DNA from: Abiotrophia sp. HMSC24B09
GTDB taxonomy: Bacteria; Bacillota; Bacilli; Lactobacillales; Aerococcaceae
Length of the DNA: 64,000 nt
NCBI RefSeq assembly: GCF_001815865.1
Contig: NZ_KV822195.1
Coordinates: 368,996-432,995 of the forward strand
Direction of reading: 5' to 3'
A program made the position numbers and the translations under genes. Positions 1 to 64,000 of the stretch are shown piece after piece; the first letter of the stretch is position 1; each line of letters starts with the position of its first letter. Below the pieces are notes generated by a model. It had not been told where the DNA came from, searched no databases, and saw only the letters and a program-made list of their open reading frames with translations.

Positions 1-26
1 CCATTATATCATATATGATATAATGG
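1..26. repeat. perfect 26-bp palindrome, copy 1
   Basis: The first 26 bases form a perfect palindrome: a CCATT/AATGG outer arm around the core ATATCATATATGATAT. It lies 12 bases beyond the stop codon of the leftward acyltransferase gene. A near-identical perfect palindrome sits at 19266-19291. It could be the stem of a terminator for the leftward gene, a protein-binding site or a small dispersed repeat. The window edge hides what follows it. Confidence 0.75.
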
Positions 27-38
27 GAGTGGATGAGC

Positions 39-662
39 TTATTTTTTGCGTGGTTGGTAGTGATAGTTAGGATCTAGTTGATGATCTAATTTGGCAAATT
101 CTTCAGCCAATTGGGCATCAATTTGAGCTAGCTTGTCCTTGTCGTACTTGACGCCTTCTTGATAAGGAATTGGGGCGCCAAAGGCAATTTTACAGCGACG
201 ACGCAAGAAGAATTGCTTGAAGCCGATAGGTGGTTGGATGGCACAAGGCACGATGGCTTGCTTGCTGAGTTTTTGGATGAAGGCTGTCCCGCCCTTAATC
301 TCAGTAGTATGACGAGAGCCTGAAGGGAAGATTCCTAGAATCTTGCCATCTTCATTCATAATCTTAACCGCATGTTTGATAGTGCTGGTTGAGGGTTTGT
401 CGCGATTGACGGGGAAGACGTTGACCTTACGGAAGAGCCAGCCCAGTGGCTTGAACTTGAAGAGACTTTCCTTGGCCATAAAGGCAATCTGATGAGGATA
501 GGTCTCGAAGGCAACAAACAAGGGGTCAGTCAAAGATCGGTGGGTTGCAGCAATAATATAGGGTTGATCTTTAGGAAGATTTTCCAAGCCTTGCACGACT
601 TCACGGCCATTGATTAGGCGGAAAATGAAGCGGATAAAAGTTAATAAGAAATTATATAGCAT
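39..662 (-). CDS. plsC: 1-acyl-sn-glycerol-3-phosphate acyltransferase (PlsC family)
   Basis: Acyltransferase of phospholipid synthesis that puts the second acyl chain on lysophosphatidic acid at the inner face of the membrane. The protein (207 aa) has a hydrophobic N-terminus, the HX4D catalytic motif HRSLTD (H41, D46) and an FPSGSRH block at about 112-118 that corresponds to the usual FPEGTRS substrate motif. I chose the ATG at 662 because AAGGAG lies six bases upstream of it. A GTG at 677 is also in frame, but starting there would put the Shine-Dalgarno inside the gene. It is divergent from the glutaminyl cyclase gene, with about 80 bases between the starts. The family is clear; the exact acyl acceptor is inferred. 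Confidence 0.85.
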   Translation of the reverse strand: MLYNFLLTFIRFIFRLINGREVVQGLENLPKDQPYIIAATHRSLTDPLFVAFETYPHQIAFMAKESLFKFKPLGWLFRKVNVFPVNRDKPSTSTIKHAVKIMNEDGKILGIFPSGSRHTTEIKGGTAFIQKLSKQAIVPCAIQPPIGFKQFFLRRRCKIAFGAPIPYQEGVKYDKDKLAQIDAQLAEEFAKLDHQLDPNYHYQPRKK

Positions 663-684
663 AAGTGGCTCCTTCACTCAATAT

Positions 685-697
685 ATGATACTATCAT
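685..697. promoter_or_regulatory. 13-bp palindrome between divergent genes
   Basis: ATGATACTATCAT is a perfect 6-1-6 palindrome in the short space between the divergent plsC and glutaminyl cyclase starts. It could be an operator for one or both genes. No regulator can be assigned from the sequence. Confidence 0.3.
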
Positions 698-741
698 CAT
701 ATCAAGTCATGGAGCGAAACTCAAGTGAGGAAGTGAGTGAG

Positions 742-1530
742 ATGAAAAAATACCCTCTAGTTTTGGGGCTCTTGGCCCTAATTTCTCTAGGTGCATCTAA
801 TCAGCTGGTGCAGGCAGCCCCCCAGGCTGACTATGAAGTACTAGCCCAATATGAGCGAGATGACCGTTGGTTTACACAAGGTTTGGAAGTAAGTCCTGAG
901 GGCCAATTGCTTATGTCGACGGGCCAGTATGGAGATTCCGTTGTAGGTGTCTTGAATTTAGAAACTGGCCAGCTGGAAATTAAGGATCGGCTTGACCGAC
1001 AAGTCTTTGGTGAGGGGCTGACCCAGACGCCGGATGCGGTCTGGCAGATTAGCTACAAGGAAGGACTAGCCTATAAACGGGACCCTAAGACCCTGGCCAT
1101 TTTGGAGACCTTCCACTATGAGGGGGAAGGCTGGGGCTTGGCCTATGATGCTAGCCGCGACAGTCTCTGGATGACCAATGGCTCTACTAAGTTACAGGAA
1201 CGGGATGCTAAAAACTTTGAGCTCAAGCGCGAGGTGACTGTGACGGACCAGGGTAAGCCCATTAAATGGCTCAATGAATTAGAATTCGTCGATGGCAAGC
1301 TCTATGGCAATATTTGGCAGAGTCCTTTTATAGTGAAATTGGACCCTGAGACAGGCGTCATTGAGAGCCAGTACGACTTCACCACACTGATTAAGGAACA
1401 TAAGCTGGAAGCTCAGTTGACACCAGGTGGTAAGCCTGATGTGCTCAATGGGATTGCCCATATTGAAGGGGACCGCTTCTATGTGACCGGCAAGTACTAT
1501 CCCTATGTTTTTGAAGTGCGCTTAAAATAA
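742..1530 (+). CDS. secreted glutaminyl-peptide cyclotransferase (bacterial/plant-type QC)
   Basis: Predicted to convert N-terminal glutamine of peptides or proteins to pyroglutamate outside the cell. The 262-aa protein begins with a signal peptide (KK, hydrophobic stretch to about residue 20, probable cleavage after VQA near 25). It then carries the beta-propeller signatures of the Glu_cyclase_2 family: FTQGLE (44-49), GEGWGL, LNELEF, LNGIAH and the C-terminal VTGKYYPYVFEV. The open frame extends upstream to 610, but the ATG at 742 has a purine-rich GAGG upstream and starts an obvious signal peptide. The protein is of usual family length. It is followed after 11 bases by the 5-FTHF cyclo-ligase gene, so co-transcription is likely. 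Confidence 0.8.
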   Translation: MKKYPLVLGLLALISLGASNQLVQAAPQADYEVLAQYERDDRWFTQGLEVSPEGQLLMSTGQYGDSVVGVLNLETGQLEIKDRLDRQVFGEGLTQTPDAVWQISYKEGLAYKRDPKTLAILETFHYEGEGWGLAYDASRDSLWMTNGSTKLQERDAKNFELKREVTVTDQGKPIKWLNELEFVDGKLYGNIWQSPFIVKLDPETGVIESQYDFTTLIKEHKLEAQLTPGGKPDVLNGIAHIEGDRFYVTGKYYPYVFEVRLK

Positions 1531-1541
1531 GGAGGCCTCCT

Positions 1542-2117
1542 ATGACCAACGTGACAGATTTAAAAACTAGCCTGCGACAAACCACCCTAGCCGCCCTTAA
1601 GTCTATGCCTGCTACTAGTCGCCAGCAATTAACGGATGATTTATGGCAACAATTTGTGGCTTTATTGGTGGAAGAAGGCTATCAGCGTATTGGACTTTAT
1701 TATGGTGTAGGAGAAGAAGTGCCAACGGCCCAGTGGCTAGATTCTTTGGTAGACTTAGGCTATCAAGTTTTCTTGCCGCGCATGATGCCTAAGCGAGGCT
1801 TGGATTTCTGTCTATATCATGGGCAAGAGAGCTTGGAAGAAGTTTTCCGTGGCATCTACCAACCCAGTCAGGCGGAGCCAGCAGTGGCTATGGCTAGCTT
1901 AGACCTCTTGGTTGTGCCGGGCCTAGCCTTCCGGGAGGATGGCCAGCGTATTGGCTTTGGTGGCGGTTATTATGATCGCCTCTTGGCTCAGATTGAGACG
2001 CCAACGTTGAGTCTGGTCTTGCCTTGTCAATATTATGACCAGACGGCTTGGCAGGCGGAGGGTCATGACCAGGCAGTGGGGCGTTTATTGTTAGCGCGCT
2101 CATTGAATCAGCTCTAG
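1542..2117 (+). CDS. yqgN: 5-formyltetrahydrofolate cyclo-ligase
   Basis: Converts 5-formyl-THF to 5,10-methenyl-THF with ATP, returning stored folate to one-carbon metabolism in the cytosol. The protein (191 aa, normal size) has the family signature VVPGLAFREDGQRIGFGGGY, followed by YDR, around residues 126-148. GGAGG lies seven bases before the ATG. The gene order here (cyclo-ligase, rhomboid protease, glucokinase) matches the yqgN-gluP-yqgQ-glcK cluster known in Bacillus, except that no yqgQ is present. Confidence 0.92.
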   Translation: MTNVTDLKTSLRQTTLAALKSMPATSRQQLTDDLWQQFVALLVEEGYQRIGLYYGVGEEVPTAQWLDSLVDLGYQVFLPRMMPKRGLDFCLYHGQESLEEVFRGIYQPSQAEPAVAMASLDLLVVPGLAFREDGQRIGFGGGYYDRLLAQIETPTLSLVLPCQYYDQTAWQAEGHDQAVGRLLLARSLNQL

Positions 2118-2175
2118 GCGAAAAGCAAAAAATAAGGTATAATAATTGGGAACGATTTAGAGGACGGAGGGTATT

Positions 2176-2886
2176 ATGGAAATAAAACGAACCTGGCGCC
2201 GAATTCAACGCGGTCCCTGGGTGACCTACCTCTTTTTATTGGTGTGTGTCGCCATGTTTATTGGCACCTTTGGGTTAACCCGAACTGGACTGAACTGGTA
2301 CCAAGCCTTGATTCTACTGGGAGCCAAATATAATGTTAGGATTGTTCTTGGGAATGAATGGTGGCGGCTGATAACGGCTGTTTTCTTGCACGCTGACTTG
2401 CAACATATCGCATTGAATAGTGTGTCTTTCTATTTCTTAGGTCAAGAATTAGAGCCTCTGATGGGCAAATGGCGCTTCTTGCTACTAAGTTTAGGGGCGG
2501 GGATTGGCGGCAACATCGTCTCCTTTGCCTTTTCTAATAGTGTCTCGATCGGGGCTAGTGGGGCTGTCTTTGGACTCTTTGCTAGTTATCTGGCCTTATC
2601 TTATCTCTATCCAGACTCTTACAGTCTGAGTGCAAGAGCCCAGAACTATGCGGCCTTAATCGTGATTAACTTAGTCTTTTCCTTCCTGTCACCAGGCATT
2701 GACTTTTTTGGCCACTTGGGTGGCGCCTTCTATGGGGTAGGCTTGACCTATGTCTTGCAGCTGCCACATTCTTTCCGCCGTACTTGGTGGCATCGCCTCT
2801 TGGTTCTGCTAGTCATCCTGGCTATCAGCGCCGGCCTGATTTATTTTGGAATTGTTAAATTCAATAATAGCCTTATCTATCGCTAG
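2176..2886 (+). CDS. gluP: rhomboid family intramembrane serine protease
   Basis: Polytopic membrane protease that cleaves transmembrane segments. The 236-aa protein has about seven hydrophobic segments. It carries the rhomboid H-N motif (HADLQHIALNS), the catalytic serine in GASG (S128) and the catalytic histidine in GHLGGAFYG (H180), so the Ser-His dyad is intact. It lacks the long soluble N- and C-terminal extensions of Bacillus GluP, so the symbol rests mainly on gene context. A TATAAT at 2138-2143 has no good -35, so an internal promoter is only possible. The glucokinase ribosome binding site starts at the stop codon of this gene. Confidence 0.88.
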   Translation: MEIKRTWRRIQRGPWVTYLFLLVCVAMFIGTFGLTRTGLNWYQALILLGAKYNVRIVLGNEWWRLITAVFLHADLQHIALNSVSFYFLGQELEPLMGKWRFLLLSLGAGIGGNIVSFAFSNSVSIGASGAVFGLFASYLALSYLYPDSYSLSARAQNYAALIVINLVFSFLSPGIDFFGHLGGAFYGVGLTYVLQLPHSFRRTWWHRLLVLLVILAISAGLIYFGIVKFNNSLIYR

Positions 2887-2897
2887 GAGTGAGATTT

Positions 2898-3872
2898 ATG
2901 TCAAAGAAAATTTTAGGTATTGATTTAGGCGGGACTTCCGTCAAGTTTGCGATTATTTCCTCAGAAGGGGAAATTCAGGAAAAATGGACCATTGGAACCA
3001 ACATCCTAGAGGATGGTAAGCACATCGTGCCTTCTATTATCCAGTCCATTCAAGAACATATGGAACGTTATGGCCTTACCAAAGATGATTTCTTAGGGAT
3101 TGGCATGGGCTCACCAGGTAAGGTGGATGCGCAAGCGGGGACGGTAATCGGGGCTTTCAACCTTAACTGGCGGACCCTACAACGCCTGAAAGATGCCTTT
3201 GAAGCAGCCCTGGATATGCCTTTCTTCCTTGATAATGATGCCAACGTGGCAGCCTTAGGGGAACAATGGAAAGGGGCCGGTAATGGCGAAGCCAATGTGG
3301 TTATGTTTACCCTAGGAACAGGTGTTGGGGGCGGTATCGTCTCTGGCGGCCAAATGGTGCGCGGTGCCAACGGAGCAGCTGGGGAAGTCGGCCATATTAC
3401 GGTCGAAACGACGGACCCAATTCCATGTACCTGCGGTAAGCCAGGTTGCTTGGAGACAGTCGCTTCAGCCACTGGTATTGTCAACCTAGCCCGTAAGTTT
3501 GCCGAAGAATACGCCGGTGACTCACCAATTAAGGCAGCCGTTGATAATGGCGACGAGCTCTCTTCTAAATTAATTTTCGACGCAGCCAAGGATGGCGATT
3601 TCTTCGCTAACCACATTGTGGATATGTTCGCGCGCTATTTAGGTTTGGCATGTTCTCATGTGGCCAATACCCTTAACCCTTCTAAGATTGTGGTGGGTGG
3701 CGGGGTATCCGCAGCCGGGACCTTCCTTTTGGACAAAATTCAAGTATTTTTCAATCAATATGTTTTCCCACCAATTAAAGACACCACTCAGCTTGTCTTG
3801 GCAGAGTTAGGGAACGATGCTGGGGTCATCGGGGCAGCCCAATTAGTACGTCTTGCCCTAAATAAGGACTAG
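2898..3872 (+). CDS. glcK: glucokinase, ROK family
   Basis: Phosphorylates glucose to glucose-6-phosphate with ATP in the cytosol. The protein (324 aa) starts with the ATP-binding LGIDLGGTSVKFA motif. It has a DNDANVAALGE sugar-site segment and the ROK zinc motif CTCGKPGC (C177, C179, C184) with the catalytic EVGH just before it. An in-frame GTG at 2889 overlaps the AGGAGTGAG ribosome binding site, so ATG 2898 is the better start. It is followed ten bases later by the rhodanese-like gene, probably in the same transcript. Confidence 0.9.
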   Translation: MSKKILGIDLGGTSVKFAIISSEGEIQEKWTIGTNILEDGKHIVPSIIQSIQEHMERYGLTKDDFLGIGMGSPGKVDAQAGTVIGAFNLNWRTLQRLKDAFEAALDMPFFLDNDANVAALGEQWKGAGNGEANVVMFTLGTGVGGGIVSGGQMVRGANGAAGEVGHITVETTDPIPCTCGKPGCLETVASATGIVNLARKFAEEYAGDSPIKAAVDNGDELSSKLIFDAAKDGDFFANHIVDMFARYLGLACSHVANTLNPSKIVVGGGVSAAGTFLLDKIQVFFNQYVFPPIKDTTQLVLAELGNDAGVIGAAQLVRLALNKD

Positions 3873-3882
3873 GAGTAGAAGC

Positions 3883-4284
3883 ATGCAAATTCTGAATTTT
3901 ATTACCGTTGTTTTATTAAGTATTATTGTGATTTACACCCTCTATTATGGGATCTTGTGGGGCATGGGCCGTTATGCCGCCAAAGCCATTAAGCAAGAAG
4001 ACCTGATTGCAGCAGGGCGTAAGGGACAATTAATCGATGTTCGTGAAGCGGCTGAGTTTGAGGCTCGTCATATCTTAGGGGCGCGTAATATCCCAAGTTC
4101 TCAATTCAAGATGCGCTTCAAGGAAATCCGTAAGGACCAAGCTATTTACCTAGTAGACGAGGCTTTCGGGACCGCCCAACGTGCGGCTTTCCGTCTCAAA
4201 CGCAATGGCTATAATGACATTTACATCCTTAAGGGTGGTATGACTGAGTGGACGGGTAAGGTTAAGACTGCCAAAGGAAAGTAG
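3883..4284 (+). CDS. membrane-anchored rhodanese-like protein without catalytic cysteine
   Basis: The 133-aa protein has an N-terminal transmembrane helix (about residues 5-30) and a single rhodanese fold (LIDVREAAEFEARHILGARN, then YILKGGMTEW near the end). In active sulfurtransferases the loop after the YL strand starts with cysteine. Here the segment reads YLVDEAFGTAQRAA, and there is no cysteine anywhere in the protein. Sulfur transfer by the usual mechanism is therefore excluded. Similar cysteine-less rhodanese proteins next to glcK are known in Lactobacillales. The role is unknown; a binding or scaffold function is inferred. Confidence 0.85.
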   Translation: MQILNFITVVLLSIIVIYTLYYGILWGMGRYAAKAIKQEDLIAAGRKGQLIDVREAAEFEARHILGARNIPSSQFKMRFKEIRKDQAIYLVDEAFGTAQRAAFRLKRNGYNDIYILKGGMTEWTGKVKTAKGK

Positions 4285-4293
4285 GCGACTAGC

Positions 4294-4920
4294 ATGCGGA
4301 TTCTTTGTTTTGGTGACAGCAATACCTGGGGCCTCAATCCCCTTAATGCCAGTCGTCATCCCAAGCGCTGGACCCGTGTCTTGGCAGCTTTGCGGCCAGA
4401 GGATGAAATTATCGAAGAAGGGCTCAATGGCCGAACGGTCAATAGCCCCGACCATAAGAATCCTGAGCGACACGGCATGACGGCCTTGCCAATGGTCATG
4501 CAATCCCATGCTCCGCTGGATCAGGTAGTCATCATGTTGGGGACCAATGAGTTCAAGCGTCATTTTGGCAAATGCGCCAATCAGATTGCCTTAGGTATTG
4601 GGGAAATGATTAAATACATTCAGAATCCTGCTAACTGGGCCCATTAGGTTCCACCCCAAATTTTGGTGGTATCGCCTATCGTGGTGGGGCGTGGCCTTAT
4701 GAATCATCCCGAATTCCTATACCAGGAAATTGATGAGTATGGCATTATGCAATCAGAATACCTAGCCAATATCTTGGAAAGAATTTGTGACCAGTACGGC
4801 GTGGCCTTCTTAGATGCTAAAACCGTGGCCCAACCTTCCAATATAGACTTCGTTCACATGGACGAGGCAAATCATCAAGCTTTAGGACAAGCGATTGTAG
4901 CCAAATTGGCGACATTATAA
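4294..4920 (+). pseudogene. SGNH/GDSL hydrolase interrupted by an in-frame TAG
   Basis: Reads as one SGNH-family esterase in a single frame, broken by a TAG stop at 4645-4647. The first part holds block I (FGDSNTWG, nucleophile Ser) and block III (MLGTNEF). The part after the stop continues the same frame and holds the DFVH catalytic Asp/His block and the C-terminal HQALGQAI helix. Both halves are otherwise well preserved, so the lesion is recent, or the stop is a sequencing error or is read through. The downstream half alone could start at TTG 4663 but would lack the nucleophile. It lies ten bases after the rhodanese gene, at the end of that cluster, and is followed by a terminator. Confidence 0.8.
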
Positions 4921-4930
4921 AGAAGAGAGA

Positions 4931-4964
4931 AGCTTCTTCCCTAGATTTAGGGAAGAGGCTTTTT
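4931..4964 (+). terminator. rho-independent terminator after the SGNH pseudogene
   Basis: AGCTTCTTCCCTA pairs with TAGGGAAGAGGCT across a short loop (one mismatch), followed by TTTTTC. It ends the glcK cluster transcript. Confidence 0.8.
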
Positions 4965-4987
4965 CTATTTCATAGGGTGCAAGTTCA

Positions 4988-5016
4988 TTGACAAAACGAA
5001 CATACGTTCGTATACT
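4988..5016 (+). promoter_or_regulatory. sigma-A promoter of the yolD-umuC operon
   Basis: TTGACA (4988-4993) and TATACT (5011-5016) are separated by exactly 17 bases. The spacer contains a perfect LexA box, so binding of the repressor would block polymerase directly. Confidence 0.88.
4997..5010. promoter_or_regulatory. LexA (SOS) box
   Basis: CGAACATACGTTCG matches the Gram-positive LexA/DinR consensus CGAAC-N4-GTTCG at every fixed position. It fills the spacer between the -35 and -10 elements of the promoter for the YolD/UmuC-type genes. Confidence 0.9.
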
Positions 5017-5034
5017 TAAGATGAGGTGAATACA

Positions 5035-5391
5035 ATGGCAATGAATACAAATTATCATGACCGCGGCATGAAGAAGTGGCAGCCGTTTTTCTCCAGCCCT
5101 CATTTGAAGGCCAGTGTTCTGGCTAATCGAGAGGAAGTTTTGGCGACTTATCAGGCGCCAGAGGTCATGACCGAGTCCGAAATTGATGCTCAACTCCAGC
5201 GGGCTTTCCAAGAAAGACTGAGGGTTAAGGTGACCCTCAATGTCCAGGTAGCAGAGCGCCATGCTTACTATATGGGGCAGGTCATTGGACGGGCGGATCA
5301 GTTTGTCCTCATCGACAACTCACCGGTTGAATATGAGACCATCCGCCACGTCCAAGTCTATGAGCCAACCAAGTGGTGGGACCATGCTTGA
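5035..5391 (+). CDS. YolD-like family protein
   Basis: A 118-aa soluble protein of the YolD family, which in Firmicutes is regularly encoded directly before a UmuC/DinB-type translesion polymerase. The C-terminal half (LRVKVTLNVQ, GRADQFVLIDN, ETIRHVQVYEP) fits the family beta-strand pattern. ATG 5035 was chosen over GTG 5026 because GAGGTG (5024-5029) is the ribosome binding site. It overlaps the polymerase gene by eight bases, indicating translational coupling. An SOS promoter with a perfect LexA box drives it. The molecular role of YolD is unknown; a UmuD-like partner role has been proposed from context only. Confidence 0.85.
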   Translation: MAMNTNYHDRGMKKWQPFFSSPHLKASVLANREEVLATYQAPEVMTESEIDAQLQRAFQERLRVKVTLNVQVAERHAYYMGQVIGRADQFVLIDNSPVEYETIRHVQVYEPTKWWDHA

Positions 5392-6655
5392 GCGTGACCC
5401 TGACCTCTTCCCCAAACAGGACATTCTCTGCATTGACTGCAAGTCCTTCTTCGCCAGTATTGAATGCGTAGAAAGGGGACTGGACCCGCTGACGGCCAAG
5501 CTTTGCGTGGTCTCCAGGCCCCATCTCAAAGGAGGCTTGGTCCTGGCCAGCAGTCCCCGTATGAAGGCAGAATACGGCATCGGCACTGGCAGTCGAGTTT
5601 ATGATTTACCTAAGCGGGATTCGGATATCGTCTTGGCGCCGGCGCGAATGAATCTTTATGTTCAGCGTAACCATGATATCAACCGAATTTTCCTTCAGTA
5701 TGTGGCTTGGGAGGATTTGCATGTTTATTCGATTGACGAGGCTTTTCTGGATGTGGGGCGCAGTCACGCGCTCTTTGGCTCTAGCTATCAAATTGCCTGG
5801 CAGATTCAGCATGAAATTTACAAGCGCTATGGCCTGCCGACCTGTGTGGGCATAGGGGACAATCTGCTACTGGCCAAGCTTTGTTTGGATAATGTGGCCA
5901 AGTACCGGCCGCCTTATCTGGCTTATTGGTCCTACGCTAGGATTCCAGAGACTGTCTGGAAGATTGAAAAGCTGAGTGATTTCTGGGGGATTGGCCGTCG
6001 CACCCAGAGGTCATTAGAGGACATGGGGATTTACACCGTAAGGGATTTGGCTCATGCTGATTTGGGCAAACTCAAGGCCCGCTTTGGGGTCAAGGGGGCA
6101 GAACTCTATTATCACGCCAATGGTTTAGATGCCAGCGTCATACGTGAGGCTTATAGTCCTCAGAGCCAGGTCTATAGTGCTTCCCAGATTTTGGAAAGGA
6201 ACTATCTGGACTATAGGCAAATCGCCTTGGTGGTCCGAGAAATGGCTGATAACCTAGCTAGCCGCCTGCGACGAGAGGGGCGGATGACATCTTGTTTAGG
6301 CTTGGGTATAGGCTATGGCAAGGACATCGTCCCCAAGCGTTCGGGTGGTCAAATGACCTTTGAATTGACATCTAGTAGCAAGCAACTCATGGCCCACAGC
6401 CAGACCTTGCTCAAGCGTCACTATTTCCGCCTACCTGTTAAGAGCCTGCATCTGACCGTCAGCCATCTGCAGGCAGCCGGCCCAACCCAGCTCTCTCTCT
6501 TCCAAGATCCAGAGCAGTCTGCCCAAGAAGAAAGGGCAGAACGTGTGGTGGATGCTGTTAGGGAGCGCTATGGCTATGGCAGTTTAGTCCGCGCCAGCAG
6601 TCTCTTGCCGGGAGCTACGGCGATCCAAAGATCGGATTTGATTGGGGGCCACTAG
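5384..6655 (+). CDS. Y-family DNA polymerase, UmuC-like (SOS translesion synthesis)
   Basis: Error-prone polymerase for bypass of DNA lesions. The protein (423 aa) shows the Y-family order: CIDCKSFFASIE (first metal site), GLVLASSPRMKAEYGI, YSIDEAFLDVG (second acidic pair), WGIGRRTQRSLEDMGI helix-hairpin-helix thumb, then a little-finger domain to about residue 370. A C-terminal QLSLF at roughly 367-372 resembles a sliding-clamp binding motif. The start is the ATG inside the last codons of yolD; the open frame extends further upstream but overlaps yolD deeply. Closest known types are the UvrX/YqjW-like polymerases of Firmicutes. Expression is expected only after DNA damage. Confidence 0.9.
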   Translation: MLERDPDLFPKQDILCIDCKSFFASIECVERGLDPLTAKLCVVSRPHLKGGLVLASSPRMKAEYGIGTGSRVYDLPKRDSDIVLAPARMNLYVQRNHDINRIFLQYVAWEDLHVYSIDEAFLDVGRSHALFGSSYQIAWQIQHEIYKRYGLPTCVGIGDNLLLAKLCLDNVAKYRPPYLAYWSYARIPETVWKIEKLSDFWGIGRRTQRSLEDMGIYTVRDLAHADLGKLKARFGVKGAELYYHANGLDASVIREAYSPQSQVYSASQILERNYLDYRQIALVVREMADNLASRLRREGRMTSCLGLGIGYGKDIVPKRSGGQMTFELTSSSKQLMAHSQTLLKRHYFRLPVKSLHLTVSHLQAAGPTQLSLFQDPEQSAQEERAERVVDAVRERYGYGSLVRASSLLPGATAIQRSDLIGGH

Positions 6656-6673
6656 TTACCAAAAAGTACCTAA

Positions 6674-6702
6674 TTGTTTTTTCCTGGCAAGCGAGCTAAA
6701 CT
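6674..6702 (+). promoter_or_regulatory. possible promoter of the rclA-like gene
   Basis: TTGTTT and TAAACT stand 17 bases apart, 34 bases before the start codon. Both elements are weak matches, so this is tentative. Confidence 0.35.
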
Positions 6703-6735
6703 AGGATTATAGCAAGAATGAAATGAGGGATTAAC

Positions 6736-8067
6736 ATGACACAACATTATCAAAATATCGTGATTGGCTTTGGTAAAGGGGGCAAAACCCTAGCGAAAAC
6801 CTTGGCTAGTCGTCAAGAACAAGTGCTCTTAATTGAAGCTTCTCCTAAGATGTACGGGGGGACCTGTATCAACATCGGCTGTATTCCATCTAAGACTTTG
6901 ATTGAAGCAGCAGGCCAAGGCTTAGACTTCGAAGCAGCGGCTGCTCGTAAAGCTAAGTTAATTGCTGCTTTAAACGACAAAAACTATCACATGATTGCAG
7001 ATGAAGCAAGTGCCGAAGTTTGGACTGGTTGGGCTCGTTTTACTGGCAACCACAGTCTTGAAGTCACCTTGACTGACGGTCAAACTCGTCAAGTGACAGG
7101 GGACCGCATCTTCATTAACACTGGGGCTAAGACCGCCTTACCAGCTATTCCTGGCTTAGAAGGCAATGATTTTGTCTTAACTTCAACAGAAGCCTTGGAT
7201 TTACAAAAGTTGCCAAAACGTTTAGTTGTGGTAGGGGCAGGGTATATCGGTTTGGAAATGGCTGATATGTTCCGGACCTTCGGTTCTGAAGTGACCGTCT
7301 TGGATATTTTTGACCGCTTCATGCCACGTGAAGAACCAGAAATTGCCGCTCAAATTAAGGCAGATATGGAAGCTGCTGGTTTGACCTTCTACTTAGGCAT
7401 TCAAGATTTGGCCTTTGAGGGTGGGACTGTGACCTATAACTACCAAGGGCAAAGTCAACGCCTAGAAGCTGATGCCATCCTGGTGGCGGCTGGTCGCCGT
7501 CCAAATACCGCGCAATTAGGCTTAGAAAATACGGATATTGAATTGGATGCTCAAGGTGCGGTTGTGGTGAATGAACACTTAGAAACAGCAGTTCCTGGCG
7601 TTTACGCTTTGGGTGATGTCAAAGGTGGGCCACAATTTACCTATGTATCTCTAGATGATTTCCGCATTGTCAAAGACCAACTCTGGGGCGACAAGTCTCG
7701 CAAGGTGTCTGACCGTAATCTCATTCCTTACACCGTCTTCCTCCAAACGCCATTATCACATGTGGGCTTGACGGAAGCGCAAGCGGTGGAAGCAGGTCAT
7801 GAGGTCTTAGTCTTCGGCTTACCAATGGCGGCTGTGCCTAAAGCCAAAGTCATCGGCAATGACCGCGGTAGCTTCAAGATTATTGTCAACAAGGCAGATC
7901 AAACCATTCTGGGTGCCACTCACTATGGGGTTATGTCACCAGAAGTCATTAACTTCTTAGCATTAGCTATCAAGACCAAGGTGCCTTACACTGAAATTCG
8001 CGACTTCCTCTTCACCCATCCAACCATTGCGGAAGCCTTGAACGATGTCTTAAAACAACCAAAATAA
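6736..8067 (+). CDS. flavin disulfide reductase, RclA / hypothiocyanous acid reductase-like
   Basis: Class I pyridine nucleotide-disulfide oxidoreductase (443 aa) binding FAD and NAD(P)H. It has an N-terminal dinucleotide fold, the redox cysteine pair in GGTCINIGCIPSK (C44, C49), a second nucleotide-binding GAGYIGLEMAD and a C-terminal FTHPTIAEALND (H428). The I-N-I-G-C segment, the QTPLSHVGLTEAQA block and the length match RclA of Escherichia coli and the pneumococcal hypothiocyanous acid reductase better than dihydrolipoamide or mercuric reductases. The likely role is protection against HOCl/HOSCN made by host peroxidases. It is monocistronic, with a terminator behind it. The family is certain; the substrate is inferred. 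Confidence 0.8.
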   Translation: MTQHYQNIVIGFGKGGKTLAKTLASRQEQVLLIEASPKMYGGTCINIGCIPSKTLIEAAGQGLDFEAAAARKAKLIAALNDKNYHMIADEASAEVWTGWARFTGNHSLEVTLTDGQTRQVTGDRIFINTGAKTALPAIPGLEGNDFVLTSTEALDLQKLPKRLVVVGAGYIGLEMADMFRTFGSEVTVLDIFDRFMPREEPEIAAQIKADMEAAGLTFYLGIQDLAFEGGTVTYNYQGQSQRLEADAILVAAGRRPNTAQLGLENTDIELDAQGAVVVNEHLETAVPGVYALGDVKGGPQFTYVSLDDFRIVKDQLWGDKSRKVSDRNLIPYTVFLQTPLSHVGLTEAQAVEAGHEVLVFGLPMAAVPKAKVIGNDRGSFKIIVNKADQTILGATHYGVMSPEVINFLALAIKTKVPYTEIRDFLFTHPTIAEALNDVLKQPK

Positions 8068-8072
8068 GTATG

Positions 8073-8103
8073 AGCGGCGAGGCCTAGGTCTCGCTGCTTT
8101 TTG
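8073..8103 (+). terminator. terminator after the rclA-like gene
   Basis: AGCGGCGAG pairs with CTCGCTGCT (one G-U) around GCCTAGGT, followed by TTTTT. Confidence 0.8.
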
Positions 8104-8148
8104 TCTAATCCGACCGCGGCAAAAGTGGTGGTTTTGACAGGCAAAATT

Positions 8149-8157
8149 TGCTATAAT
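8149..8157 (+). promoter_or_regulatory. extended -10 promoter of tgt
   Basis: TGCTATAAT is an extended -10 element (TGn plus TATAAT) 35 bases before the tgt start. The TTGACA at 8134-8139 is only 12 bases away, too close to serve as its -35. The string AAATTTGCTATAAT recurs before the ABC-F gene with one upstream difference. Confidence 0.5.
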
Positions 8158-8170
8158 GGGAGAGCACTGA

Positions 8171-9337
<1,167 letters not shown>

Positions 9338-9405
9338 AAACTGCTAGCAATTTATAGCAGAGTCTGATAAAGTATAGATTATAGAACACAATAAGGAGTG
9401 ACAAA

Positions 9406-9732
9406 ATGGATTTACTAGTTAGTGTATTACCCTTTGTCTTAATCATGGGGGTTATGTACTTCTTCATGATTCGCCCACAACAACGCCAAGCTCAAGAAAA
9501 GCAACAAATGTTGCAGGCCCTCAAAAAAGGGGATGCCATTGTAACAATCGGTGGCTTACACGGGGTTGTTGAAGAAGTCGACTTGGCTAACCGTCTGGTT
9601 GTCTTAGACTGCGAAGGCATTTACTTAACCTACGAATTAAGCGCTGTTGCCACTGTTAAACAAGGCGAACGCGTACGTCCTTCAGTAGCTGACTTAGAAC
9701 CAAAAGAAGAAGTAAGCAATGAAGAAGCCTAG
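9406..9732 (+). CDS. yajC: preprotein translocase subunit YajC
   Basis: Small single-pass membrane protein that associates with SecDF at the Sec translocon. At 108 aa it has one N-terminal transmembrane segment ending in MIRPQQRQ and the conserved soluble part (GDAIVTIGGLHGVVEEVD). AAGGAG lies seven bases before the ATG. No secDF genes are nearby. It ends at a strong terminator. Confidence 0.93.
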   Translation: MDLLVSVLPFVLIMGVMYFFMIRPQQRQAQEKQQMLQALKKGDAIVTIGGLHGVVEEVDLANRLVVLDCEGIYLTYELSAVATVKQGERVRPSVADLEPKEEVSNEEA

Positions 9733-9743
9733 GTCCTAGGCTC

Positions 9744-9772
9744 AAGCTGAGACTCTGTCTCAGCTTTTTTTG
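9744..9772 (+). terminator. strong terminator after yajC
   Basis: AAGCTGAGAC and GTCTCAGCTT form a perfect 10-bp stem with a TCT loop, followed directly by a T run. Confidence 0.92.
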
Positions 9773-9956
9773 TGTCGATCATCAGAAAGGTAGGGGAGAA
9801 GTGACTAGAATGTTCGTCTTTTTGCTGACTTTATCAACAAGACAAAAAGCCTAGTAGAATAAGGATTTTGCTGCTCTTTTTTGAGCCAAAGCATAACATT
9901 CAAATGGAATTTTGATTTTTTAGAGCAAGTGACTAGAGCACAAGGAGCAGATAGGC

Positions 9957-9962
9957 TATAAT
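9957..9962 (+). promoter_or_regulatory. possible -10 element of the opp operon
   Basis: A perfect TATAAT lies 55 bases upstream of oppB in an otherwise empty 240-base spacer. No good -35 is visible at 16-18 bases, so activator help or a different start is possible. Confidence 0.4.
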
Positions 9963-10016
9963 ATAAGAGATACTAGACCCCTAAGACACCAATCAAGGGG
10001 ACAAAGGATGTGACCT

Positions 10017-10955
10017 ATGAAAGCCTTTATTCGTTATATGGTCAAGCGCCTAGCCTACATGCTCTTGACGCTTTTTATTATTGTAACTGTCACTTTCTTC
10101 TTAATGAAACTCCTGCCAGGGACGCCATTTTCCAATGAAGATCAGTTGACTGCTGCCCAAATTCAAACCCTCAACGCTAAGTATGGCCTGGACCAGCCAA
10201 TTTGGGTTCAATATGGGCGTTACTTGCTCAATATTCTCAAGGGAGACCTAGGGGTGTCCTTCCAATTTAACAATACGCCAGTTTCACAGCTTATTATTGA
10301 CCGGGCGGGTCCCTCTATGCAATTGGGCTTGCAGGCCATGTTGCTGGGGACTATACTGGGGACTTTCCTAGGTGTCATTTCGGCAGTCTACCAAAACACC
10401 TGGATTGACCGTTTTACTTCGGTCTTTGCCATTGCGGGCCGTTCAGTTCCAAGCTTTGTCTTCGCCGTTGTCTTGCAATTTCTCTTTGCCGTGGTCTTAG
10501 CTTGGTTCCCGATTGCCTTCTGGCGTGATGGCTTTGCCTCAACCGTCTTACCAACCATTGCCTTGTCCCTGTCACCGATGGCGGATGCGGCCCGTTTCGT
10601 CCGGACGGAAATGATTGAAGTCCTCAATGCGGATTATATTGAACTAGCTCGGGCTAAAGGCTTCAGCCGCTTCTATGTGGTGATGCGCCATGCCTTACGC
10701 AATGCTATCATCCCACTCCTATCTATTATTGGGCCTATGACGGCTGGCTTGATGACAGGTTCCCTGGTAGTGGAAAATATCTTCTCCATTCCAGGTATCG
10801 GTGAACAATTCACCAAGTCGATTATGGTGAACGACTTCCCAACCATTATGGGGGTTACCATTCTCTATTCCACCTTGTTAGTGGTCATGATTTTAATTTC
10901 TGACATAGTCAATGGGTTAATTGATCCACGACTCCGTCTGACCGGAGGTGCCTAA
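10017..10955 (+). CDS. oppB: oligopeptide ABC transporter permease OppB-type
   Basis: Inner-membrane permease (312 aa) of a peptide/nickel-type ABC importer. It has the N-terminal R-x-x-x-x-x-P-type helix (RLAYMLLTLFIIVTVTFF), about six membrane segments and the ABC-permease EAA loop (YIELARAKGFSRFYVVMRHA) that contacts the ATPases. GGGGACAAAGGATG provides the ribosome binding site. It is the first gene of oppBCDF. No binding-protein gene lies upstream or downstream. Confidence 0.9.
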   Translation: MKAFIRYMVKRLAYMLLTLFIIVTVTFFLMKLLPGTPFSNEDQLTAAQIQTLNAKYGLDQPIWVQYGRYLLNILKGDLGVSFQFNNTPVSQLIIDRAGPSMQLGLQAMLLGTILGTFLGVISAVYQNTWIDRFTSVFAIAGRSVPSFVFAVVLQFLFAVVLAWFPIAFWRDGFASTVLPTIALSLSPMADAARFVRTEMIEVLNADYIELARAKGFSRFYVVMRHALRNAIIPLLSIIGPMTAGLMTGSLVVENIFSIPGIGEQFTKSIMVNDFPTIMGVTILYSTLLVVMILISDIVNGLIDPRLRLTGGA

Positions 10956-10956
10956 G

Positions 10957-12027
10957 ATGCAACATGAATTAGCTAAGTCTTCCTATAATGAGGCTTTACT
11001 AGCTCAAGCAGGGGACCTAACCGCGCAAAAATTGCAACTGGCTAAGCGTGACTGTGGTCGCCAAGATGCCATGAGTGATGTGCCAGCCTTGAGTTTCTGG
11101 CAGGATTCCTGGCGCCGTTTGCGACGCAATAAAGCGGCTATGGTTTCCTTGATTATTATTCTGGCCTTTATTATCTTGGCCATTCTGGCGCCTTGGATTG
11201 CGCCTTACTCACCAACGGCTCAGAATCCATCCTATGCCAATTTGCCACCTAAGATTCCAGGACTAGAAGGTTTATCCTGGTTTAATGGCTATGGGGCCAA
11301 CCGGGCGGGCAACTTAGTTGACCGCTATGCTGCTGCCAAAGTACCGGCAGGTACCTACTATTATTTAGGAACTGACGCTCTAGGCCGTGACTTGCTGTCG
11401 CGTATCCTCTATGGAACACGCATTTCCCTCTTGATTGCCTTTGTAGCAGCAGCCATTAACCTAGTCTTTGGTGTCATTTATGGCTTGGTTTCTGGGTGGT
11501 TTGGGGGTAAAATCGATACCCTCATGCAACGGATTTTAGAAATCCTATCAGGGATTCCTAACCTAGTCATCGTCATCCTCATGCTCTTGGTGCTCCAACC
11601 AGGGATTGTGTCTATTATTATCACCATTGCCTTGACCAGCTGGATTTCCATGTCTCGTGTGGTACGGGCTCAAACTATTCGTATCAAGCAGCAAGAATAT
11701 GTGCTAGCAGCTCGTGTGCTGGGGCAATCAACCCTTAAAATTATGTTCCGTCACATTCTGCCTAATATGCTGGGCCTGATTATTGTCCAAGTCATGTTTG
11801 CTTTGCCGGCAGCCATCTTCTTCGAAGCCTTCCTAAGCTTCATTGGGATTGGGATTCCAGCGCCAGCAGCTAGTCTGGGGACCTTAATTAATGATGGTTA
11901 CAAGACCTTCCGTTTCTTGCCACACTTAATGTGGTATCCAGCGGGTGTCATTTCGATCCTAATGCTAGCCTTTAACCTTCTGGCGGATGGCCTGCGTGAC
12001 GCCTTCGACCCTAAAATGAAAGAGTAG
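10957..12027 (+). CDS. oppC: oligopeptide ABC transporter permease OppC-type
   Basis: Second permease (356 aa). It has an N-terminal OppC_N segment (FWQDSWRRLRRNKAAMVSLI) and a periplasm-side insertion of about 70 residues before the GTDALGRDLLSRILYG motif typical of DppC/OppC. The EAA loop reads YVLAARVLGQSTLKIMFRHI, and the end is LLADGLRDAFDPKMKE. ATG 10957 follows GGAGGTG and begins one base after the oppB stop; an upstream GTG at 10948 overlaps the ribosome binding site. Confidence 0.9.
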   Translation: MQHELAKSSYNEALLAQAGDLTAQKLQLAKRDCGRQDAMSDVPALSFWQDSWRRLRRNKAAMVSLIIILAFIILAILAPWIAPYSPTAQNPSYANLPPKIPGLEGLSWFNGYGANRAGNLVDRYAAAKVPAGTYYYLGTDALGRDLLSRILYGTRISLLIAFVAAAINLVFGVIYGLVSGWFGGKIDTLMQRILEILSGIPNLVIVILMLLVLQPGIVSIIITIALTSWISMSRVVRAQTIRIKQQEYVLAARVLGQSTLKIMFRHILPNMLGLIIVQVMFALPAAIFFEAFLSFIGIGIPAPAASLGTLINDGYKTFRFLPHLMWYPAGVISILMLAFNLLADGLRDAFDPKMKE

Positions 12028-12035
12028 GTGACTTT

Positions 12036-13097
12036 ATGACAGAACGTGTCTTAAGCATCGAGAATTTACAGGTTCAATTCAAAACCTATGCGGGAACTGT
12101 CCAAGCCATTCGAGGTGTGGACTTCCAGCTACACAAAGGTGAAACTTTAGCCATTGTAGGGGAATCAGGTTCTGGTAAAACGGTGACCTCCCGTGCCATT
12201 ATGCGTCTATTGAGCCAGAGTGCCACCATTAACGAGGGCAAGATTGATTTTATGGGTCAAGACCTCCGCAACTTAAGCGATAAGCAAATGGAAAAAATCC
12301 GTGGCTCGCAAATTGCCATGATTTTCCAGGATCCCATGACTTCGCTTAACCCAACCCTAACCATTGGACGTCAATTGGTGGAAGTCATCATCAAACATCG
12401 CAAGTTTTCGCGTGCAGAAGCAGTCGCGGAAGCCTGCAACTTACTCAGTCTCTGCGGAATTAAGGATCCTGAGCAACGCCTTAAGGATTACCCAAGTCAA
12501 TTCTCAGGTGGTCAACGCCAACGGATTGTCATTGCCATCGCCTTGGCAGGGGACCCAGAAATCTTGATTGCCGATGAACCAACGACCGCCTTAGACGTTA
12601 CAGTTCAAGCACAAATTATTGAGCTCTTGCAAGATATTCAGCGTCAGAAGGGCATGGCCATTATCTTCATTACCCACGATTTAGGCGTGGTAGCCAATAT
12701 TGCAGACCGCGTGGCGGTGATGTATGCGGGTCGACTAGTCGAAATTGGGCCTGTGGATGAAGTTTACTATAATCCGCAGCATCCTTACACCTGGGGGCTT
12801 TTGTCAGCGACACCGACCTTGACCTCGTCAGGTCCACTATATGCCATTCCGGGAACCCCGCCTAACTTGCTCAATCCACCAAAGGGCGATGCCTTTGCCT
12901 GCCGTAATGAGTATGCCTTGGATATTGATTTTGAACTGCAGCCTCCAATGTTTGAGGTCAATCCGGGCCACTATGCCGCGACTTGGCTTTTGCATCCAGA
13001 GGCTCCTAAAGTGACACCACCGGCTAGCATTCAAGAACGCTATGCCTACTATCAAGCTAAGAAGGAGGCTGAATCGCATGACACAAGCTCTAATTGA
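12036..13097 (+). CDS. oppD: oligopeptide ABC transporter ATP-binding protein OppD
   Basis: ATPase subunit (353 aa) that powers peptide uptake. It has Walker [10 protein letters not shown]-loop [10 protein letters not shown], signature FSGGQRQRI, Walker [13 protein letters not shown] and the H-loop THDLG. The C-terminal oligo_HPY extension is present ([12 protein letters not shown] onward). The usual OppD cysteine cluster is reduced; a CRNEYA segment remains. It overlaps oppF by 20 bases, so the two ATPases are translationally coupled. Confidence 0.93.
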
Positions 13098-13968
13098 AGT
13101 GCGCAACCTCAAGCAGTATTATCATCAGGACCATACGGTCGTTAAGGCCGTAGACGATGTTAGCTTCACCGTTCAAGCTGGTGAGACCTTTGGTTTAGTA
13201 GGGGAATCGGGTAGTGGTAAATCAACCATTGGCCGTGCCATTGTCAACCTCTATCAGCCAACTGATGGCCAGATTCTTTACCAGGGGAAGGCTTTAAGCG
13301 ACTTATCAAAGGGAGAGCGACTGGATTATAACAAGGACGTTCAAATGATTTTCCAAGATCCTTATGCTTCCTTAAATCCTCGTATGAAGGTCCAAGATAT
13401 TGTGGCTGAGGGGATGGAAGTCCATGGTCTGGTAGCCTCCAAATCAGAGCGGGATGCCAAAGTGGCCGAGCTTCTGGCTTCAGTCGGTTTGTCACCTGAA
13501 CATGCCTTGCGCTATCCGCATGAATTTTCGGGCGGCCAACGCCAACGGATTGGGATTGCGCGTGCCTTGGCGGTTGAACCTAAGTTTATTGTCTGCGATG
13601 AACCTATCTCAGCCTTGGATGTCTCCATCCAAGCCCAAATCATTAACCTATTGCAAGGCTTGCAAGAAGAGCGAGGCTTGACCTATCTCTTTATCGCCCA
13701 TAACTTGGCCATGGTTAAATACTTTAGTGACCGTATTGGCATGATGTATCGAGGTCGCATGGTGGAATTAGCAACTGCTGAAGCGCTCTATGAGCAACCG
13801 CTACATCCTTATACGCAGAGCTTGCTATCAGCCATTCCACTGCCAGATCCAGATCAGGACCGTCAGCGTCAACGGATTGTCTATCAGCCAAGTCAAGCTG
13901 AACTAGAGGCGCCTCATGATTGGGTGCAAGCGCAAGAACAGCATTGGGTCATGAAAGCCAAAGCCTAA
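13078..13968 (+). CDS. oppF: oligopeptide ABC transporter ATP-binding protein OppF
   Basis: Second ATPase (296 aa) that pairs with OppD. It has Walker [11 protein letters not shown]-loop [10 protein letters not shown], signature FSGGQRQRI, Walker [14 protein letters not shown]-loop AHNLA and the C-terminal [12 protein letters not shown] extension. ATG 13078 has GAAGGAGG upstream, inside oppD. The open frame extends to 13042, but that start has no ribosome binding site. Confidence 0.93.
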
Positions 13969-13982
13969 TAAACTAAGCATAA

Positions 13983-14016
13983 ACCTTCTTCCTGTATCAG
14001 GGAGGAGGTCTTTTTT
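13983..14016 (+). terminator. terminator of the opp operon
   Basis: ACCTTCTTCC pairs with GGGAGGAGGT (two G-U pairs), followed by six T. Confidence 0.8.
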
Positions 14017-14312
14017 GTGCTTCAATTAGATTGTGAAGAGCAACCCCAAAAGCGCGTGATTTTAATAAGTCCATGTGAAGTAAAATTCACTAACTGAAAT
14101 ATTAGACTGAAAGACACCAGAAATAACAAGCTGTTTTGTCATTATATGGCGATTTTGAAACAGATATTTAAGTGTAGTATTACAATTCAACCCTTAATGT
14201 ATCCACTTTCCGGTGAAAAGTAACCGTTTTTCTTGGATAAAAGCCCCTTATATTGTATCATTCACAAAAACGGACGATAGGGGCTAAAGTGACTATTATC
14301 AAGCCTTAGCGC

Positions 14313-14347
14313 TTGCATTTGCTAGCCAAGAGTGGTAAATTTATAAG
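14313..14347 (+). promoter_or_regulatory. probable pdhA promoter region
   Basis: Two overlapping candidates are visible: TTGCAT-17-TAAATT (14313-14341) and TTGCTA-17-TATAAG (14319-14347). Both lie about 80-110 bases before pdhA. Which is used cannot be decided. Confidence 0.4.
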
Positions 14348-14353
14348 GTACAG

Positions 14354-14395
14354 TCTACCAGTAATACAGAAATTAAGTCTGTCTTGCTCGGTAGT
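14354..14395 (+). promoter_or_regulatory. nested inverted repeats in the pdhA leader
   Basis: CTACC...GGTAG encloses ACAGA...TCTGT between the possible promoter and the pdhA ribosome binding site. This could fold as an imperfect hairpin in the leader RNA. There is no T run, so it is not a classical terminator. Confidence 0.3.
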
Positions 14396-14401
14396 AGTTA
14401 A

Positions 14402-15526
<1,125 letters not shown>

Positions 15527-15528
15527 TA

Positions 15529-16506
15529 ATGGCTCAAAAAACGATGATTGAGGCTATCACAGAAGCGTTAGCCATTGAATTACGCAATGACGACCGTACC
15601 CTTATTTTTGGGGAAGACGTCGGCTTGAACGGGGGGGTATTCCGTGCCACTCAAGGTTTACAAGCAGAATTTGGTGAAGACCGCGTCTTCAACACTCCTT
15701 TAGCAGAATCTGGTATCGGTGGTATGGCCATCGGTTTGGCTTTGGAAGGTTTCCGTCCAATCCCTGAAATCCAATTCTTAGGCTTCGTCTTCGAAGTAAT
15801 GGACTCTGTTGTTGCTCAAGCAGCACGTACTCGTTACCGTCTTGGCGGTAGCCGTAACATGCCAATCACTTTCCGCGCACCATTCGGTGGTGGGGTTCAC
15901 ACGCCAGAATTGCACGCTGATAACTTGGAAGGTCTATTAGCTCAATCTCCAGGTATCAAGGTAGTTATTCCTTCTGGTCCATACGATGCCAAAGGCTTGC
16001 TCTTGTCATCTATCCGTGACAACGATCCAGTTATCTTCTTAGAGCACATGAAACTCTACCGTTCTTTCCGTGAGGAAGTGCCAGAAGCTGAATACACCAT
16101 TCCTTTAGGCAAAGCTAATGTCGTGAAGGAAGGGAACCACGTTTCCATCATCACTTACGGGGCAATGGTTCGTGAAGCGGTTAAAGCGGCTGAAAAACTT
16201 GAAAAAGACGGGATCTCTGTTGAAATCCTTGACTTACGTACTGTGCAACCACTTGACATCGAAGCGATTGTCGCAACCACTGAGAAAACTGGTCGCGTAG
16301 TTGTGGTTCAAGAAGCACAACGTCAAGCAGGGGTTGGCGCTCGCGTAATGGCTGAAATCACTGAACGTGCGGTTCTTTCCTTAGAAGCACCAGTTGGTTT
16401 CGTTGCAGCACCTGACACCATCTTCCCATTCGGTCAAGCCGAACATGACTGGTTGCCAAACGCAACAGACATCGAAGAAAAAGTACGCGAAGTATACAAC
16501 TTCTAA
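15529..16506 (+). CDS. pdhB: pyruvate dehydrogenase E1 component beta subunit
   Basis: Beta subunit (325 aa) forming the E1 heterotetramer. It has [14 protein letters not shown] at the N-terminus, the [17 protein letters not shown]hDP-contact region, the [19 protein letters not shown] segment and a C-terminal transketolase domain ([11 protein letters not shown]). GGAG lies in the pdhA tail just before the start, two bases after the pdhA stop. Confidence 0.96.
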
Positions 16507-16535
16507 TATTCAGTTGAGGAAAGGAAGTAAATAAC

Positions 16536-17837
16536 ATGGCTTTTAAATTCAGATTGCCTGATATCGGTGAAGGGATTGCCGAAGGCGAAATCGTAAAATG
16601 GGACGTCAAAGAAGGCGACACCATTCAAGAAGACGATACATTAGTGGAAATCCAAAACGACAAATCGGTTGAGGAAATTCCATCTCCAGTTACTGGTAAA
16701 ATTTTAAAAATCTTGGTTCCAGAAGGAACTGTTGCGCGCGTAGGGGACGTTTTAGTTGAAATCGACGCTCCTGGCCACGAAGACGATGGCGATGCAGCAC
16801 CAGCTTCCGCAGCTGCACCAGAAGCGGCTCCAGCTGCGGAAGCTGCACCTGCAGCACCAGCAGGCCCAGGTGCCCCAACAGGCGCTCCTGCAGGTGAAGG
16901 TAAGCGTGTCTTAGCAATGCCATCAGTTCGTAAATTAGCTCGTGACAAGGGTGTTGACATTCGTTTAGTAACGCCTTCTGGTAAGGGTGGTCGCGTTGTG
17001 GCGGCTGACGTCTTGGCCTTCAACGGCGAAGCAGCACCAGTTGCGGCGGCAGAAGTAGCAGCACCAGCTGAAGTAGCAAGCCCAGCGGCAGCACCAGCAG
17101 CACCAGCACAACCATATGTATCTGGTAAGGGTGAAGCTGAAACTCGTGAACCATTATCTCCAATGCGTAAAGCAATTTCTAAGGCAATGGTTAACTCTAA
17201 ACACACTGCTCCTCACGTAACCCTCTTCGATGAAGTAGAAGTATCTGCTTTATGGGATCACCGTAAGAAGTTCAAAGACATTGCCGCTAACCGTGGTACT
17301 AAGTTAACCTTCTTGCCATACGTGGTAAAAGCTTTAGTAGCAACTGTTAAGAAGTTCCCAGTCCTCAATGCTTCTATTGACGACGCTAGCCAAGAAATTG
17401 TCTACAAGAACTACTACAACATCGGTATTGCAACTGACACTGAACGTGGCCTCTTCGTACCAAACGTCAAGGACGCTAACACTAAGTCAGTATTTGACAT
17501 TGCAGATGAAATCAACGGCAAGGCAGCTTTAGCTCACGAAGGTAAGTTAACTGCTCAAGACATGAGCCAAGGGACTATTACAATCTCTAACATTGGTTCT
17601 GCACGTGGTCAATGGTTCACACCAATCATTAACTACCCAGAAGTTGCTATCTTAGGGATGGGGACAATCAACGTTCAACCAGTGGTTAACGCTGAAGGCG
17701 AAATCGCTGTTGGCCGTATGTTGAAATTGTCCTTGAGTTTCGACCACCGTATCGTCGATGGTGCCACTGCACAAAATGCAATGAACGAATTGAAACGTTT
17801 ATTGGCTGACCCAGAATTATTATTGATGGAAGGTTAA
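16536..17837 (+). CDS. pdhC: dihydrolipoamide acetyltransferase, PDH E2
   Basis: Core enzyme (433 aa) that moves the acetyl group from lipoate to CoA. Domains in order: one lipoyl domain (1-80, lipoyl lysine K43 in [10 protein letters not shown]), an Ala/Pro-rich flexible linker (about 81-122), the peripheral subunit-binding domain (about 123-161, [14 protein letters not shown]), a second Ala/Pro linker (to about 195) and the catalytic domain ending in [10 protein letters not shown] (H404). AGGAAAGG is the ribosome binding site. It has a single lipoyl domain, as in many Gram-positive cocci. Confidence 0.96.
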
Positions 17838-17850
17838 GGTGAAATAGATT

Positions 17851-19257
17851 ATGGTAGTAGGAGATTTCGCAATTGAACTCGACACAGTCGTGATTGGTTC
17901 TGGCCCTGGTGGGTATGTAGCAGCTATTCGTGCTGCTCAACTCGGCCAAAAAGTTGCCATCATTGAAAAAGACTACATCGGGGGGACCTGCTTGAACGTA
18001 GGCTGTATCCCTTCTAAGGCTTTGATCAACGCTGGCCACACCTACCACAATGCTAAACACGGTGACCACTTTGGGGTTATTGCCAAAGATATCACTGTGG
18101 ACTTCAAACGTACCCAAGAATGGAAAGACAAAGAAGTTGTTGCTAAGTTAACCGGCGGGATTCGCATGTTGCTTAAGAAGAACAAGGTAGAGATTATCGA
18201 AGGGGAAGCTTTCTTCGTAGATGACCATACTTTACGTGTTGTCAAAGAAGATTCAGCTCAAACTTACAGCTTCAACAATGCCATCGTGGCAACTGGTAGC
18301 CGCCCAATCGAAATCAAAGGCTTCAAGTACAGCGACCGCGTGATTGACTCTACTGGTGCTTTGGCCCTAGACCACATTCCATCTTCTATGGTGGTAATCG
18401 GTGGGGGTTACATCGGTTCAGAATTAGCAGGTGCTTTCGCTAACTTCGGGACTAAGATTACAATCTTGGAAGGTTCTAACCAAATCATCCCAACTTTTGA
18501 AAAAGACATGGTTAAATTAGTGGAAAATGAATTCGCTAAGAAGGGTGTAGACATCATCACCAACGCTATGGCTTTGAACTCAGAAGTAAAAGACAAGTCT
18601 GTTGTAGTTACTTATGAAGTAGGGGGCAAACAACACACCGTTGAAGCTGAATACTGCTTAGTAACAGTTGGTCGCCGTCCTAACACCGATAACTGCGGCT
18701 TGGAAGTTGCTGGGGTTATCGTGGGCGAACGTGGTTTGATCAACGTTGACAAACAAGGTCGCACTAACAAACCAAACATCTTCGCCATCGGTGACGCTGT
18801 TCCAGGTGCAGCCTTAGCCCACAAAGCAAGCTACGAAGCTAAGGTTGCTGCTGAAGCAATCGCTGGGCAAGCATCTGAAGTTGACTACGTGGCAATGCCA
18901 GCAGTCTGCTTCACTGACCCAGAATTATCTTCTGTAGGCTACACTGTAGACCAAGCTAAAGAAGCTGGTTTGAATGCTAAAGCTGTTAAATTCCCATTAG
19001 CTGGGAACGGTCGTGCCTTGTCCTTGAATGCAACTGAAGGGTTTGTACGTTTAGTTGTTGATAAGGAAGACAACACCATCTTAGGGGCACAAGTCGCAGG
19101 GGTTAACGCTTCTGACATCATTGCTGAATTGACCTTGGCAGTTGAAGGCGGCTTGAACGCTGAAGACATCGCCTTGACAATCCACTCACACCCATCCTTA
19201 GCTGAAACAGTTATGGATGCTGCTGAGTTGGCTTTAGGTCACCCAATTCACGTCTAA
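17851..19257 (+). CDS. pdhD: dihydrolipoamide dehydrogenase, PDH E3
   Basis: FAD enzyme (468 aa) that reoxidises dihydrolipoamide with NAD. It has GSGPGG FAD-binding (16-21), the redox pair in [13 protein letters not shown] (C47, C52), a second nucleotide site [11 protein letters not shown], the [16 protein letters not shown] motif and the catalytic HSHPSLAE (H447, E452). No lipoyl domain is fused at the N-terminus, unlike the pneumococcal E3. It is last in the pdh operon, followed by a palindrome and a terminator. Confidence 0.96.
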
Positions 19258-19265
19258 TTAAGTTC

Positions 19266-19291
19266 CCAATATATCATATATGATATATTGG
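19266..19291. repeat. perfect 26-bp palindrome, copy 2
   Basis: A perfect palindrome with a CCAAT/ATTGG outer arm and the same ATATCATATATGATAT core as the one at 1-26. It lies eight bases after the pdhD stop and just before a separate terminator hairpin. Confidence 0.8.
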
Positions 19292-19293
19292 TC

Positions 19294-19321
19294 AGAGCCG
19301 GGGGAATCCTCGGCTCTTTTC
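19294..19321 (+). terminator. terminator of the pdh operon
   Basis: AGAGCCG pairs with CGGCTCT around a 10-base loop, followed by TTTTCTT. Confidence 0.82.
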
Positions 19322-19402
19322 TTAAATGGTTGTGAAAGGGCTTATCTGCTTGGAATAGCGCCTTTTTTATGCAAAAAAGTAGCGGATTCATAGCCTAAAA
19401 GC

Positions 19403-19431
19403 TTGTAATTGATTTGTAATAGATGTATAAT
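19403..19431 (+). promoter_or_regulatory. sigma-A promoter of the LPXTG protein gene
   Basis: TTGTAA and a perfect TATAAT are spaced by 17 bases, 41 bases before the start codon. Confidence 0.82.
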
Positions 19432-19471
19432 GAGTGTAACGAGATTCGAGAATCCACTCAAGGGGGAAACG

Positions 19472-20503
19472 ATGATGAGATCATTCAAAAAAATAATCGC
19501 GACCTTACTATTATTTGCGACTATTCTAGTGCCGTCTTTTGCGGCTCACGCAGAGAGCTTGAACGCTATCTTAAAATACAGTATCTACGATTTATATAGT
19601 GGACAGTTTATTCAAGAAGTTAACTTCTTGACCCATTCATCTAAAGATGCTTCCATCATTCAAACGGTGGAGTGGTTTAATGAACGGGGCATTATGATGG
19701 ACCCAAAACGCTTCAACCTCAAGGTATCCAGTTATTTAACAGAATACTCAACTTCTAAAGGTAACCTGTCAGCCTATACAGCAGATATTATGGTTTACAC
19801 AACAGAAGCTGAAGTTCTGAAGAACTTGGGGATTAAGGCTGAGACAGAACCGGGTGTTCGCAATGTCATTGAATTGCCTCTTTATGAGCCAGAACGCCAA
19901 ATGCGTGAAGCCTGGGAAAATGCGAACAATTCTGTACCAACAGCTATTACTCCAAATGCTCCAGCTCTTGAAACAAGTAGTGAGAGTAGTGCAGCACCTA
20001 GTGCTAACACCACGACTCCTAGCCAAAATAGTGCCTCTAGCACTAGTCAAGCCGGCACTAATGAAATTAACAAGCCTGTAGCGGTTGATAAAGCAAGTAG
20101 CAACGAAACAAGTGCTAAGCCAAATGAAAATAGCCGCGGCAATACGACAAGCCAAAATCCTACCTCAAGTGTTGCATCGACAGCAAAACCTGATGAAAGC
20201 AACAAACCAGCTAACAATCAGAATGCGACTGATAATAAAGTAGCAGCTAATCAACAAAATAATAATGCTAATCAAGCTGCTAACAAGCCGGCTGCCAATA
20301 ATCAACAGGTAACAGTTAATAAAACAGCAAACAATAACAGCCAGTCTGAATCCCGCTCAGAAGCTTCTCAAGCACCTGTTGTTCAGAAGAAAGCCTTACC
20401 TAAGACAGGGGAAGAATCCAACTTTGGTTGGTTACTAGCTCTAGTCTTGGTAATTGCTGGTGTAGCTCTTCTGTTCGGTTACAAGAAAACACGAAAGCAA
20501 TAG
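19472..20503 (+). CDS. LPXTG-anchored cell-surface protein of unknown function
   Basis: Secreted wall protein (343 aa). It has a signal peptide (MMRSFKK, hydrophobic core, cleavage probably after AHA near 27), a unique domain at about 28-150 that I do not recognise (ILKYSIYDLYSGQF and a Y/E-rich tail), a low-complexity Asn/Ser/Thr/Ala/Gln linker (about 165-300) and a C-terminal sorting signal LPKTG (309-313), hydrophobic helix and KKTRKQ. Sortase A would attach it to peptidoglycan. The linker probably spans the wall and exposes the N-terminal domain. The ATG pair at 19472/19475 follows AGGGGG. It is monocistronic with its own promoter and terminator. Confidence 0.85.
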   Translation: MMRSFKKIIATLLLFATILVPSFAAHAESLNAILKYSIYDLYSGQFIQEVNFLTHSSKDASIIQTVEWFNERGIMMDPKRFNLKVSSYLTEYSTSKGNLSAYTADIMVYTTEAEVLKNLGIKAETEPGVRNVIELPLYEPERQMREAWENANNSVPTAITPNAPALETSSESSAAPSANTTTPSQNSASSTSQAGTNEINKPVAVDKASSNETSAKPNENSRGNTTSQNPTSSVASTAKPDESNKPANNQNATDNKVAANQQNNNANQAANKPAANNQQVTVNKTANNNSQSESRSEASQAPVVQKKALPKTGEESNFGWLLALVLVIAGVALLFGYKKTRKQ

Positions 20504-20507
20504 AAAG

Positions 20508-20533
20508 AAAGCTCCCTTTTTAGGGGGCTTTTT
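20508..20533 (+). terminator. terminator after the LPXTG gene
   Basis: AAAGCTCCC can pair with GGGGGCTTT around TTTTTA, followed by T bases. Confidence 0.75.
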
Positions 20534-20543
20534 CACTTATTTA

Positions 20544-20572
20544 ATTGACACTGGCTGGCTTTAAGGGTATAC
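20544..20572 (+). promoter_or_regulatory. sigma-A promoter of the pyr operon
   Basis: Consensus TTGACA and TATACT with 17-base spacing, about 110 bases upstream of pyrR, leaving room for the leader RNA. Confidence 0.88.
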
Positions 20573-20605
20573 TAGTAGCAATTTAGGGGCAAAATCCGAA
20601 TTTTT

Positions 20606-20690
20606 AAGGAAATCCCGTGAGGTTTCCAAGGTGCTCAGGCCAGCTTAGACTTGGCCATGTCGACGATTTTGTCTAGATGGAGAAGTGACT
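20606..20690 (+). promoter_or_regulatory. PyrR-binding leader upstream of pyrR
   Basis: AATCCCGTGAGGTT (20611-20624) matches the PyrR RNA consensus ARUCCNGNGAGGYU at all positions and sits in a GGAAA/TTTCC hairpin. It is followed by a GGCCAG/CTTGGCC hairpin and a short T-rich stretch, the expected terminator side of an attenuator, though that hairpin is weak. UMP-loaded PyrR bound here should lower expression. Confidence 0.78.
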
Positions 20691-21215
20691 ATGAAACGAC
20701 GTGTTTTATTTGATGCTAGCCAAATCAATCGCATGCTGACCCGCATGGCTCATGAAATCAATGAGCGGACCGATATTCATCAAGTGGTCTTGGTTGGTAT
20801 TAAGACTCGAGGGGCTAATCTGGCGGATCGCCTACAGGTAAAGTTAGCCGCCATCACCCAGGTTCAAGTGGGTGTAGAACACATCGATATTCAATTCTAT
20901 CGGGATGATTTGGTTAAGAATCATGCTGATCCACAAATAAAACATCTTTCTTTTACTCACAATTTAACTGACAAGACTGTGGTCATTGTTGATGATGTCC
21001 TCTATACAGGCCGTACTGTGCGTGCCGCTATGGATGCCATCCTCGACGTTAGCCGTCCCCAGGTCATTCGTTTGGCCATTATGGTGGACCGCGGCCACCG
21101 CGAGCTTCCCATTCGGGCAGACTTTATTGGTAAGAACATTCCCACTGCGCAAGAGGAGAATGTCCATGTCTGTTTGCAAGAAGTGGATGGGACTGAAGAA
21201 ATTCTACTCACTTAA
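20691..21215 (+). CDS. pyrR: bifunctional pyr operon regulator / uracil phosphoribosyltransferase
   Basis: RNA-binding attenuator protein (174 aa) that senses UMP and also has weak UPRTase activity. It has the PRPP-binding loop VVIVDDVLYTGRTVRAA and the FYRDDL segment of PyrR. ATG 20691 is preferred to GTG 20685, which falls in the ribosome binding region (GGAGAAG). Matching PyrR RNA sites lie both before this gene and before pyrB. Confidence 0.95.
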   Translation: MKRRVLFDASQINRMLTRMAHEINERTDIHQVVLVGIKTRGANLADRLQVKLAAITQVQVGVEHIDIQFYRDDLVKNHADPQIKHLSFTHNLTDKTVVIVDDVLYTGRTVRAAMDAILDVSRPQVIRLAIMVDRGHRELPIRADFIGKNIPTAQEENVHVCLQEVDGTEEILLT

Positions 21216-21233
21216 GATTTGACTTTTTAAGCT

Positions 21234-21338
21234 AGTCCAGAGAGGCTATCAAGAGGAAAACTTAAGGGTCTTGTTAGGCGATAATAAGACGCTCATAAGT
21301 CAACCACCTGATAGCTCGGACTATTAGGTGGTTTTTTC
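21234..21338 (+). promoter_or_regulatory. PyrR attenuator between pyrR and pyrB
   Basis: AGTCCAGAGAGGCT (21234-21247) is the textbook PyrR recognition sequence. Downstream, AACCACCT (21302-21309) pairs with AGGTGGTT (21326-21333), with an inner ATAG/CTAT stem, and TTTTTT follows: a clear attenuation terminator. This second site lets PyrR control pyrB onward separately from itself. Confidence 0.92.
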
Positions 21339-21371
21339 TTATAGTTTGATAGCATGATAAGGAGGAGACGT

Positions 21372-22253
21372 ATGCGAAACTTAGTAAAGATGTCAGATTT
21401 AAGCAATGAGGAGGTCTATGGCCTGATTGAGAGAGCCTTAGAGCTCAAGGCAGGAGCCAGTCCCATTCATCGGCCGGATTTAATTGCCGCCAATCTTTTC
21501 TTCGAAAACTCAACGCGGACCAAGCACAGTTTTGAGGTGGCTCAAATGAAGTTAGGCTTGCAGGTCCTGAATTTTGATGCGTCTACATCCTCTCTTAACA
21601 AGGGTGAGACCCTCTATGATACCTGTAAGACGCTTGAAGCGATTGGCTGCAACATCTTGGTCATTCGCCATAGCCAAGAAGCTTACTATCAGGAACTAGA
21701 AGGCTTGGCCATTCCGGTCATCAGTGGCGGCGATGGCAGTGGGGAACATCCTAGCCAGTGCTTGCTGGATTTGATGACCCTCTATGAAGAATTTGGTCCT
21801 ATAGAAGGGCTGGAGCTAGTGATAGCAGGTGATATCAAGAATTCGCGGGTGGCCCGAAGCAACTATCACATGCTGACCCGATTGGGGGCCAAGGTTCAAT
21901 TTGTGGGACCTCAAGTCTTTGCAGACCCGACCTTGGGGCAAATGGTCGACTTCGACCAGGTCATTGGCCATGTTGATGCCTGCATGCTATTACGCGTCCA
22001 ATTTGAACGCCATCAGGAGCAAGTGGCCTTAAGCCAGGCCGACTATCATGCCCGTTATGGCCTAACGCCAGCTCGCTACCGAGCCCTCAAGCCACAGGCC
22101 ATTGTCATGCATCCAGCACCAGTCAACCGGGACATGGAGATTGCCTCTGAGTTGGTGGAAGCTCCTCAATCTCGCATTTTCACCCAGATGACCAATGGCC
22201 GTTATATGCGCCAAGCCATTCTGGAGAAAACAATTGCCGATAACGCCCTCTAA
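21372..22253 (+). CDS. pyrB: aspartate carbamoyltransferase catalytic subunit
   Basis: Second pyrimidine step: carbamoyl phosphate plus aspartate to carbamoyl aspartate. The protein (293 aa) has the carbamoyl-phosphate motif [12 protein letters not shown], the HPSQCLLD block and MHPAPVNRD near the C-terminus. ATG 21372 has AAGGAGGAG upstream; the longer frame from 21354 would swallow it. There is no regulatory subunit pyrI, as usual in Gram-positives. Confidence 0.95.
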
Positions 22254-22276
22254 CAAGATAGAAAGGAAGTCACATC

Positions 22277-23554
22277 ATGCTATTACTCAAAAATGGTCGT
22301 CGTCTGGTCAAGGGGCATTTAGAGCCTGTCGAAATTCTGATTGATGGGGATAAGATTTTAGCCATGGACAAGGAGCTCAATGCCAGTGCGGATCAAACAT
22401 TTGACCTTAAAAGTAAACTCCTAGCACCGGGCTTTATTGATGTCCATGTCCACTGGCGGGAACCAGGATTTGAATACAAGGAAAATATCTACCATGCTTC
22501 CAGAGCGGCTGCACGCGGTGGCTTCACTACGGCTATGCCCATGCCCAACCTCAATCCAGTTCCCGATTCCTATGACCACCTTAAGCCCCAGCTAGACATT
22601 ATTGCACGCGAATCGGTTATTCGGGCTATTCCTTACGGTGCCATTACCAAAGGGGAGCTAGGGGAGGACTATGCTCAGTTTGACGAGTTAGCTCAACATG
22701 TTTTTGCCTTCAGTGATGATGGGCGTGGGGTCCAAAATGCTAATATGATGTATGAATCCATGTGTGTTGCCGCCCGCCTCAACAAAGCCATTGTGGCCCA
22801 TTGCGAGGACAATTCCCTAATTCGGGGTGGCTGTATGCACTGTGGCTGTCGCAGTCGGGAACTAGGTCTGCCAGGTATTCCATCTGTATGCGAATCGGTT
22901 CAGATTGCCCGCGACATTCTCCTAGCTGAAGCGGCAGGCTGTCACTATCATGTCTGCCATGTGTCGACCAAGGAATCCGTTCGCCTGGTTCGTGAGGCAA
23001 AGGCCAACGGTATTAAGGTGACTTGTGAAGTCTGCCCCCATCATTTACTGAGTGACGAGGGTAATATTCCCCACAACCATGGCTTCTGGAAAATGAATCC
23101 ACCCCTGCGAGCAGCGGAGGATCGCCGAGCATTAATTGCTGGACTCTTAGATGGTACCATCGATATTATCGCCACTGACCATGCGCCTCATGCTCTGTCA
23201 GAAAAAGACCTGCCAATGCAGGAGGCGGCCTTTGGTATTGTAGGGTCTGAGACAGCCTTTAGCCAGCTCTATACCCACTTTGTCAAGCCAGGCATTATGT
23301 CCCTAGATTTTCTCTTGGACAAGATGTCGACTAATGTGGCTAAAATTTTTGACCTACCTTATGGAACCCTAGCCGTCGGGCAGCCTGCTGATCTAGTCGT
23401 TATCGATTTAGACAAGGTAGCAAGTATCCAACCTGAGAATTTCTTGTCCAAAGGGCGTAACACGCCATACGCCGGTCAAGAAGTCTATGGCTGGCCTATC
23501 CTGACTATTAGCCAAGGCCGCATCGCCTATCAAGATGCCACATTTTTTGCCTAA
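22277..23554 (+). CDS. pyrC: dihydroorotase
   Basis: Cyclises carbamoyl aspartate to dihydroorotate. The protein (425 aa, class I type) has the zinc motif DVHVHWREPG, HCEDN, the H-bearing CHVSTKES, and ATDHAPH with the catalytic aspartate. GAAAGGAAG is the ribosome binding site. Spacing to pyrB is 23 bases. Confidence 0.95.
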   Translation: MLLLKNGRRLVKGHLEPVEILIDGDKILAMDKELNASADQTFDLKSKLLAPGFIDVHVHWREPGFEYKENIYHASRAAARGGFTTAMPMPNLNPVPDSYDHLKPQLDIIARESVIRAIPYGAITKGELGEDYAQFDELAQHVFAFSDDGRGVQNANMMYESMCVAARLNKAIVAHCEDNSLIRGGCMHCGCRSRELGLPGIPSVCESVQIARDILLAEAAGCHYHVCHVSTKESVRLVREAKANGIKVTCEVCPHHLLSDEGNIPHNHGFWKMNPPLRAAEDRRALIAGLLDGTIDIIATDHAPHALSEKDLPMQEAAFGIVGSETAFSQLYTHFVKPGIMSLDFLLDKMSTNVAKIFDLPYGTLAVGQPADLVVIDLDKVASIQPENFLSKGRNTPYAGQEVYGWPILTISQGRIAYQDATFFA

Positions 23555-23581
23555 GAGCTTAGTAAGACAAGGAGCGAGCAT

Positions 23582-24682
23582 ATGTATAGATATGATAAAC
23601 AGCTGATTCTAGAAGATGGAACCATCTACAAGGGCTATGGCTTTGGTGCTGACCGGGCTATGTTAGGGGAAGTCGTCTTCAATACCGCCATGACCGGCTA
23701 CCAAGAAACACTATCAGACCCTTCCTATAACGGTCAAATTGTCATCTTTACCTATCCCTTAATTGGTAATTATGGCATTAACCGAGATGACTTTGAGACC
23801 ATTAATCCCTCTATCAAGGGCCTAGTAGTCCGAGAAGTTTGTCAAAAGCCTTCCAACTTCCGTAGCCAAATGTCCTTAGATCAAGCGCTCAAAGAACTAG
23901 ATATCCCAGGAATTTGGGGCATTGATACCCGCAGTCTGACACGAAAGATTCGTCAATATGGGACGATTAAGGGGATTATTACTGACTTATCCGAAGATTC
24001 AGCACAAGTGCTAGAAAAACTTAGAGAGACTGAACTGGCTAGGGACCAAATTGCCCAAGTGTCGACTTCTAAGGCCTTCCTGTCGTCAGGAACGGGCTAT
24101 CGAGTAGTTCTGGTTGATTTAGGCATGAAGTCAGGTATTCTGCGTGAGCTTAATGAGCGTAACTGCGACATTGTCGTGGTGCCTCATAATATTAGCGCTC
24201 AGGAAGTTTTACGGCTTCAACCTGATGGCGTCATGCTCTCTAATGGACCTGGCGACCCTGAGGATGTGCCAGAGACTATTGCCATGATTGGCCAAATCAT
24301 GGACAAGCTACCAATTTTTGGTATTTGCATGGGTCATCAACTGATTAGTTTGGCAGCAGGAGCCAAGACCTATAAGCTCAAATTTGGCCATCGTGGGGCC
24401 AACCATCCAGTCAAAAATCTATTGACAGGCAAGGTAGACTTGACTTCGCAAAACCATGGTTACAGTGTAGATATTGACTCATTGGCAGATACAGACCTAG
24501 AATTAACTCATTTATCAGTCAATGACTCCACCTGCGAAGGCGTTCGACATAAATTCTACCCAGTTTTCTCAGTTCAATATCATCCCGAAGCATCGCCAGG
24601 GCCACATGATCCTAATTATCTCTTTGATCAGTTTATTGAAAATATGAAAGCCTTCCAAGCTCAGTCTCGTCACCACAAGTAA
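23582..24682 (+). CDS. carA: carbamoyl-phosphate synthase small chain
   Basis: Glutamine amidotransferase subunit (366 aa) that supplies ammonia to the large chain. It has the N-terminal CPSase small domain (GEVVFNTAMTGYQETLSDPS) and a class I glutaminase domain with nucleophile C249 in GICMGHQ and the catalytic His/Glu in QYHPEASPGPHD. It lies inside the pyr operon, so this copy (pyrAA) serves pyrimidine synthesis. Confidence 0.95.
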   Translation: MYRYDKQLILEDGTIYKGYGFGADRAMLGEVVFNTAMTGYQETLSDPSYNGQIVIFTYPLIGNYGINRDDFETINPSIKGLVVREVCQKPSNFRSQMSLDQALKELDIPGIWGIDTRSLTRKIRQYGTIKGIITDLSEDSAQVLEKLRETELARDQIAQVSTSKAFLSSGTGYRVVLVDLGMKSGILRELNERNCDIVVVPHNISAQEVLRLQPDGVMLSNGPGDPEDVPETIAMIGQIMDKLPIFGICMGHQLISLAAGAKTYKLKFGHRGANHPVKNLLTGKVDLTSQNHGYSVDIDSLADTDLELTHLSVNDSTCEGVRHKFYPVFSVQYHPEASPGPHDPNYLFDQFIENMKAFQAQSRHHK

Positions 24683-24694
24683 AGGAGTCGAATT

Positions 24695-27600
24695 ATGCCA
24701 AAACGTCAAGATATTCAAACAATTCTGGTTATTGGGTCGGGTCCCATTACAATTGGGCAGGCTGCAGAATTCGATTATGCCGGGACTCAGGCTTGCCTAT
24801 CCTTGAAGGAAGAGGGCTACCAAGTTATCCTAGTTAACTCCAATCCGGCCACCATTATGACCGACCGTCAGATTGCCGACAAGGTTTATATGGAGCCACT
24901 CACATTAGAATTTGTCAGCAAAATCATCCGTAAGGAACGACCAGATGCCTTGCTGCCAACCCTCGGCGGCCAAGTTGGGCTTAACCTAGCCGTTCAATTG
25001 CATCGCCAGGGAGTCTTGGACCAATACGGTGTCGAATTACTAGGCACCAAACTAGCCTCTATCGAACAAGCGGAAGACCGCCAGCTCTTCCGTCAGCTCA
25101 TGCAGGAATTGGGAGAGCCGGTGCCTGAATCAGAAATTGTTACCAACTTAGATCAAGCTCGAGATTTTGTAGCGCAAATTGGCTATCCAGTCATTGTCCG
25201 TCCAGCCTTTACCATGGGGGGGACAGGTGGTGGTATTTGTTATAACGACCAGGATTTAGATGAAATAGTTTCTTCAGGTCTCCATTATTCGCCCGTAACC
25301 CAATGTTTGCTAGAAAAATCCATCGCAGGTTACAAGGAAATCGAGTATGAAGTCATGCGTGATGCCAATGATACTGCCATTGTCGTCTGCAACATGGAAA
25401 ACATTGACCCCGTAGGGATTCATACCGGGGATTCAGTCGTGGTGGCCCCATCGCAAACTCTGACTGACCGCGAGTATCACATGTTGCGCGATGTGTCCCT
25501 TAAGATTATTCGCGCCCTCAAGATAGAAGGGGGCTGTAATGTCCAATTAGCCTTGGACCCAGATTCCTTTAACTACTATATCATTGAAGTGAACCCGCGC
25601 GTGTCCCGCTCTTCGGCCTTAGCGTCTAAGGCGACTGGTTACCCAATTGCTAAGATTGCCGCTAAAATTGCGGTCGGCTTAAGACTTGATGAAATCCTAA
25701 ATCCTGTCACCCAGAATTCTTATGCCTGCTTCGAACCCAGCCTAGACTATGTGGTCAGCAAGATTCCACGTTTCCCTTTTGATAAATTCGAACGTGCCGA
25801 CCGTAAGTTAGGCACTCAAATGAAGGCAACGGGTGAGGTTATGGCCATGGGGCGGACCTATGAGGAATCTTTACTGAAGGCCATCCGCTCACTTGAATAC
25901 GGCGTCCACCATTTGGGCCTGCCTAATGGTGATAGCTTTAGTTTGGAAGAAATCATGGAAAAGGTCCAAGCTGCTAGCGATGAACGTCTCTTCTTTATTG
26001 GCGAAGCCCTGAGACGAGGCGTCAGCATTGATCAGATTCATGACATGACCAAAATAGACCGCTTTTTCCTTGATAAGATGCAACATATTATTGATTTGGA
26101 ACATGAGCTAAAGGCCCATCCGCATGACCTCAATCTCTTAGCTTATGCCAAACGATATGGTTTCTCTGACAAAATCATTGCCCACCGTTGGCAGACTACT
26201 GAGGCAGCAGTTTATCAGTTACGTCAAGAAGCTGGCATCACACCTGTCTTCAAGATGGTGGATACCTGTGCGGCAGAATTCGAGTCTTCAACCCCTTATT
26301 TCTATTCCAGCTATGAGGCAGAGAATGAATCTATCGTGACGGACAAACCTAAAATCGTGGTGCTGGGTTCTGGTCCGATTCGTATCGGGCAAGGGGTGGA
26401 ATTTGATTACGCGACTGTCCATGCTGTTCTAGCTATTAAGGCAGCAGGTTACGAAGCCATTATTATCAACAACAACCCAGAAACCGTCTCAACCGACTTC
26501 ACCATTTCTGACAAACTCTACTTTGAACCGCTAACTGAAGAAGATGTCATGGCTATCTTGAATCACGAGCAGCCTTTGGGTGTGGTCGTGCAATTTGGCG
26601 GTCAGACGGCCATTAACCTAGCCGATAAACTACAAAGACATGGGGTCAAAATCCTTGGAACTAGTCTGGAAGAAATTGACAAGGCTGAAAACCGCGATAA
26701 GTTTGAGCAACTCTTGCATGAATTAGGTATTCCACAACCTTTAGGTAAGACAGCCTCAGATACGGAAACAGCCGTTGCTAATGCGGCGTCCATTGGCTAT
26801 CCAGTCTTAGTACGACCTTCCTATGTCTTGGGCGGTCGCGCCATGGAAATCGTCTATGAAGAAGCTGATTTACGACGCTATATGGAAACAGCCGTGCGGG
26901 TGTCACCAGAACATCCTGTCCTAACAGACCGTTATCTCATCGGTCAAGAAATCGAAGTCGATGCCATTTGTGATGGTCAAACCGTGGTTATTCCAGGCAT
27001 TATGGAACATATTGAGCGTGCAGGGGTCCATTCAGGTGACTCCATCGCCGTTTACCCACCTCAGACCTTAAGTCAGGCTCAGCAGGAGCAGCTAGTCGAC
27101 TATACCATTCGTCTGGCTAAGGGCCTTAAGATCGTGGGCTTACTTAATATCCAGTATGTACTTAGCAAGGGCGAACTCTACGTCTTGGAAGTGAACCCGC
27201 GCAGTTCACGCACTGTCCCATTCCTCAGCAAGATTACAGGCGTCCCCATGGCACAATTAGCCATGCAAGCTATTTTAGGCCAATCCTTAAGTGACCTAGG
27301 CTACCAGACTGGTTTGCTGCCTGAACCTTCTGCTGTTTACACCAAAGTACCAGTCTTTAGTTTCCAAAAACTCAAGGATGTAGACACCGCCTTAGGGCCT
27401 GAAATGAAGTCAACCGGAGAAGTCATGGGTAGCGACTTAACTCTGGAAAAATCTCTCTACAAAGGGCTAGTAGCCGCCGGTATTCAGGTCAAGGATCAAG
27501 GGACCATACTCTTCACAGTGGCTAACGAAGACAAGGCCGAAGCCTTGGAGTTGGCACGTCGCTTTAGTGATTTGGGCTTCAATCTCTTGGCCACCCCAGG

Positions 27601-27874
27601 CACCGCTGATTACCTAAGTCAGGCAGGACTTAAAGTAGCTTCTGTTGGCAAAATCGGTAGTCAGGATCACAATGTCCTGGATGCCATCTATCAAGGTCAA
27701 GTGGACCTAGTCATTAACACTACTTCTAAGGATAAAGATGTCACCAAGGATGGCTTCAAGATTCGCCGGGTAGCCAGTGAACAAGAAATCGTCTGCTTCA
27801 CCTCTTTAGATACGAGTATGGCCCTCTTGAAGGTTCTAGAATCCACCTCTTTCCATATCACGCCTTTAGCTTAG
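24695..27874 (+). CDS. carB: carbamoyl-phosphate synthase large chain
   Basis: Large subunit (1059 aa) built from two homologous ATP-grasp halves: [17 protein letters not shown] opens the first, [16 protein letters not shown] (about residue 556) the second. An oligomerisation region lies between them, and an MGS-like allosteric domain follows from about 930 ([20 protein letters not shown]). The length is normal. AAAGGAG precedes the ATG, 12 bases after carA. Confidence 0.96.
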
Positions 27875-27900
27875 TCGAACTTGATCCATAAGGAGGAACT

Positions 27901-28614
27901 ATGAATCAAAGATATTCTGGCGATGTCATCGTCGCACTAGACTTCAAAAATTTAGAAGAAACCCTGGCATTTTTAACGCCCTTTAGTGGCCACGACCAGC
28001 TCTATGTTAAGGTTGGAATGGAACTCTATCTACAAAATGGGCCACAAGTCTTATCTGCTCTCAAGGAAAGAGGGCACCGCATCTTCCTTGACCTCAAGCT
28101 ACATGACATTCCCAATACAGTTTATGGAGCAAGCAAGGGTTTGGCCCAGTTCAAAGTGGACATGCTCAATTTTCATGCCGCGGGGGGCAAGGAAATGCTG
28201 GAGGCTGCCAAGCAAGGCTTAATTGATGGAGGCAGCCCTGAAACTTTAGCCATCGCTGTAACCCAGTTAACCTCTACCTCTCAAGAACAAATGCAGGCCG
28301 AACAATTGATTCCAGTAGACCTAGTGACCAGTGTCCGTCATTACGCGCAGTTGACCAAGGAAGCGGGGTTGGATGGAGTCGTTGCCTCGGTTCATGAGGC
28401 AGCCGTTATTCGTGAGGATTGTGGCCAGGACTTTGCCATTGTCACGCCGGGCATACGCTTGATTGGTGGGCCAAGTCAGGATCAAAAGCGCATCGCCACA
28501 CCGGAAGTCGCCCGTCAACTAGGCTCAAGCCATATTGTAGTCGGACGCCCAATTACCCTGGCTAATGACCCGGTCGCCGTATATGATAGCATTTGTCAGA
28601 GCTTTTTGAAGTAA
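27901..28614 (+). CDS. pyrF: orotidine 5'-phosphate decarboxylase
   Basis: Last step of UMP synthesis. The protein (237 aa) has the catalytic [11 protein letters not shown] (Asp-Lys-x-x-Asp array), the phosphate-binding VTPGIR and VVGRPIT. AAGGAGG precedes the ATG. It lies directly after carB: the usual pyrK and pyrD found here in other Firmicutes are absent. Confidence 0.95.
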
Positions 28615-28630
28615 GAATAGGAGGATTTTC

Positions 28631-29251
28631 ATGTCCAGTGCAAAAGAAATTGCCCAGGAATTATTAGCCATTAAAGCTGTCGCCTTACAGCCCCACCAGT
28701 ACTTTACATGGACATCAGGTATTCAATCGCCAATCTACTGTGACAATCGCCTGACCATGTCCTATCCGTCAGTCCGTCGTAAGATTGCCCAGTCTTTAAG
28801 TCTGGTGATTAAGGAACATTATCCTCAGGTCCAAGTAGTAGCGGGGACAGCAACTGCTGGTATTCCCCACGCGGCTTGGGTCAGCGATTTGCTGGATTTG
28901 CCTATGGTTTATGTACGGGACTCTGCTAAAAAGCACGGTAAGACCAACCAGATTGAAGGGCACCTGGAGCCGGGAGCCAAGGTGGTCATAGTGGAAGATT
29001 TGATTTCGACTGGCTTATCCTCGCTTAAGGTGGCTCAAGCCCTAAAAGATGCAGGCTGTCAAGTGCTAGGTGTTGTTGCCATCTTCTCTTATGAGTTGAC
29101 CAAGGCTCAGCAGGCCTTTGCTGAAGCTGGAGTAAGCTACCATACCCTAACCAATTATGACGCCTTAATCGAGGCGGCCCTGGAAGCTCAATATATCGAA
29201 CAAGAAGACGTGGCTTCGCTCCTTGAATGGCGCCACACATTAGGAAATTAA
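28631..29251 (+). CDS. pyrE: orotate phosphoribosyltransferase
   Basis: Joins orotate to PRPP to give OMP. The protein (206 aa) has the PRPP motif [15 protein letters not shown], the flexible catalytic loop region [15 protein letters not shown] and the [15 protein letters not shown] orotate-side segment. It is last in the pyr operon and followed by a terminator. Confidence 0.95.
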
Positions 29252-29260
29252 ACTTACATA

Positions 29261-29293
29261 AAAAAGTAGGGTTGCAAAGCAACTCTGCTTTTT
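29261..29293 (+). terminator. terminator of the pyr operon
   Basis: AGTAGGGTTGC pairs with GCAACTCTGCT (two G-U type pairs) around AAA, followed by TTTT. An A run lies upstream, so it may work in both directions. Confidence 0.82.
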
Positions 29294-29468
29294 GCTTTGC
29301 CGAGGGGAAACTATATAAAATTCGTATATTAAGCCTTTAATATTCTAGTGACTAGACAAATTGAAGATAAATTATAGTCTGTAAGCGTTGACGATGAAGT
29401 TTACCTTTTATTTTTTGGCCAAAATAGGGTATGATAATAGTTAGAGTGTTTTGAATGGAGGAACGTGT

Positions 29469-29780
29469 ATGACACAGTTTGAATACCCCCTGAACCCGGA
29501 TTGGACGACAGAGGAAATTATCACGGTCGTCGACTTTCTATCAGGGGTAGAGGCGGTCTACCAAAGTGGGGTCAAACTCAATTCTCTGTGGCCACGTTAT
29601 CAAGCATTCAAGCAAATAGTGACCAGTATTGGCGAAGAAAAGCGACTAGATCGAGCTTTCCAGTCAGCTAGTGGTTATTCTATCTACCAGGTCGTTCGGC
29701 AAATGAAGTCTCTCAAGGATTCCTCAGCGAACAACCCCGTAGTGCGTATCAACATAGGAGGTTCAAATGGAAGATTTTAA
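29469..29780 (+). CDS. UPF0223 family protein (YktA-like)
   Basis: Small cytosolic protein of unknown function (103 aa). The core YPLNPDWTTEEIITVVDFL and the Y-x-x-F-K segment match the UPF0223 family. The C-terminal 15 or so residues (NPVVRINIGGSNGRF) extend past the usual family end and overlap the suhB start by 14 bases. ATG 29469 follows GGAGGAACG. The order yktA-suhB is conserved in Firmicutes, but no shared function is proven. Confidence 0.8.
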   Translation: MTQFEYPLNPDWTTEEIITVVDFLSGVEAVYQSGVKLNSLWPRYQAFKQIVTSIGEEKRLDRAFQSASGYSIYQVVRQMKSLKDSSANNPVVRINIGGSNGRF

Positions 29781-30579
29781 GACAGTTCATGCCCATGTCT
29801 TGGTCTGGCTAGAAGAAGCCGCTGAGAATTTACGGCAATCACTCAAACGATCCCTTCAAGTGGATCAGAAAACAGGCGCCAGCGACTTAGTTACGGAGAT
29901 GGATAAGGCGACAGAGGCATACTTTGTCGATAAGATTACCAGCCACTTCCCAGACCATCGCATTATTGGTGAGGAAGGCATGAGTCAAGGGACGGAAGAT
30001 TTGGCCGGCATTGTTTGGGTCATTGACCCAATCGATGGGACCCTTAACTTCGTTAAGCAGAAAAATAACTTTGGCATTTTGATTGGGATATTCCAAGATG
30101 GTAAGCCATTAGCTGGCTACATTTACGATGTCATGAAACATGACCTTTATGCGGGGATTGTAGGCCAAGGTGCTACCCTCAACGGCCAGCCACTGGTGCC
30201 ACTTAAGATTGACCGCCTGCAAGATTCTCTAGCAGTAGGGAACGTGGCCATGTTTACCCAAAACCGTTGCAATAGCCAACGCCTCTTAGAAAATGTCTTA
30301 GGCGTTCGGGCGCACGGTTCTGCTGCTCTTGAAGTTATCGAAGTCATTCGTGGTGAAGCGGCAGTTTACCTAAGTTTCAAATTAAGTCCTTGGGACTTTG
30401 CTGCTGGTTGGGCCATTTGTGAGGCCATGGGCTTCAAGGCAACTAAGCCAGACGGATCGGCCTTATCCATTTTATCAGCCAGTCCTATTATTTTCGCGCA
30501 TGACACTGTCCATGAAGAAGTCATCCGCGTTTTAGCAGAAGAAAAAGATCAGTTAGGAGAAATTAATGAATACGCGTAA
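29767..30579 (+). CDS. suhB: inositol monophosphatase family protein
   Basis: Mg-dependent sugar-phosphate phosphatase (270 aa). It has IIGEEG (metal-binding Glu pair), WVIDPIDGTLNFV (Asp-Pro-Ile-Asp-Gly-Thr signature) and the C-terminal PWDFAAGWAI with the third aspartate. The physiological substrate in Firmicutes is unclear. GGAGGTTCAA precedes the start. It overlaps both neighbours by 14 bases, so yktA, suhB and typA are a coupled unit. Confidence 0.88.
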   Translation: MEDFKTVHAHVLVWLEEAAENLRQSLKRSLQVDQKTGASDLVTEMDKATEAYFVDKITSHFPDHRIIGEEGMSQGTEDLAGIVWVIDPIDGTLNFVKQKNNFGILIGIFQDGKPLAGYIYDVMKHDLYAGIVGQGATLNGQPLVPLKIDRLQDSLAVGNVAMFTQNRCNSQRLLENVLGVRAHGSAALEVIEVIRGEAAVYLSFKLSPWDFAAGWAICEAMGFKATKPDGSALSILSASPIIFAHDTVHEEVIRVLAEEKDQLGEINEYA

Positions 30580-32401
30580 GGATATCCGAAATATTGCTAT
30601 TATTGCCCACGTCGACCACGGTAAAACCACACTGGTTGACGAGTTGCTTAAACAGTCCAACACCCTCGATGAGCGTGCTAAATTAGATGAGCGTGCCATG
30701 GACTCTAACGACATTGAAAAAGAACGTGGGATTACCATCTTAGCCAAAAACACTGCCGTTGATTATAAGGGGACTCGTATCAACATCTTGGACACCCCAG
30801 GTCACGCGGACTTCGGTGGCGAAGTAGAACGTATCATGAAAATGGTTGATGGGGTTATTCTGGTGGTGGATGCCTATGAAGGGACCATGCCACAAACTCG
30901 CTTTGTCTTGAAGAAAGCCTTAGAACAACACTTAGTACCGATTGTCGTAGTCAACAAGATTGATAAGCCTTCTGCTCGTCCAGAAGAAGTAGTAGATGAA
31001 GTCTTAGAGCTCTTCATCGAATTAGGGGCCGACGATGATCAATTGGAATTCCCAGTGGTCTATGCTTCAGCCCTTAACGGGACGTCTAGTCTATCTGACA
31101 ATCCAGCAGACCAAGAGCCATCCATGGATGCTATCTTTGACTCAGTTATTGAACATGTACCTGCTCCAGTTGATAACTCCAACCAACCATTACAATTCCA
31201 AGTTTCCCTGTTGGACTATAATGAATACGTGGGGCGTATTGGGATTGGCCGTATCTTCCGTGGGAAGATGAAAGTCGGCGACAACGTGACCCTTATGAAG
31301 GTTGACGGCACTAGCAAGAACTTCCGTATTACTAAGATGTTTGGTTTCTTCGGCTTGGACCGCGTGGAAATTAACGAAGCTAAGGCAGGGGACTTAATTG
31401 CCTTATCAGGTATGGAAGATATCTTCGTTGGAGAAACCGTAGCAGATGCTGCAAATCCTGAAGCTCTACCTATTCTTCACATTGATGAGCCTACCTTACA
31501 AATGACCTTCTTAACCAACAACTCGCCATTTGCTGGTAAAGAAGGCAAGTACGTGACTTCCCGTAACCTCCAAGATCGTCTTATGCAAGAATTGCAAACA
31601 GACGTATCCTTGCGCGTGGATCCAACCGACTCACCAGATGCCTTTATCGTTTCTGGTCGTGGGGAATTACACTTGGCTATCTTAATTGAGAACATGCGTC
31701 GTCAAGGTTATGAGTTCCAAGTTTCACGTCCTAAGGTGATTCTTAAGGAAATCGATGGCAAGACCTGTGAACCTTTCGAACGCGTACAAATTGACACACC
31801 AGAAGAATACATGGGGGCGATTATTGAAGCCTTAGGTCAACGTAAGGCTGAAATGGCGGACATGGTGACCACAGGTAATGGCCAAATCCGTATGGTCTTC
31901 TCTGTGCCAGCTCGTGGCTTGATTGGGTTCTCAACTGAGTTCTTATCTATGACCCGTGGTTATGGGATTATGAACCATAGCTTCGATGACTATCAACCAG
32001 TTATTGATTCCAATATTGGGAACCGTCGTAACGGTGCCTTGGTTGCCCTTGAGGCAGGACAAGCCACCACTTATGGGATTATGAACTTAGAAGATCGTGG
32101 GACTATCTTTGTTAACCCAGGGACTGAAGTCTACGGTGGGATGATTATTGGGGAACATAACCGTGAGAACGACTTAACTGTTAATATCACCAAGGCTAAA
32201 CAATTAACTAACATTCGTTCAGCAACCAAGGACCAAACCGCAGTGATTAAACGCCCACGTATTCTAACTCTAGAAGAATCCTTAGAGTTCATGGATGATG
32301 ATGAATACTGTGAAGTAACACCTGAGAGCGTTCGTTTACGTAAGCAAATCCTTGACAAGGGTGCGCGTGAACGCGAAACCAAGAAAGCTAAGAAGGCCTA
32401 A
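30566..32401 (+). CDS. typA: ribosome-associated translational GTPase TypA/BipA
   Basis: EF-G-like GTPase (611 aa) that binds 70S ribosomes and helps large-subunit assembly and stress growth. It has G1 AHVDHGKTTL, switch I with RGITI, G3 DTPGHADFG, G4 NKIDK, domain II, EF-G-like domains III and V, and the BipA-specific C-terminal domain (RARSxx-like NRRNGALVALEAG onward). The length is normal. Confidence 0.96.
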   Translation: MNTRKDIRNIAIIAHVDHGKTTLVDELLKQSNTLDERAKLDERAMDSNDIEKERGITILAKNTAVDYKGTRINILDTPGHADFGGEVERIMKMVDGVILVVDAYEGTMPQTRFVLKKALEQHLVPIVVVNKIDKPSARPEEVVDEVLELFIELGADDDQLEFPVVYASALNGTSSLSDNPADQEPSMDAIFDSVIEHVPAPVDNSNQPLQFQVSLLDYNEYVGRIGIGRIFRGKMKVGDNVTLMKVDGTSKNFRITKMFGFFGLDRVEINEAKAGDLIALSGMEDIFVGETVADAANPEALPILHIDEPTLQMTFLTNNSPFAGKEGKYVTSRNLQDRLMQELQTDVSLRVDPTDSPDAFIVSGRGELHLAILIENMRRQGYEFQVSRPKVILKEIDGKTCEPFERVQIDTPEEYMGAIIEALGQRKAEMADMVTTGNGQIRMVFSVPARGLIGFSTEFLSMTRGYGIMNHSFDDYQPVIDSNIGNRRNGALVALEAGQATTYGIMNLEDRGTIFVNPGTEVYGGMIIGEHNRENDLTVNITKAKQLTNIRSATKDQTAVIKRPRILTLEESLEFMDDDEYCEVTPESVRLRKQILDKGARERETKKAKKA

Positions 32402-32417
32402 GAGCTAAGTGCTTCAA

Positions 32418-32448
32418 GGGCAGCCTCCTAATCTGAGGAAGCTGCCCT
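32418..32448 (+). other. hairpin between typA and dnaD
   Basis: GGGCAGC pairs with GCTGCCC, with an inner TCCT/AGGA stem. No T run follows, so it may stabilise or partly end the typA transcript. Confidence 0.5.
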
Positions 32449-32486
32449 GTGCCAATAGAAAAACTAGACTGAGAAGGGGGAGCATC

Positions 32487-33173
32487 ATGTATAATTGGTA
32501 CCAAGAAGGCTTTGTAGTCTTGCCGCAGGTCTTACTCAGCCATTATCAAGACTTAGGCTTGAGTCCAGAAACCTTTCTCCTAGTGACCACGATATTAGGT
32601 CAGAAGGATGGGGATTTGAGTCCTATGGCTGTTGTAGAACTGTGCTCGCAACATTACGGTTGGCAGTCTCATCAAGCCATGTCTCAACTATCTCTCTTAG
32701 CAGATCAGGGTTATCTCGTCTTTGAAATGGATACTTCGGGCCAAGACCGTTTGAGTCTAGCGCCACTTTTTGAACGACTAGACTCCTTTAATCCAGCAGC
32801 TAGTCAAAAACAGACGACTTCTAGTAATGAGACAGACCCAACAAGTAATCAGAAAGAGACCATGACGGCTAGTCAACTCATTCCTCTGGTGGAAGGGGAG
32901 TTTGGCCGTTCCCTGTCAGCACTCGAATATGAGACCTTGAATGGCTGGCTCAAGCAAGATGGCTATGCGCCTGATTTAATTCGTCTAGCAGTTAAGGAAG
33001 CCGTTTTGCGTCAAGCCCTCAGCCTTAAGTATATTGATCGCATTCTGATTAATTGGGAGCGCCATGGCTTGACCACTGCTACTCAGGTTCAAGCCTATCT
33101 AGAAAGCCGCGATAAGGACCAGCCCAACAATCAAGAGGCGGTTTATGATCAGATTGATATTCCACTACTCTAA
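32487..33173 (+). CDS. dnaD: DnaD domain replication protein
   Basis: Primosome-type protein (228 aa). The N-terminal winged-helix DDBH1 domain (about 1-95) is joined by a polar linker rich in S, T and Q to the DDBH2 domain (about 130-215), which ends in the YIDRILINWERHGL (YxxxIxxxW) motif typical of DnaD/DnaB. DnaD remodels DNA and loads helicase with DnaB and DnaI. ATG 32487 has AAGGGGGAG upstream; the longer frame from 32409 runs through a hairpin. Confidence 0.88.
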   Translation: MYNWYQEGFVVLPQVLLSHYQDLGLSPETFLLVTTILGQKDGDLSPMAVVELCSQHYGWQSHQAMSQLSLLADQGYLVFEMDTSGQDRLSLAPLFERLDSFNPAASQKQTTSSNETDPTSNQKETMTASQLIPLVEGEFGRSLSALEYETLNGWLKQDGYAPDLIRLAVKEAVLRQALSLKYIDRILINWERHGLTTATQVQAYLESRDKDQPNNQEAVYDQIDIPLL

Positions 33174-33197
33174 AGCATTGTAGAAGGAGAGAGAAGT

Positions 33198-33587
33198 ATG
33201 GTTGAATCTTTGAATAGCCGGGCAGACTTTGTGACAACTGCCAACTGGATGTCTGGTGGTGTTATGGGCCGCCATGGCCGTATTCTAGTTGGTAACAAGG
33301 CATTCGAATTCTATAACGACCGTAATCCTGCTGATTTCGTTCAGATTCCTTGGGGCGAAATTCGTCAGGTTCGTGCCATCATGCTGATGAAACGGGGCTT
33401 CATTCGTGGCTTTTTCATTGATACTAAGTCTGCTGGCACCTATCACTTTGTCGTCTCTAAGGCCGGCCAGACCCTTAAGGCCATGCGAAACTATCTGGCG
33501 GAAGAACAACTGGTCAGAAATAAGCCAATCTTCTCCCTGGCCAAGCTTTGGAAAGAATGGCGCCATAAAAAAGCAAAGAAACAATAG
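33198..33587 (+). CDS. DUF956 family protein (ManO-like)
   Basis: A 129-aa soluble protein of the DUF956 family. Members usually lie beside mannose-family PTS genes in Lactobacillales (manO). Visible conserved parts are GVMGRHGRILVGNKAFEFYN, IPWGEIRQVRA and a basic C-terminus (EWRHKKAKKQ). Here no PTS gene is within the window, so the gene has been separated from its usual partners. GGAGAGAG precedes the ATG; a terminator follows. Confidence 0.82.
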   Translation: MVESLNSRADFVTTANWMSGGVMGRHGRILVGNKAFEFYNDRNPADFVQIPWGEIRQVRAIMLMKRGFIRGFFIDTKSAGTYHFVVSKAGQTLKAMRNYLAEEQLVRNKPIFSLAKLWKEWRHKKAKKQ

Positions 33588-33596
33588 GACCTCTAG

Positions 33597-33621
33597 CCCT
33601 CAGCTAAATGCTGAGGGTTTT
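33597..33621 (+). terminator. terminator after the DUF956 gene
   Basis: CCCTCAGC and GCTGAGGG form a perfect 8-bp stem with loop TAAAT, followed by TTTT. Confidence 0.88.
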
Positions 33622-33636
33622 GTTCATTATTTGAAC
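33622..33636. promoter_or_regulatory. palindromic operator-like site 1, lic operon
   Basis: GTTCA-TTATT-TGAAC is a perfect 5-5-5 palindrome, 18 bases upstream of the -35 of the licA promoter. The same arms and spacing recur at 33691-33705. Confidence 0.7.
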
Positions 33637-33653
33637 TTTTTAAGCTGAAACCC

Positions 33654-33682
33654 TAGACATAAGAGAATAAGTGGTTTATACT
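33654..33682 (+). promoter_or_regulatory. sigma-A promoter of the lic operon
   Basis: TAGACA and TATACT with 17-base spacing. The expected start of transcription falls at about 33690, just before the second palindrome. Confidence 0.7.
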
Positions 33683-33690
33683 AGACTAAA

Positions 33691-33705
33691 GTTCAAAAAA
33701 TGAAC
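33691..33705. promoter_or_regulatory. palindromic operator-like site 2, lic operon
   Basis: GTTCA-AAAAA-TGAAC is a perfect palindrome with the same arms and spacing as site 1, placed at about +1 of the lic promoter and ending 18 bases before the licA start. Confidence 0.7.
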
Positions 33706-33723
33706 ACAGAAAGAAGGGCTAAG

Positions 33724-35586
33724 ATGAATGACTTAATGACCTTGCTGTATTACTTGAACCGAGAAGAAGCGGGCAGTCAACGTGATATGGCACAAGCGAC
33801 TAACCTATCCCTAGGCAAAATTAATCTGATTCTCAAGCGACTTGATGAACAAGGATACATTGAGATTGAGCGTCAGGGGACGCGTAACCACTATCAAGTG
33901 ACGGACAAGGGCTTGGCTTTGCTAGAGACCGGCTTGAAAGATGCAAATGCCCGTAAGATTCAGTTGGCTCAGGCCAAGGAGAAAATTCATCAGGCAGTCA
34001 TTCTTGCTGCAGGCCAACCTCGTCATCTGGACCAACCCGTGCCACTCCTATCATTAGGGGACCATACCTTATTGGATCGGACCCTTCAAGTCTTACGAGA
34101 TCAAGGAGTAGAGCGTTTTGTCTTGGTTGCTGGCTTCCAAGCTGACCTCTTGGCTCAACATGTTGCTGACATGCCTGATGTGACTCTAGTAGTCAATGAG
34201 GCTTATGCCCACACAGGGACAATGGCTTCTCTGGCCACGGCAGCTCCTCATATTGATGGCGACTTCTTCCTGATTGAGGGGGATTTACTCTTTGAAGTCC
34301 GTGGGATTAAGGGGCTGAATAAGGTCGCTAATGACTCCGCGATGTTGATTACCAGTGTGCGTGAGCAACATGATGAGGCCATGGTGGAATTGCGTGATGG
34401 CTATGTTTATAAGATGGGGAAGGATATTCACCAATTCAACCGTATTGACGGTGAAATGATTGGTCTATCAAAATTGTCCTATCCTTTCTACCTTAAGATG
34501 TTGGCCATTTATGCTGACAACCTTAATCCTTATGTTAACTATGAATATATTATGTTGGATGTTGCGCAAGACTACCGCTTGGGGTACCTTAAACTGGATG
34601 ACTTCTTCTGGGGTGAAATTGACGATGCTAGTCAGGTTCATCATGTTCTTAAGCGTGTTTACCCACGTTTGGTTCGCAAGGAAGAACGAGCAGCTAAGCA
34701 AGAAGTGGAGCAGTTCTTGGCCGACCAGATGGATGCTAGCCCTGAGGAAATTGCGACCTTAGAAAGTGCCGGTGGTATGACTAACAAGAACTACAAGGTC
34801 ACCCTCAAAGGCCAACCTTACATCATTCGGATTGCCGGCAACGGGACGGAGAAGTTTATTAATCGCCCAGCTGAGAAATCCAATAGCCTATTAGCTCATA
34901 TTCTGGGCTTAGATGCTGAGACCCTTTACTTTGACGAAGTGACAGGGACCAAGGTGTCAGCTTTCATTCCAGAGGCTGAGACCCTAAATGCTAATACGGC
35001 GACTTATCTTAACAATATGCGAATGACAACGGGACTCCTCAGACACTTGCATCAATCAGGATTAGACTTTGATAACCGTTTTGATGTCTTCGAGGAGATT
35101 GCTAAGTATGAGAGTTTTGTGGATGAAGTAGGGGCAGACTATTTTGACGGCTATCAGGCGACACGTCAGGAAGTTTTCCAACTACAGGAAGATTTGGCTG
35201 ACTTACCAGTTCAAATAGTGCCATGTCACATTGACACAGTTCCAGAGAACTTTGTCAAAGGTGGAGACGGCAAATCCTATCTCATTGACTGGGAATACTC
35301 AGGTATGAACGACTTGGCTTGGGATTTAGCGGCCCATAGTCTAGAATGTGGCTTCAGCCAAGAGCAGGAAGACCGCTTCTTAAGTCTCTACTGTCAAGAT
35401 CAAGAGGTGCCAGTAAGCTTGAAGACTAAACTCTTAATCTATCAAATTTGCCAAGACTTCCTCTGGTCAGTTTGGACCATCTTCAAGGAAAGCCGGGGCG
35501 ATGATTTCGGAGACTATGGGATTGAACGTTACCGTCGTGCGCAAGCTAACCTAGCACGCTACCATGCTCTAAAAAAGGAAGGATGA
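33724..35586 (+). CDS. licA: winged-helix / nucleotidyltransferase-like / choline kinase fusion (LicA-type)
   Basis: A 620-aa three-part protein. Residues 1-68 form a MarR-like winged helix (SQRDMAQATNLSLGKINLIL recognition region, then a wing). Residues 88-310 are a sugar-nucleotide-transferase-like domain. Residues 340-620 are a LicA-type choline kinase with catalytic HIDTVPEN (H502, D504, N509) and LIDWEYSG (D522). The kinase looks active. The nucleotidyltransferase signature is damaged: the usual G-x-G-T/S-R and PK motifs appear as AAGQPRHLDQPVPLL. A separate intact LicC is encoded two genes on. ATG 33724 has GAAGGG upstream; ATG 33700 lies inside the second palindrome. The expected role is phosphorylating choline for teichoic acid decoration; DNA-binding by the N-terminus is inferred. 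Confidence 0.85.
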   Translation: MNDLMTLLYYLNREEAGSQRDMAQATNLSLGKINLILKRLDEQGYIEIERQGTRNHYQVTDKGLALLETGLKDANARKIQLAQAKEKIHQAVILAAGQPRHLDQPVPLLSLGDHTLLDRTLQVLRDQGVERFVLVAGFQADLLAQHVADMPDVTLVVNEAYAHTGTMASLATAAPHIDGDFFLIEGDLLFEVRGIKGLNKVANDSAMLITSVREQHDEAMVELRDGYVYKMGKDIHQFNRIDGEMIGLSKLSYPFYLKMLAIYADNLNPYVNYEYIMLDVAQDYRLGYLKLDDFFWGEIDDASQVHHVLKRVYPRLVRKEERAAKQEVEQFLADQMDASPEEIATLESAGGMTNKNYKVTLKGQPYIIRIAGNGTEKFINRPAEKSNSLLAHILGLDAETLYFDEVTGTKVSAFIPEAETLNANTATYLNNMRMTTGLLRHLHQSGLDFDNRFDVFEEIAKYESFVDEVGADYFDGYQATRQEVFQLQEDLADLPVQIVPCHIDTVPENFVKGGDGKSYLIDWEYSGMNDLAWDLAAHSLECGFSQEQEDRFLSLYCQDQEVPVSLKTKLLIYQICQDFLWSVWTIFKESRGDDFGDYGIERYRRAQANLARYHALKKEG

Positions 35587-35592
35587 ACTTAG

Positions 35593-36528
35593 ATGAAAAA
35601 TAAGGAAACAAGTGGCATTATTGCCGGTCTATTGTCAGGCCTTTTGTGGGGGGCAGATACCCATTATAATGGCGTTATTCTGATGATGTTACCCTTCACG
35701 CTAGTGGATCCAAGACTGGCTGGAGCCGCTCTCTTATTGGCCCTCTTCCATGATGGTTTTTCTGCCTTAATGATGACGGGGGAGTTGGTTCGTCAAGGGC
35801 AACTCAAGCAAACTTTCAAACAATTGACCAGCAAGAGTTCCTTTGTGGTCATGTTAGCAGCTGTTTTAGGTGGTCCTATGGGTATGCGGGCCTATCTCTA
35901 TGCGGTAGATGCGATTGGGGCAGGCTTAACAGCAAGTATTTCCTCTATGTATCCAGTGGTTGCTGCTTTTTTAGGTATGTTAATTCTTAAGGAAAAGATA
36001 ACTAAGCCAGTTTGGATTGGCTTGGGCTTGGCCGTGTTAGCGGTCTTAGGCGTGAGTCTGTCTGGTGATATGATGCAATCTAATGCCCAACTGATTGGCT
36101 TCTTAGTGGCCTTTCTCAGCGTAGTCGGCTGGTCTTTGGAGAGTGTGATTTGTTCCATTGGGATGAAGGAAGATTTGAATCCTAAGCAAGCTCTTTGGAT
36201 TCGTCAATGCGTCTCTACTTTAGTTTATTTGGGCTTTATTACCTTCGAATCTGACTTGGTCTTTAGCGTGACGGCTGTTATTAGTCAGCCAGTTCTTTGG
36301 TTAATCTTGGGTGTTGCTGTCTTAGGCACATTGTCTTATTTGAATTTTTATCGCGCAATTGATACAATTGGTCCTGTAAAGGCTACTGCACTCAATATAT
36401 CATACGCTATTTGGGCCATTGTCTTCTCCATCTTGCTAGGAGGAGCTGAATTTAACCCAATTCTCTTGCTATCGGCGGCTTTGATGATTGTAAGCAGTGT
36501 CTTAGTTTCACAACACGAAGGAGCCTAA
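35593..36528 (+). CDS. licB: choline permease LicB (DMT/EamA transporter)
   Basis: Membrane transporter (311 aa) with about ten hydrophobic helices in two EamA repeats. The second repeat ends with ILLSAALMIVSSVLVS. Its position between the choline kinase and the CTP:phosphocholine cytidylyltransferase makes choline the likely substrate, as for pneumococcal LicB. It starts six bases after licA. Confidence 0.85.
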   Translation: MKNKETSGIIAGLLSGLLWGADTHYNGVILMMLPFTLVDPRLAGAALLLALFHDGFSALMMTGELVRQGQLKQTFKQLTSKSSFVVMLAAVLGGPMGMRAYLYAVDAIGAGLTASISSMYPVVAAFLGMLILKEKITKPVWIGLGLAVLAVLGVSLSGDMMQSNAQLIGFLVAFLSVVGWSLESVICSIGMKEDLNPKQALWIRQCVSTLVYLGFITFESDLVFSVTAVISQPVLWLILGVAVLGTLSYLNFYRAIDTIGPVKATALNISYAIWAIVFSILLGGAEFNPILLLSAALMIVSSVLVSQHEGA

Positions 36529-36531
36529 GCT

Positions 36532-37224
36532 ATGAAAGCAATAATTCTCGCCGCTGGTATGGGAACTCGCTTGCGGCCAATCACCCTTACAACCCCTAAG
36601 TCCTTAATTGAAGTCGCTGGTACAAGCTTAATTGAGCGCCAGATTGAATTCTTGCGGGCTAAAGGGATTGAAGACATTATTGTTGTGACAGGGTACTTGG
36701 CTGAAAAATTCGATTTTCTGAAGGACCAGTATGGCGTGACCTTGATTCACAATGCCCAATATGAAAGCTACAATAACTTCTACACCATGTACTTGGTCCG
36801 TCACTACTTGAGTGATGCCTATGTTATTGATGCTGATAACTTCCTAGTTGATAATTTCTTGTTATCGGCACCAGAAAGCTCCCTTTACTTTGGGGTAGCG
36901 AAAGAAGGCTTCAAGGATGAATGGGTCTTGCATTACCAGCAAGATGACCTTCGCGTAACGGCCATTACGGTAGAAAGTGGTCAAGGGCGGATTCTGTCTG
37001 GCGTCTCTTACTGGAGTGCCAAAGACGGCCAACATCTACAGCAACTGATTGAGCGCTACTACCAAGAAGCAGATTATGCCAATCTCTACTGGGATGATGT
37101 GGTCAAGGATAACCTAGCTGATTTAGATGTTCATGTTTATCCAATTGAAGGCCATCGGACCTTTGAAATTGATAGCCTAGAGGATTTAGAAGCGCTACGT
37201 TCGCAAATGGAAGCAAAAAAATAG
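36532..37224 (+). CDS. licC: CTP:phosphocholine cytidylyltransferase
   Basis: Makes CDP-choline from CTP and phosphocholine. The 230-aa protein has an intact nucleotidyltransferase signature (ILAAGMGTRL, PKSL), YNNFYTMYLVRHYL and the IDADNFL metal site. The length matches pneumococcal LicC. It begins three bases after licB and is closed by a strong terminator, so licA-B-C is one unit. Confidence 0.92.
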   Translation: MKAIILAAGMGTRLRPITLTTPKSLIEVAGTSLIERQIEFLRAKGIEDIIVVTGYLAEKFDFLKDQYGVTLIHNAQYESYNNFYTMYLVRHYLSDAYVIDADNFLVDNFLLSAPESSLYFGVAKEGFKDEWVLHYQQDDLRVTAITVESGQGRILSGVSYWSAKDGQHLQQLIERYYQEADYANLYWDDVVKDNLADLDVHVYPIEGHRTFEIDSLEDLEALRSQMEAKK

Positions 37225-37228
37225 CGAG

Positions 37229-37254
37229 AAGCCAGACAAGTGTCTGGCTTTTTT
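37229..37254 (+). terminator. terminator of the licABC operon
   Basis: AAGCCAGACA and TGTCTGGCTT form a perfect 10-bp stem with a two-base center, followed by TTTT. Confidence 0.9.
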
Positions 37255-37327
37255 GTTTTGGATGTGTGATCATTTCTTAATAAAATGCTTAAGCTAACGA
37301 CTTTTCCATGCGTGTCGATATAAGATG

Positions 37328-37336
37328 TGCTATAAT
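37328..37336 (+). promoter_or_regulatory. extended -10 promoter of tarI
   Basis: TGCTATAAT is an extended -10 with no convincing -35, 47 bases before tarI. It makes tarI-tarJ-licD a separate transcript from licABC. Confidence 0.5.
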
Positions 37337-37383
37337 AATTAGGATAGAAAGACACTTTACGATAGTGAGAAGGAGAGAGAGGC

Positions 37384-38091
37384 ATGATTTATGCAGGTAT
37401 TCTAGCAGGGGGCATTGGATCCAGAATGGGGATTCAAGATATGCCTAAGCAATTCCTCATGTTAGGCAATAAGCCCATTATTATTCATACCATCGAAAAA
37501 TTCTTAGTAGTACCAGACATTGACCAAGTCTATGTAGCCGTACATCCTAACTGGTTAGTCTACTTCAATGATTTAGTAAATAAGCACTTGCCAGGCCATG
37601 AGTCTAAGATTAAAGGCGTTGATGGGGGTGGGGATCGGAATGATAGTATCCTTAATATCATCGCAGATATTAAGGCGGCCGGTCCTGTCTCTGACCAAGC
37701 TATTTTAATTACTCATGATGCGGTACGTCCTTTTGTCTCTTACCGTATGATTCAAGACAACATCAAGGTCATGGCTGACTATGATGCGACCGATACAGTG
37801 GTCATGGCTAACGATACCATTGTGGAATCCCAAGACGGTAAGTCCATTAGTTCTATTCCTAATCGGGCTCACATGTTCCAAGGTCAGACACCTCAAACCT
37901 TCCGTATCAATCAGTTTGATAGCCTCTTCGCTAGCCTCAGTCAAGACGAGCGTGAGATTTTAACCGATGCCTGCAAGGTCTTTGTCCTCAAAGGGAAAAG
38001 TGTTGGCCTAGTAAAAGGGGAATACTCTAACTTGAAGATTACGACCGTGACCGATTTGAAAATTGCAGAAGCTATGTTGGGAGAGATCTAA
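37384..38091 (+). CDS. tarI: ribitol-5-phosphate cytidylyltransferase (TarI; IspD-like)
   Basis: Makes CDP-ribitol for teichoic acid polymer. The 235-aa IspD-family fold has AGGIGSRMGIQDMPKQFL, HDAVRPFVS and QTPQTF. IspD itself is the other possibility, but direct coupling to TarJ (ribulose-5-phosphate reductase) and licD points to TarI. GAAGGAGAGAG precedes the ATG. Confidence 0.88.
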   Translation: MIYAGILAGGIGSRMGIQDMPKQFLMLGNKPIIIHTIEKFLVVPDIDQVYVAVHPNWLVYFNDLVNKHLPGHESKIKGVDGGGDRNDSILNIIADIKAAGPVSDQAILITHDAVRPFVSYRMIQDNIKVMADYDATDTVVMANDTIVESQDGKSISSIPNRAHMFQGQTPQTFRINQFDSLFASLSQDEREILTDACKVFVLKGKSVGLVKGEYSNLKITTVTDLKIAEAMLGEI

Positions 38092-38092
38092 A

Positions 38093-39121
38093 GTGATTAA
38101 TCGCGTCTATCAATTACTTCGCCCATACTTCTTCTCAGTTAAGTATGAAGATGTGTCGACAGACTTGGCTAAGCCAGTCGTGGTGCGTCCTAATTATATG
38201 GCCCTCTGCCATGCAGATCAACGCTATTACCAAGGTAAGCGTGCAGCCAAAGTACTTAAGCAAAAACTACCAATGGCCTTGATTCATGAGTGTTGCGGCA
38301 TCGTCGTACGTGACGAAACCGGCACCTATCAAGTAGGGGACAAGGTCGTCATGATTCCCAATCAGCCACCGCAAGGTTTTGACCATTCGGGTGAGTTCTA
38401 TGAGAACTATGTGGAAGGAACTCACTTCCTATCCAGTGGTTACGATGGTTTCATGCAGGAATTTGTGCATTTACCATTAGACCGCGTTGTGGGCTATCAT
38501 AGCATTCCAGATGTGGTAGCGGCGATGACCGAGTTTGTCTCGGTGGCGGCGCACGGGGCCCGTCGTTTTGACTCTATGGCCTTATCCAAGCGTGACCGAA
38601 TCGTGGTCTGGGGATCAGGTTCGCTAGCCTTTGTCCAAGCTACCGTCTTAAGAGCTAAGTTTCCAGATGCTACGATTATTGTAGTAGGTAAAAACCACGA
38701 TAAATTAAGACTTTTCAGCTTTGTAGATGAAGTCTATGAATTGCAAGATATTCCGGAAGATTTCAGCTTCGACCATGCTTTTGAGTGTGTGGGTGGCGAT
38801 GCCAGTCAGGAAGCCATTCGTGACATTATTAAGTATATTAAACCTCAAGGAACGCTGATTTTAATGGGGGTTTCCGAGACGGAAGTGCCAGTCAATACCC
38901 GTGATGTCTTAGAAAAAGGGCTGACCTTAGTAGGTTCTTCTCGCTCAGGGCGTGAGGACTTCCAATTAGCTGTGGCCTTGATGGAAAACCCACAAGTCTC
39001 CTCAAGACTGCGGATGATTATCCACCAAGTAGGGGATTTAGAGGATGTCAAGGATATCTATCAATTCTTCGAAGAAGACCGTAAGACACCATTTAAAACG
39101 GTGGCTAAGTGGAATATCTAA
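38093..39121 (+). CDS. tarJ: ribulose-5-phosphate reductase (TarJ)
   Basis: Zinc-type alcohol dehydrogenase (342 aa) that reduces ribulose-5-P to ribitol-5-P with NADPH. It has a GxGSLA nucleotide fold (VVWGSGSLAFVQATVL), CHADQRYY and HECCGIVV. The GTG at 38093, one base after the tarI stop, gives an N-terminus (VINRVYQLLRP) like that of pneumococcal TarJ; the frame upstream is inside tarI. GGGAGAG in the tarI tail is the ribosome binding site. Confidence 0.9.
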   Translation: MINRVYQLLRPYFFSVKYEDVSTDLAKPVVVRPNYMALCHADQRYYQGKRAAKVLKQKLPMALIHECCGIVVRDETGTYQVGDKVVMIPNQPPQGFDHSGEFYENYVEGTHFLSSGYDGFMQEFVHLPLDRVVGYHSIPDVVAAMTEFVSVAAHGARRFDSMALSKRDRIVVWGSGSLAFVQATVLRAKFPDATIIVVGKNHDKLRLFSFVDEVYELQDIPEDFSFDHAFECVGGDASQEAIRDIIKYIKPQGTLILMGVSETEVPVNTRDVLEKGLTLVGSSRSGREDFQLAVALMENPQVSSRLRMIIHQVGDLEDVKDIYQFFEEDRKTPFKTVAKWNI

Positions 39122-39148
39122 TGTTCAATTAAAAGAAGGAGGGGTTAG

Positions 39149-39985
39149 ATGGAACCCATTCAAGCCAAAAGCCTAGAAATGGCCCAATACTTTGTTGCCT
39201 TCTGCCAGAAGCATAATCTTTTATGCTACTTGTGTGGTGGTGGAGCGATTGGGGCTTTGCGTCATCAGGGCTTTATTCCATGGGATGATGATTTAGACTT
39301 TTTTATGCCAAGGGAAGACTATGAACGTTTGGCAGAACTCTGGCCCAAAGAGGCAGATTCGCGTTATTTTCTGTCGCGGTCTCATGAGGGCTATGTCGAC
39401 CGTAACCTCTTCATCACGATTCGTGACCGCCAGACAACTTGCCTCAAGCCTTATCAAGCTGACTTAGACTTGCCACATGGTCTGGCCTTAGATGTACTGC
39501 CTTTGGACTATGCACCGGCCTCAGCCTGGAAACGTAAGACCCAGAAGGTCTGGGCCTTAATCTATTCGCTCTTTTGCGCTCAAACCGTGCCTGAAAAGCA
39601 TGGGGGCCTTTTGGCCTGGGGCAGTCGAGTGCTGCTAGGTCTAGTCCCAAGTTCTAAACTCCGTTATAAGATCTGGTCACTCGCTCATAAAAAGATGACT
39701 AAGATCACTCGCCAAGAGGCGGCTTACCGTATTGAGTTGTGTTCCGGTCCTTACTATATGAGCAAACTCTATCCAATCGAGGCCTTTGATCAAGCTGTCT
39801 TCAAGCCTTTTGAAGGGACGGAAATGCCCATTCCAGCAGGTTATGATGCCTATTTGAGTGAGGCATTTGGCGACTATATGACGCCACCGCCTAGTCAGAA
39901 TCAAAAGCCACATCACGATGCTTTATTGCTGGATTTGGAGCGACCTTATACTGATTATGACCTCAAGACCGGTCAGCTGAAGTAG
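39149..39985 (+). CDS. licD: LicD family phosphocholine transferase
   Basis: Transfers phosphocholine from CDP-choline to teichoic acid sugars. The 278-aa protein has the LicD signature: CGGGAIGALRHQGFIPWDDD with the DLDF metal site and the PREDYERL helix. The C-terminal part is typical (GYDAYLSEAFGDYM). AGAAGGAGGGG precedes the ATG. A single licD is visible, whereas pneumococcus has two or three; others may lie elsewhere. Confidence 0.92.
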   Translation: MEPIQAKSLEMAQYFVAFCQKHNLLCYLCGGGAIGALRHQGFIPWDDDLDFFMPREDYERLAELWPKEADSRYFLSRSHEGYVDRNLFITIRDRQTTCLKPYQADLDLPHGLALDVLPLDYAPASAWKRKTQKVWALIYSLFCAQTVPEKHGGLLAWGSRVLLGLVPSSKLRYKIWSLAHKKMTKITRQEAAYRIELCSGPYYMSKLYPIEAFDQAVFKPFEGTEMPIPAGYDAYLSEAFGDYMTPPPSQNQKPHHDALLLDLERPYTDYDLKTGQLK

Positions 39986-40032
39986 GGGGAACTCTCTAAC
40001 TTAGCTATAGATTAACAGTTTTTAGCCAAATC

Positions 40033-40059
40033 AAGGCTGGCCAGAGGGTCAGCCTTTTT
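40033..40059 (+). terminator. terminator after licD
   Basis: AAGGCTGGCC pairs with GGGTCAGCCTT (one bulge) around AGA, followed by TTTTT. Confidence 0.82.
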
Positions 40060-40078
40060 ATGAGAAAGGATGATGTGA

Positions 40079-41791
40079 GTGTTACGCGATTTTTTTGCCT
40101 ATTATAAGCCTTATAAGAAGCTCTTCATGATTGACTTTGGCTGCGCCGTAATTTCGGCTATGTTAGAGTTAACTTTTCCATTTGTTGTCAATCGGGTCAT
40201 TGACACCATCTTACCAACAGGCCATTATCAGACGGTTATTTGGGTCTGCCTCTTGTTACTTGCCTTTTATCTCTTCAACATGGTGATGAAGTACATTGTA
40301 GTCTATCTGGGGCATAAGTTGGGTATTACCATTGAGACCGATATGCGACGTCAGCTTTTCCAATACTTCCAAAGTCAGTCCTTTGAGTATTTTGATAATA
40401 AGCAGACGGGGGAGCTCATGTCGCGACTAACCAGTGACTTGTTCGAAATCGGGGAGCTAGCCCATCATGGGCCTGAAGATTTATTCATTACCCTGATGAG
40501 TTTGGTGGGGGCTTTTTGGCTTATGCTGCAGGTCCATGAGCAATTAGCCATTGGGACAGTGATTCTGGTGCCAATCTTGGGAGTTGCGCTGGCTATCTTT
40601 AATAAGAAGATGGGACGTATTAATAGCCAAGTCTATCGTCAATTGGGAGAATTTAATGCCGGCTTATCCAACAGCCTCAGTGGCATCCGAGTTGTCAAGG
40701 CATTCGCCAATGAAGCCCATGAAGAAGAACGTTTTGAAGGACTTATTCAAGACTATCGCGAGAATAAACTTAAATTCTATCGAACCATGGCGGCTTCTAG
40801 TGCCTTTAACTATGTCTTAATGCGTATTATCACCTTAATTGCCTTGGTATCCGGGGCTTATTTCACCCTCAAAGGGGAGCTAACGACAGGCCAATTGGTA
40901 GGTTTTGTTCTTTTAGCTAATACCTTTGTTAAGCCGATTGAAAGTATTAATATCATGATTGAAACCTATCCCAAGGGTTTTGCCGGCTTCAAACGTTTCA
41001 GACAAGAGCTAGCTAAACCGGTGGCGGTTCAGGACCTGCCTGATGCCCAGCCAGCCCCACACTTCCAAGGACAAATTGATTATCGTAATGTAGAACTTGC
41101 CTATGAAGAGGGGCGTCCCGTTATTTCTCAATTAAACCTGTCCATTGCGCCCGGGGAGAGCGTGGCTTTAGTCGGTCCAAGTGGAGCAGGTAAGTCCAGT
41201 ATGGTCAATCTCCTGCCGCGTTTTTATGATGTCACGTCGGGTCAAGTCTTGATAGATGGCAAGGACATTCGGGAATACACCTTGTCATCGCTCAGACAGC
41301 AGATAGGGATTGTTCAACAGGATGTTTTCTTGTTCGATGGGACTATTCGGGAGAATGTCCTCTATGGTCGTTTAGATGCTAGTGAGGCTGAGGTGGAAGA
41401 GGCCATTCGTGCGGCTAAACTAGATCAAGTCATCGAGCAATTACCTGATGGCTTGGATACTGCCATTGGGGAACGAGGTGTTCGCTTATCTGGTGGGCAA
41501 AAACAACGTTTGTCGATTGCGAGAATCTTCCTCAAGAATCCTTCCATACTAATCTTAGATGAGGCAACTAGCGCCTTAGATACGAAAACCGAGCAGTATA
41601 TCCAACAGTCCTTTGATCAATTAGCCAAAGGTCGGACCAGTCTCGTGATTGCCCATCGCTTAGCTACCATTCAGCATGTAGATCGTATTGTGGTGGTGAC
41701 TGAGGAGGGCGTGGTAGAATCCGGTAGCCACCAAGAACTATTGGCTTTAGATGGTCATTATGCGGCCCTTTATCGGGCCCAGTTCGCCTAA
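40079..41791 (+). CDS. ABC exporter, fused permease/ATPase
   Basis: Half-size ABC exporter (570 aa) of the lipid/drug type (MsbA/YknV-like). It has six membrane helices in residues 1-310 and an ATPase domain with Walker A GPSGAGKSS, Q-loop IVQQDVFLFD, signature RLSGGQKQRL and Walker B ILILDEATSALD, then the H-loop AHRLATIQ. It starts with GTG 40079 (AAAGGATGATGTGA upstream). It acts as a dimer; whether it is a homodimer is unknown because no partner gene is adjacent. The substrate is unknown, and its place right after the teichoic acid genes is only suggestive. Confidence 0.88.
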   Translation: MLRDFFAYYKPYKKLFMIDFGCAVISAMLELTFPFVVNRVIDTILPTGHYQTVIWVCLLLLAFYLFNMVMKYIVVYLGHKLGITIETDMRRQLFQYFQSQSFEYFDNKQTGELMSRLTSDLFEIGELAHHGPEDLFITLMSLVGAFWLMLQVHEQLAIGTVILVPILGVALAIFNKKMGRINSQVYRQLGEFNAGLSNSLSGIRVVKAFANEAHEEERFEGLIQDYRENKLKFYRTMAASSAFNYVLMRIITLIALVSGAYFTLKGELTTGQLVGFVLLANTFVKPIESINIMIETYPKGFAGFKRFRQELAKPVAVQDLPDAQPAPHFQGQIDYRNVELAYEEGRPVISQLNLSIAPGESVALVGPSGAGKSSMVNLLPRFYDVTSGQVLIDGKDIREYTLSSLRQQIGIVQQDVFLFDGTIRENVLYGRLDASEAEVEEAIRAAKLDQVIEQLPDGLDTAIGERGVRLSGGQKQRLSIARIFLKNPSILILDEATSALDTKTEQYIQQSFDQLAKGRTSLVIAHRLATIQHVDRIVVVTEEGVVESGSHQELLALDGHYAALYRAQFA

Positions 41792-41801
41792 ATAATAGGG
41801 C

Positions 41802-41831
41802 TTAGACTTAGTCAGCCAAATTTGCTATAAT
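41802..41831 (+). promoter_or_regulatory. possible promoter of the ABC-F gene
   Basis: TTAGAC and extended TGCTATAAT with an 18-base spacing, 30 bases before the start. Confidence 0.45.
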
Positions 41832-41860
41832 AAACAGAGTTACAATGAGGGAATGATGAC

Positions 41861-43735
41861 ATGAAGACCTTAGCAGTCACAGGATTAGAGAAAACCTATG
41901 GGACCAAAACCTTGTTGGCAGGCATCGACTTTGCCATTCGGACAGGGGATAGAATTGGCTTGATTGGACCTAACGGGACCGGTAAAAGTTCCTTCTTGAA
42001 GGTGCTAGCTGACCAAACCGACTATGACCAAGGGACGATTGACAAGCCAAAGGGTTATCACATAGCTTATTTGGCGCAGAATCCAGATTTAGATCCCAAC
42101 CAGACTATTTTAGATACGGTCTTTGCGGGAGATACGCCAGAATTGAAACTCTTGCATGACTATGAGGTGGCCAATCTAGCCTTGTTGTCAGATCCTGACA
42201 ATAGCCAGCTACAGGAAGCCTTTCAAACCATTACAGAAGCCATGAACCAAGCAGATGCTTGGCAGATTGAAGTCAAAGCTAAGACCGTCCTGACTCAATT
42301 AGGCCTTGTCAATCTCAATAAACGAGTGGGAGATTGTTCGGGCGGGGAGCAGAAAAGAATTGGGATTGCCCAGGTCCTCATTGCTGAACCCGATTTGCTT
42401 ATCTTAGATGAGCCGACTAACCATCTGGATATCAATTCTGTGCAGTGGTTAGAAAAATACCTTGCTTCCTACAAAGGCGCACTACTCTTAGTCACCCATG
42501 ATCGTTATTTCTTGGAACGAACCGTTAATAAGATTGTCGAGTTAAGACACGGGCGTTTCCGCGAATATAGTGGCAACTACCAAGCTTATTTAGAGAAAAA
42601 GGCAACTGAACTCGCGCTTGAAGAAAGAATGCAAGACAAGCAAGACAAGCTCTATCAAGCCGAACTGGCTTGGATGCGAAAGGGCGCCAAGGCTAGAACG
42701 ACTAAACAGCAAGCCCGAATCGAGCGATTCGACCAATTAAAGGGAGAAATTGCTTCTCGCCAAGATAGCCAAGAGACCTCTGGCTTTGAATTTGATCAAC
42801 AACGAATTGGCAATCAGGTTATAGAGTTGGAACAGGCGCGTATTGAAGTGGGGCAGCAAGTTGTCGTTCAAGACTATACTAAGCACTTCACCAAAGGCGA
42901 ACGTATTGGGCTGATTGGTGCTAATGGGGTCGGCAAGACCACTTTCCTTAATACTTTGGCAGGCTATCATAACTTAGCGGCCGGGACTTTGAAGCTAGGC
43001 CAGACGGTTCGGCTAGCCTACTATCGCCAATTAGATCAAGATTTGCCGGGAGATATGCGGATTTTAGCCTATCTGACACAAATCGCCGATAACTTTGTCA
43101 GTCCTGATGGACGCACCAAAAGTGCAGCTCAGATGTTAGAGCAATTCAATTTCCCTCGGGTTAGTCATGGCTCTAGCATTTCCAGCCTGTCAGGGGGAGA
43201 AAAACGTCGGTTATATTTACTATCGCTCTTGATTCAGGAACCCAACGTCCTCTTCTTAGACGAGCCGACTAACGACCTAGATATTGATACCCTAACTGTC
43301 CTAGATGATTACTTAGCTCAATTTGAAGGGCTTGTCGTCGTGGTGTCTCACGACCGTTATTTCTTAGATAAGACAGTAGACCAGTACCTGATTTTAGAGG
43401 GGCAAGGGGCATATACCACCTATTGGGGCAGTTATTCTGACTACCTTGCCAAGGAGCAGACAGCCCCTGAAAAAGAAAAGGTAGCGCCCGCTCCAAGCAT
43501 TAAACCAAAACGTGAACAGAAAAAGTTAAGCTATGAAGAGAAGAAGGAATGGGCAGGTATTGAAGCGGCAATTGAAACCGCTGAGAACCGTCTCAATCAG
43601 ATTCAGGAAGACATGGAGGCCAACAGTCAAGATGCTGGCCAATTAATGAGTCTTCAAGAAGAATTGGAAGCGACCGAAGCCCATCTCTATCATCTTTATG
43701 AGCGATATGACTATTTAAGTGAATTGGCGCCATAA
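41861..43735 (+). CDS. uup: ABC-F ATPase, Uup-like
   Basis: Soluble tandem ABC protein (624 aa) acting on ribosomes or DNA intermediates rather than in transport. It has Walker A GPNGTGKSS and GANGVGKTT, signatures CSGGEQKR and LSGGEKRR, and Walker B pairs LLILDEPTNHLD and VLFLDEPTNDLD. A linker coiled coil (about 240-300) separates the halves, and a C-terminal coiled coil (about 555-620) follows a Lys/Pro-rich stretch, as in Uup. GAGGGAATGATGAC precedes the ATG. Confidence 0.88.
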   Translation: MKTLAVTGLEKTYGTKTLLAGIDFAIRTGDRIGLIGPNGTGKSSFLKVLADQTDYDQGTIDKPKGYHIAYLAQNPDLDPNQTILDTVFAGDTPELKLLHDYEVANLALLSDPDNSQLQEAFQTITEAMNQADAWQIEVKAKTVLTQLGLVNLNKRVGDCSGGEQKRIGIAQVLIAEPDLLILDEPTNHLDINSVQWLEKYLASYKGALLLVTHDRYFLERTVNKIVELRHGRFREYSGNYQAYLEKKATELALEERMQDKQDKLYQAELAWMRKGAKARTTKQQARIERFDQLKGEIASRQDSQETSGFEFDQQRIGNQVIELEQARIEVGQQVVVQDYTKHFTKGERIGLIGANGVGKTTFLNTLAGYHNLAAGTLKLGQTVRLAYYRQLDQDLPGDMRILAYLTQIADNFVSPDGRTKSAAQMLEQFNFPRVSHGSSISSLSGGEKRRLYLLSLLIQEPNVLFLDEPTNDLDIDTLTVLDDYLAQFEGLVVVVSHDRYFLDKTVDQYLILEGQGAYTTYWGSYSDYLAKEQTAPEKEKVAPAPSIKPKREQKKLSYEEKKEWAGIEAAIETAENRLNQIQEDMEANSQDAGQLMSLQEELEATEAHLYHLYERYDYLSELAP

Positions 43736-43772
43736 GACGCCGTAAGAGAAAAGGCAAGCAAAGGAGAAGCAT

Positions 43773-44714
43773 ATGCAACAATATCAAGAATTAGTCAAAA
43801 AAATCCTAGCAGAGGGTCATGTTAAAACTGACCGTACTGGGGTTGGGACCAAAAGTATTTTTGGTTATCAGATGCGTTTTGATTTGAGCCAAGGCTTTCC
43901 CATGGTGACGACTAAACGTGTACCCTTTGGCTTGATTAAGAGCGAATTACTCTGGTTTTTACGTGGTGATACCAATGTCCGCTACTTACTAGAACACAAT
44001 AATCACATTTGGGACGAGTGGGCCTTCAAACGCTATGTGGAGTCTCCTGACTATCATGGCCCTGATATGACTGATTTTGGTTTGCGTGCAGTCGCTGATC
44101 CAGACTTTAATGAAATCTACCAGCAGGAATTAGCAGCCTTTAATGAGCGAGTTTTGACTGATGATGACTTTGCTGAACGCTACGGCAATTTAGGCAATGT
44201 CTACGGTGCTCAATGGCGCTCTTGGCCTCTCCGAAATGGTGAGACTTTGGACCAAATTAGCCAGCTCATTGACATGATTAAGCATTCTCCTGATTCTAGA
44301 CGCCTAATTGTGTCAGCCTGGAACCCTGAGGATGTGCCTAGTATGGCTTTGCCACCTTGTCACACACTCTTCCAGTTTTATGTGCATGATGGCAAGTTAT
44401 CCTGCCAGCTCTACCAACGTAGTGCTGATGTTTTCTTAGGTGTGCCTTTTAACATTGCTTCCTATGCGCTCTTAACCCATTTGATTGCCAAAGAATGTGG
44501 TCTAGAGGTGGGGGACTTTGTGCATACCTTGGGGGATGCTCATCTCTATCTCAATCATTTGGAGGCGGCGGAGACCCTCTTGAGCCGAGAGCCTAAACTA
44601 CTGCCACAATTGGAAATTGACGATTTCGAGCAATTTGATCAAGTCTCTACTGACCAAATTCGACTACAAGGCTATGAGCCTTGGCCAACCATTAAGGCGC
44701 CGATTGCCGTCTAA
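43773..44714 (+). CDS. thyA: thymidylate synthase
   Basis: Methylates dUMP to dTMP with methylene-THF. The protein (313 aa) has the catalytic [12 protein letters not shown] (C196), [12 protein letters not shown], and the [16 protein letters not shown] dUMP site. It carries the roughly 50-residue insertion ([10 protein letters not shown]... region, about 90-140) known from Lactobacillus casei-type enzymes. AAAGGAGAAGC precedes the ATG. folA follows 32 bases later and regenerates the folate used here. Confidence 0.96.
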
Positions 44715-44746
44715 AACATCCTTACATAGAAAGGAAGAAAAACACC

Positions 44747-45256
44747 ATGCTGACTCTTGTATATGCCCAAGACCAAGCGGGCGGGATTGGTTATCAAAAT
44801 CAACTGCCTTGGCACTTGCCCAATGACCTCAAGTTTTTTAAGCAAGTGACACTCGGTCATGCTATTTTGATGGGGCGCAGGACCTTTGAATCCATGGGCT
44901 GCCGTCTCTTACCAGGGCGAACTAGTTATGTCTTGACTCGCCAAGAAGACTATAAGTCCGAAATTGAAGGCCTACACCGTGTTCATGACTTAGAAGAAAT
45001 CAAAAGCTTGGCGCAAGATCAAGAAGTCATGGTCATCGGGGGCGCAGAAATTTTTGCTGCCATATTGCCTTTAGCAGACCGAGTTATTCGTACGCAGATT
45101 AAGGCAACTTTTCCGGCAGATACCTTCGTCGCTGACCTAGATCAAGACCAGTGGCAATGTGTAGAAATTCAAGAAGGACTCGTTGATGATAAAAATCAAT
45201 ATGCTCACCAATTTGAATGGTGGGTCCGTCGCTCCAAGGAGGGAAAATCATGCTAG
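44747..45256 (+). CDS. folA: dihydrofolate reductase
   Basis: Reduces dihydrofolate to THF with NADPH. The protein (169 aa) has YAQDQAGGIGYQNQLPWHLPNDL (active-site part WHLPND), ILMGRRTFESMG and VIGGAEIFAAIL. It overlaps the next gene by seven bases. Pairing with thyA is the standard arrangement. Confidence 0.95.
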   Translation: MLTLVYAQDQAGGIGYQNQLPWHLPNDLKFFKQVTLGHAILMGRRTFESMGCRLLPGRTSYVLTRQEDYKSEIEGLHRVHDLEEIKSLAQDQEVMVIGGAEIFAAILPLADRVIRTQIKATFPADTFVADLDQDQWQCVEIQEGLVDDKNQYAHQFEWWVRRSKEGKSC

Positions 45257-46200
45257 GTTATCTTAATACACCAGTTTTTGCCAGCCATCATATTCCGGTT
45301 GGTTGTGGACATACCTTATATGTGGAAGAAGCAGGCAACCCTCAAGGTTGTCCAGTAGTCTTCTTGCACGGTGGTCCTGGTGGGCAGGTTGGGGAGTCGT
45401 CCCGGCGTTTCTTCGATCCTGAATTTTACCGGATTGTGCTAGTTGATCAACGTGGTTGTGGCAAAAGTCAGCCCTTCCTATCCCTTGAGGCGAATACAGT
45501 CTTGGATAGTGTGGCTGACTTGGAGATTATTCGACAGACACTCGACATTGAGGACTGGCATGTATTTGGAGGTAGCTATGGCTCGACCTTGGCTTTGACC
45601 TATGCCATTCATCATGCAGAGCGGGTTAAGAGCTTGATACTGCGCGGAATTTTCTTGGGGCGCCAAGAAGATTCTGATTGGCTCTTCCAGTTTGGCGCTA
45701 GCGAGTTCTACCCTGAAGCCTTTGCCTTGTTTAGAGATTTTATCCCCCAAGAGGAACAAGGTGATTTAGTAGCAGCCTACTATCGCCGGATGATTGGGGG
45801 TGATCAGGACCTAGCAGAAGAAGCCATGAAACGTTGGAGTGCCTGGGAAGGTTCCGTTATTACACTCCGACCAAATTTCCCTGCTCCAGATGCAGAGCTA
45901 GCGCCAGTTGACCGCTCTCTCGGCCTGCTAGAAGCCCATTATTTTGCTAACAAAATGTTCTGGGGTGAAGATAACTACATCCTTAATCGTGCTCATCTAC
46001 TCAAGGAGATTCCTATGTCAATTTTCCATGGCCGTTATGATGTCGATTGCCGTCCGAGTGGGGCCTATGCCTTAGCACAGGCTTGTCCTCATGCTAAGTT
46101 CCAAATTGTCGAAGAAGCAGGCCATTCGCCTCAGGATGCGCCACTCTTTGAGGCCTTACTAGGGGCAATGGAAGCTATTAAACAAGTCCAAATGTCATAG
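45250..46200 (+). CDS. pip: proline iminopeptidase family alpha/beta hydrolase (S33)
   Basis: Cytosolic peptidase (316 aa) expected to release N-terminal proline from peptides. It has HGGPGG oxyanion loop, DQRGCGKS, nucleophile elbow GGSYGS (S109), and the catalytic Asp/His near the end (YDVDCRP, AGHSPQD). The elbow is GGSYGS rather than the GGSWGS usual in Pip. The start is ATG 45250 (GGAGGG upstream), inside the folA tail. Confidence 0.85.
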   Translation: MLGYLNTPVFASHHIPVGCGHTLYVEEAGNPQGCPVVFLHGGPGGQVGESSRRFFDPEFYRIVLVDQRGCGKSQPFLSLEANTVLDSVADLEIIRQTLDIEDWHVFGGSYGSTLALTYAIHHAERVKSLILRGIFLGRQEDSDWLFQFGASEFYPEAFALFRDFIPQEEQGDLVAAYYRRMIGGDQDLAEEAMKRWSAWEGSVITLRPNFPAPDAELAPVDRSLGLLEAHYFANKMFWGEDNYILNRAHLLKEIPMSIFHGRYDVDCRPSGAYALAQACPHAKFQIVEEAGHSPQDAPLFEALLGAMEAIKQVQMS

Positions 46201-46207
46201 AGAGCTA

Positions 46208-46234
46208 AACGACCTTATAACAGGTCGTTTTTTT
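46208..46234 (+). terminator. terminator after pip
   Basis: AACGACCT and AGGTCGTT with loop TATAAC, then a run of T. Confidence 0.88.
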
Positions 46235-46379
46235 GTATTAGTAGATCGTTCGTTCGGCATTATAATAAGTAATTCCTTAGTAGAACTAATTCTCTTTTAT
46301 TTAGAAAGGGTATTCTTTCTTACTACAATAGGGTATGATAGTCTTATCAAGAAATCTATCGACAAAGGCGGGAAAGTAA

Positions 46380-47252
46380 ATGAAGAAGAATTGGAAGAAG
46401 TTAGCAGTCCTCACTCTACTAGGAGCTCAAGTAGCCACTGTTTCATTAACTAGCTATTCTGTATTAGCTGAGGAGTCAAGCTCTGCTTAATCAGTAGATT
46501 TAAGTGCTGAGACTGAGGCTTACAAGAAGTTTGTTAGTGCAGAAATTGACCAGCTTCTAAAAGATACTGAAAACTTTGCTAAGCTAATTCAAGAGGGTAA
46601 GTTGGATGAAGCTAAGAAAGTTTATCCATTGATTCGTAAGGCCTATGAGCGGTCAGAACCTATCGCTGAGCTTTTTGCAGAATCTGATGTTAAAATTGAC
46701 TACCGTCTAGCAGACTATGTAGAGGATAATCAAACTGAAGAAGGTTGGTCTGGATTCCACAAAATTGAACAAATCCTGTGGGAAGAGGGCAAGACTGAGC
46801 CTGCAGTGTCCTATGCAAAGCAGCTAGTAGATGATATTAAGGAGCTTAAGGCCAAAGTCGCGACAGTTGAGGTAACACCTGAAAACATGCTGACAGGCGC
46901 CGTGGACTTACTAAATGAGGTGGCTACTAGCAAGATCACCGGCGAAGAAGAAATCTATTCTCATACAGATCTCTATGATTTTGAAGCTAATATTGCGGGA
47001 GCCGAAAAGATTTTTAACATCTTTAAAGACAAAATTTCTGCTAAGGATTCTGAATTGGCCAAGAACCTAACTGAAAAATTCAAGGCAGTCAATAATCTCT
47101 TGGCTAGCCACAAAGTGGATGCTGACCACTACAAACTCTATACAGAATTAAACGAGAAAGAAACCAAGGCCCTAGCTGAGGCAGTCACTAAGTTAGGGGA
47201 ACCCCTATCGCAAATGGCCGTTATCTTGGAGGCTGATGAGAGTGGTCGCTAA
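46380..47252 (+). pseudogene. efeO: efeO/efeM iron-uptake protein with premature stop
   Basis: Extracytoplasmic EfeO-type (imelysin-like M75) component of the ferrous iron system. A 290-codon frame starts at ATG 46380 (GGCGGGAAAG upstream) with a clear signal peptide (MKKNWKKLAVLTLLGA, then VLAEE). Codon 37 is TAA (46488-46490), just after the signal peptide. The same frame then reads on intact with the metal motif GFHKIEQILW (HxxE) and SHTDLYDFEANIAGAE. A TTG at 46602 could restart translation, but the product would have no export signal. The lipobox position also looks altered: LTSY where LTSC would make a lipoprotein. Function is probably lost unless the stop is a sequencing error or is suppressed. 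Confidence 0.85.
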
Positions 47253-48483
47253 AGCAGACGAAAAATGGTATGACAAACCTATTTCCCGTCGCGATTTTAT
47301 TAAGAAGGCGGGCATGATGGGGGCAGGAGCCATGATGGCTCCGAGCATCATGAAATTACTTTTTGGTGGGGCATCACCCAAGGATGCTATAGCCCAAGAA
47401 GACGCCAACCAAGCCATTCCATTTTATGGTACGCGTCAGTCAGGCATCACCACCCCCATCCAACGTCAGGTCTATTTTGCCGTTTTGGATTTGGCGACGG
47501 AAGATTTGGAGACAATACGTAGTATTTTCAAGTCTTGGACAACTTATATTGCTCGCATGATGCAGGGTAAGCTGGTTGAGGCTTATAAATCGAATACCAT
47601 GCTACCGCCTACCGATACCGGTGAGGCGGTCGGCATGGGGACTGAACGCCTTACCATTACAGTAGGGGTCAGCCCTAGTTTCTTAGAAAAACTAAATTTA
47701 ACTGGCAAAAAATTGCCTGAGCTTGAGGATCTACCTAAGTTCGCACGTGACCAATTGCAGGAAGCTTTTACAGGCGGAGATATTTGTATCCAGGCTTGTG
47801 CTGAAGATGCCCAGGTGGCCTTTCATGCGGTTCGCAACTTGCTTCGCAAGGGGCGCGAACATTTAACCCTTAAATGGAGCCAGACAGGCTACGCCGCGAT
47901 TACTAGCCAGGGTTCTATCCCTCGTAATCTCTTTGGCTTTAAGGACGGAACCGCTAATGTAACCAGTCAAGATGATTTTGACCGTGTGATTTGGTGTGAC
48001 CAAGACAATTGGATGAAAAATGGGACCTATCTGATTGTGCGGCGTGTGCAGATGCATCTTGAAACTTGGGATCGGACCAGCCTTAAGGAACAAGAGAATA
48101 CTTTTGGACGTCATCGCGACAGTGGGGCGCCTCTTGGGGCAGTTGATGAATTTGATCCGGTAGATCTGGAACTCAAAGATGACAAGGGCAACCTTGTGAT
48201 TCCAGAAGATTGTCATGTGCGTCTAGCCAAAGAAGTTGGGGAAGAAATATACCGCAGGGCATTTTCTTATGCTAACGGTATTGATCCACGTACGGGGCAA
48301 TTTGATGCGGGTTTGCTCTTTATTTCCTTCCAAAAGGATCCCCAACAATTTATTAAAGTTCAGAAGAATCTAGGGACCAAAGACAAATTAAATGAATACA
48401 TTACCCATGTAGGGAGTGGCCTCTTTGCTATCCTCCCGGGAGTAGAAGAGGGTGGCTATCTTGGTCAAAGCTTATTTGAATAG
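47236..48483 (+). CDS. efeB: Dyp-type heme peroxidase / deferrochelatase EfeB
   Basis: Exported heme protein (415 aa) of the Efe iron system, homologous to FepB of Staphylococcus. It has a twin-arginine signal (S17-R-R-D-F-I-K-K, then a Gly/Ala/Met-rich stretch to IAQE). The Dyp GFKDGTANV motif and RHRDSGAPLG with the likely heme-ligand histidine are present. It starts 16 bases before the efeO stop, with GGAGG just upstream, so it was coupled to efeO translation and may be affected by the efeO nonsense codon. tatC and tatA follow in the same operon. Confidence 0.92.
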   Translation: MRVVAKADEKWYDKPISRRDFIKKAGMMGAGAMMAPSIMKLLFGGASPKDAIAQEDANQAIPFYGTRQSGITTPIQRQVYFAVLDLATEDLETIRSIFKSWTTYIARMMQGKLVEAYKSNTMLPPTDTGEAVGMGTERLTITVGVSPSFLEKLNLTGKKLPELEDLPKFARDQLQEAFTGGDICIQACAEDAQVAFHAVRNLLRKGREHLTLKWSQTGYAAITSQGSIPRNLFGFKDGTANVTSQDDFDRVIWCDQDNWMKNGTYLIVRRVQMHLETWDRTSLKEQENTFGRHRDSGAPLGAVDEFDPVDLELKDDKGNLVIPEDCHVRLAKEVGEEIYRRAFSYANGIDPRTGQFDAGLLFISFQKDPQQFIKVQKNLGTKDKLNEYITHVGSGLFAILPGVEEGGYLGQSLFE

Positions 48484-50179
48484 ATTCGTTAGCTGCCTAG
48501 CCTTGATGGCGATTTTGTTTTTTAGTCCTTTAGTTAGTGCTAAGACGGATTTGCAGCCCTATTTTATTCAAGTGACAGAAGCGACTCAGGCGCTAGAAGA
48601 GGGTGACTCCAGTCTGGCTCAGCAAAAACTAGAGGCTTTAGACAGCTCTTTTGCCAAGGAAAGTCAGGCGACTAGCCCGGCGGGTCAAGCAACTAAGTCA
48701 GCCATTGAGGCAGCTAAAGCAGATTTGACTCATGAAAATCTTGTGACCATTTCGCGTGCACTCTTGGCTTTCGACAAGGAACAGAATCCAGTGGATGAGT
48801 CTGCTGCTAAGACTAAGCTTGAGAAAAGAATGACGCCTCTGTTCAATCAATTAGAGAGTGCCATTGCCAAGCAAGATATTGAAGCAGTTAAACTGGCTTA
48901 TAAGCAAGTCAATAGTGGTTGGACCGCAAATGAAAGCATTGTTCGGTCAACTTCTAGCGCCCATTACAATCGAATTGAAACAGCCTTGGCCTTGCTACGG
49001 GCTGCGATAGAGTTGGAGCCGGTCGATTACCAAGTTATTGAGGTGAATAGTGGTAGCTTGAAGCAAGCCATTCAAGACTTTCTGACAGGCACTGAGGCTA
49101 GTGCAGTTTCAACCACAAATGGGGCTAGCTTGAAAGATGGTTTGCAACTTTTAGATAGAGCCAAAGACGCCTTTACTAAAGGACAGACCAACCAAGCCAA
49201 GCAACTCATGCAATCCTTCATTGAACTCTGGCCTAGCATTGAAGGCGAGGTCTCGACTCGAAATTATAGACTCTACACCCGAGTTGAGCAAGAAACGCCC
49301 GTCATTATGGTTAAGGGACAGGATCCGACTTACCAAGCCAAGCTACAATCTCTAATAGATGAACTTAAGCAGATCAATAAGTCTAGCCAGTATTCCTACT
49401 GGGATGTTACGCTGATTGTCTTGCGTGAAGGGTTAGAGGCCATGTTGATTGTACTTGCTTTAGTTGCAAGTCTGAAGTCACTTAAGGCCAAACGACCCCT
49501 AGCTTATGTATATGCTGGGACAGGCACTGGACTCTTAGCAAGTATTGCCTTGGCTTTGGCTTTAACGGCGCTCCTACCCACTATTTTTTCTGGTGTGGCG
49601 CGAGAGCTCATTGAAGCAGTCACTGGCTTCTTTGCGGTGGTGACCTTAACCCTAGTAGGGATTTGGCTACATCGGAGCTCAAGCCTAGCTTCATGGCAAG
49701 CCTATATTGATCGCCAACTGGCAGCTTATCAAAGAACTGGACGCCTTTGGACCCTATTTGGGGTCAGTTTCTTAGCTGTTTTCCGCGAAGGGGCAGAGAC
49801 GATTCTCTTCCTAGTGGGTATACTGTCTAAGATTTCCTTCTGGGAGATGCTGCTAGGGATTAGCCTAGCTACGCTGATTTTAGCGCTTGTCTGGTTGGTA
49901 CTCAAGTACCTAGCCAATCGCTTATCACTTCCTTGGCTCTTTAAGATACTCACTATTGGGATTTATGTCTTGGCCTTCAAGATTTTGGGAGTCAGCATCC
50001 ATACGCTTATTGTCACCCAGTATTTGCCTGCCAATCCAATTGTATGGGGCAACTTACAGGCCATCGAATGGCTAGGATTTTACCCAACTTGGTGGACGGT
50101 GGCTAGCCAGGCTCTATACCTTTTGGGCTTGGTGCTCATCTTCTTCCTAGTGTCGAAAGGGGAGAAGGCAGATGGCTGA
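48452..50179 (+). CDS. efeU: FTR1-family iron permease EfeU
   Basis: Membrane iron permease (about 575 aa). It has a signal-like first helix (LALMAILFFSPLVSA), a 290-residue extracytoplasmic domain, then about seven membrane helices with the two iron-binding motifs REGLE (R325) and REGAE (R445). The start is uncertain: GTG 48452 or TTG 48461, both inside the efeB tail and close to AGAAGAGG. It overlaps tatC by eight bases. Confidence 0.9.
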   Translation: MAILVKAYLNRFVSCLALMAILFFSPLVSAKTDLQPYFIQVTEATQALEEGDSSLAQQKLEALDSSFAKESQATSPAGQATKSAIEAAKADLTHENLVTISRALLAFDKEQNPVDESAAKTKLEKRMTPLFNQLESAIAKQDIEAVKLAYKQVNSGWTANESIVRSTSSAHYNRIETALALLRAAIELEPVDYQVIEVNSGSLKQAIQDFLTGTEASAVSTTNGASLKDGLQLLDRAKDAFTKGQTNQAKQLMQSFIELWPSIEGEVSTRNYRLYTRVEQETPVIMVKGQDPTYQAKLQSLIDELKQINKSSQYSYWDVTLIVLREGLEAMLIVLALVASLKSLKAKRPLAYVYAGTGTGLLASIALALALTALLPTIFSGVARELIEAVTGFFAVVTLTLVGIWLHRSSSLASWQAYIDRQLAAYQRTGRLWTLFGVSFLAVFREGAETILFLVGILSKISFWEMLLGISLATLILALVWLVLKYLANRLSLPWLFKILTIGIYVLAFKILGVSIHTLIVTQYLPANPIVWGNLQAIEWLGFYPTWWTVASQALYLLGLVLIFFLVSKGEKADG

Positions 50180-50909
50180 TAGCAAGCATCTCAGTCTAGT
50201 AGGCCATTTGGCAGAATTTAGGTCTCGCTTGATTGCTTCCCTCATCTGGTTTGTTCTCTGGTTTTGCCTGGGGATTTTCTTGGTAGATCCTTTCTATCAT
50301 TTAGTGACGCAATTTTTGGACCAACCACTCTTGGCCTTGGGACCTAATGAAATTCTCTGGCTCTATGTAAAAGTAGCTAGTTTAGTAGCCTTAAGCGCTA
50401 ATCTGCCTTTTGTTAGCTATCAGATTTGGGCCTATGTCAAGCCGGCTCTCAAACAAGAGGAGTTGCGTGCCATTTATTGGTACTTGCCAGCTGTCTTTCT
50501 TTGCTTTATTATGGGATTAGCTTTTGGCTTTTACTTGGTGGCTCCTGCCTTGTTACAGGTGCTCTTGAATTGGAGTCAAGAGCTCTTCGAAACGCGGCTT
50601 ACAGTGGGAAACTATTTGGATTTCATCTTTGGCGTGACCTTGCCATTAGGTTTTCTATTTGAGATGCCAGTCTTAGTCGCTTTTTTGACCCATATAGGCT
50701 TGCTATCACCTAAGTGGTTGAGCGCTTATCGTCGCTATGCTTACTTTGTGCTCTTGGTATTGGCTGTTGTCTTAACGCCAGCTGATTTTGTCAGCGACCT
50801 GGCCATGTTAGTACCTCTGGTGGGACTCTATGAGATTAGTATTTTAATTAGCCATTGGATTTTGTATCGTAAGAGAAGAGGAGGAAAGCAAGATGGGATT
50901 ACTTCGTGA
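50172..50909 (+). CDS. tatC: twin-arginine translocase subunit TatC
   Basis: Receptor of the Tat pathway (245 aa, six helices). It has the N-terminal HLAEFRSRL motif and FVSYQIWAYVKPAL with the conserved cytoplasmic-loop residues. GGGGAGAAGGC precedes the ATG. Translationally coupled to efeU and tatA. EfeB is the probable main cargo. Confidence 0.93.
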   Translation: MADSKHLSLVGHLAEFRSRLIASLIWFVLWFCLGIFLVDPFYHLVTQFLDQPLLALGPNEILWLYVKVASLVALSANLPFVSYQIWAYVKPALKQEELRAIYWYLPAVFLCFIMGLAFGFYLVAPALLQVLLNWSQELFETRLTVGNYLDFIFGVTLPLGFLFEMPVLVAFLTHIGLLSPKWLSAYRRYAYFVLLVLAVVLTPADFVSDLAMLVPLVGLYEISILISHWILYRKRRGGKQDGITS

Positions 50910-51075
50910 TATTGGGGCGCCAGGTTTAATTTTAATTGTCTTAGGTGCGCTCTTGATTTTTGGTCCTAAGCGATTACCAGAACTTGGAGAGTCGATTGGT
51001 AAAATGTTTGTGTCGTTCAAACGTACCGTCCATGAACTGACGGATGACGATAAAAAGCAAGAAAAAGATCAATAG
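50893..51075 (+). CDS. tatA: twin-arginine translocase subunit TatA
   Basis: Small pore-forming subunit (60 aa): one N-terminal helix (APGLILIVLGALLIFGP), the FGPKRLPELGESIGK hinge and amphipathic helix, and an acidic/basic tail. GAGGAGG is the ribosome binding site, inside tatC. With TatC alone it forms a minimal two-component Tat system, as in many Gram-positives. Confidence 0.93.
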   Translation: MGLLRDIGAPGLILIVLGALLIFGPKRLPELGESIGKMFVSFKRTVHELTDDDKKQEKDQ

Positions 51076-51086
51076 TTTGTGATAAG

Positions 51087-51116
51087 AAAAGAGGAGCCAA
51101 GCTCCTCTTTTGTTTT
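51087..51116 (+). terminator. terminator of the efe-tat operon
   Basis: AAAAGAGGAGC and GCTCCTCTTTT form a perfect 11-bp stem with loop CAA, then GTTTT. Confidence 0.92.
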
Positions 51117-51182
51117 GATACAGATAGTAAAACTGTTTTATTTTATGTGTGGAACAGCCTAGTTTGTCGATATTTGTTGAGC

Positions 51183-51206
51183 AGAACAGTTGAAAGTAAC
51201 TGTTCT
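51183..51206. promoter_or_regulatory. operator-like inverted repeat over the -35 of the amino acid ABC genes
   Basis: AGAACAGTT and AACTGTTCT are perfect 9-bp arms with a 6-base spacer, covering the -35 element. Related half sites (AAAACTGTTTT, GGAACAG) lie upstream at about 51129-51158. Confidence 0.7.
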
Positions 51207-51218
51207 AGATGCTAGAAT
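51190..51218 (+). promoter_or_regulatory. sigma-A promoter of the amino acid ABC genes
   Basis: TTGAAA and extended TGCTAGAAT (-10 TAGAAT at 51213-51218) with 17-base spacing. Confidence 0.8.
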
Positions 51219-51250
51219 GAAATCAAATCTTAAAACCTAGGAGGTTTATT

Positions 51251-52144
51251 ATGGTGAATGTGAAATGGAAGAAACTTGTGGCTGCTGCTAGCCTGATTAC
51301 TTTAGGGGGAGCTTTATTGGCGCCAGTGCACCAAGTAAGCGCAGCGGATGAGTCTTGGGATCGCATCCAAAAATCAGGTAAAATTGTTGTAGCAACTTCA
51401 GGGGCTTACTACCCATCAACTTTCCACTCAGAAGTAGAGGGTAAAGATGTCTTAACAGGTTATGATATTGAAATCTTGCGTAAGGTTGCTGAAAAATTGA
51501 ACCTTGAACTCGAATTTAAGGAAATGAACACAGATGGCATGTTAACAGCCATTAAGTCAGGTCAAGCGGATATTGTAGCCAACGACTACGACATCACACC
51601 TAAACGTGAAAAAGAATTCCTTTTCTCAACACCAATTAAATATAGCTTCGGTTCTATTGTAGTTCGTGAGTCCGACGATTCTGGCATTAAATCCTTAGAT
51701 GATTTCAAAGGCAAGAAGGCAGCTGGGGAAGCGACCACCAAGTACATGGCCATTGCTGAAGCAAAAGGTGCGGAAGCTGTAACCTATGACAACGGGACCT
51801 TGGAACAATACATTGCGGACATTCACAATGGTCGGACTGACTTTATTCCAAATGATTACTATGTCCAAACCATTGCCATTAAGAATGCCAACAAGCTCTT
51901 CCCAGACTTCAAGACTAAGGTAGGGAATGTCTTCTATAACCCAAGTAAGGCAGCCTTCGTACTTAACAAGGAATCTGTAACCTTACAAGAAAAAATCAAC
52001 CAAGTATTAGAAGAAATGCGTAAAGACGGTTCCTTGGCAGAACTTTCTAAGAAGTTCTATGAAGGGGAAGATGTTTCAACTGAGAAGGAAGAAATCGGGG
52101 GCAAGAAGCTTAAAGATCTTCCTGTAGTGGAAGTGGATCGTTAA
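51251..52144 (+). CDS. amino acid ABC transporter substrate-binding protein (family 3)
   Basis: Extracytoplasmic binding protein (297 aa) of the polar amino acid type: KIVVATSGAYYPSTF, TGYDIEILRKVAEKL, ADIVANDYDITPKREKEFLFS and a C-terminal lobe. The signal peptide (to about VSA, residue 31) has no lipobox, and the whole protein contains no cysteine, so it cannot be a lipoprotein. Retention at the surface must work in another way, for example by an uncleaved signal helix. AGGAGG precedes the ATG. The substrate is not certain; cystine or another polar amino acid is possible. Confidence 0.88.
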   Translation: MVNVKWKKLVAAASLITLGGALLAPVHQVSAADESWDRIQKSGKIVVATSGAYYPSTFHSEVEGKDVLTGYDIEILRKVAEKLNLELEFKEMNTDGMLTAIKSGQADIVANDYDITPKREKEFLFSTPIKYSFGSIVVRESDDSGIKSLDDFKGKKAAGEATTKYMAIAEAKGAEAVTYDNGTLEQYIADIHNGRTDFIPNDYYVQTIAIKNANKLFPDFKTKVGNVFYNPSKAAFVLNKESVTLQEKINQVLEEMRKDGSLAELSKKFYEGEDVSTEKEEIGGKKLKDLPVVEVDR

Positions 52145-52145
52145 G

Positions 52146-52835
52146 ATGACCCATTGGCTCTTGACTATCAAGTGGCACTATATCTTTAATCCAGAATTGG
52201 CGCTCAAAGGACTGCCAACAGTACTACAAGGTCTGGGCAATACGTTGACTTTGTCTTTAGCTAGCTTTCTTTTAGCCACGCTTGGAGGACTTTGCCTAGC
52301 ACTCTTGCGTTTAGCACCTTTGCGTGGCTTACGCGCTATTGCAATTGCCTATATTTCCTTTTTCCGTGGTGTGCCACTTCTAGTTACTTTGTTCTTTATC
52401 TATTATGGCTTACCACTAATGGGGATTGTCATGTCGGCCTTCACGGCTGCCATTTTGGGTCTGTCCATTACGGCTTCTGCCTACACGGCTGAAATTATTC
52501 GTGCCGGTATTGAAGGCGTGGAAAAAGGTCAATGGGAAGCAGCCTTTGCTGTCGGCCTGAGCTATCGACAGTCACTTCGCTATGTGGTGATACCTCAGGC
52601 TACACGTCTAGCCATTCCACCACTATCCAATGTCATGCTAGATTTGGTTAAATCCTCTTCGATTGCCGCCATTATTAGTGTGCCGGAGATATTCCAGAAG
52701 GCTAAAGTGGTGGGAGCCTCAGAACATGACTTCATGACCATGTATATCTTGGTAGCAGTCATCTATTGGTTAATTTGTACGGCATATTCCTTGCTTCAAG
52801 CCAAGTTAGAACGTCGATTTGCCCTAGATATTTAA
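52146..52835 (+). CDS. amino acid ABC transporter permease
   Basis: His/Glu/Gln/Arg-type permease (229 aa) with about five helices and the HisM family EAA loop (GQWEAAFAVGLSYRQSLRYV). It starts one base after the stop of the binding protein. No ATPase gene follows: the next feature is a terminator. An ATPase encoded elsewhere must energise it. Confidence 0.9.
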   Translation: MTHWLLTIKWHYIFNPELALKGLPTVLQGLGNTLTLSLASFLLATLGGLCLALLRLAPLRGLRAIAIAYISFFRGVPLLVTLFFIYYGLPLMGIVMSAFTAAILGLSITASAYTAEIIRAGIEGVEKGQWEAAFAVGLSYRQSLRYVVIPQATRLAIPPLSNVMLDLVKSSSIAAIISVPEIFQKAKVVGASEHDFMTMYILVAVIYWLICTAYSLLQAKLERRFALDI

Positions 52836-52847
52836 TGAAATGTAGAG

Positions 52848-52879
52848 AAAGAGTCCCTTAGTTTTAAGGGGCTCTTTTC
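52848..52879 (+). terminator. terminator after the amino acid permease
   Basis: AAAGAGTCCCTTA pairs with TAAGGGGCTCTTT around GTT, followed by T bases. Confidence 0.88.
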
Positions 52880-52905
52880 TATAGATGATGAGGGGGTTGC
52901 TTGAA

Positions 52906-52934
52906 TTGAAAAGTCTGATTGAAAGTGCTAGACT
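52906..52934 (+). promoter_or_regulatory. probable promoter of the small membrane protein pair
   Basis: TTGAAA and TGCTAGACT (extended -10) with 17-base spacing, 31 bases before the ATG at 52966. Confidence 0.65.
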
Positions 52935-52965
52935 TAAAGTAAAGAGGAAAGAGGTAAAGGCAGCT

Positions 52966-53337
52966 ATGGGCAATAAGCAGCAAAAAAAGGCAGTAAGGTT
53001 TGGTTGGCCTGTAGACCGCAAAATTCCTCGTAATTCCAGAGAATGGGCGATGTTTTGGTTATCAATTGCCTTGACACTGATCATAAGTTGGGCTTTCTAT
53101 CTCAGTCGTTGGCCCGTTCCAGTCAGGAAGGTACATTTCATTTTCCATGATGATGTAAACCGCCTAATGGACTTAAAGATGCTTGAGTCAGAATCTTTCA
53201 GTTATCTATTGACTCTTATAGCGGTCCTAATTGTTATTTTCATTTTTTATATGGTGACATCCCATCTAATCTATTTAGCCTTTGATATATGGCAGACAAT
53301 TAAGGGAAAAACTAGAAAGGAGGGCAAGGCATGGTAA
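52966..53337 (+). CDS. small two-helix membrane protein, unknown
   Basis: Not recognised. The 123-aa protein has a basic N-terminus (about 1-28), a first helix (about 29-46), a 45-residue likely external loop, a second helix (about 82-105) and a basic cytosolic tail (IKGKTRKEGKAW). The start at 52966 fits a promoter just upstream; the open frame back to 52885 runs through that promoter. It overlaps the next gene, which has the same layout, by seven bases. Confidence 0.65.
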   Translation: MGNKQQKKAVRFGWPVDRKIPRNSREWAMFWLSIALTLIISWAFYLSRWPVPVRKVHFIFHDDVNRLMDLKMLESESFSYLLTLIAVLIVIFIFYMVTSHLIYLAFDIWQTIKGKTRKEGKAW

Positions 53338-53744
53338 AACGACCCAACCACAGAAAAAATAAGAATAAAAAGAAGCGAACCCGAATTCCTAGTCGCGAGC
53401 GACACTATCTGAGCTTTAAGGAAAAGTCTATCCTCCAAATCATCGCCTTATCGATTGTCATAGGTTTTATTGCCATCGCATACATGATGGATATTCGGTT
53501 GATGGCCTCTGCTAGCTTCCCTGGACTTAGCCTTAGAAGAACCTTGTCTTGGGAAAGCATCCAAGTACTTACTAACTTTTCAGATTTTAAGACTTGGCTC
53601 TTTGGTATTCAGGTTTTAATTGTGATCTTACTTATCTTTGCTTTTTTCGTGACAGTTTGCAACTTCTGGGTTCAATGGACCTGGCATGAGTTACGCACCC
53701 TCTTTTTCTCCCAAGACCAAGGTCAGGAAGAGGTGGAAGCATAA
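53331..53744 (+). CDS. small two-helix membrane protein, unknown (partner of the previous gene)
   Basis: Not recognised. The 137-aa protein has a very basic N-terminus (about 13 of the first 25 residues are K, R or H), a helix (about 36-56), a 45-residue loop, a second helix (about 90-112) and an acidic tail (QDQGQEEVEA). AAAGGAGGG precedes the ATG. Layout and position suggest a co-acting pair with the previous protein. The opposite charge of the two C-termini (basic, acidic) would allow contact; that is inference. Confidence 0.65.
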   Translation: MVKRPNHRKNKNKKKRTRIPSRERHYLSFKEKSILQIIALSIVIGFIAIAYMMDIRLMASASFPGLSLRRTLSWESIQVLTNFSDFKTWLFGIQVLIVILLIFAFFVTVCNFWVQWTWHELRTLFFSQDQGQEEVEA

Positions 53745-53746
53745 CC

Positions 53747-54493
53747 TTGATTGTCACAACGGCTATTGACAAAGAGCCAGGCTTAGTAAAGCGCGCCCAG
53801 GAGTTGGCCCAACTATACGGTGGAATCTATCAAGACCGTGGTAAGCGTACCATGAAGCAAATCTATTGCCAGGCAGAGGGTGCCTTAGTCCTTAACAAGA
53901 ATGAGTTAATCTACTATGATGCGGAGGGTCAGAAACTCTTCTTCCATCCCAATACAGCCTGGCTCAGGGTACTTAACGGCCGCGACCCTTTGTTGGAAGC
54001 CCTAGCTTGTCCAACTGGTGCTAGTGTCCTGGATTCCACCATGGGGATGGCCAGTGATAGTCTAGTGATGCAGTATTTTGGCTACCAGGTCACTGCCTTA
54101 GAGTTTAATCCCTTGGTGCATTTGATTGTTAGCGATGGCTTGTCTCGTTTTGTTATGGAAGATAGTCGTTTTACTCAGGCTATGAGAGGCTTGGTGACTT
54201 ACTGTCAGGATTATCAAACCTATCTTGCTCAAGCAAAAGATAAGAGTATAGACTGTGTCTACTTTGATCCAATGTTTAAGGTGGGCATTGAAGAATCCAA
54301 GAACTTAGATGGTATTCGCCTCTTAGCTAATCGGCAACCCTTGACTGAAGAAACCTTGGAACAGGCCAAGCGGGTAGCAAGACACCGCGTCGTTGTCAAA
54401 GCCCACTATCAAGACCCTATTTTTGAAGACTTAGGTCTGACACGTATCAAACGACCTAATACCAAATTCCATTATGGCTACTACCAATGTTAG
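53747..54493 (+). CDS. SAM-dependent methyltransferase, RsmJ/YhiQ-like
   Basis: Class I methyltransferase (248 aa). A ThuMP-less N-terminal domain is followed by the SAM-binding motif [14 protein letters not shown] (about 96-109), the acidic LEFNP and a catalytic-site CVYFDPMF (DPxF). This pattern fits the YhiQ-type family, whose E. coli member methylates 16S rRNA G1516. The target here is inferred. The start is TTG 53747, two bases after the previous stop, with AGAGGTGG upstream. It overlaps the spacer to gpmA. Confidence 0.78.
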
Positions 54494-54504
54494 GAGGAGA
54501 TTTT

Positions 54505-55257
54505 ATGAAACAATTAGTTTTAATTCGTCATGGCGAAAGTGAGTGGAACCGGCTTAACCTCTTTACAGGTTGGACCGATGTAGAACTGACCGACAAAGGT
54601 TTGGCTGAAGCACATGAAGCAGGGCGCCAGCTCAAGGCAGCAGGCTTTGACTTTGATTTAGCCTATACAAGCTATCTTAAACGGGCCATTCACACTTTGG
54701 ATGCTGTTCTGAATGAGCTAGACCGGTCTTGGCTGCCAGTCCATAAGGCTTGGCAGTTAAATGAGCGCCATTATGGCGCCCTACAAGGCTTGAATAAGGT
54801 TGAGACGGCAGAAAAATATGGCGAAGAGCAGGTTAAAATCTGGCGCCGTTCCTTTGATGTATTACCACCAAGCCTAGAAGCTAGTGATAATCGTAATCCA
54901 CGTTTGCAAGACCAATACCGACGTGTGCCTACAGAGGAAAGTCTGCCGTTGGCGGAAAGTCTTGCAACTACCATCGAGCGGGTTGTCCCTTACTTTGAAA
55001 CAGTGATTCGGCCACAAATGGCAGAAGGACAGCGCATCATTATTGCCGCACACGGTAACTCACTTCGTGCGCTCGTTAAGTATTTTGATAAACTAAGCGC
55101 AGATCAGATTATGGAAGTGAATATTCCGACAGGTGTACCACTTGTTTATGAATTTGATGATAACTTCCAAGCCATTAAACATTATTACCTAGGTGACCAA
55201 GAGGCCTTGGCAGCTAAAATGTCTGCCGTAGCTAACCAAGGTAAGCTCGCCCATTAA
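54505..55257 (+). CDS. gpmA: 2,3-bisphosphoglycerate-dependent phosphoglycerate mutase
   Basis: Glycolytic enzyme interconverting 3- and 2-phosphoglycerate. The protein (250 aa) has the phosphohistidine motif [10 protein letters not shown], the [12 protein letters not shown] segment and the second histidine in [10 protein letters not shown]. The C-terminal part is about 20 residues longer than the shortest bacterial forms, as in the classical dPGM. TAGGAGGAG precedes the ATG. Confidence 0.92.
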
Positions 55258-55264
55258 GCAGGTG

Positions 55265-55296
55265 AAGGATTGGACTTAAGTGCCAATCCTTTTTTG
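55265..55296 (+). terminator. terminator after gpmA
   Basis: AAGGATTGG and CCAATCCTT form a perfect stem with a 9-base loop, followed by T bases. Confidence 0.9.
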
Positions 55297-55353
55297 GCTT
55301 GCAATCTGGCTGAAAAAGGGTAAACTTGTATTGTGAGAAGAGGGGGATTCATT

Positions 55354-55749
55354 GTGAAACTTTATGTCCAGTTCATGATTATTGTCTTATTAGCCTTTAT
55401 AGGGGAGGGGATTTCGACTTATTTTCAATTACCAATCCCCGGCTCTATTATAGGCTTAATCCTCCTATTTTTAGCCCTTGAATTTAAGCTCCTGCGTTTG
55501 CGTCATGTCAATGCAGTGGGTAACTTTCTCTTGGCTAATATGACCATTCTCTTTCTACCGGCTGCTGTCGGGATTATGGACCGTTATGAGGTCATTGCGC
55601 CTTTTCTAGGACCAATTGTGCTCATCATAGTAGGTGCTATTGTACTTAATATTGTGGTCATTGCCTTAGTGGTTAATTATGTTAAGAACCGCTATGAAGG
55701 CAACTACGAGGATCGTTTTGTGGACGACTTTACTGAGGAGGTAAACTAG
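55354..55749 (+). CDS. lrgA: LrgA/CidA family holin-like protein
   Basis: Small membrane protein (131 aa, four helices) of the CidA/LrgA family, linked in staphylococci and streptococci to control of murein hydrolases, and elsewhere to pyruvate uptake. It has the conserved LPIPGSIIGLILLFLAL helix. GTG 55354 follows AGAGGGGG; the frame from 55333 would include that site. A weak TTGCAA-16-TAAACT promoter lies at 55299-55326. No lytS/lytR pair is visible beside it. Confidence 0.88.
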   Translation: MKLYVQFMIIVLLAFIGEGISTYFQLPIPGSIIGLILLFLALEFKLLRLRHVNAVGNFLLANMTILFLPAAVGIMDRYEVIAPFLGPIVLIIVGAIVLNIVVIALVVNYVKNRYEGNYEDRFVDDFTEEVN

Positions 55750-56451
55750 GTGACTGCTAATTTTTGGGAAAATCCCTTATTTGGTCTTGGACTATCAATT
55801 CTAGCTTACTATCTTGGTATGCGACTCAATCGACGTTGGCCTCACCCATTGACGACGCCACTTCTGATTGCAACTATCTTAATTATTGTAGTACTCAAGC
55901 TAACCGGCATTCCTTATCACGCTTATTACGTGGGAGGCAGTTATCTTAACACTCTGATTGTGCCTTCGACAGTAGCTTTGGGTATTCCGCTTTATAAAAC
56001 CTTCCACTTGATGAAACACCATATACGCAGTATTCTCTTAGGGACTTCAATTGCGGTGTTAATTAATACGACATTTACTGCACTCCTTGCTAAGCTTTTT
56101 GGTATGGATTTCTTCCTGGCAATTTCGCTTTTCCCTAAATCAGTTACAACCGCTATGGCGGTGGGGATTATCGACAAGATGCAAGGCATAACAACAGTGA
56201 CCTTAGTGGTTGTAGTGGCTACTGGGATTTTGACAAGCGTTCTGGGGCCTGTTGTCTTAAAAGTTTTGAAGATTGAAGATCATGTAGCAGTTGGGCTAGC
56301 CTTAGGCGGAACGGGACACGCAGTGGGGACCGGGACAGCTTTCAAATATGGTCAAGTCGCAGGCGCCATGGCCGGTCTGGCAATTGGTGTGACGGGTTTG
56401 CTCTATGTCTTTATTAGCCCATTGATTGCGGCACTTATCTTGTCAAACTAA
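55750..56451 (+). CDS. lrgB: LrgB family protein
   Basis: Partner membrane protein (233 aa) with about six to seven helices. It has LFPKSVTTAMAVGI and LGGTGHAVGTGTAFKYG, both typical of LrgB/CidB/PlsE. It starts with GTG right at the lrgA stop (GAGGAGG upstream), so the pair is translationally coupled. Confidence 0.9.
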   Translation: MTANFWENPLFGLGLSILAYYLGMRLNRRWPHPLTTPLLIATILIIVVLKLTGIPYHAYYVGGSYLNTLIVPSTVALGIPLYKTFHLMKHHIRSILLGTSIAVLINTTFTALLAKLFGMDFFLAISLFPKSVTTAMAVGIIDKMQGITTVTLVVVVATGILTSVLGPVVLKVLKIEDHVAVGLALGGTGHAVGTGTAFKYGQVAGAMAGLAIGVTGLLYVFISPLIAALILSN

Positions 56452-56515
56452 TAGAGTGATTTAAATTCTAGTGCTACAAGTACTAGGATTTAATTGTTAT
56501 GAGAGAGGATTATGA

Positions 56516-56544
56516 TTGACAAGCTAGATTTTCTATTATAGAAT
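56516..56544 (+). promoter_or_regulatory. sigma-A promoter of the TetR gene
   Basis: Consensus TTGACA and TAGAAT with 17-base spacing, immediately followed by an operator-like palindrome. Confidence 0.87.
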
Positions 56545-56546
56545 AT

Positions 56547-56571
56547 GAATGAATACAAAATATATTCACTC
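56547..56571. promoter_or_regulatory. TetR-type operator, copy 1
   Basis: GAATGAATAC, five bases, then ATATTCACTC: 10-bp arms with two mismatched positions, placed at about +1 of the TetR promoter. The same 10-5-10 design recurs as a perfect repeat before the next gene. Confidence 0.78.
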
Positions 56572-56598
56572 ATGTATATAAAAGGAGGCAGGATAGCA

Positions 56599-57162
56599 GT
56601 GGATAAAAAACAAGCCCTAAAGTTAGCCGCTTATGAAGTTTTTTCTAAAAAGGGCTACAAAGCGACAGGAATTTCAGAAATTGCCAAGCAGGCCAGTATG
56701 GCAGTCGGCTCTTTTTATAACTATTATGACAGTAAAGAAGCCATTTTTTTGGATATCTACATCGATGAGAACAATCGCGCTCGTCAAGCTATGATTGAAG
56801 AAATTGATTGGCAAATGGACATGGTTGAACTAGTTAGCCAAATTTTTGGCCGATCACGTTCCTTGGTTTCTTCCAATAAAATCCTTAAGGAGTGGTATAA
56901 TCCTGCAATCGCAGATGAATTACATGGATATTATTCCTCCCAAGAAGGCAAAGTCTCAAATCCTTTCCACAATTTTTTAGTCGAAACTTTTACCAGTCGA
57001 ATGTTAGCAGAAGGTTACTCGCAAGATAAAATTCAGGATATTTTACGTGTCTACAACTTATTCTATTACATGGATATGCAAATTACAGAACAAGATGTGC
57101 CAGATTTAAGTAGAACGCTTGAAATATTGGCAACTAATTTCGTTAAAGGAGTCTTGAAATAA
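56599..57162 (+). CDS. TetR/AcrR family transcriptional regulator
   Basis: Repressor-type protein (187 aa). The N-terminal helix-turn-helix is clear (AAYEVFSKKGYKATGISEIA, then VGSFYNYYDSKEAIFLDIY). The C-terminal ligand domain is of no recognised subtype. GTG 56599 is chosen because AAAGGAGG lies ten bases before it; the upstream ATG at 56545 lies inside the operator. Palindromes before this gene and the next suggest autoregulation and control of its neighbour. Confidence 0.88.
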   Translation: MDKKQALKLAAYEVFSKKGYKATGISEIAKQASMAVGSFYNYYDSKEAIFLDIYIDENNRARQAMIEEIDWQMDMVELVSQIFGRSRSLVSSNKILKEWYNPAIADELHGYYSSQEGKVSNPFHNFLVETFTSRMLAEGYSQDKIQDILRVYNLFYYMDMQITEQDVPDLSRTLEILATNFVKGVLK

Positions 57163-57179
57163 AGAGTAGCTCTTTATTT
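57157..57179 (+). terminator. short hairpin at the TetR gene end
   Basis: AAATAAAGAG and CTCTTTATTT form a perfect stem with loop TAG, overlapping the stop codon. It is AU-rich and weak, so only partial termination is likely. Confidence 0.5.
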
Positions 57180-57190
57180 CGCCGCAAAAT

Positions 57191-57215
57191 GAATGAATAT
57201 AATATATATTCATTC
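57191..57215. promoter_or_regulatory. TetR-type operator, copy 2
   Basis: GAATGAATAT and ATATTCATTC are perfect 10-bp arms with a five-base spacer, 21 bases before the start of the FNR-like gene. It matches copy 1 at 56547-56571 in sequence and layout. Confidence 0.82.
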
Positions 57216-57236
57216 TGGCGTTAGGAGGATAAAGTC

Positions 57237-58058
57237 ATGAAAAAACAAGAAATGAAAAGAGGTAAAACGATGTTAATCACTATCCTAGCAGTCATTGTAA
57301 GTTTAAGCATTATCGCTTGGGGCATTATCGCTTATCTTGGGCGTGGTCAAACGCTATCTGTCCTTTCTATTGATAAACTAGAAGGGGATTTAAGCCTCAT
57401 CCACTTGGCTAAACCTGACAACATGCAATGGAAAGCAGGTGCTCACGCTAAGATCTCTTTACCAAATAGTATAGATAATCATCAAACCTCTAGCGAGGTT
57501 GTAACGGGGGCAAGCAAAAGCCAAGCTAAAGATGGGGAAAGTAGCCGTTGGCTAACGATTGCTTCAAGTTCAAATGAAGATGAAATTTTAATTTTGACTC
57601 ATAATAATGGCAGTCCATACAAAAAAAATCTAACTAATTTGCCGGCGGGAAGCAAAGTAGAGTTAAGTTGGTTGGACTCAACCTTATCCACGGCGGATAG
57701 CAATAAAGCCTTCGTATGTTTTGCCTCAGATGTCGGCATTGCGGCCATTCGCCCAATTATCAAAGAAGAGCTAGGTAAACGCGAATTGGTCTTGAGTCAT
57801 TTTAGTAAAGGGGTGATGGTCTTTAACAATGAACTGGAAGATTCAGCTAAAAATCATGCAAATCTAAGCTATGAGAGCAGCTCGAGTCTTTCTCAAAGTC
57901 AGGACTATTTAAGTGACGCAGTTGAGCGCTATGGTAATGATGCGACTTATCTATTAGCGGGGCAGGCCAATGATGTGAATGCTATGACCAAATTCCTTGA
58001 GGATAAGGGAATTGATAAGAAGAAGATAAAAACTAGTCGATTTAGGGGCTTAAAATAG
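57237..58058 (+). CDS. membrane-anchored ferredoxin-NADP reductase-like protein
   Basis: The 273-aa protein has an N-terminal membrane helix (about 12-34) and then a segment with the order of an FNR-type flavin/NAD domain: MQWKAGAHAKISLP (64-76), RWLTIASS (104-111, where FAD-binding R-x-Y-S/T usually stands), GIAAIRPII (167-175, nucleotide-side loop), a YLSDAVERYG segment and YLLAGQANDVNAMTKFL (238-254) with a final SRFRG. The tyrosine of the FAD motif is W, and the C-G-P-P nucleotide motif is A-G-Q-A, so cofactor use may be changed or lost. There is no ferredoxin domain and no known partner nearby. GGAGG precedes the ATG. Family assignment is by pattern; function is unknown. Confidence 0.65.
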   Translation: MKKQEMKRGKTMLITILAVIVSLSIIAWGIIAYLGRGQTLSVLSIDKLEGDLSLIHLAKPDNMQWKAGAHAKISLPNSIDNHQTSSEVVTGASKSQAKDGESSRWLTIASSSNEDEILILTHNNGSPYKKNLTNLPAGSKVELSWLDSTLSTADSNKAFVCFASDVGIAAIRPIIKEELGKRELVLSHFSKGVMVFNNELEDSAKNHANLSYESSSSLSQSQDYLSDAVERYGNDATYLLAGQANDVNAMTKFLEDKGIDKKKIKTSRFRGLK

Positions 58059-58113
58059 TCTGTAAATTAAAGACTAGACTTTAATGGCTCTTGAGAGTGA
58101 AAAAGGGATGAAA

Positions 58114-58150
58114 AAAATCCAATGGTTGCCTGACCATTGGATTTTGTTTT
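58114..58150. terminator. bidirectional terminator between convergent genes
   Basis: AAAATCCAATGGT and ACCATTGGATTTT form a perfect 13-bp stem with a six-base loop, with A and T runs on both sides. It serves the FNR-like gene and the leftward hemolysin III gene. Confidence 0.92.
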
Positions 58151-58797
58151 TACACATAGTATAGAATGCTATAAAACATGAAGACGGCGCCGCCTAATAC
58201 GAAAAGGTGCCAAATGATATGCATCCATTTGTTGTCTTTCATACGATAAAAAATCGTTCCTAGTGAGTAAGTGACACCGCCCAAAGCCAAGAGCAGAATC
58301 CCGGTCAAGGGAATGGATTGAGCTAAGGGATAGATGATAAAGACACTAAGCCAGCCTAATCCAAGGTAGAGGAAGGTGCTGAGTTTTGGCCATCGGCCGA
58401 TAGCAGAGACTTCGAAGATAATGCCTCCAATAGCCAAGGCCCAGACAAGCGCTAGGAAACCATAGCCCACAAGTCCCCCGATTGAAACCATGAGGTAGGG
58501 AGTGTAAGTCCCCGCGATTAAAAGGTAGATAGAAGAATGGTCAATCTTTTGGAAGACATCTTTATAGCGAGTCAGGCTAAAGGAATGATAAAGGGTTGAA
58601 TTTAAGAATAATAAGAAGAGGCTAGCTCCATAGATCGCATAGGAGACAATCTCTAAGTGTGAGCCATGTTGGACGCCTTTGAGTATGAGCGCAACCGTGG
58701 CAATAATGCTTAAGAGGGCGCCAATACCATGAGTTGCAGCATTGAGAACTTCAATGAGGACCTGTTTAGTATAGGATAATTTGAGTGTTTCTTTCAT
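58150..58797 (-). CDS. hemolysin III family membrane protein (PAQR-like)
   Basis: Seven-helix membrane protein (215 aa) of the HlyIII/YqfA family. It has NAATHGIGA at the N-terminus, YHSFSL after the second helix, FQKIDHSSIYLLIAGTYTPY and the C-terminal MHIIWHLFVLGG. The conserved histidines and aspartate form the metal site known for PAQR proteins. AAGGAGGG precedes the ATG. The hemolysin name is historical; the true role is unclear. Confidence 0.9.
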   Translation of the reverse strand: MKETLKLSYTKQVLIEVLNAATHGIGALLSIIATVALILKGVQHGSHLEIVSYAIYGASLFLLFLNSTLYHSFSLTRYKDVFQKIDHSSIYLLIAGTYTPYLMVSIGGLVGYGFLALVWALAIGGIIFEVSAIGRWPKLSTFLYLGLGWLSVFIIYPLAQSIPLTGILLLALGGVTYSLGTIFYRMKDNKWMHIIWHLFVLGGAVFMFYSILYYV

Positions 58798-58869
58798 GTT
58801 TTCCCTCCTTTTCTATCATTGTACCCTAAATATACTGAGAAAGAAAGTTAAAGCCTTAGGGACTATGTT

Positions 58870-58899
58870 TTGCATCTTGTGGCCTTTTTTTGGTAGAAT
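58870..58899 (+). promoter_or_regulatory. probable promoter of yozE and deoD
   Basis: TTGCAT and extended TGGTAGAAT with 18-base spacing, 30 bases before yozE. Confidence 0.6.
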
Positions 58900-58928
58900 G
58901 GGTATATACAGACACGAAGGAGGGCCTA

Positions 58929-59147
58929 ATGGCAAAGAGTTTTTACGATTATATTTCTCGTTCAGTGGACTATGGAGCCAAGGACCCCATGAGTCGCTTG
59001 GCGAATGCTATCCACTCAGATCAAGGGTTTCCTAAGCGTAGCGACGAATTTGACGAAATCTCACGTTACATGGAAGACAGCCCTCATTATTCACGTCTAT
59101 TGTCCATCTTTGATGATGCGTGGCAACAGTATCTTTACCACAAATAG
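58929..59147 (+). CDS. YozE/UPF0346 family SAM-like protein
   Basis: A 72-aa helical protein with the YozE_SAM_like pattern: FYDYISRSV, DPMSRLANAIHSDQGFPKRS, EISRYMEDSPHYSRLLSIFDDAW. Function is unknown; the fold resembles sterile-alpha-motif domains. ATG 58929 follows GAAGGAGGG; the longer frame from 58890 runs through the promoter. deoD starts 15 bases later. Confidence 0.88.
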   Translation: MAKSFYDYISRSVDYGAKDPMSRLANAIHSDQGFPKRSDEFDEISRYMEDSPHYSRLLSIFDDAWQQYLYHK

Positions 59148-59162
59148 AAAGGATTGAATTTT

Positions 59163-59885
59163 ATGTCGATTCATATTGCAGCCCAAGAAGGCCAAATCGC
59201 TGAAGTAGTTTTATTCCCGGGGGATCCATTGCGGGCCCAATATATTGCTGAAACCTTCCTGGAGAATGTGACGCGTTATAATACGGTACGCAACATGTTC
59301 GGTTTTACTGGGACCTACAAGGGGGTTCCAGTTTCTGTTCAAGGTTCTGGTATGGGGATTCCTTCAGCCATGATTTACGCTGAAGAACTCTACCAAAGCT
59401 ATGGTGTTAAGACGATTATCCGCATTGGGACCGCTGGTGGGATGAAAGAATCTGTCAAAGTTCGGGATATCGTCTTTGGCCAAGGGGCGACGACTGACTC
59501 TAGCTGCTTAACCAATATCTTTAATGGGCAAGTCTCCTTTGCAGCCTTAGCTGATTTCAAGGTTCTAGATACTGCTTATCATCTAGCAGCAGAAAAATTA
59601 CCTAAGGAAAATATCCATGTCGGTAATATTTTATCTAGCGATCGTTTCTATAATGAAGAGATGGACAAGGGCAAACTAGCTCGTTATGGGGTTTTAGCTG
59701 TGGAAATGGAAGCAGCGGGGCTCTATGCCGTGGCAGCTAAACACAACCGTCAAGCCTTGGCTATGTGTACGATTAGTGACCACTTAATTACAGGTGAAGA
59801 AACAACGGCTGAAGAACGCCAAACAACTTTCACACAAATGATGGAAGTTGCCTTAGAAACAGCTTACGCGCTTCAAAGCAAATAA
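59163..59885 (+). CDS. deoD: purine nucleoside phosphorylase DeoD-type
   Basis: Phosphorolysis of purine (deoxy)ribonucleosides to base and sugar-1-phosphate. The protein (240 aa) has FPGDPLRAQYIAE, GSGMGIPS, IRIGTAGGM, VEMEAAGLY and the base-site CTISDHLITGE (catalytic D). GAAAGGA lies upstream of ATG 59163. The length is normal for the hexameric NP-I type. Confidence 0.95.
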   Translation: MSIHIAAQEGQIAEVVLFPGDPLRAQYIAETFLENVTRYNTVRNMFGFTGTYKGVPVSVQGSGMGIPSAMIYAEELYQSYGVKTIIRIGTAGGMKESVKVRDIVFGQGATTDSSCLTNIFNGQVSFAALADFKVLDTAYHLAAEKLPKENIHVGNILSSDRFYNEEMDKGKLARYGVLAVEMEAAGLYAVAAKHNRQALAMCTISDHLITGEETTAEERQTTFTQMMEVALETAYALQSK

Positions 59886-59914
59886 ACTCAATATTCTTGG
59901 AAAGAAGGGATTCG

Positions 59915-61339
59915 ATGAAGTTAAGCAAAGGATTGAAATGGTTCTCTGCCTTACTAGTAACAACCAGTGTACTTTCAACAACTGTTCCAGTGACAGCTGC
60001 ACCATTTAGCCTCTTTGGCTCAAAAGAACAGCTTTCAGATGAAGACATTCAGAAAATTCAGGAAGTCTATCGTTCTATTCGTGAAGGCTACATTGAAGAA
60101 ATTGACAAAGAGAAGATTTTAGAAGGTGCCCTGAAAGGTATGGTGTCTGCCACAGAAGACCCCTATTCAGAGTATTTTAACAAGGAAGAATCAACCGCCT
60201 TCGATAATGCCATGAGTGATTCCTTTGAAGGGATTGGGGTTCAATTCCAAGTCAAAGGTGGCGAAATGGTTGTTATTAGTGCCCTTGATGATACACCTGC
60301 CTCTAAAGCAGGTTTGCAGCCAAATGACGTCATTGTCAGTGTAGATGGGACAGAGCTTAAGGACAAGACGACCCAAGAAGTCATGAAACTTATCCGTGGC
60401 CCTAAGGGTTCTGAAGTTAAACTAGTCATTCGTCGCGGCGGGTCAAATTTTGATGTCAAGTTGACTCGCGACACTATTCCAAATTATTCCGTTACTAGCA
60501 ATTTGGATGAGCAAGACAAGACCATTGCCCACATCAAAATTATCCAATTTGGTGAAAATACCGCCAAGGAATTGGAAAATGCCGTTAAGAAAGCCCGTGA
60601 AGACGGTGCTAAGAGCTTTATCTTTGACTTGCGTAATGACCCAGGTGGCCTCTTAAGTCAGGCGCTGGCTATTGGGAATATGTTCTTAAAAGATGGCGAT
60701 GTCATCCTCCAAACCCAAGAACGTGGCAGTGATCCGACCGTCTTTTCTGCTGATACCAAGCTTTATGGAGACTTTAAAATCACAGAACCTTACGTCTTCT
60801 TGGTAGATGGTGGTTCAGCATCTGCTAGTGAAATTTTAGCTGCTGCAATTAAGGAAAACACCAAACATGATTTAGTAGGCGAGAAGACCTTTGGTAAGGG
60901 GACGGTTCAACAAGTTCTTAATCAATCAGATCTTGGCGAATTGAAGTTAACGATTGCTAAATGGCTAACGCCAAAAGGTGATTGGATTCATAAACAAGGG
61001 ATTGAGCCGACAGTTGCTGTCGAACAAGAACCGGTGGCTAAGGCAGTTAGCCTCAGCTATGATGATACCCTTGCCAAAGGCCAATCTAATGACGGAGTAA
61101 AAAATCTGGCCTTAATTCTTAAAGCTTTAGGCTATGAATTAGAGTCTACTGAATACTTTGATGACAAGATGGAAGCTGCTGTCAAGGCCTTCCAAAAGGA
61201 TAAGGGATTGACTGAAGATGGGCAAGTAACTGGTAAGACAGCAGATGCCCTCAACGAGGCAACCCGTGATTATCTCAAGACTCATGATGCGCAGTACGAC
61301 AAGGCCAAAGAAGTACTTAAGCAAGGAAATAACTCATGA
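59915..61339 (+). CDS. ctpA: C-terminal processing peptidase, S41 family, with PDZ and peptidoglycan-binding domains
   Basis: Exported serine protease (474 aa). Signal peptide to about residue 29, helical cap, PDZ domain (about 100-185), S41 catalytic core (about 190-370) with catalytic S303 in DGGSASASEI and general base K328 in TFGKGTVQQ, then a PG_binding_1 domain (about 392-455, KALGYELES, VKAFQKDKGLTEDGQVTGKT). It would act at the wall, cutting protein C-termini. ATG 59915 follows AAAGAAGGGA. It overlaps lepB by four bases. Confidence 0.94.
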   Translation: MKLSKGLKWFSALLVTTSVLSTTVPVTAAPFSLFGSKEQLSDEDIQKIQEVYRSIREGYIEEIDKEKILEGALKGMVSATEDPYSEYFNKEESTAFDNAMSDSFEGIGVQFQVKGGEMVVISALDDTPASKAGLQPNDVIVSVDGTELKDKTTQEVMKLIRGPKGSEVKLVIRRGGSNFDVKLTRDTIPNYSVTSNLDEQDKTIAHIKIIQFGENTAKELENAVKKAREDGAKSFIFDLRNDPGGLLSQALAIGNMFLKDGDVILQTQERGSDPTVFSADTKLYGDFKITEPYVFLVDGGSASASEILAAAIKENTKHDLVGEKTFGKGTVQQVLNQSDLGELKLTIAKWLTPKGDWIHKQGIEPTVAVEQEPVAKAVSLSYDDTLAKGQSNDGVKNLALILKALGYELESTEYFDDKMEAAVKAFQKDKGLTEDGQVTGKTADALNEATRDYLKTHDAQYDKAKEVLKQGNNS

Positions 61340-61935
61340 GATCACTAAGAAAATTAGGCCGTGACTTGGTCAATGTGGTCTTCTATCTCATGATTGCCGT
61401 CTTAATCCTAACAGGTATTCGGCAGTATATTCTGCAGCCTTTTCAGGTTGATGGCCATTCTATGGAGGCAACCCTCCATCATGGAGAGCACATGTTGCTC
61501 TTTCCTAGTGCTAAGATTAATCGCTTTGATGTAGTGGTATTTCCTGATCCGAAAGGGTCAGGAAATTCCTATGTTAAGCGGGTTATTGGTTTGCCTGGTG
61601 ATCATTTGCAGGTGAAGAATGACCAACTCTATCTCAATGACTTGCCAGTACCGGAGCCATACCTGGAACCAAATAAATCTCAAGCTGATAGCCATCCATT
61701 TACTCAAGACTTTTCCTTGTGGGATACCTTGGGAATCGAGTCTATTCCTGAAGGATATTATTTTGTTATGGGGGATAACCGACCAGGATCAGGGGATAGT
61801 CGTCAGTTTGGTCTAGTCCCAATTGCTTCGGTTCAGGGCAAAGCTGACCTAGTTTATTGGCCTTTCAATCAAATGCGACGCATGGCGCAATATCAGCTAC
61901 AAGCAGATGGCTCCTTGTCTATTAGCGCACCCTAA
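61336..61935 (+). CDS. lepB: signal peptidase I
   Basis: Membrane protease (199 aa) that removes signal peptides of Sec substrates. It has one N-terminal helix, catalytic S42 in VDGHSMEATL, general base K81 in SYVKRVIGLPGD, and GDNRPGSGDSRQFG. Its ATG overlaps the ctpA stop (ATGA), so the two are coupled. Confidence 0.95.
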   Translation: MRSLRKLGRDLVNVVFYLMIAVLILTGIRQYILQPFQVDGHSMEATLHHGEHMLLFPSAKINRFDVVVFPDPKGSGNSYVKRVIGLPGDHLQVKNDQLYLNDLPVPEPYLEPNKSQADSHPFTQDFSLWDTLGIESIPEGYYFVMGDNRPGSGDSRQFGLVPIASVQGKADLVYWPFNQMRRMAQYQLQADGSLSISAP

Positions 61936-61958
61936 ACTATGTCCTAGGAGGAAAGTTC

Positions 61959-62828
61959 GTGTCACAACCCATTCAATGGTTTCCTGGCCATATGGCCAAG
62001 GCTAAACGTGAAGCCAAGGAAAAACTCAATTTAGTCGATATTGTTATTGAACTAGTTGACGCTCGTATCCCTGAATCCAGTCGTAATCCCTTGATTGACG
62101 AAATTGTAGGTAATAAGCCTCGTATTATGGTCCTCAACAAGGCCGATTTAGCAGATCCTGCTAAGACTCAGGCTTGGATTAATTACTATCAAAGTCAAGA
62201 TATTCATGCTTTATCTATCGATGCTCAGCATGGTAAAGGACTCAAACAACTTGAGAAGCAATGTCAGCTACTTATGTCAGATTACTTTGCCAAACAAGCT
62301 GCTAAAGGTGTCAAGCCGCGTGCTATTCGCCTGATGATTCTGGGGATTCCTAACGTAGGTAAATCAACCTTAATCAATCGCTTTGTGGGTAAGAATCAGG
62401 CCATTACCGGGAATAAACCCGGGGTTACCAAGGCGCAACGTTGGCTAAAAGTAGGGCGCAATTTTGAATTACTGGATACGCCGGGGATTCTGTGGCCTAA
62501 ATTTGATGATCCTTTGGTGGGCAAAAAATTAGCCCTAACCGGTGCCATCAAAGACCAACTGGTTCATATGGATGATTTGGCTCTTTACCTATTAGATTTA
62601 GTATTAGGCAATAATCTGGATGTGCTTAAACAGCGTTACCGTCTGACTGAACAAGAGTGCCAACTGCCCCTAGTAGAGTTACTTTTAGTTATCACTAAGC
62701 GACTGGGCTTTAAGGATGATTATGATCAGGCATCTACAAAATTAGTCATTGACTATCGTCAGCACCAATTAGGTAGTTTGACCTTGGATCAAGTGCCTTT
62801 AGAAGCCTCATTAGTAGGTGAAAATTAA
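61959..62828 (+). CDS. rbgA: ribosome biogenesis GTPase RbgA (YlqF)
   Basis: Circularly permuted GTPase needed for late 50S subunit assembly. The protein (289 aa) has motif order G4 NKADL, G1 GIPNVGKST, G2-type threonine in GVTK, G3 DTPG, then a C-terminal RNA-binding helical domain. It begins with GTG 61959 after TAGGAGG. The adjacent rnhB (one-base overlap) is the classic ylqF-rnhB pair. Confidence 0.95.
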   Translation: MSQPIQWFPGHMAKAKREAKEKLNLVDIVIELVDARIPESSRNPLIDEIVGNKPRIMVLNKADLADPAKTQAWINYYQSQDIHALSIDAQHGKGLKQLEKQCQLLMSDYFAKQAAKGVKPRAIRLMILGIPNVGKSTLINRFVGKNQAITGNKPGVTKAQRWLKVGRNFELLDTPGILWPKFDDPLVGKKLALTGAIKDQLVHMDDLALYLLDLVLGNNLDVLKQRYRLTEQECQLPLVELLLVITKRLGFKDDYDQASTKLVIDYRQHQLGSLTLDQVPLEASLVGEN

Positions 62829-63616
62829 TGTCTAAGTTAACTGTAAGTCAAATTAAGGATGCTTTGCTAGAAGTAGAGGATGAGTCTCATGAATTATTAG
62901 CGATACTAGAAAAAGATGAGCGTAAAAGTGTCCAAAAATTGCTTGAACAATGCCATAAACGCCTACTAAATCAACAAATCATGTTTCACGACCACCAAAA
63001 AAGGCTTATACATGAAATTGCAGCCTATAATGCTGGATATCAAGTGATTGCCGGATTAGATGAGGTAGGGCGTGGGCCTTTAGCTGGTCCAGTGGTGGTG
63101 GCAGCAGTTGTTCTGCCTAGAGACTGCCAGCATTTACTGGTTGGGGTGACAGACTCTAAGCAACTCTCACACGCAAAACGTCTAGAGTTTGCTCGACAAA
63201 TTCGTGAGGTCGCCCTTGATCTTAAAATTGTTGCCATTCCTCCAGCTATTATTGACCGGGAGAATATCTATCAAGCTACGCGACAAGGGATGAAGGCTGC
63301 AGTTGAGGCTCTAAGTCTAAGACCTGATTATTTGCTACTGGATGCCATCAATATTGATGCTGATTTGCCACAAGAGTCCTTGGTCAAAGGCGATCAGCGT
63401 TCCTTATCCATTGCGGCTGCTTCTATTGTTGCCAAGGTTTATCGGGATGAATTGATGGTCCAATACAGCCAGACCTACCCAGAGTTTGGCTTTGAGCGGA
63501 ATATGGGCTATGGGACCAAGGAACATTTAGAGGCCTTGGATAGAGTAGGTTATACTCCTATTCATCGTCGGAGCTTTGAACCGGTTAAGTCCATGTACAA
63601 AACATATGAATCATAA
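62828..63616 (+). CDS. rnhB: ribonuclease HII
   Basis: Cuts RNA in RNA-DNA hybrids, including single ribonucleotides. The 262-aa protein has an N-terminal extension of about 70 residues, typical of Gram-positive RnhB, before the catalytic AGLDEVGRGPLAGPVV (first Asp-Glu pair), TDSKQLS and LLDAIN (Asp). It ends at a terminator. Confidence 0.95.
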   Translation: MSKLTVSQIKDALLEVEDESHELLAILEKDERKSVQKLLEQCHKRLLNQQIMFHDHQKRLIHEIAAYNAGYQVIAGLDEVGRGPLAGPVVVAAVVLPRDCQHLLVGVTDSKQLSHAKRLEFARQIREVALDLKIVAIPPAIIDRENIYQATRQGMKAAVEALSLRPDYLLLDAINIDADLPQESLVKGDQRSLSIAAASIVAKVYRDELMVQYSQTYPEFGFERNMGYGTKEHLEALDRVGYTPIHRRSFEPVKSMYKTYES

Positions 63617-63620
63617 ATTC

Positions 63621-63648
63621 AATCGGTTCCGCTACGGAGCCGATTTTT
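63621..63648 (+). terminator. terminator after rnhB
   Basis: AATCGGTTCCG pairs with CGGAGCCGATT (one G-U type mismatch) around CTA, followed by TTTTT. Confidence 0.9.
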
Positions 63649-63670
63649 CTATAGTGAAGGCAAGGTAAGC

Positions 63671-63699
63671 TTGACAAAACCCTTAGACATTTGTAGAAT
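63671..63699 (+). promoter_or_regulatory. sigma-A promoter of the BlaI/CopY-type repressor
   Basis: Consensus TTGACA and TAGAAT with 17-base spacing, 42 bases before the start codon. Confidence 0.88.
63686..63695. promoter_or_regulatory. possible CopY/BlaI box
   Basis: GACATTTGTA differs at one position from the TACANNTGTA box bound by CopY/BlaI repressors, and overlaps the -10 element of the promoter of such a repressor gene. Confidence 0.5.
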
Positions 63700-63741
63700 T
63701 AAGGTGAGAAAGATTGATTCATTAAACGAAAGGAGATTCTT

Positions 63742-64000
63742 ATGGTAGCAAAAATTAAGCGTCTAGCGGATGGCGAATTCACTATCTTGAAGGCCATCTG
63801 GCAATTGCCACAGCCTACAACTTCTGCTCAGATTATTGAATATCTAGGTGAAGACAATCATTGGAAGCCACAAACCTTGCTTACGGTCTTGGCTCGTCTT
63901 ACTGAAAAAGGATATCTCAATAGCGAGCGAGTGGGGCGGGAACGTCACTATACAGCACTAGTTTCAGAAGCAGATTATCTGGAGGTTGAGGCCTCTGACT
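63742..64000 (+). CDS. BlaI/MecI/CopY family repressor (partial, runs off window)
   Basis: First 86 codons of a winged-helix repressor of the penicillinase-repressor family: LADGEFTILKAIWQLPQPTT, then TLLTVLARLTEKGYLNSERVGRERHY (recognition helix and wing). AAAGGAG precedes the ATG. Whether it is the copper type (CopY, with a C-terminal CxC motif) or the beta-lactam type (BlaI) cannot be told because the C-terminus and downstream genes are outside the window. Confidence 0.85.
   Translation, partial: MVAKIKRLADGEFTILKAIWQLPQPTTSAQIIEYLGEDNHWKPQTLLTVLARLTEKGYLNSERVGRERHYTALVSEADYLEVEASD

Follow-up and report, generated by a model that had tools for sequence, protein, structure and literature searches.

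A choline kinase fused to a winged helix and a pseudo-cytidylyltransferase domain: a candidate sensor and autorepressor of the phosphocholine operon in Abiotrophia

Surface phosphocholine shapes growth and host contact in many Gram-positive bacteria. Enzyme folds joined to a winged helix-turn-helix (wHTH) domain are known to serve as sensors, as in ROK repressors such as NagC and in BirA-type enzyme-repressors, which have other folds and belong to other pathways than the protein described here. The enterobacterial NadR consists of a helix-turn-helix domain, an NMN adenylyltransferase and a ribosylnicotinamide kinase; according to the excerpts of PMC12421817, it represses the genes of its own pathway, its middle domain senses NAD and ATP, and bound NAD restores DNA binding. 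A nucleotidyltransferase-fold pseudoenzyme has also been described: GMPPA, the inactive paralogue of the GDP-mannose pyrophosphorylase GMPPB, binds the product nucleotide GDP-mannose and inhibits its partner, thus exerting feedback (excerpts of PMC11228364).

The enzymes to which our protein is related are PntC from Treponema denticola (6PD1/6PD2) and LicA and LicC from Streptococcus pneumoniae (4R77, 1JYK). The aminoethylphosphonate cytidylyltransferase PntC carries the consensus GXG(T/S)RX4-8PK, whose first five residues define the pyrophosphate site; the Tde-PntC variants R15A, K25A and K153A each keep less than 10% activity, and Glu216 of LicC is named as a metal-side residue (excerpts of PMC6697681).

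In the open-access literature we found no account of the fusion with a wHTH, of the loss of the loop or of the operator reported below, and no dedicated transcriptional sensor of the phosphocholine pathway in these bacteria; the excerpts of PMC10434233 make no mention of a regulator, a helix or Abiotrophia. PMC12282319, considered as a relevant licA/licC paper, was rejected, the genes of that name in its excerpts being lichenan genes. The fusion as such is already known to annotators, as names in the homologue listing read 'phosphocholine cytidylyltransferase/choline kinase' or 'winged helix-turn-helix transcriptional regulator'.

The window analyzed here is a stretch of 64,000 nucleotides from Abiotrophia sp. 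HMSC24B09. The ORF call gave an open frame at 33700-35586 (628 aa), but 33724, the start chosen in the initial annotation, is better than 33700, because AGAAGG at 33712-33717 precedes it and the Streptococcus anginosus homologue begins with MNDL, identical to the fusion protein read from this position. Residue numbers below refer to the 628-aa frame; subtracting 8 gives the numbering from 33724 (620 aa). The features of the transcription unit are the following.

33595..33619, + strand: terminator-like hairpin of the upstream gene, left border of the unit (pattern scan)
33622..33636, no strand: putative operator copy 1, GTTCATTATTTGAAC (palindrome match)
33654..33682, + strand: promoter-like TAGACA-17-TATACT (10/12 match)
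33691..33705, no strand: putative operator copy 2, GTTCAAAAAATGAAC, over the likely transcription start (palindrome match)
33712..33717, + strand: ribosome-binding-site-like AGAAGG (sequence)
33724..35586, + strand: fusion gene, wHTH - pseudo-cytidylyltransferase - choline kinase, 620 aa (ORF, Pfam)
33724..33939, + strand: winged helix-turn-helix domain (HTH_24 above cut-off)
33988..34674, + strand: pseudo-nucleotidyltransferase domain, PntC/LicC-like (Pfam, structure-sequence matches, alignment)
34012..34041, + strand: shortened loop replacing GXG(T/S)RX4-8PK (alignments)
34744..35565, + strand: LicA-type choline kinase domain, intact (Pfam, 4r77 match, alignment)
35593..36528, + strand: LicB-like EamA transporter of the fusion-gene unit (ORF, Pfam)
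36532..37224, + strand: LicC phosphocholine cytidylyltransferase, intact, of the fusion-gene unit (ORF, Pfam, 1jyk match)
37226..37253, + strand: terminator-like hairpin, right border of the unit (pattern scan)

The fusion gene is followed after 7 bp by licB and the latter after 4 bp by licC, and hairpins bound the unit. The separate intact LicC that had been noticed in the operon is indeed there, the product of 36532-37224 matching 1jyk at 3.2e-70. Terminator-like hairpins number 11 in the region against a shuffle mean of 3.4, while promoter-like sites are not in excess (8 against 6.8). Downstream of the unit lie genes for a ribitol-phosphate cytidylyltransferase (tarI-like) and a dehydrogenase (tarJ-like) as well as licD, none with an operator of its own within one mismatch. 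No riboswitch or other known RNA reached the Rfam cut-off in 32000-40000.

Pfam recognizes HTH_24 in the N-terminal region (24.4 bits, cut-off 21.9), NTP_transf_3 at residues 99-200 (1.4e-13) and Choline_kinase at residues 357-611 (7e-18). The triple fusion proposed initially thus stands, but its label 'MarR-like' is loose, since MarR_2 scores 19.7 bits against the 27 required for membership of that family. The fusion pattern is far beyond chance. The protein shares 97% identity across 628 residues with one from Abiotrophia defectiva ATCC 49176 (the closest comparison genome has 65% of sampled words in common with the window), and 724 proteins match it at E<=0.001; a triple fusion unique to this bacterium is thereby ruled out, and the window protein is not peculiar in its architecture.

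The kinase domain matches S. pneumoniae LicA (4r77) at 7.2e-72. H510, D512, N517, D530 and E532 are invariant in all 82 aligned sequences, and so are Y533, W589, W592 and Y606, the counterparts of the LicA choline-pocket aromatics, which we placed on the fusion protein through the 4r77 alignment from the residues named in the excerpts of PMC4364537. By the motifs given there, the features of a LicA choline kinase are all present: the Brenner motif, the choline-kinase motif and the aromatic choline pocket. CHIDTVPEN has I where the printed Brenner motif has N, as does pneumococcal LicA; where the printed choline-kinase motif opens with I/L/V, the fusion protein has S. The kinase was therefore rightly described as intact. 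The fusion kinase shares with the pneumococcal system that it is a LicA with LicB and LicC encoded alongside; the pneumococcal LicA itself stands alone as a protein.

The middle domain had been related to LicC. This kinship does not hold as stated: PntC (6pd1) matches at 9.6e-24 and LicC (1jyk) at 0.057, so that LicC was rejected as the closest relative and PntC is the nearest solved one. The loss of G-x-G-T/S-R..PK, on the other hand, is real. Compared with PntC, the nucleotide loop has a 5-residue deletion, with PntC R15 replaced by H109 and K25 by V114. Among the best 120 of the 724 homologues, aligned with the query, the motif occurs in none, and in 114 the conserved AAG and the conserved P are separated by seven residues. 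Of the 82 aligned sequences, none has R at the position of Arg15, where 56 have E or D, and none has K at that of Lys25, which is occupied by V, A, I or S throughout. A shifted but complete nucleotide site, a possibility raised with the first description, was not found in the family alignment. We conclude from these alignments that the cytidylyltransferase activity of the middle domain has most likely been lost.

The rest of the pocket behaves differently, with E193, D195, K241 and D308 invariant in all 82 sequences and E306 kept in 81. E193 corresponds to PntC Glu104 (near the amine), D195 to D106 and K241 to the catalytic K153; PntC D106 and the EID pair are presumably metal binders. Judged from the alignment, the substrate/product side of the pocket is kept and the triphosphate side gone, a combination that would fit a sensor. 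PntC itself differs in having GXG(T/S)RX4-8PK intact, in being active, and in being fused to an aminotransferase, not to a wHTH and a kinase (excerpts of PMC6697681). The middle domain does not look like a decaying relic, since it is conserved like the active kinase and its pocket residues are invariant: the mean share of the commonest residue is 0.673, against 0.678 for the kinase and 0.524 for the wHTH, and columns at >=90% number 62 of 228, 86 of 273 and 9 of 72, respectively. Recent decay was rejected because the loop loss is common to the homologues, which form one clade with the domain conserved. The loop whose loss had been read as damage in the window gene is absent from all of the best 120 of 724 homologues, and its loss appears ancestral to the clade.

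This history was followed in a tree of 69 nucleotidyltransferase domains, rooted at midpoint, in which L062 and L063 were left out as their domain was missed by the start motif. All 44 loop-less domains fall in one clade (97/92) made of 23 triples, 12 two-domain proteins that lack the wHTH, from Bacteroidota among other groups, and 9 kinase-less wHTH proteins; the loop loss would thus date to the ancestor of this clade. Its sister (99/88) comprises five kinase-less wHTH-nucleotidyltransferases, four with intact loops and one (L243) in which the arginine is kept and the lysine lost. Given the midpoint root, the direction from intact to lost loop is likely rather than proven. The intact-loop triples (L225, L227-L239) have the domain order of the fusion protein but differ in their intact loop, in grouping with LicC across the tree (100/99) and in half-sites 24-25 bases apart instead of 5 (10/14), and their position in the tree suggests that the triple order probably has more than one origin.

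The sister-clade neighborhoods examined were those of L226, L242 and L243, where, as in L219-L225, neighbors were named by resemblance to L022 proteins or by phmmer with window proteins. L242 (intact loop, 2565-3512) and L243 (half-lost loop, 4612-5585), both kinase-less wHTH-nucleotidyltransferases, adjoin genes resembling PEP mutase and phosphonopyruvate decarboxylase of 2-aminoethylphosphonate synthesis, L243 also an aminotransferase like that of L022; L226 lies near a LicC and a stand-alone kinase. L243 has an exact copy of the operator described below immediately upstream of its start, and in the stretches examined of L226 and L242 none was found at >=9/10.

Full-length fusion matches were found in 17 of 146 Clostridiaceae genomes, and the triple in one of 147 Streptococcaceae genomes (G061), while in 41 others a match at E<=1e-60 was confined to the kinase; in a draw of 398 genomes from the phylum, G001 was the only one among the matches listed. 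This systematic sampling covered the two families and the phylum draw. Such scattered occurrence suggests transfer or repeated loss. A 640-aa licA frame in two streptococci was discarded as upstream read-through of a plain LicA gene. Bacteroidales proteins of ~1050 aa (L040, L056) join an intact nucleotidyltransferase, a loop-less one and a kinase, and in a Clostridium-type locus (L222:2811-4429) the pseudoenzyme-kinase gene is broken into overlapping frames of 130 and 419 aa, perhaps by a frameshift.

The palindrome GTTCA-N5-TGAAC was noticed repeatedly in upstream regions and then fixed as a search pattern. The first set, drawn from 36 loci, comprised 37 wHTH-bearing loop-less genes: 36 triples, of which one is truncated where its contig stops, and the L064 gene, which has no kinase part. 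The near-copies of the window L081 and L082 were left out, and the search ran from -220 to +60. Matches of >=9/10 were found at 30 of the 37 genes and of >=8 at 34, levels reached by 0.7% and 10.9% of dinucleotide shuffles. Of the controls of this set, two-domain genes without wHTH gave none of 23 at >=9 (three at 8), kinase-only genes one of 13, which is the separate kinase of L064, intact triples one of four, and other ORF starts 9 of 350. L006, L007, L026 and L028 have 8/10 matches only; the site is lacking in L008, whose spacer has one base too many, in L036 from Fusobacteriaceae, and at one of the two tandem copies of L022. The second set came from the 146 Clostridiaceae and 147 Streptococcaceae genomes; the pattern had been fixed in advance, and six wHTH and two kinase loci already present in the first set were removed. 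Here all 14 wHTH genes (12 triples, two kinase-less) had a site at >=9, against none of two two-domain and none of 36 kinase-only genes. Pooled, the site is present at 44 of 51 wHTH genes and at none of the 25 two-domain genes that lack the wHTH, counts that are less than independent owing to kinship, in part close, within and between both sets.

Symmetrizing 34 sites gave the consensus RTTCA-W5-TGAAY with TTC and GAA invariant. A promoter-like sequence scoring >=9 lies upstream of 33 of 38 sites, and in 30 of these 33 the operator starts 6-10 bp past the -10 hexamer; this search took the best of many positions, and among 760 shuffled upstream sequences 172 also score >=9, their gap averaging 12. 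Lying 6-10 bp past the -10 box, the operator would cover the probable point where transcription begins, as expected of a repressor site; copy 2 of the window begins 8 bp past the -10 box of TAGACA-17-TATACT. With one mismatch allowed, the window holds two sites, which is the chance number (shuffle mean 2.04; 59 of 100 shuffles have at least two); what is notable is that both copies are exact, 69 bp apart and at the fusion gene. The LexA/SOS box, GAAC..GTTC, has the opposite half-site order and was set aside as the identity of the palindrome.

Twelve genomes have 1 to 8 exact sites each, mostly not commoner than the reversed control. In 11 of them one or two exact sites lie at the fusion gene, the exception (G004) being an intact-loop triple. 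Nine further exact or spacer-variant sites, none before a lic gene, were taken as chance and a larger regulon was rejected; the regulon thus appears small and mostly limited to the fusion gene's own operon. In a Pediococcus-type genome an exact palindrome (L123:1995-2009) lies 167 bp before a short gene, presumably a MazF-type toxin look-alike, and is probably there by chance. The intact-loop triples show a related arrangement in 10 of 14 cases, counting exact half-sites or, for L235, one mismatch: GTTCA and TGAAC are 24 bases apart, exactly in L225, L229, L230, L236, L237, L238 and L239 and at 9/10 in L235 and also L228, or 25 bases apart in L231 and L232; L227, L233 and L234, of the 14 examined, lack 24/25-spaced half-sites. 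They often flank the ribosome-binding site, with TGAAC in the start codon, and could be a stretched operator or an RNA hairpin.

Beyond the fusion gene, the operator precedes licB in related clostridia (L012, L013, L059, L061), a weakly EamA-like gene in another (L016), and in L022 both licC and an aminotransferase - TPP enzyme - PEP mutase set. In L222 a copy is found upstream of a gene for a 603-aa protein whose N-terminal part is a nucleotidyltransferase, a divergent gene being an alternative target. In L064 it precedes a separate kinase followed by the ethanolamine transporter gene eutH, and the regulator there is a wHTH-pseudoenzyme without kinase, with its own operator. This locus (4088-7489) is from Fonticella tunisiensis and its operators, at the kinase-EutH unit and at the wHTH-pseudoenzyme, point to an ethanolamine substrate. 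The best 37 matches to the L064 regulator are 320-356 aa long and have the same wHTH-pseudoenzyme make-up. Since kinase-less proteins with their own operator exist, the wHTH-pseudoenzyme unit would thus work without the kinase, in choline, ethanolamine or aminoethylphosphonate pathways. In Clostridium cadaveris two loop-less triples stand in tandem (L022:5984-9869), with an operator at the second only.

A separate intact LicC-type gene is present in the locus of 33 of the 37 loop-less wHTH genes and near all 23 two-domain genes, and licB in 30 of the 37 loci. In L017, L023 (~8 kb downstream searched), L026 and L030 (contig ends) no LicC-type gene was found. In most of these species, synthesis of CDP-choline therefore does not seem to need the middle domain.

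The best explanation, which we regard as likely, is an autorepressing choline kinase with a dead-cytidylyltransferase sensor of a pathway metabolite. The wHTH would bind RTTCA-W5-TGAAY over the transcription start of the kinase-licB-licC operon, and the middle domain, of the PntC/LicC fold family, would be kept as a ligand-binding sensor after loss of its triphosphate/pyrophosphate loop. The fusion protein very probably binds this operator, repression is strongly favored over activation, and the sensing of a pathway metabolite is quite probable. For the ligand, product-side CDP-choline comes foremost and phosphocholine next, the choice of CDP-choline being a tentative one by analogy. When plentiful, CDP-choline would be bound by the middle domain and the wHTH would hold the operator; when scarce, the operator would be released and kinase, transporter and LicC made. 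Sign and ligand are guesses here, based on the repressor-like location of the site and on the analogies with NadR and GMPPA. The bound ligand would alter DNA binding and perhaps, as we infer, kinase activity, so that one protein would make phosphocholine and set the amount of the pathway. The idea of a one-protein regulator of its own pathway has thus gained a conserved candidate operator that tracks the wHTH and in some species also precedes other lic genes. The worry that the N-terminal domain lacks DNA-binding ability was not borne out: HTH_24 is above cut-off, and the conserved palindrome that accompanies the domain is its likely DNA target.

One could assume that the middle domain is a mere scaffold or spacer between a DNA-bound wHTH and a kinase whose choline/ATP state, or dimerization, gives the signal; the catalytic loop is gone and the window's kinase, on the same chain, could see choline directly. 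We consider this unlikely, as the domain is as conserved as the kinase, with an invariant pocket, and kinase-less proteins keep both domain and operator. Somewhat less probable still is a middle domain that remains an enzyme, either a cytidylyltransferase with a substitute loop or a catalyst of another CDP-choline/phosphocholine reaction: E193, D195, E306 and D308 are kept and K241 matches the catalytic K153 of PntC, but the counterparts of R15 and K25, both needed in Tde-PntC (excerpts of PMC6697681), are absent in 82 of 82 sequences and a separate intact LicC-type gene is nearby in the proportions given above.

The palindrome is simple and A/T-rich, and its binding by the fusion protein is predicted from sequence; it might belong to another regulator, with the targets of the wHTH elsewhere. 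This is improbable in view of its tracking of the wHTH (44/51 against 0/25) and of the one or two exact copies that accompany the gene in all but one of 12 genomes, the one without them having an intact-loop triple. Hardly credible, finally, is an ordinary bifunctional LicC-LicA enzyme with an incidental wHTH, as suggested by database names like 'phosphocholine cytidylyltransferase/choline kinase family protein', against which stand the loop missing from 120 of 120 (the best of 724 homologues) and the conserved operator.

Returning to the sensor-repressor, the sequences themselves show which domains it has, that the loop was lost in an ancestor, that pocket residues are conserved, and that a conserved operator goes with the wHTH. 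The protein resembles NadR in layout, both having the order DNA-binding, nucleotidyltransferase-type and small-molecule kinase domain, but is not a NadR: the pathway is another one, and the middle domain of NadR is active whereas the catalytic loop is deleted here (excerpts of PMC12421817). No NadR-type model was found among the families listed in two domain scans (in the second, the best 25 of 36). We also take the folds to be of different families, Rossmann-type for the adenylyltransferase of NadR and GT-A-like for the cytidylyltransferase here. GMPPA differs in being eukaryotic, without DNA-binding or kinase fusion, and in acting on an enzyme partner (excerpts of PMC11228364). A possible, rather speculative history is that a kinase-less wHTH-PntC-like regulator of aminoethylphosphonate genes lost its pyrophosphate loop, kept a pocket for a CMP-ligand, joined choline operons and was fused to the kinase, so that CDP-choline would control both promoter and kinase, the outcome being scattered in Bacillota and without wHTH in Bacteroidota.

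Altogether, the fusion protein is best read as an enzyme-derived one-protein regulator, a known kind. It offers a candidate pathway sensor whose DNA site and pocket are defined and which has kinase-less relatives, and a series leading from an enzyme with an intact loop, through a half-lost loop, to a pseudoenzyme regulator. Many genes named cytidylyltransferase/choline kinase are probably without the first activity.
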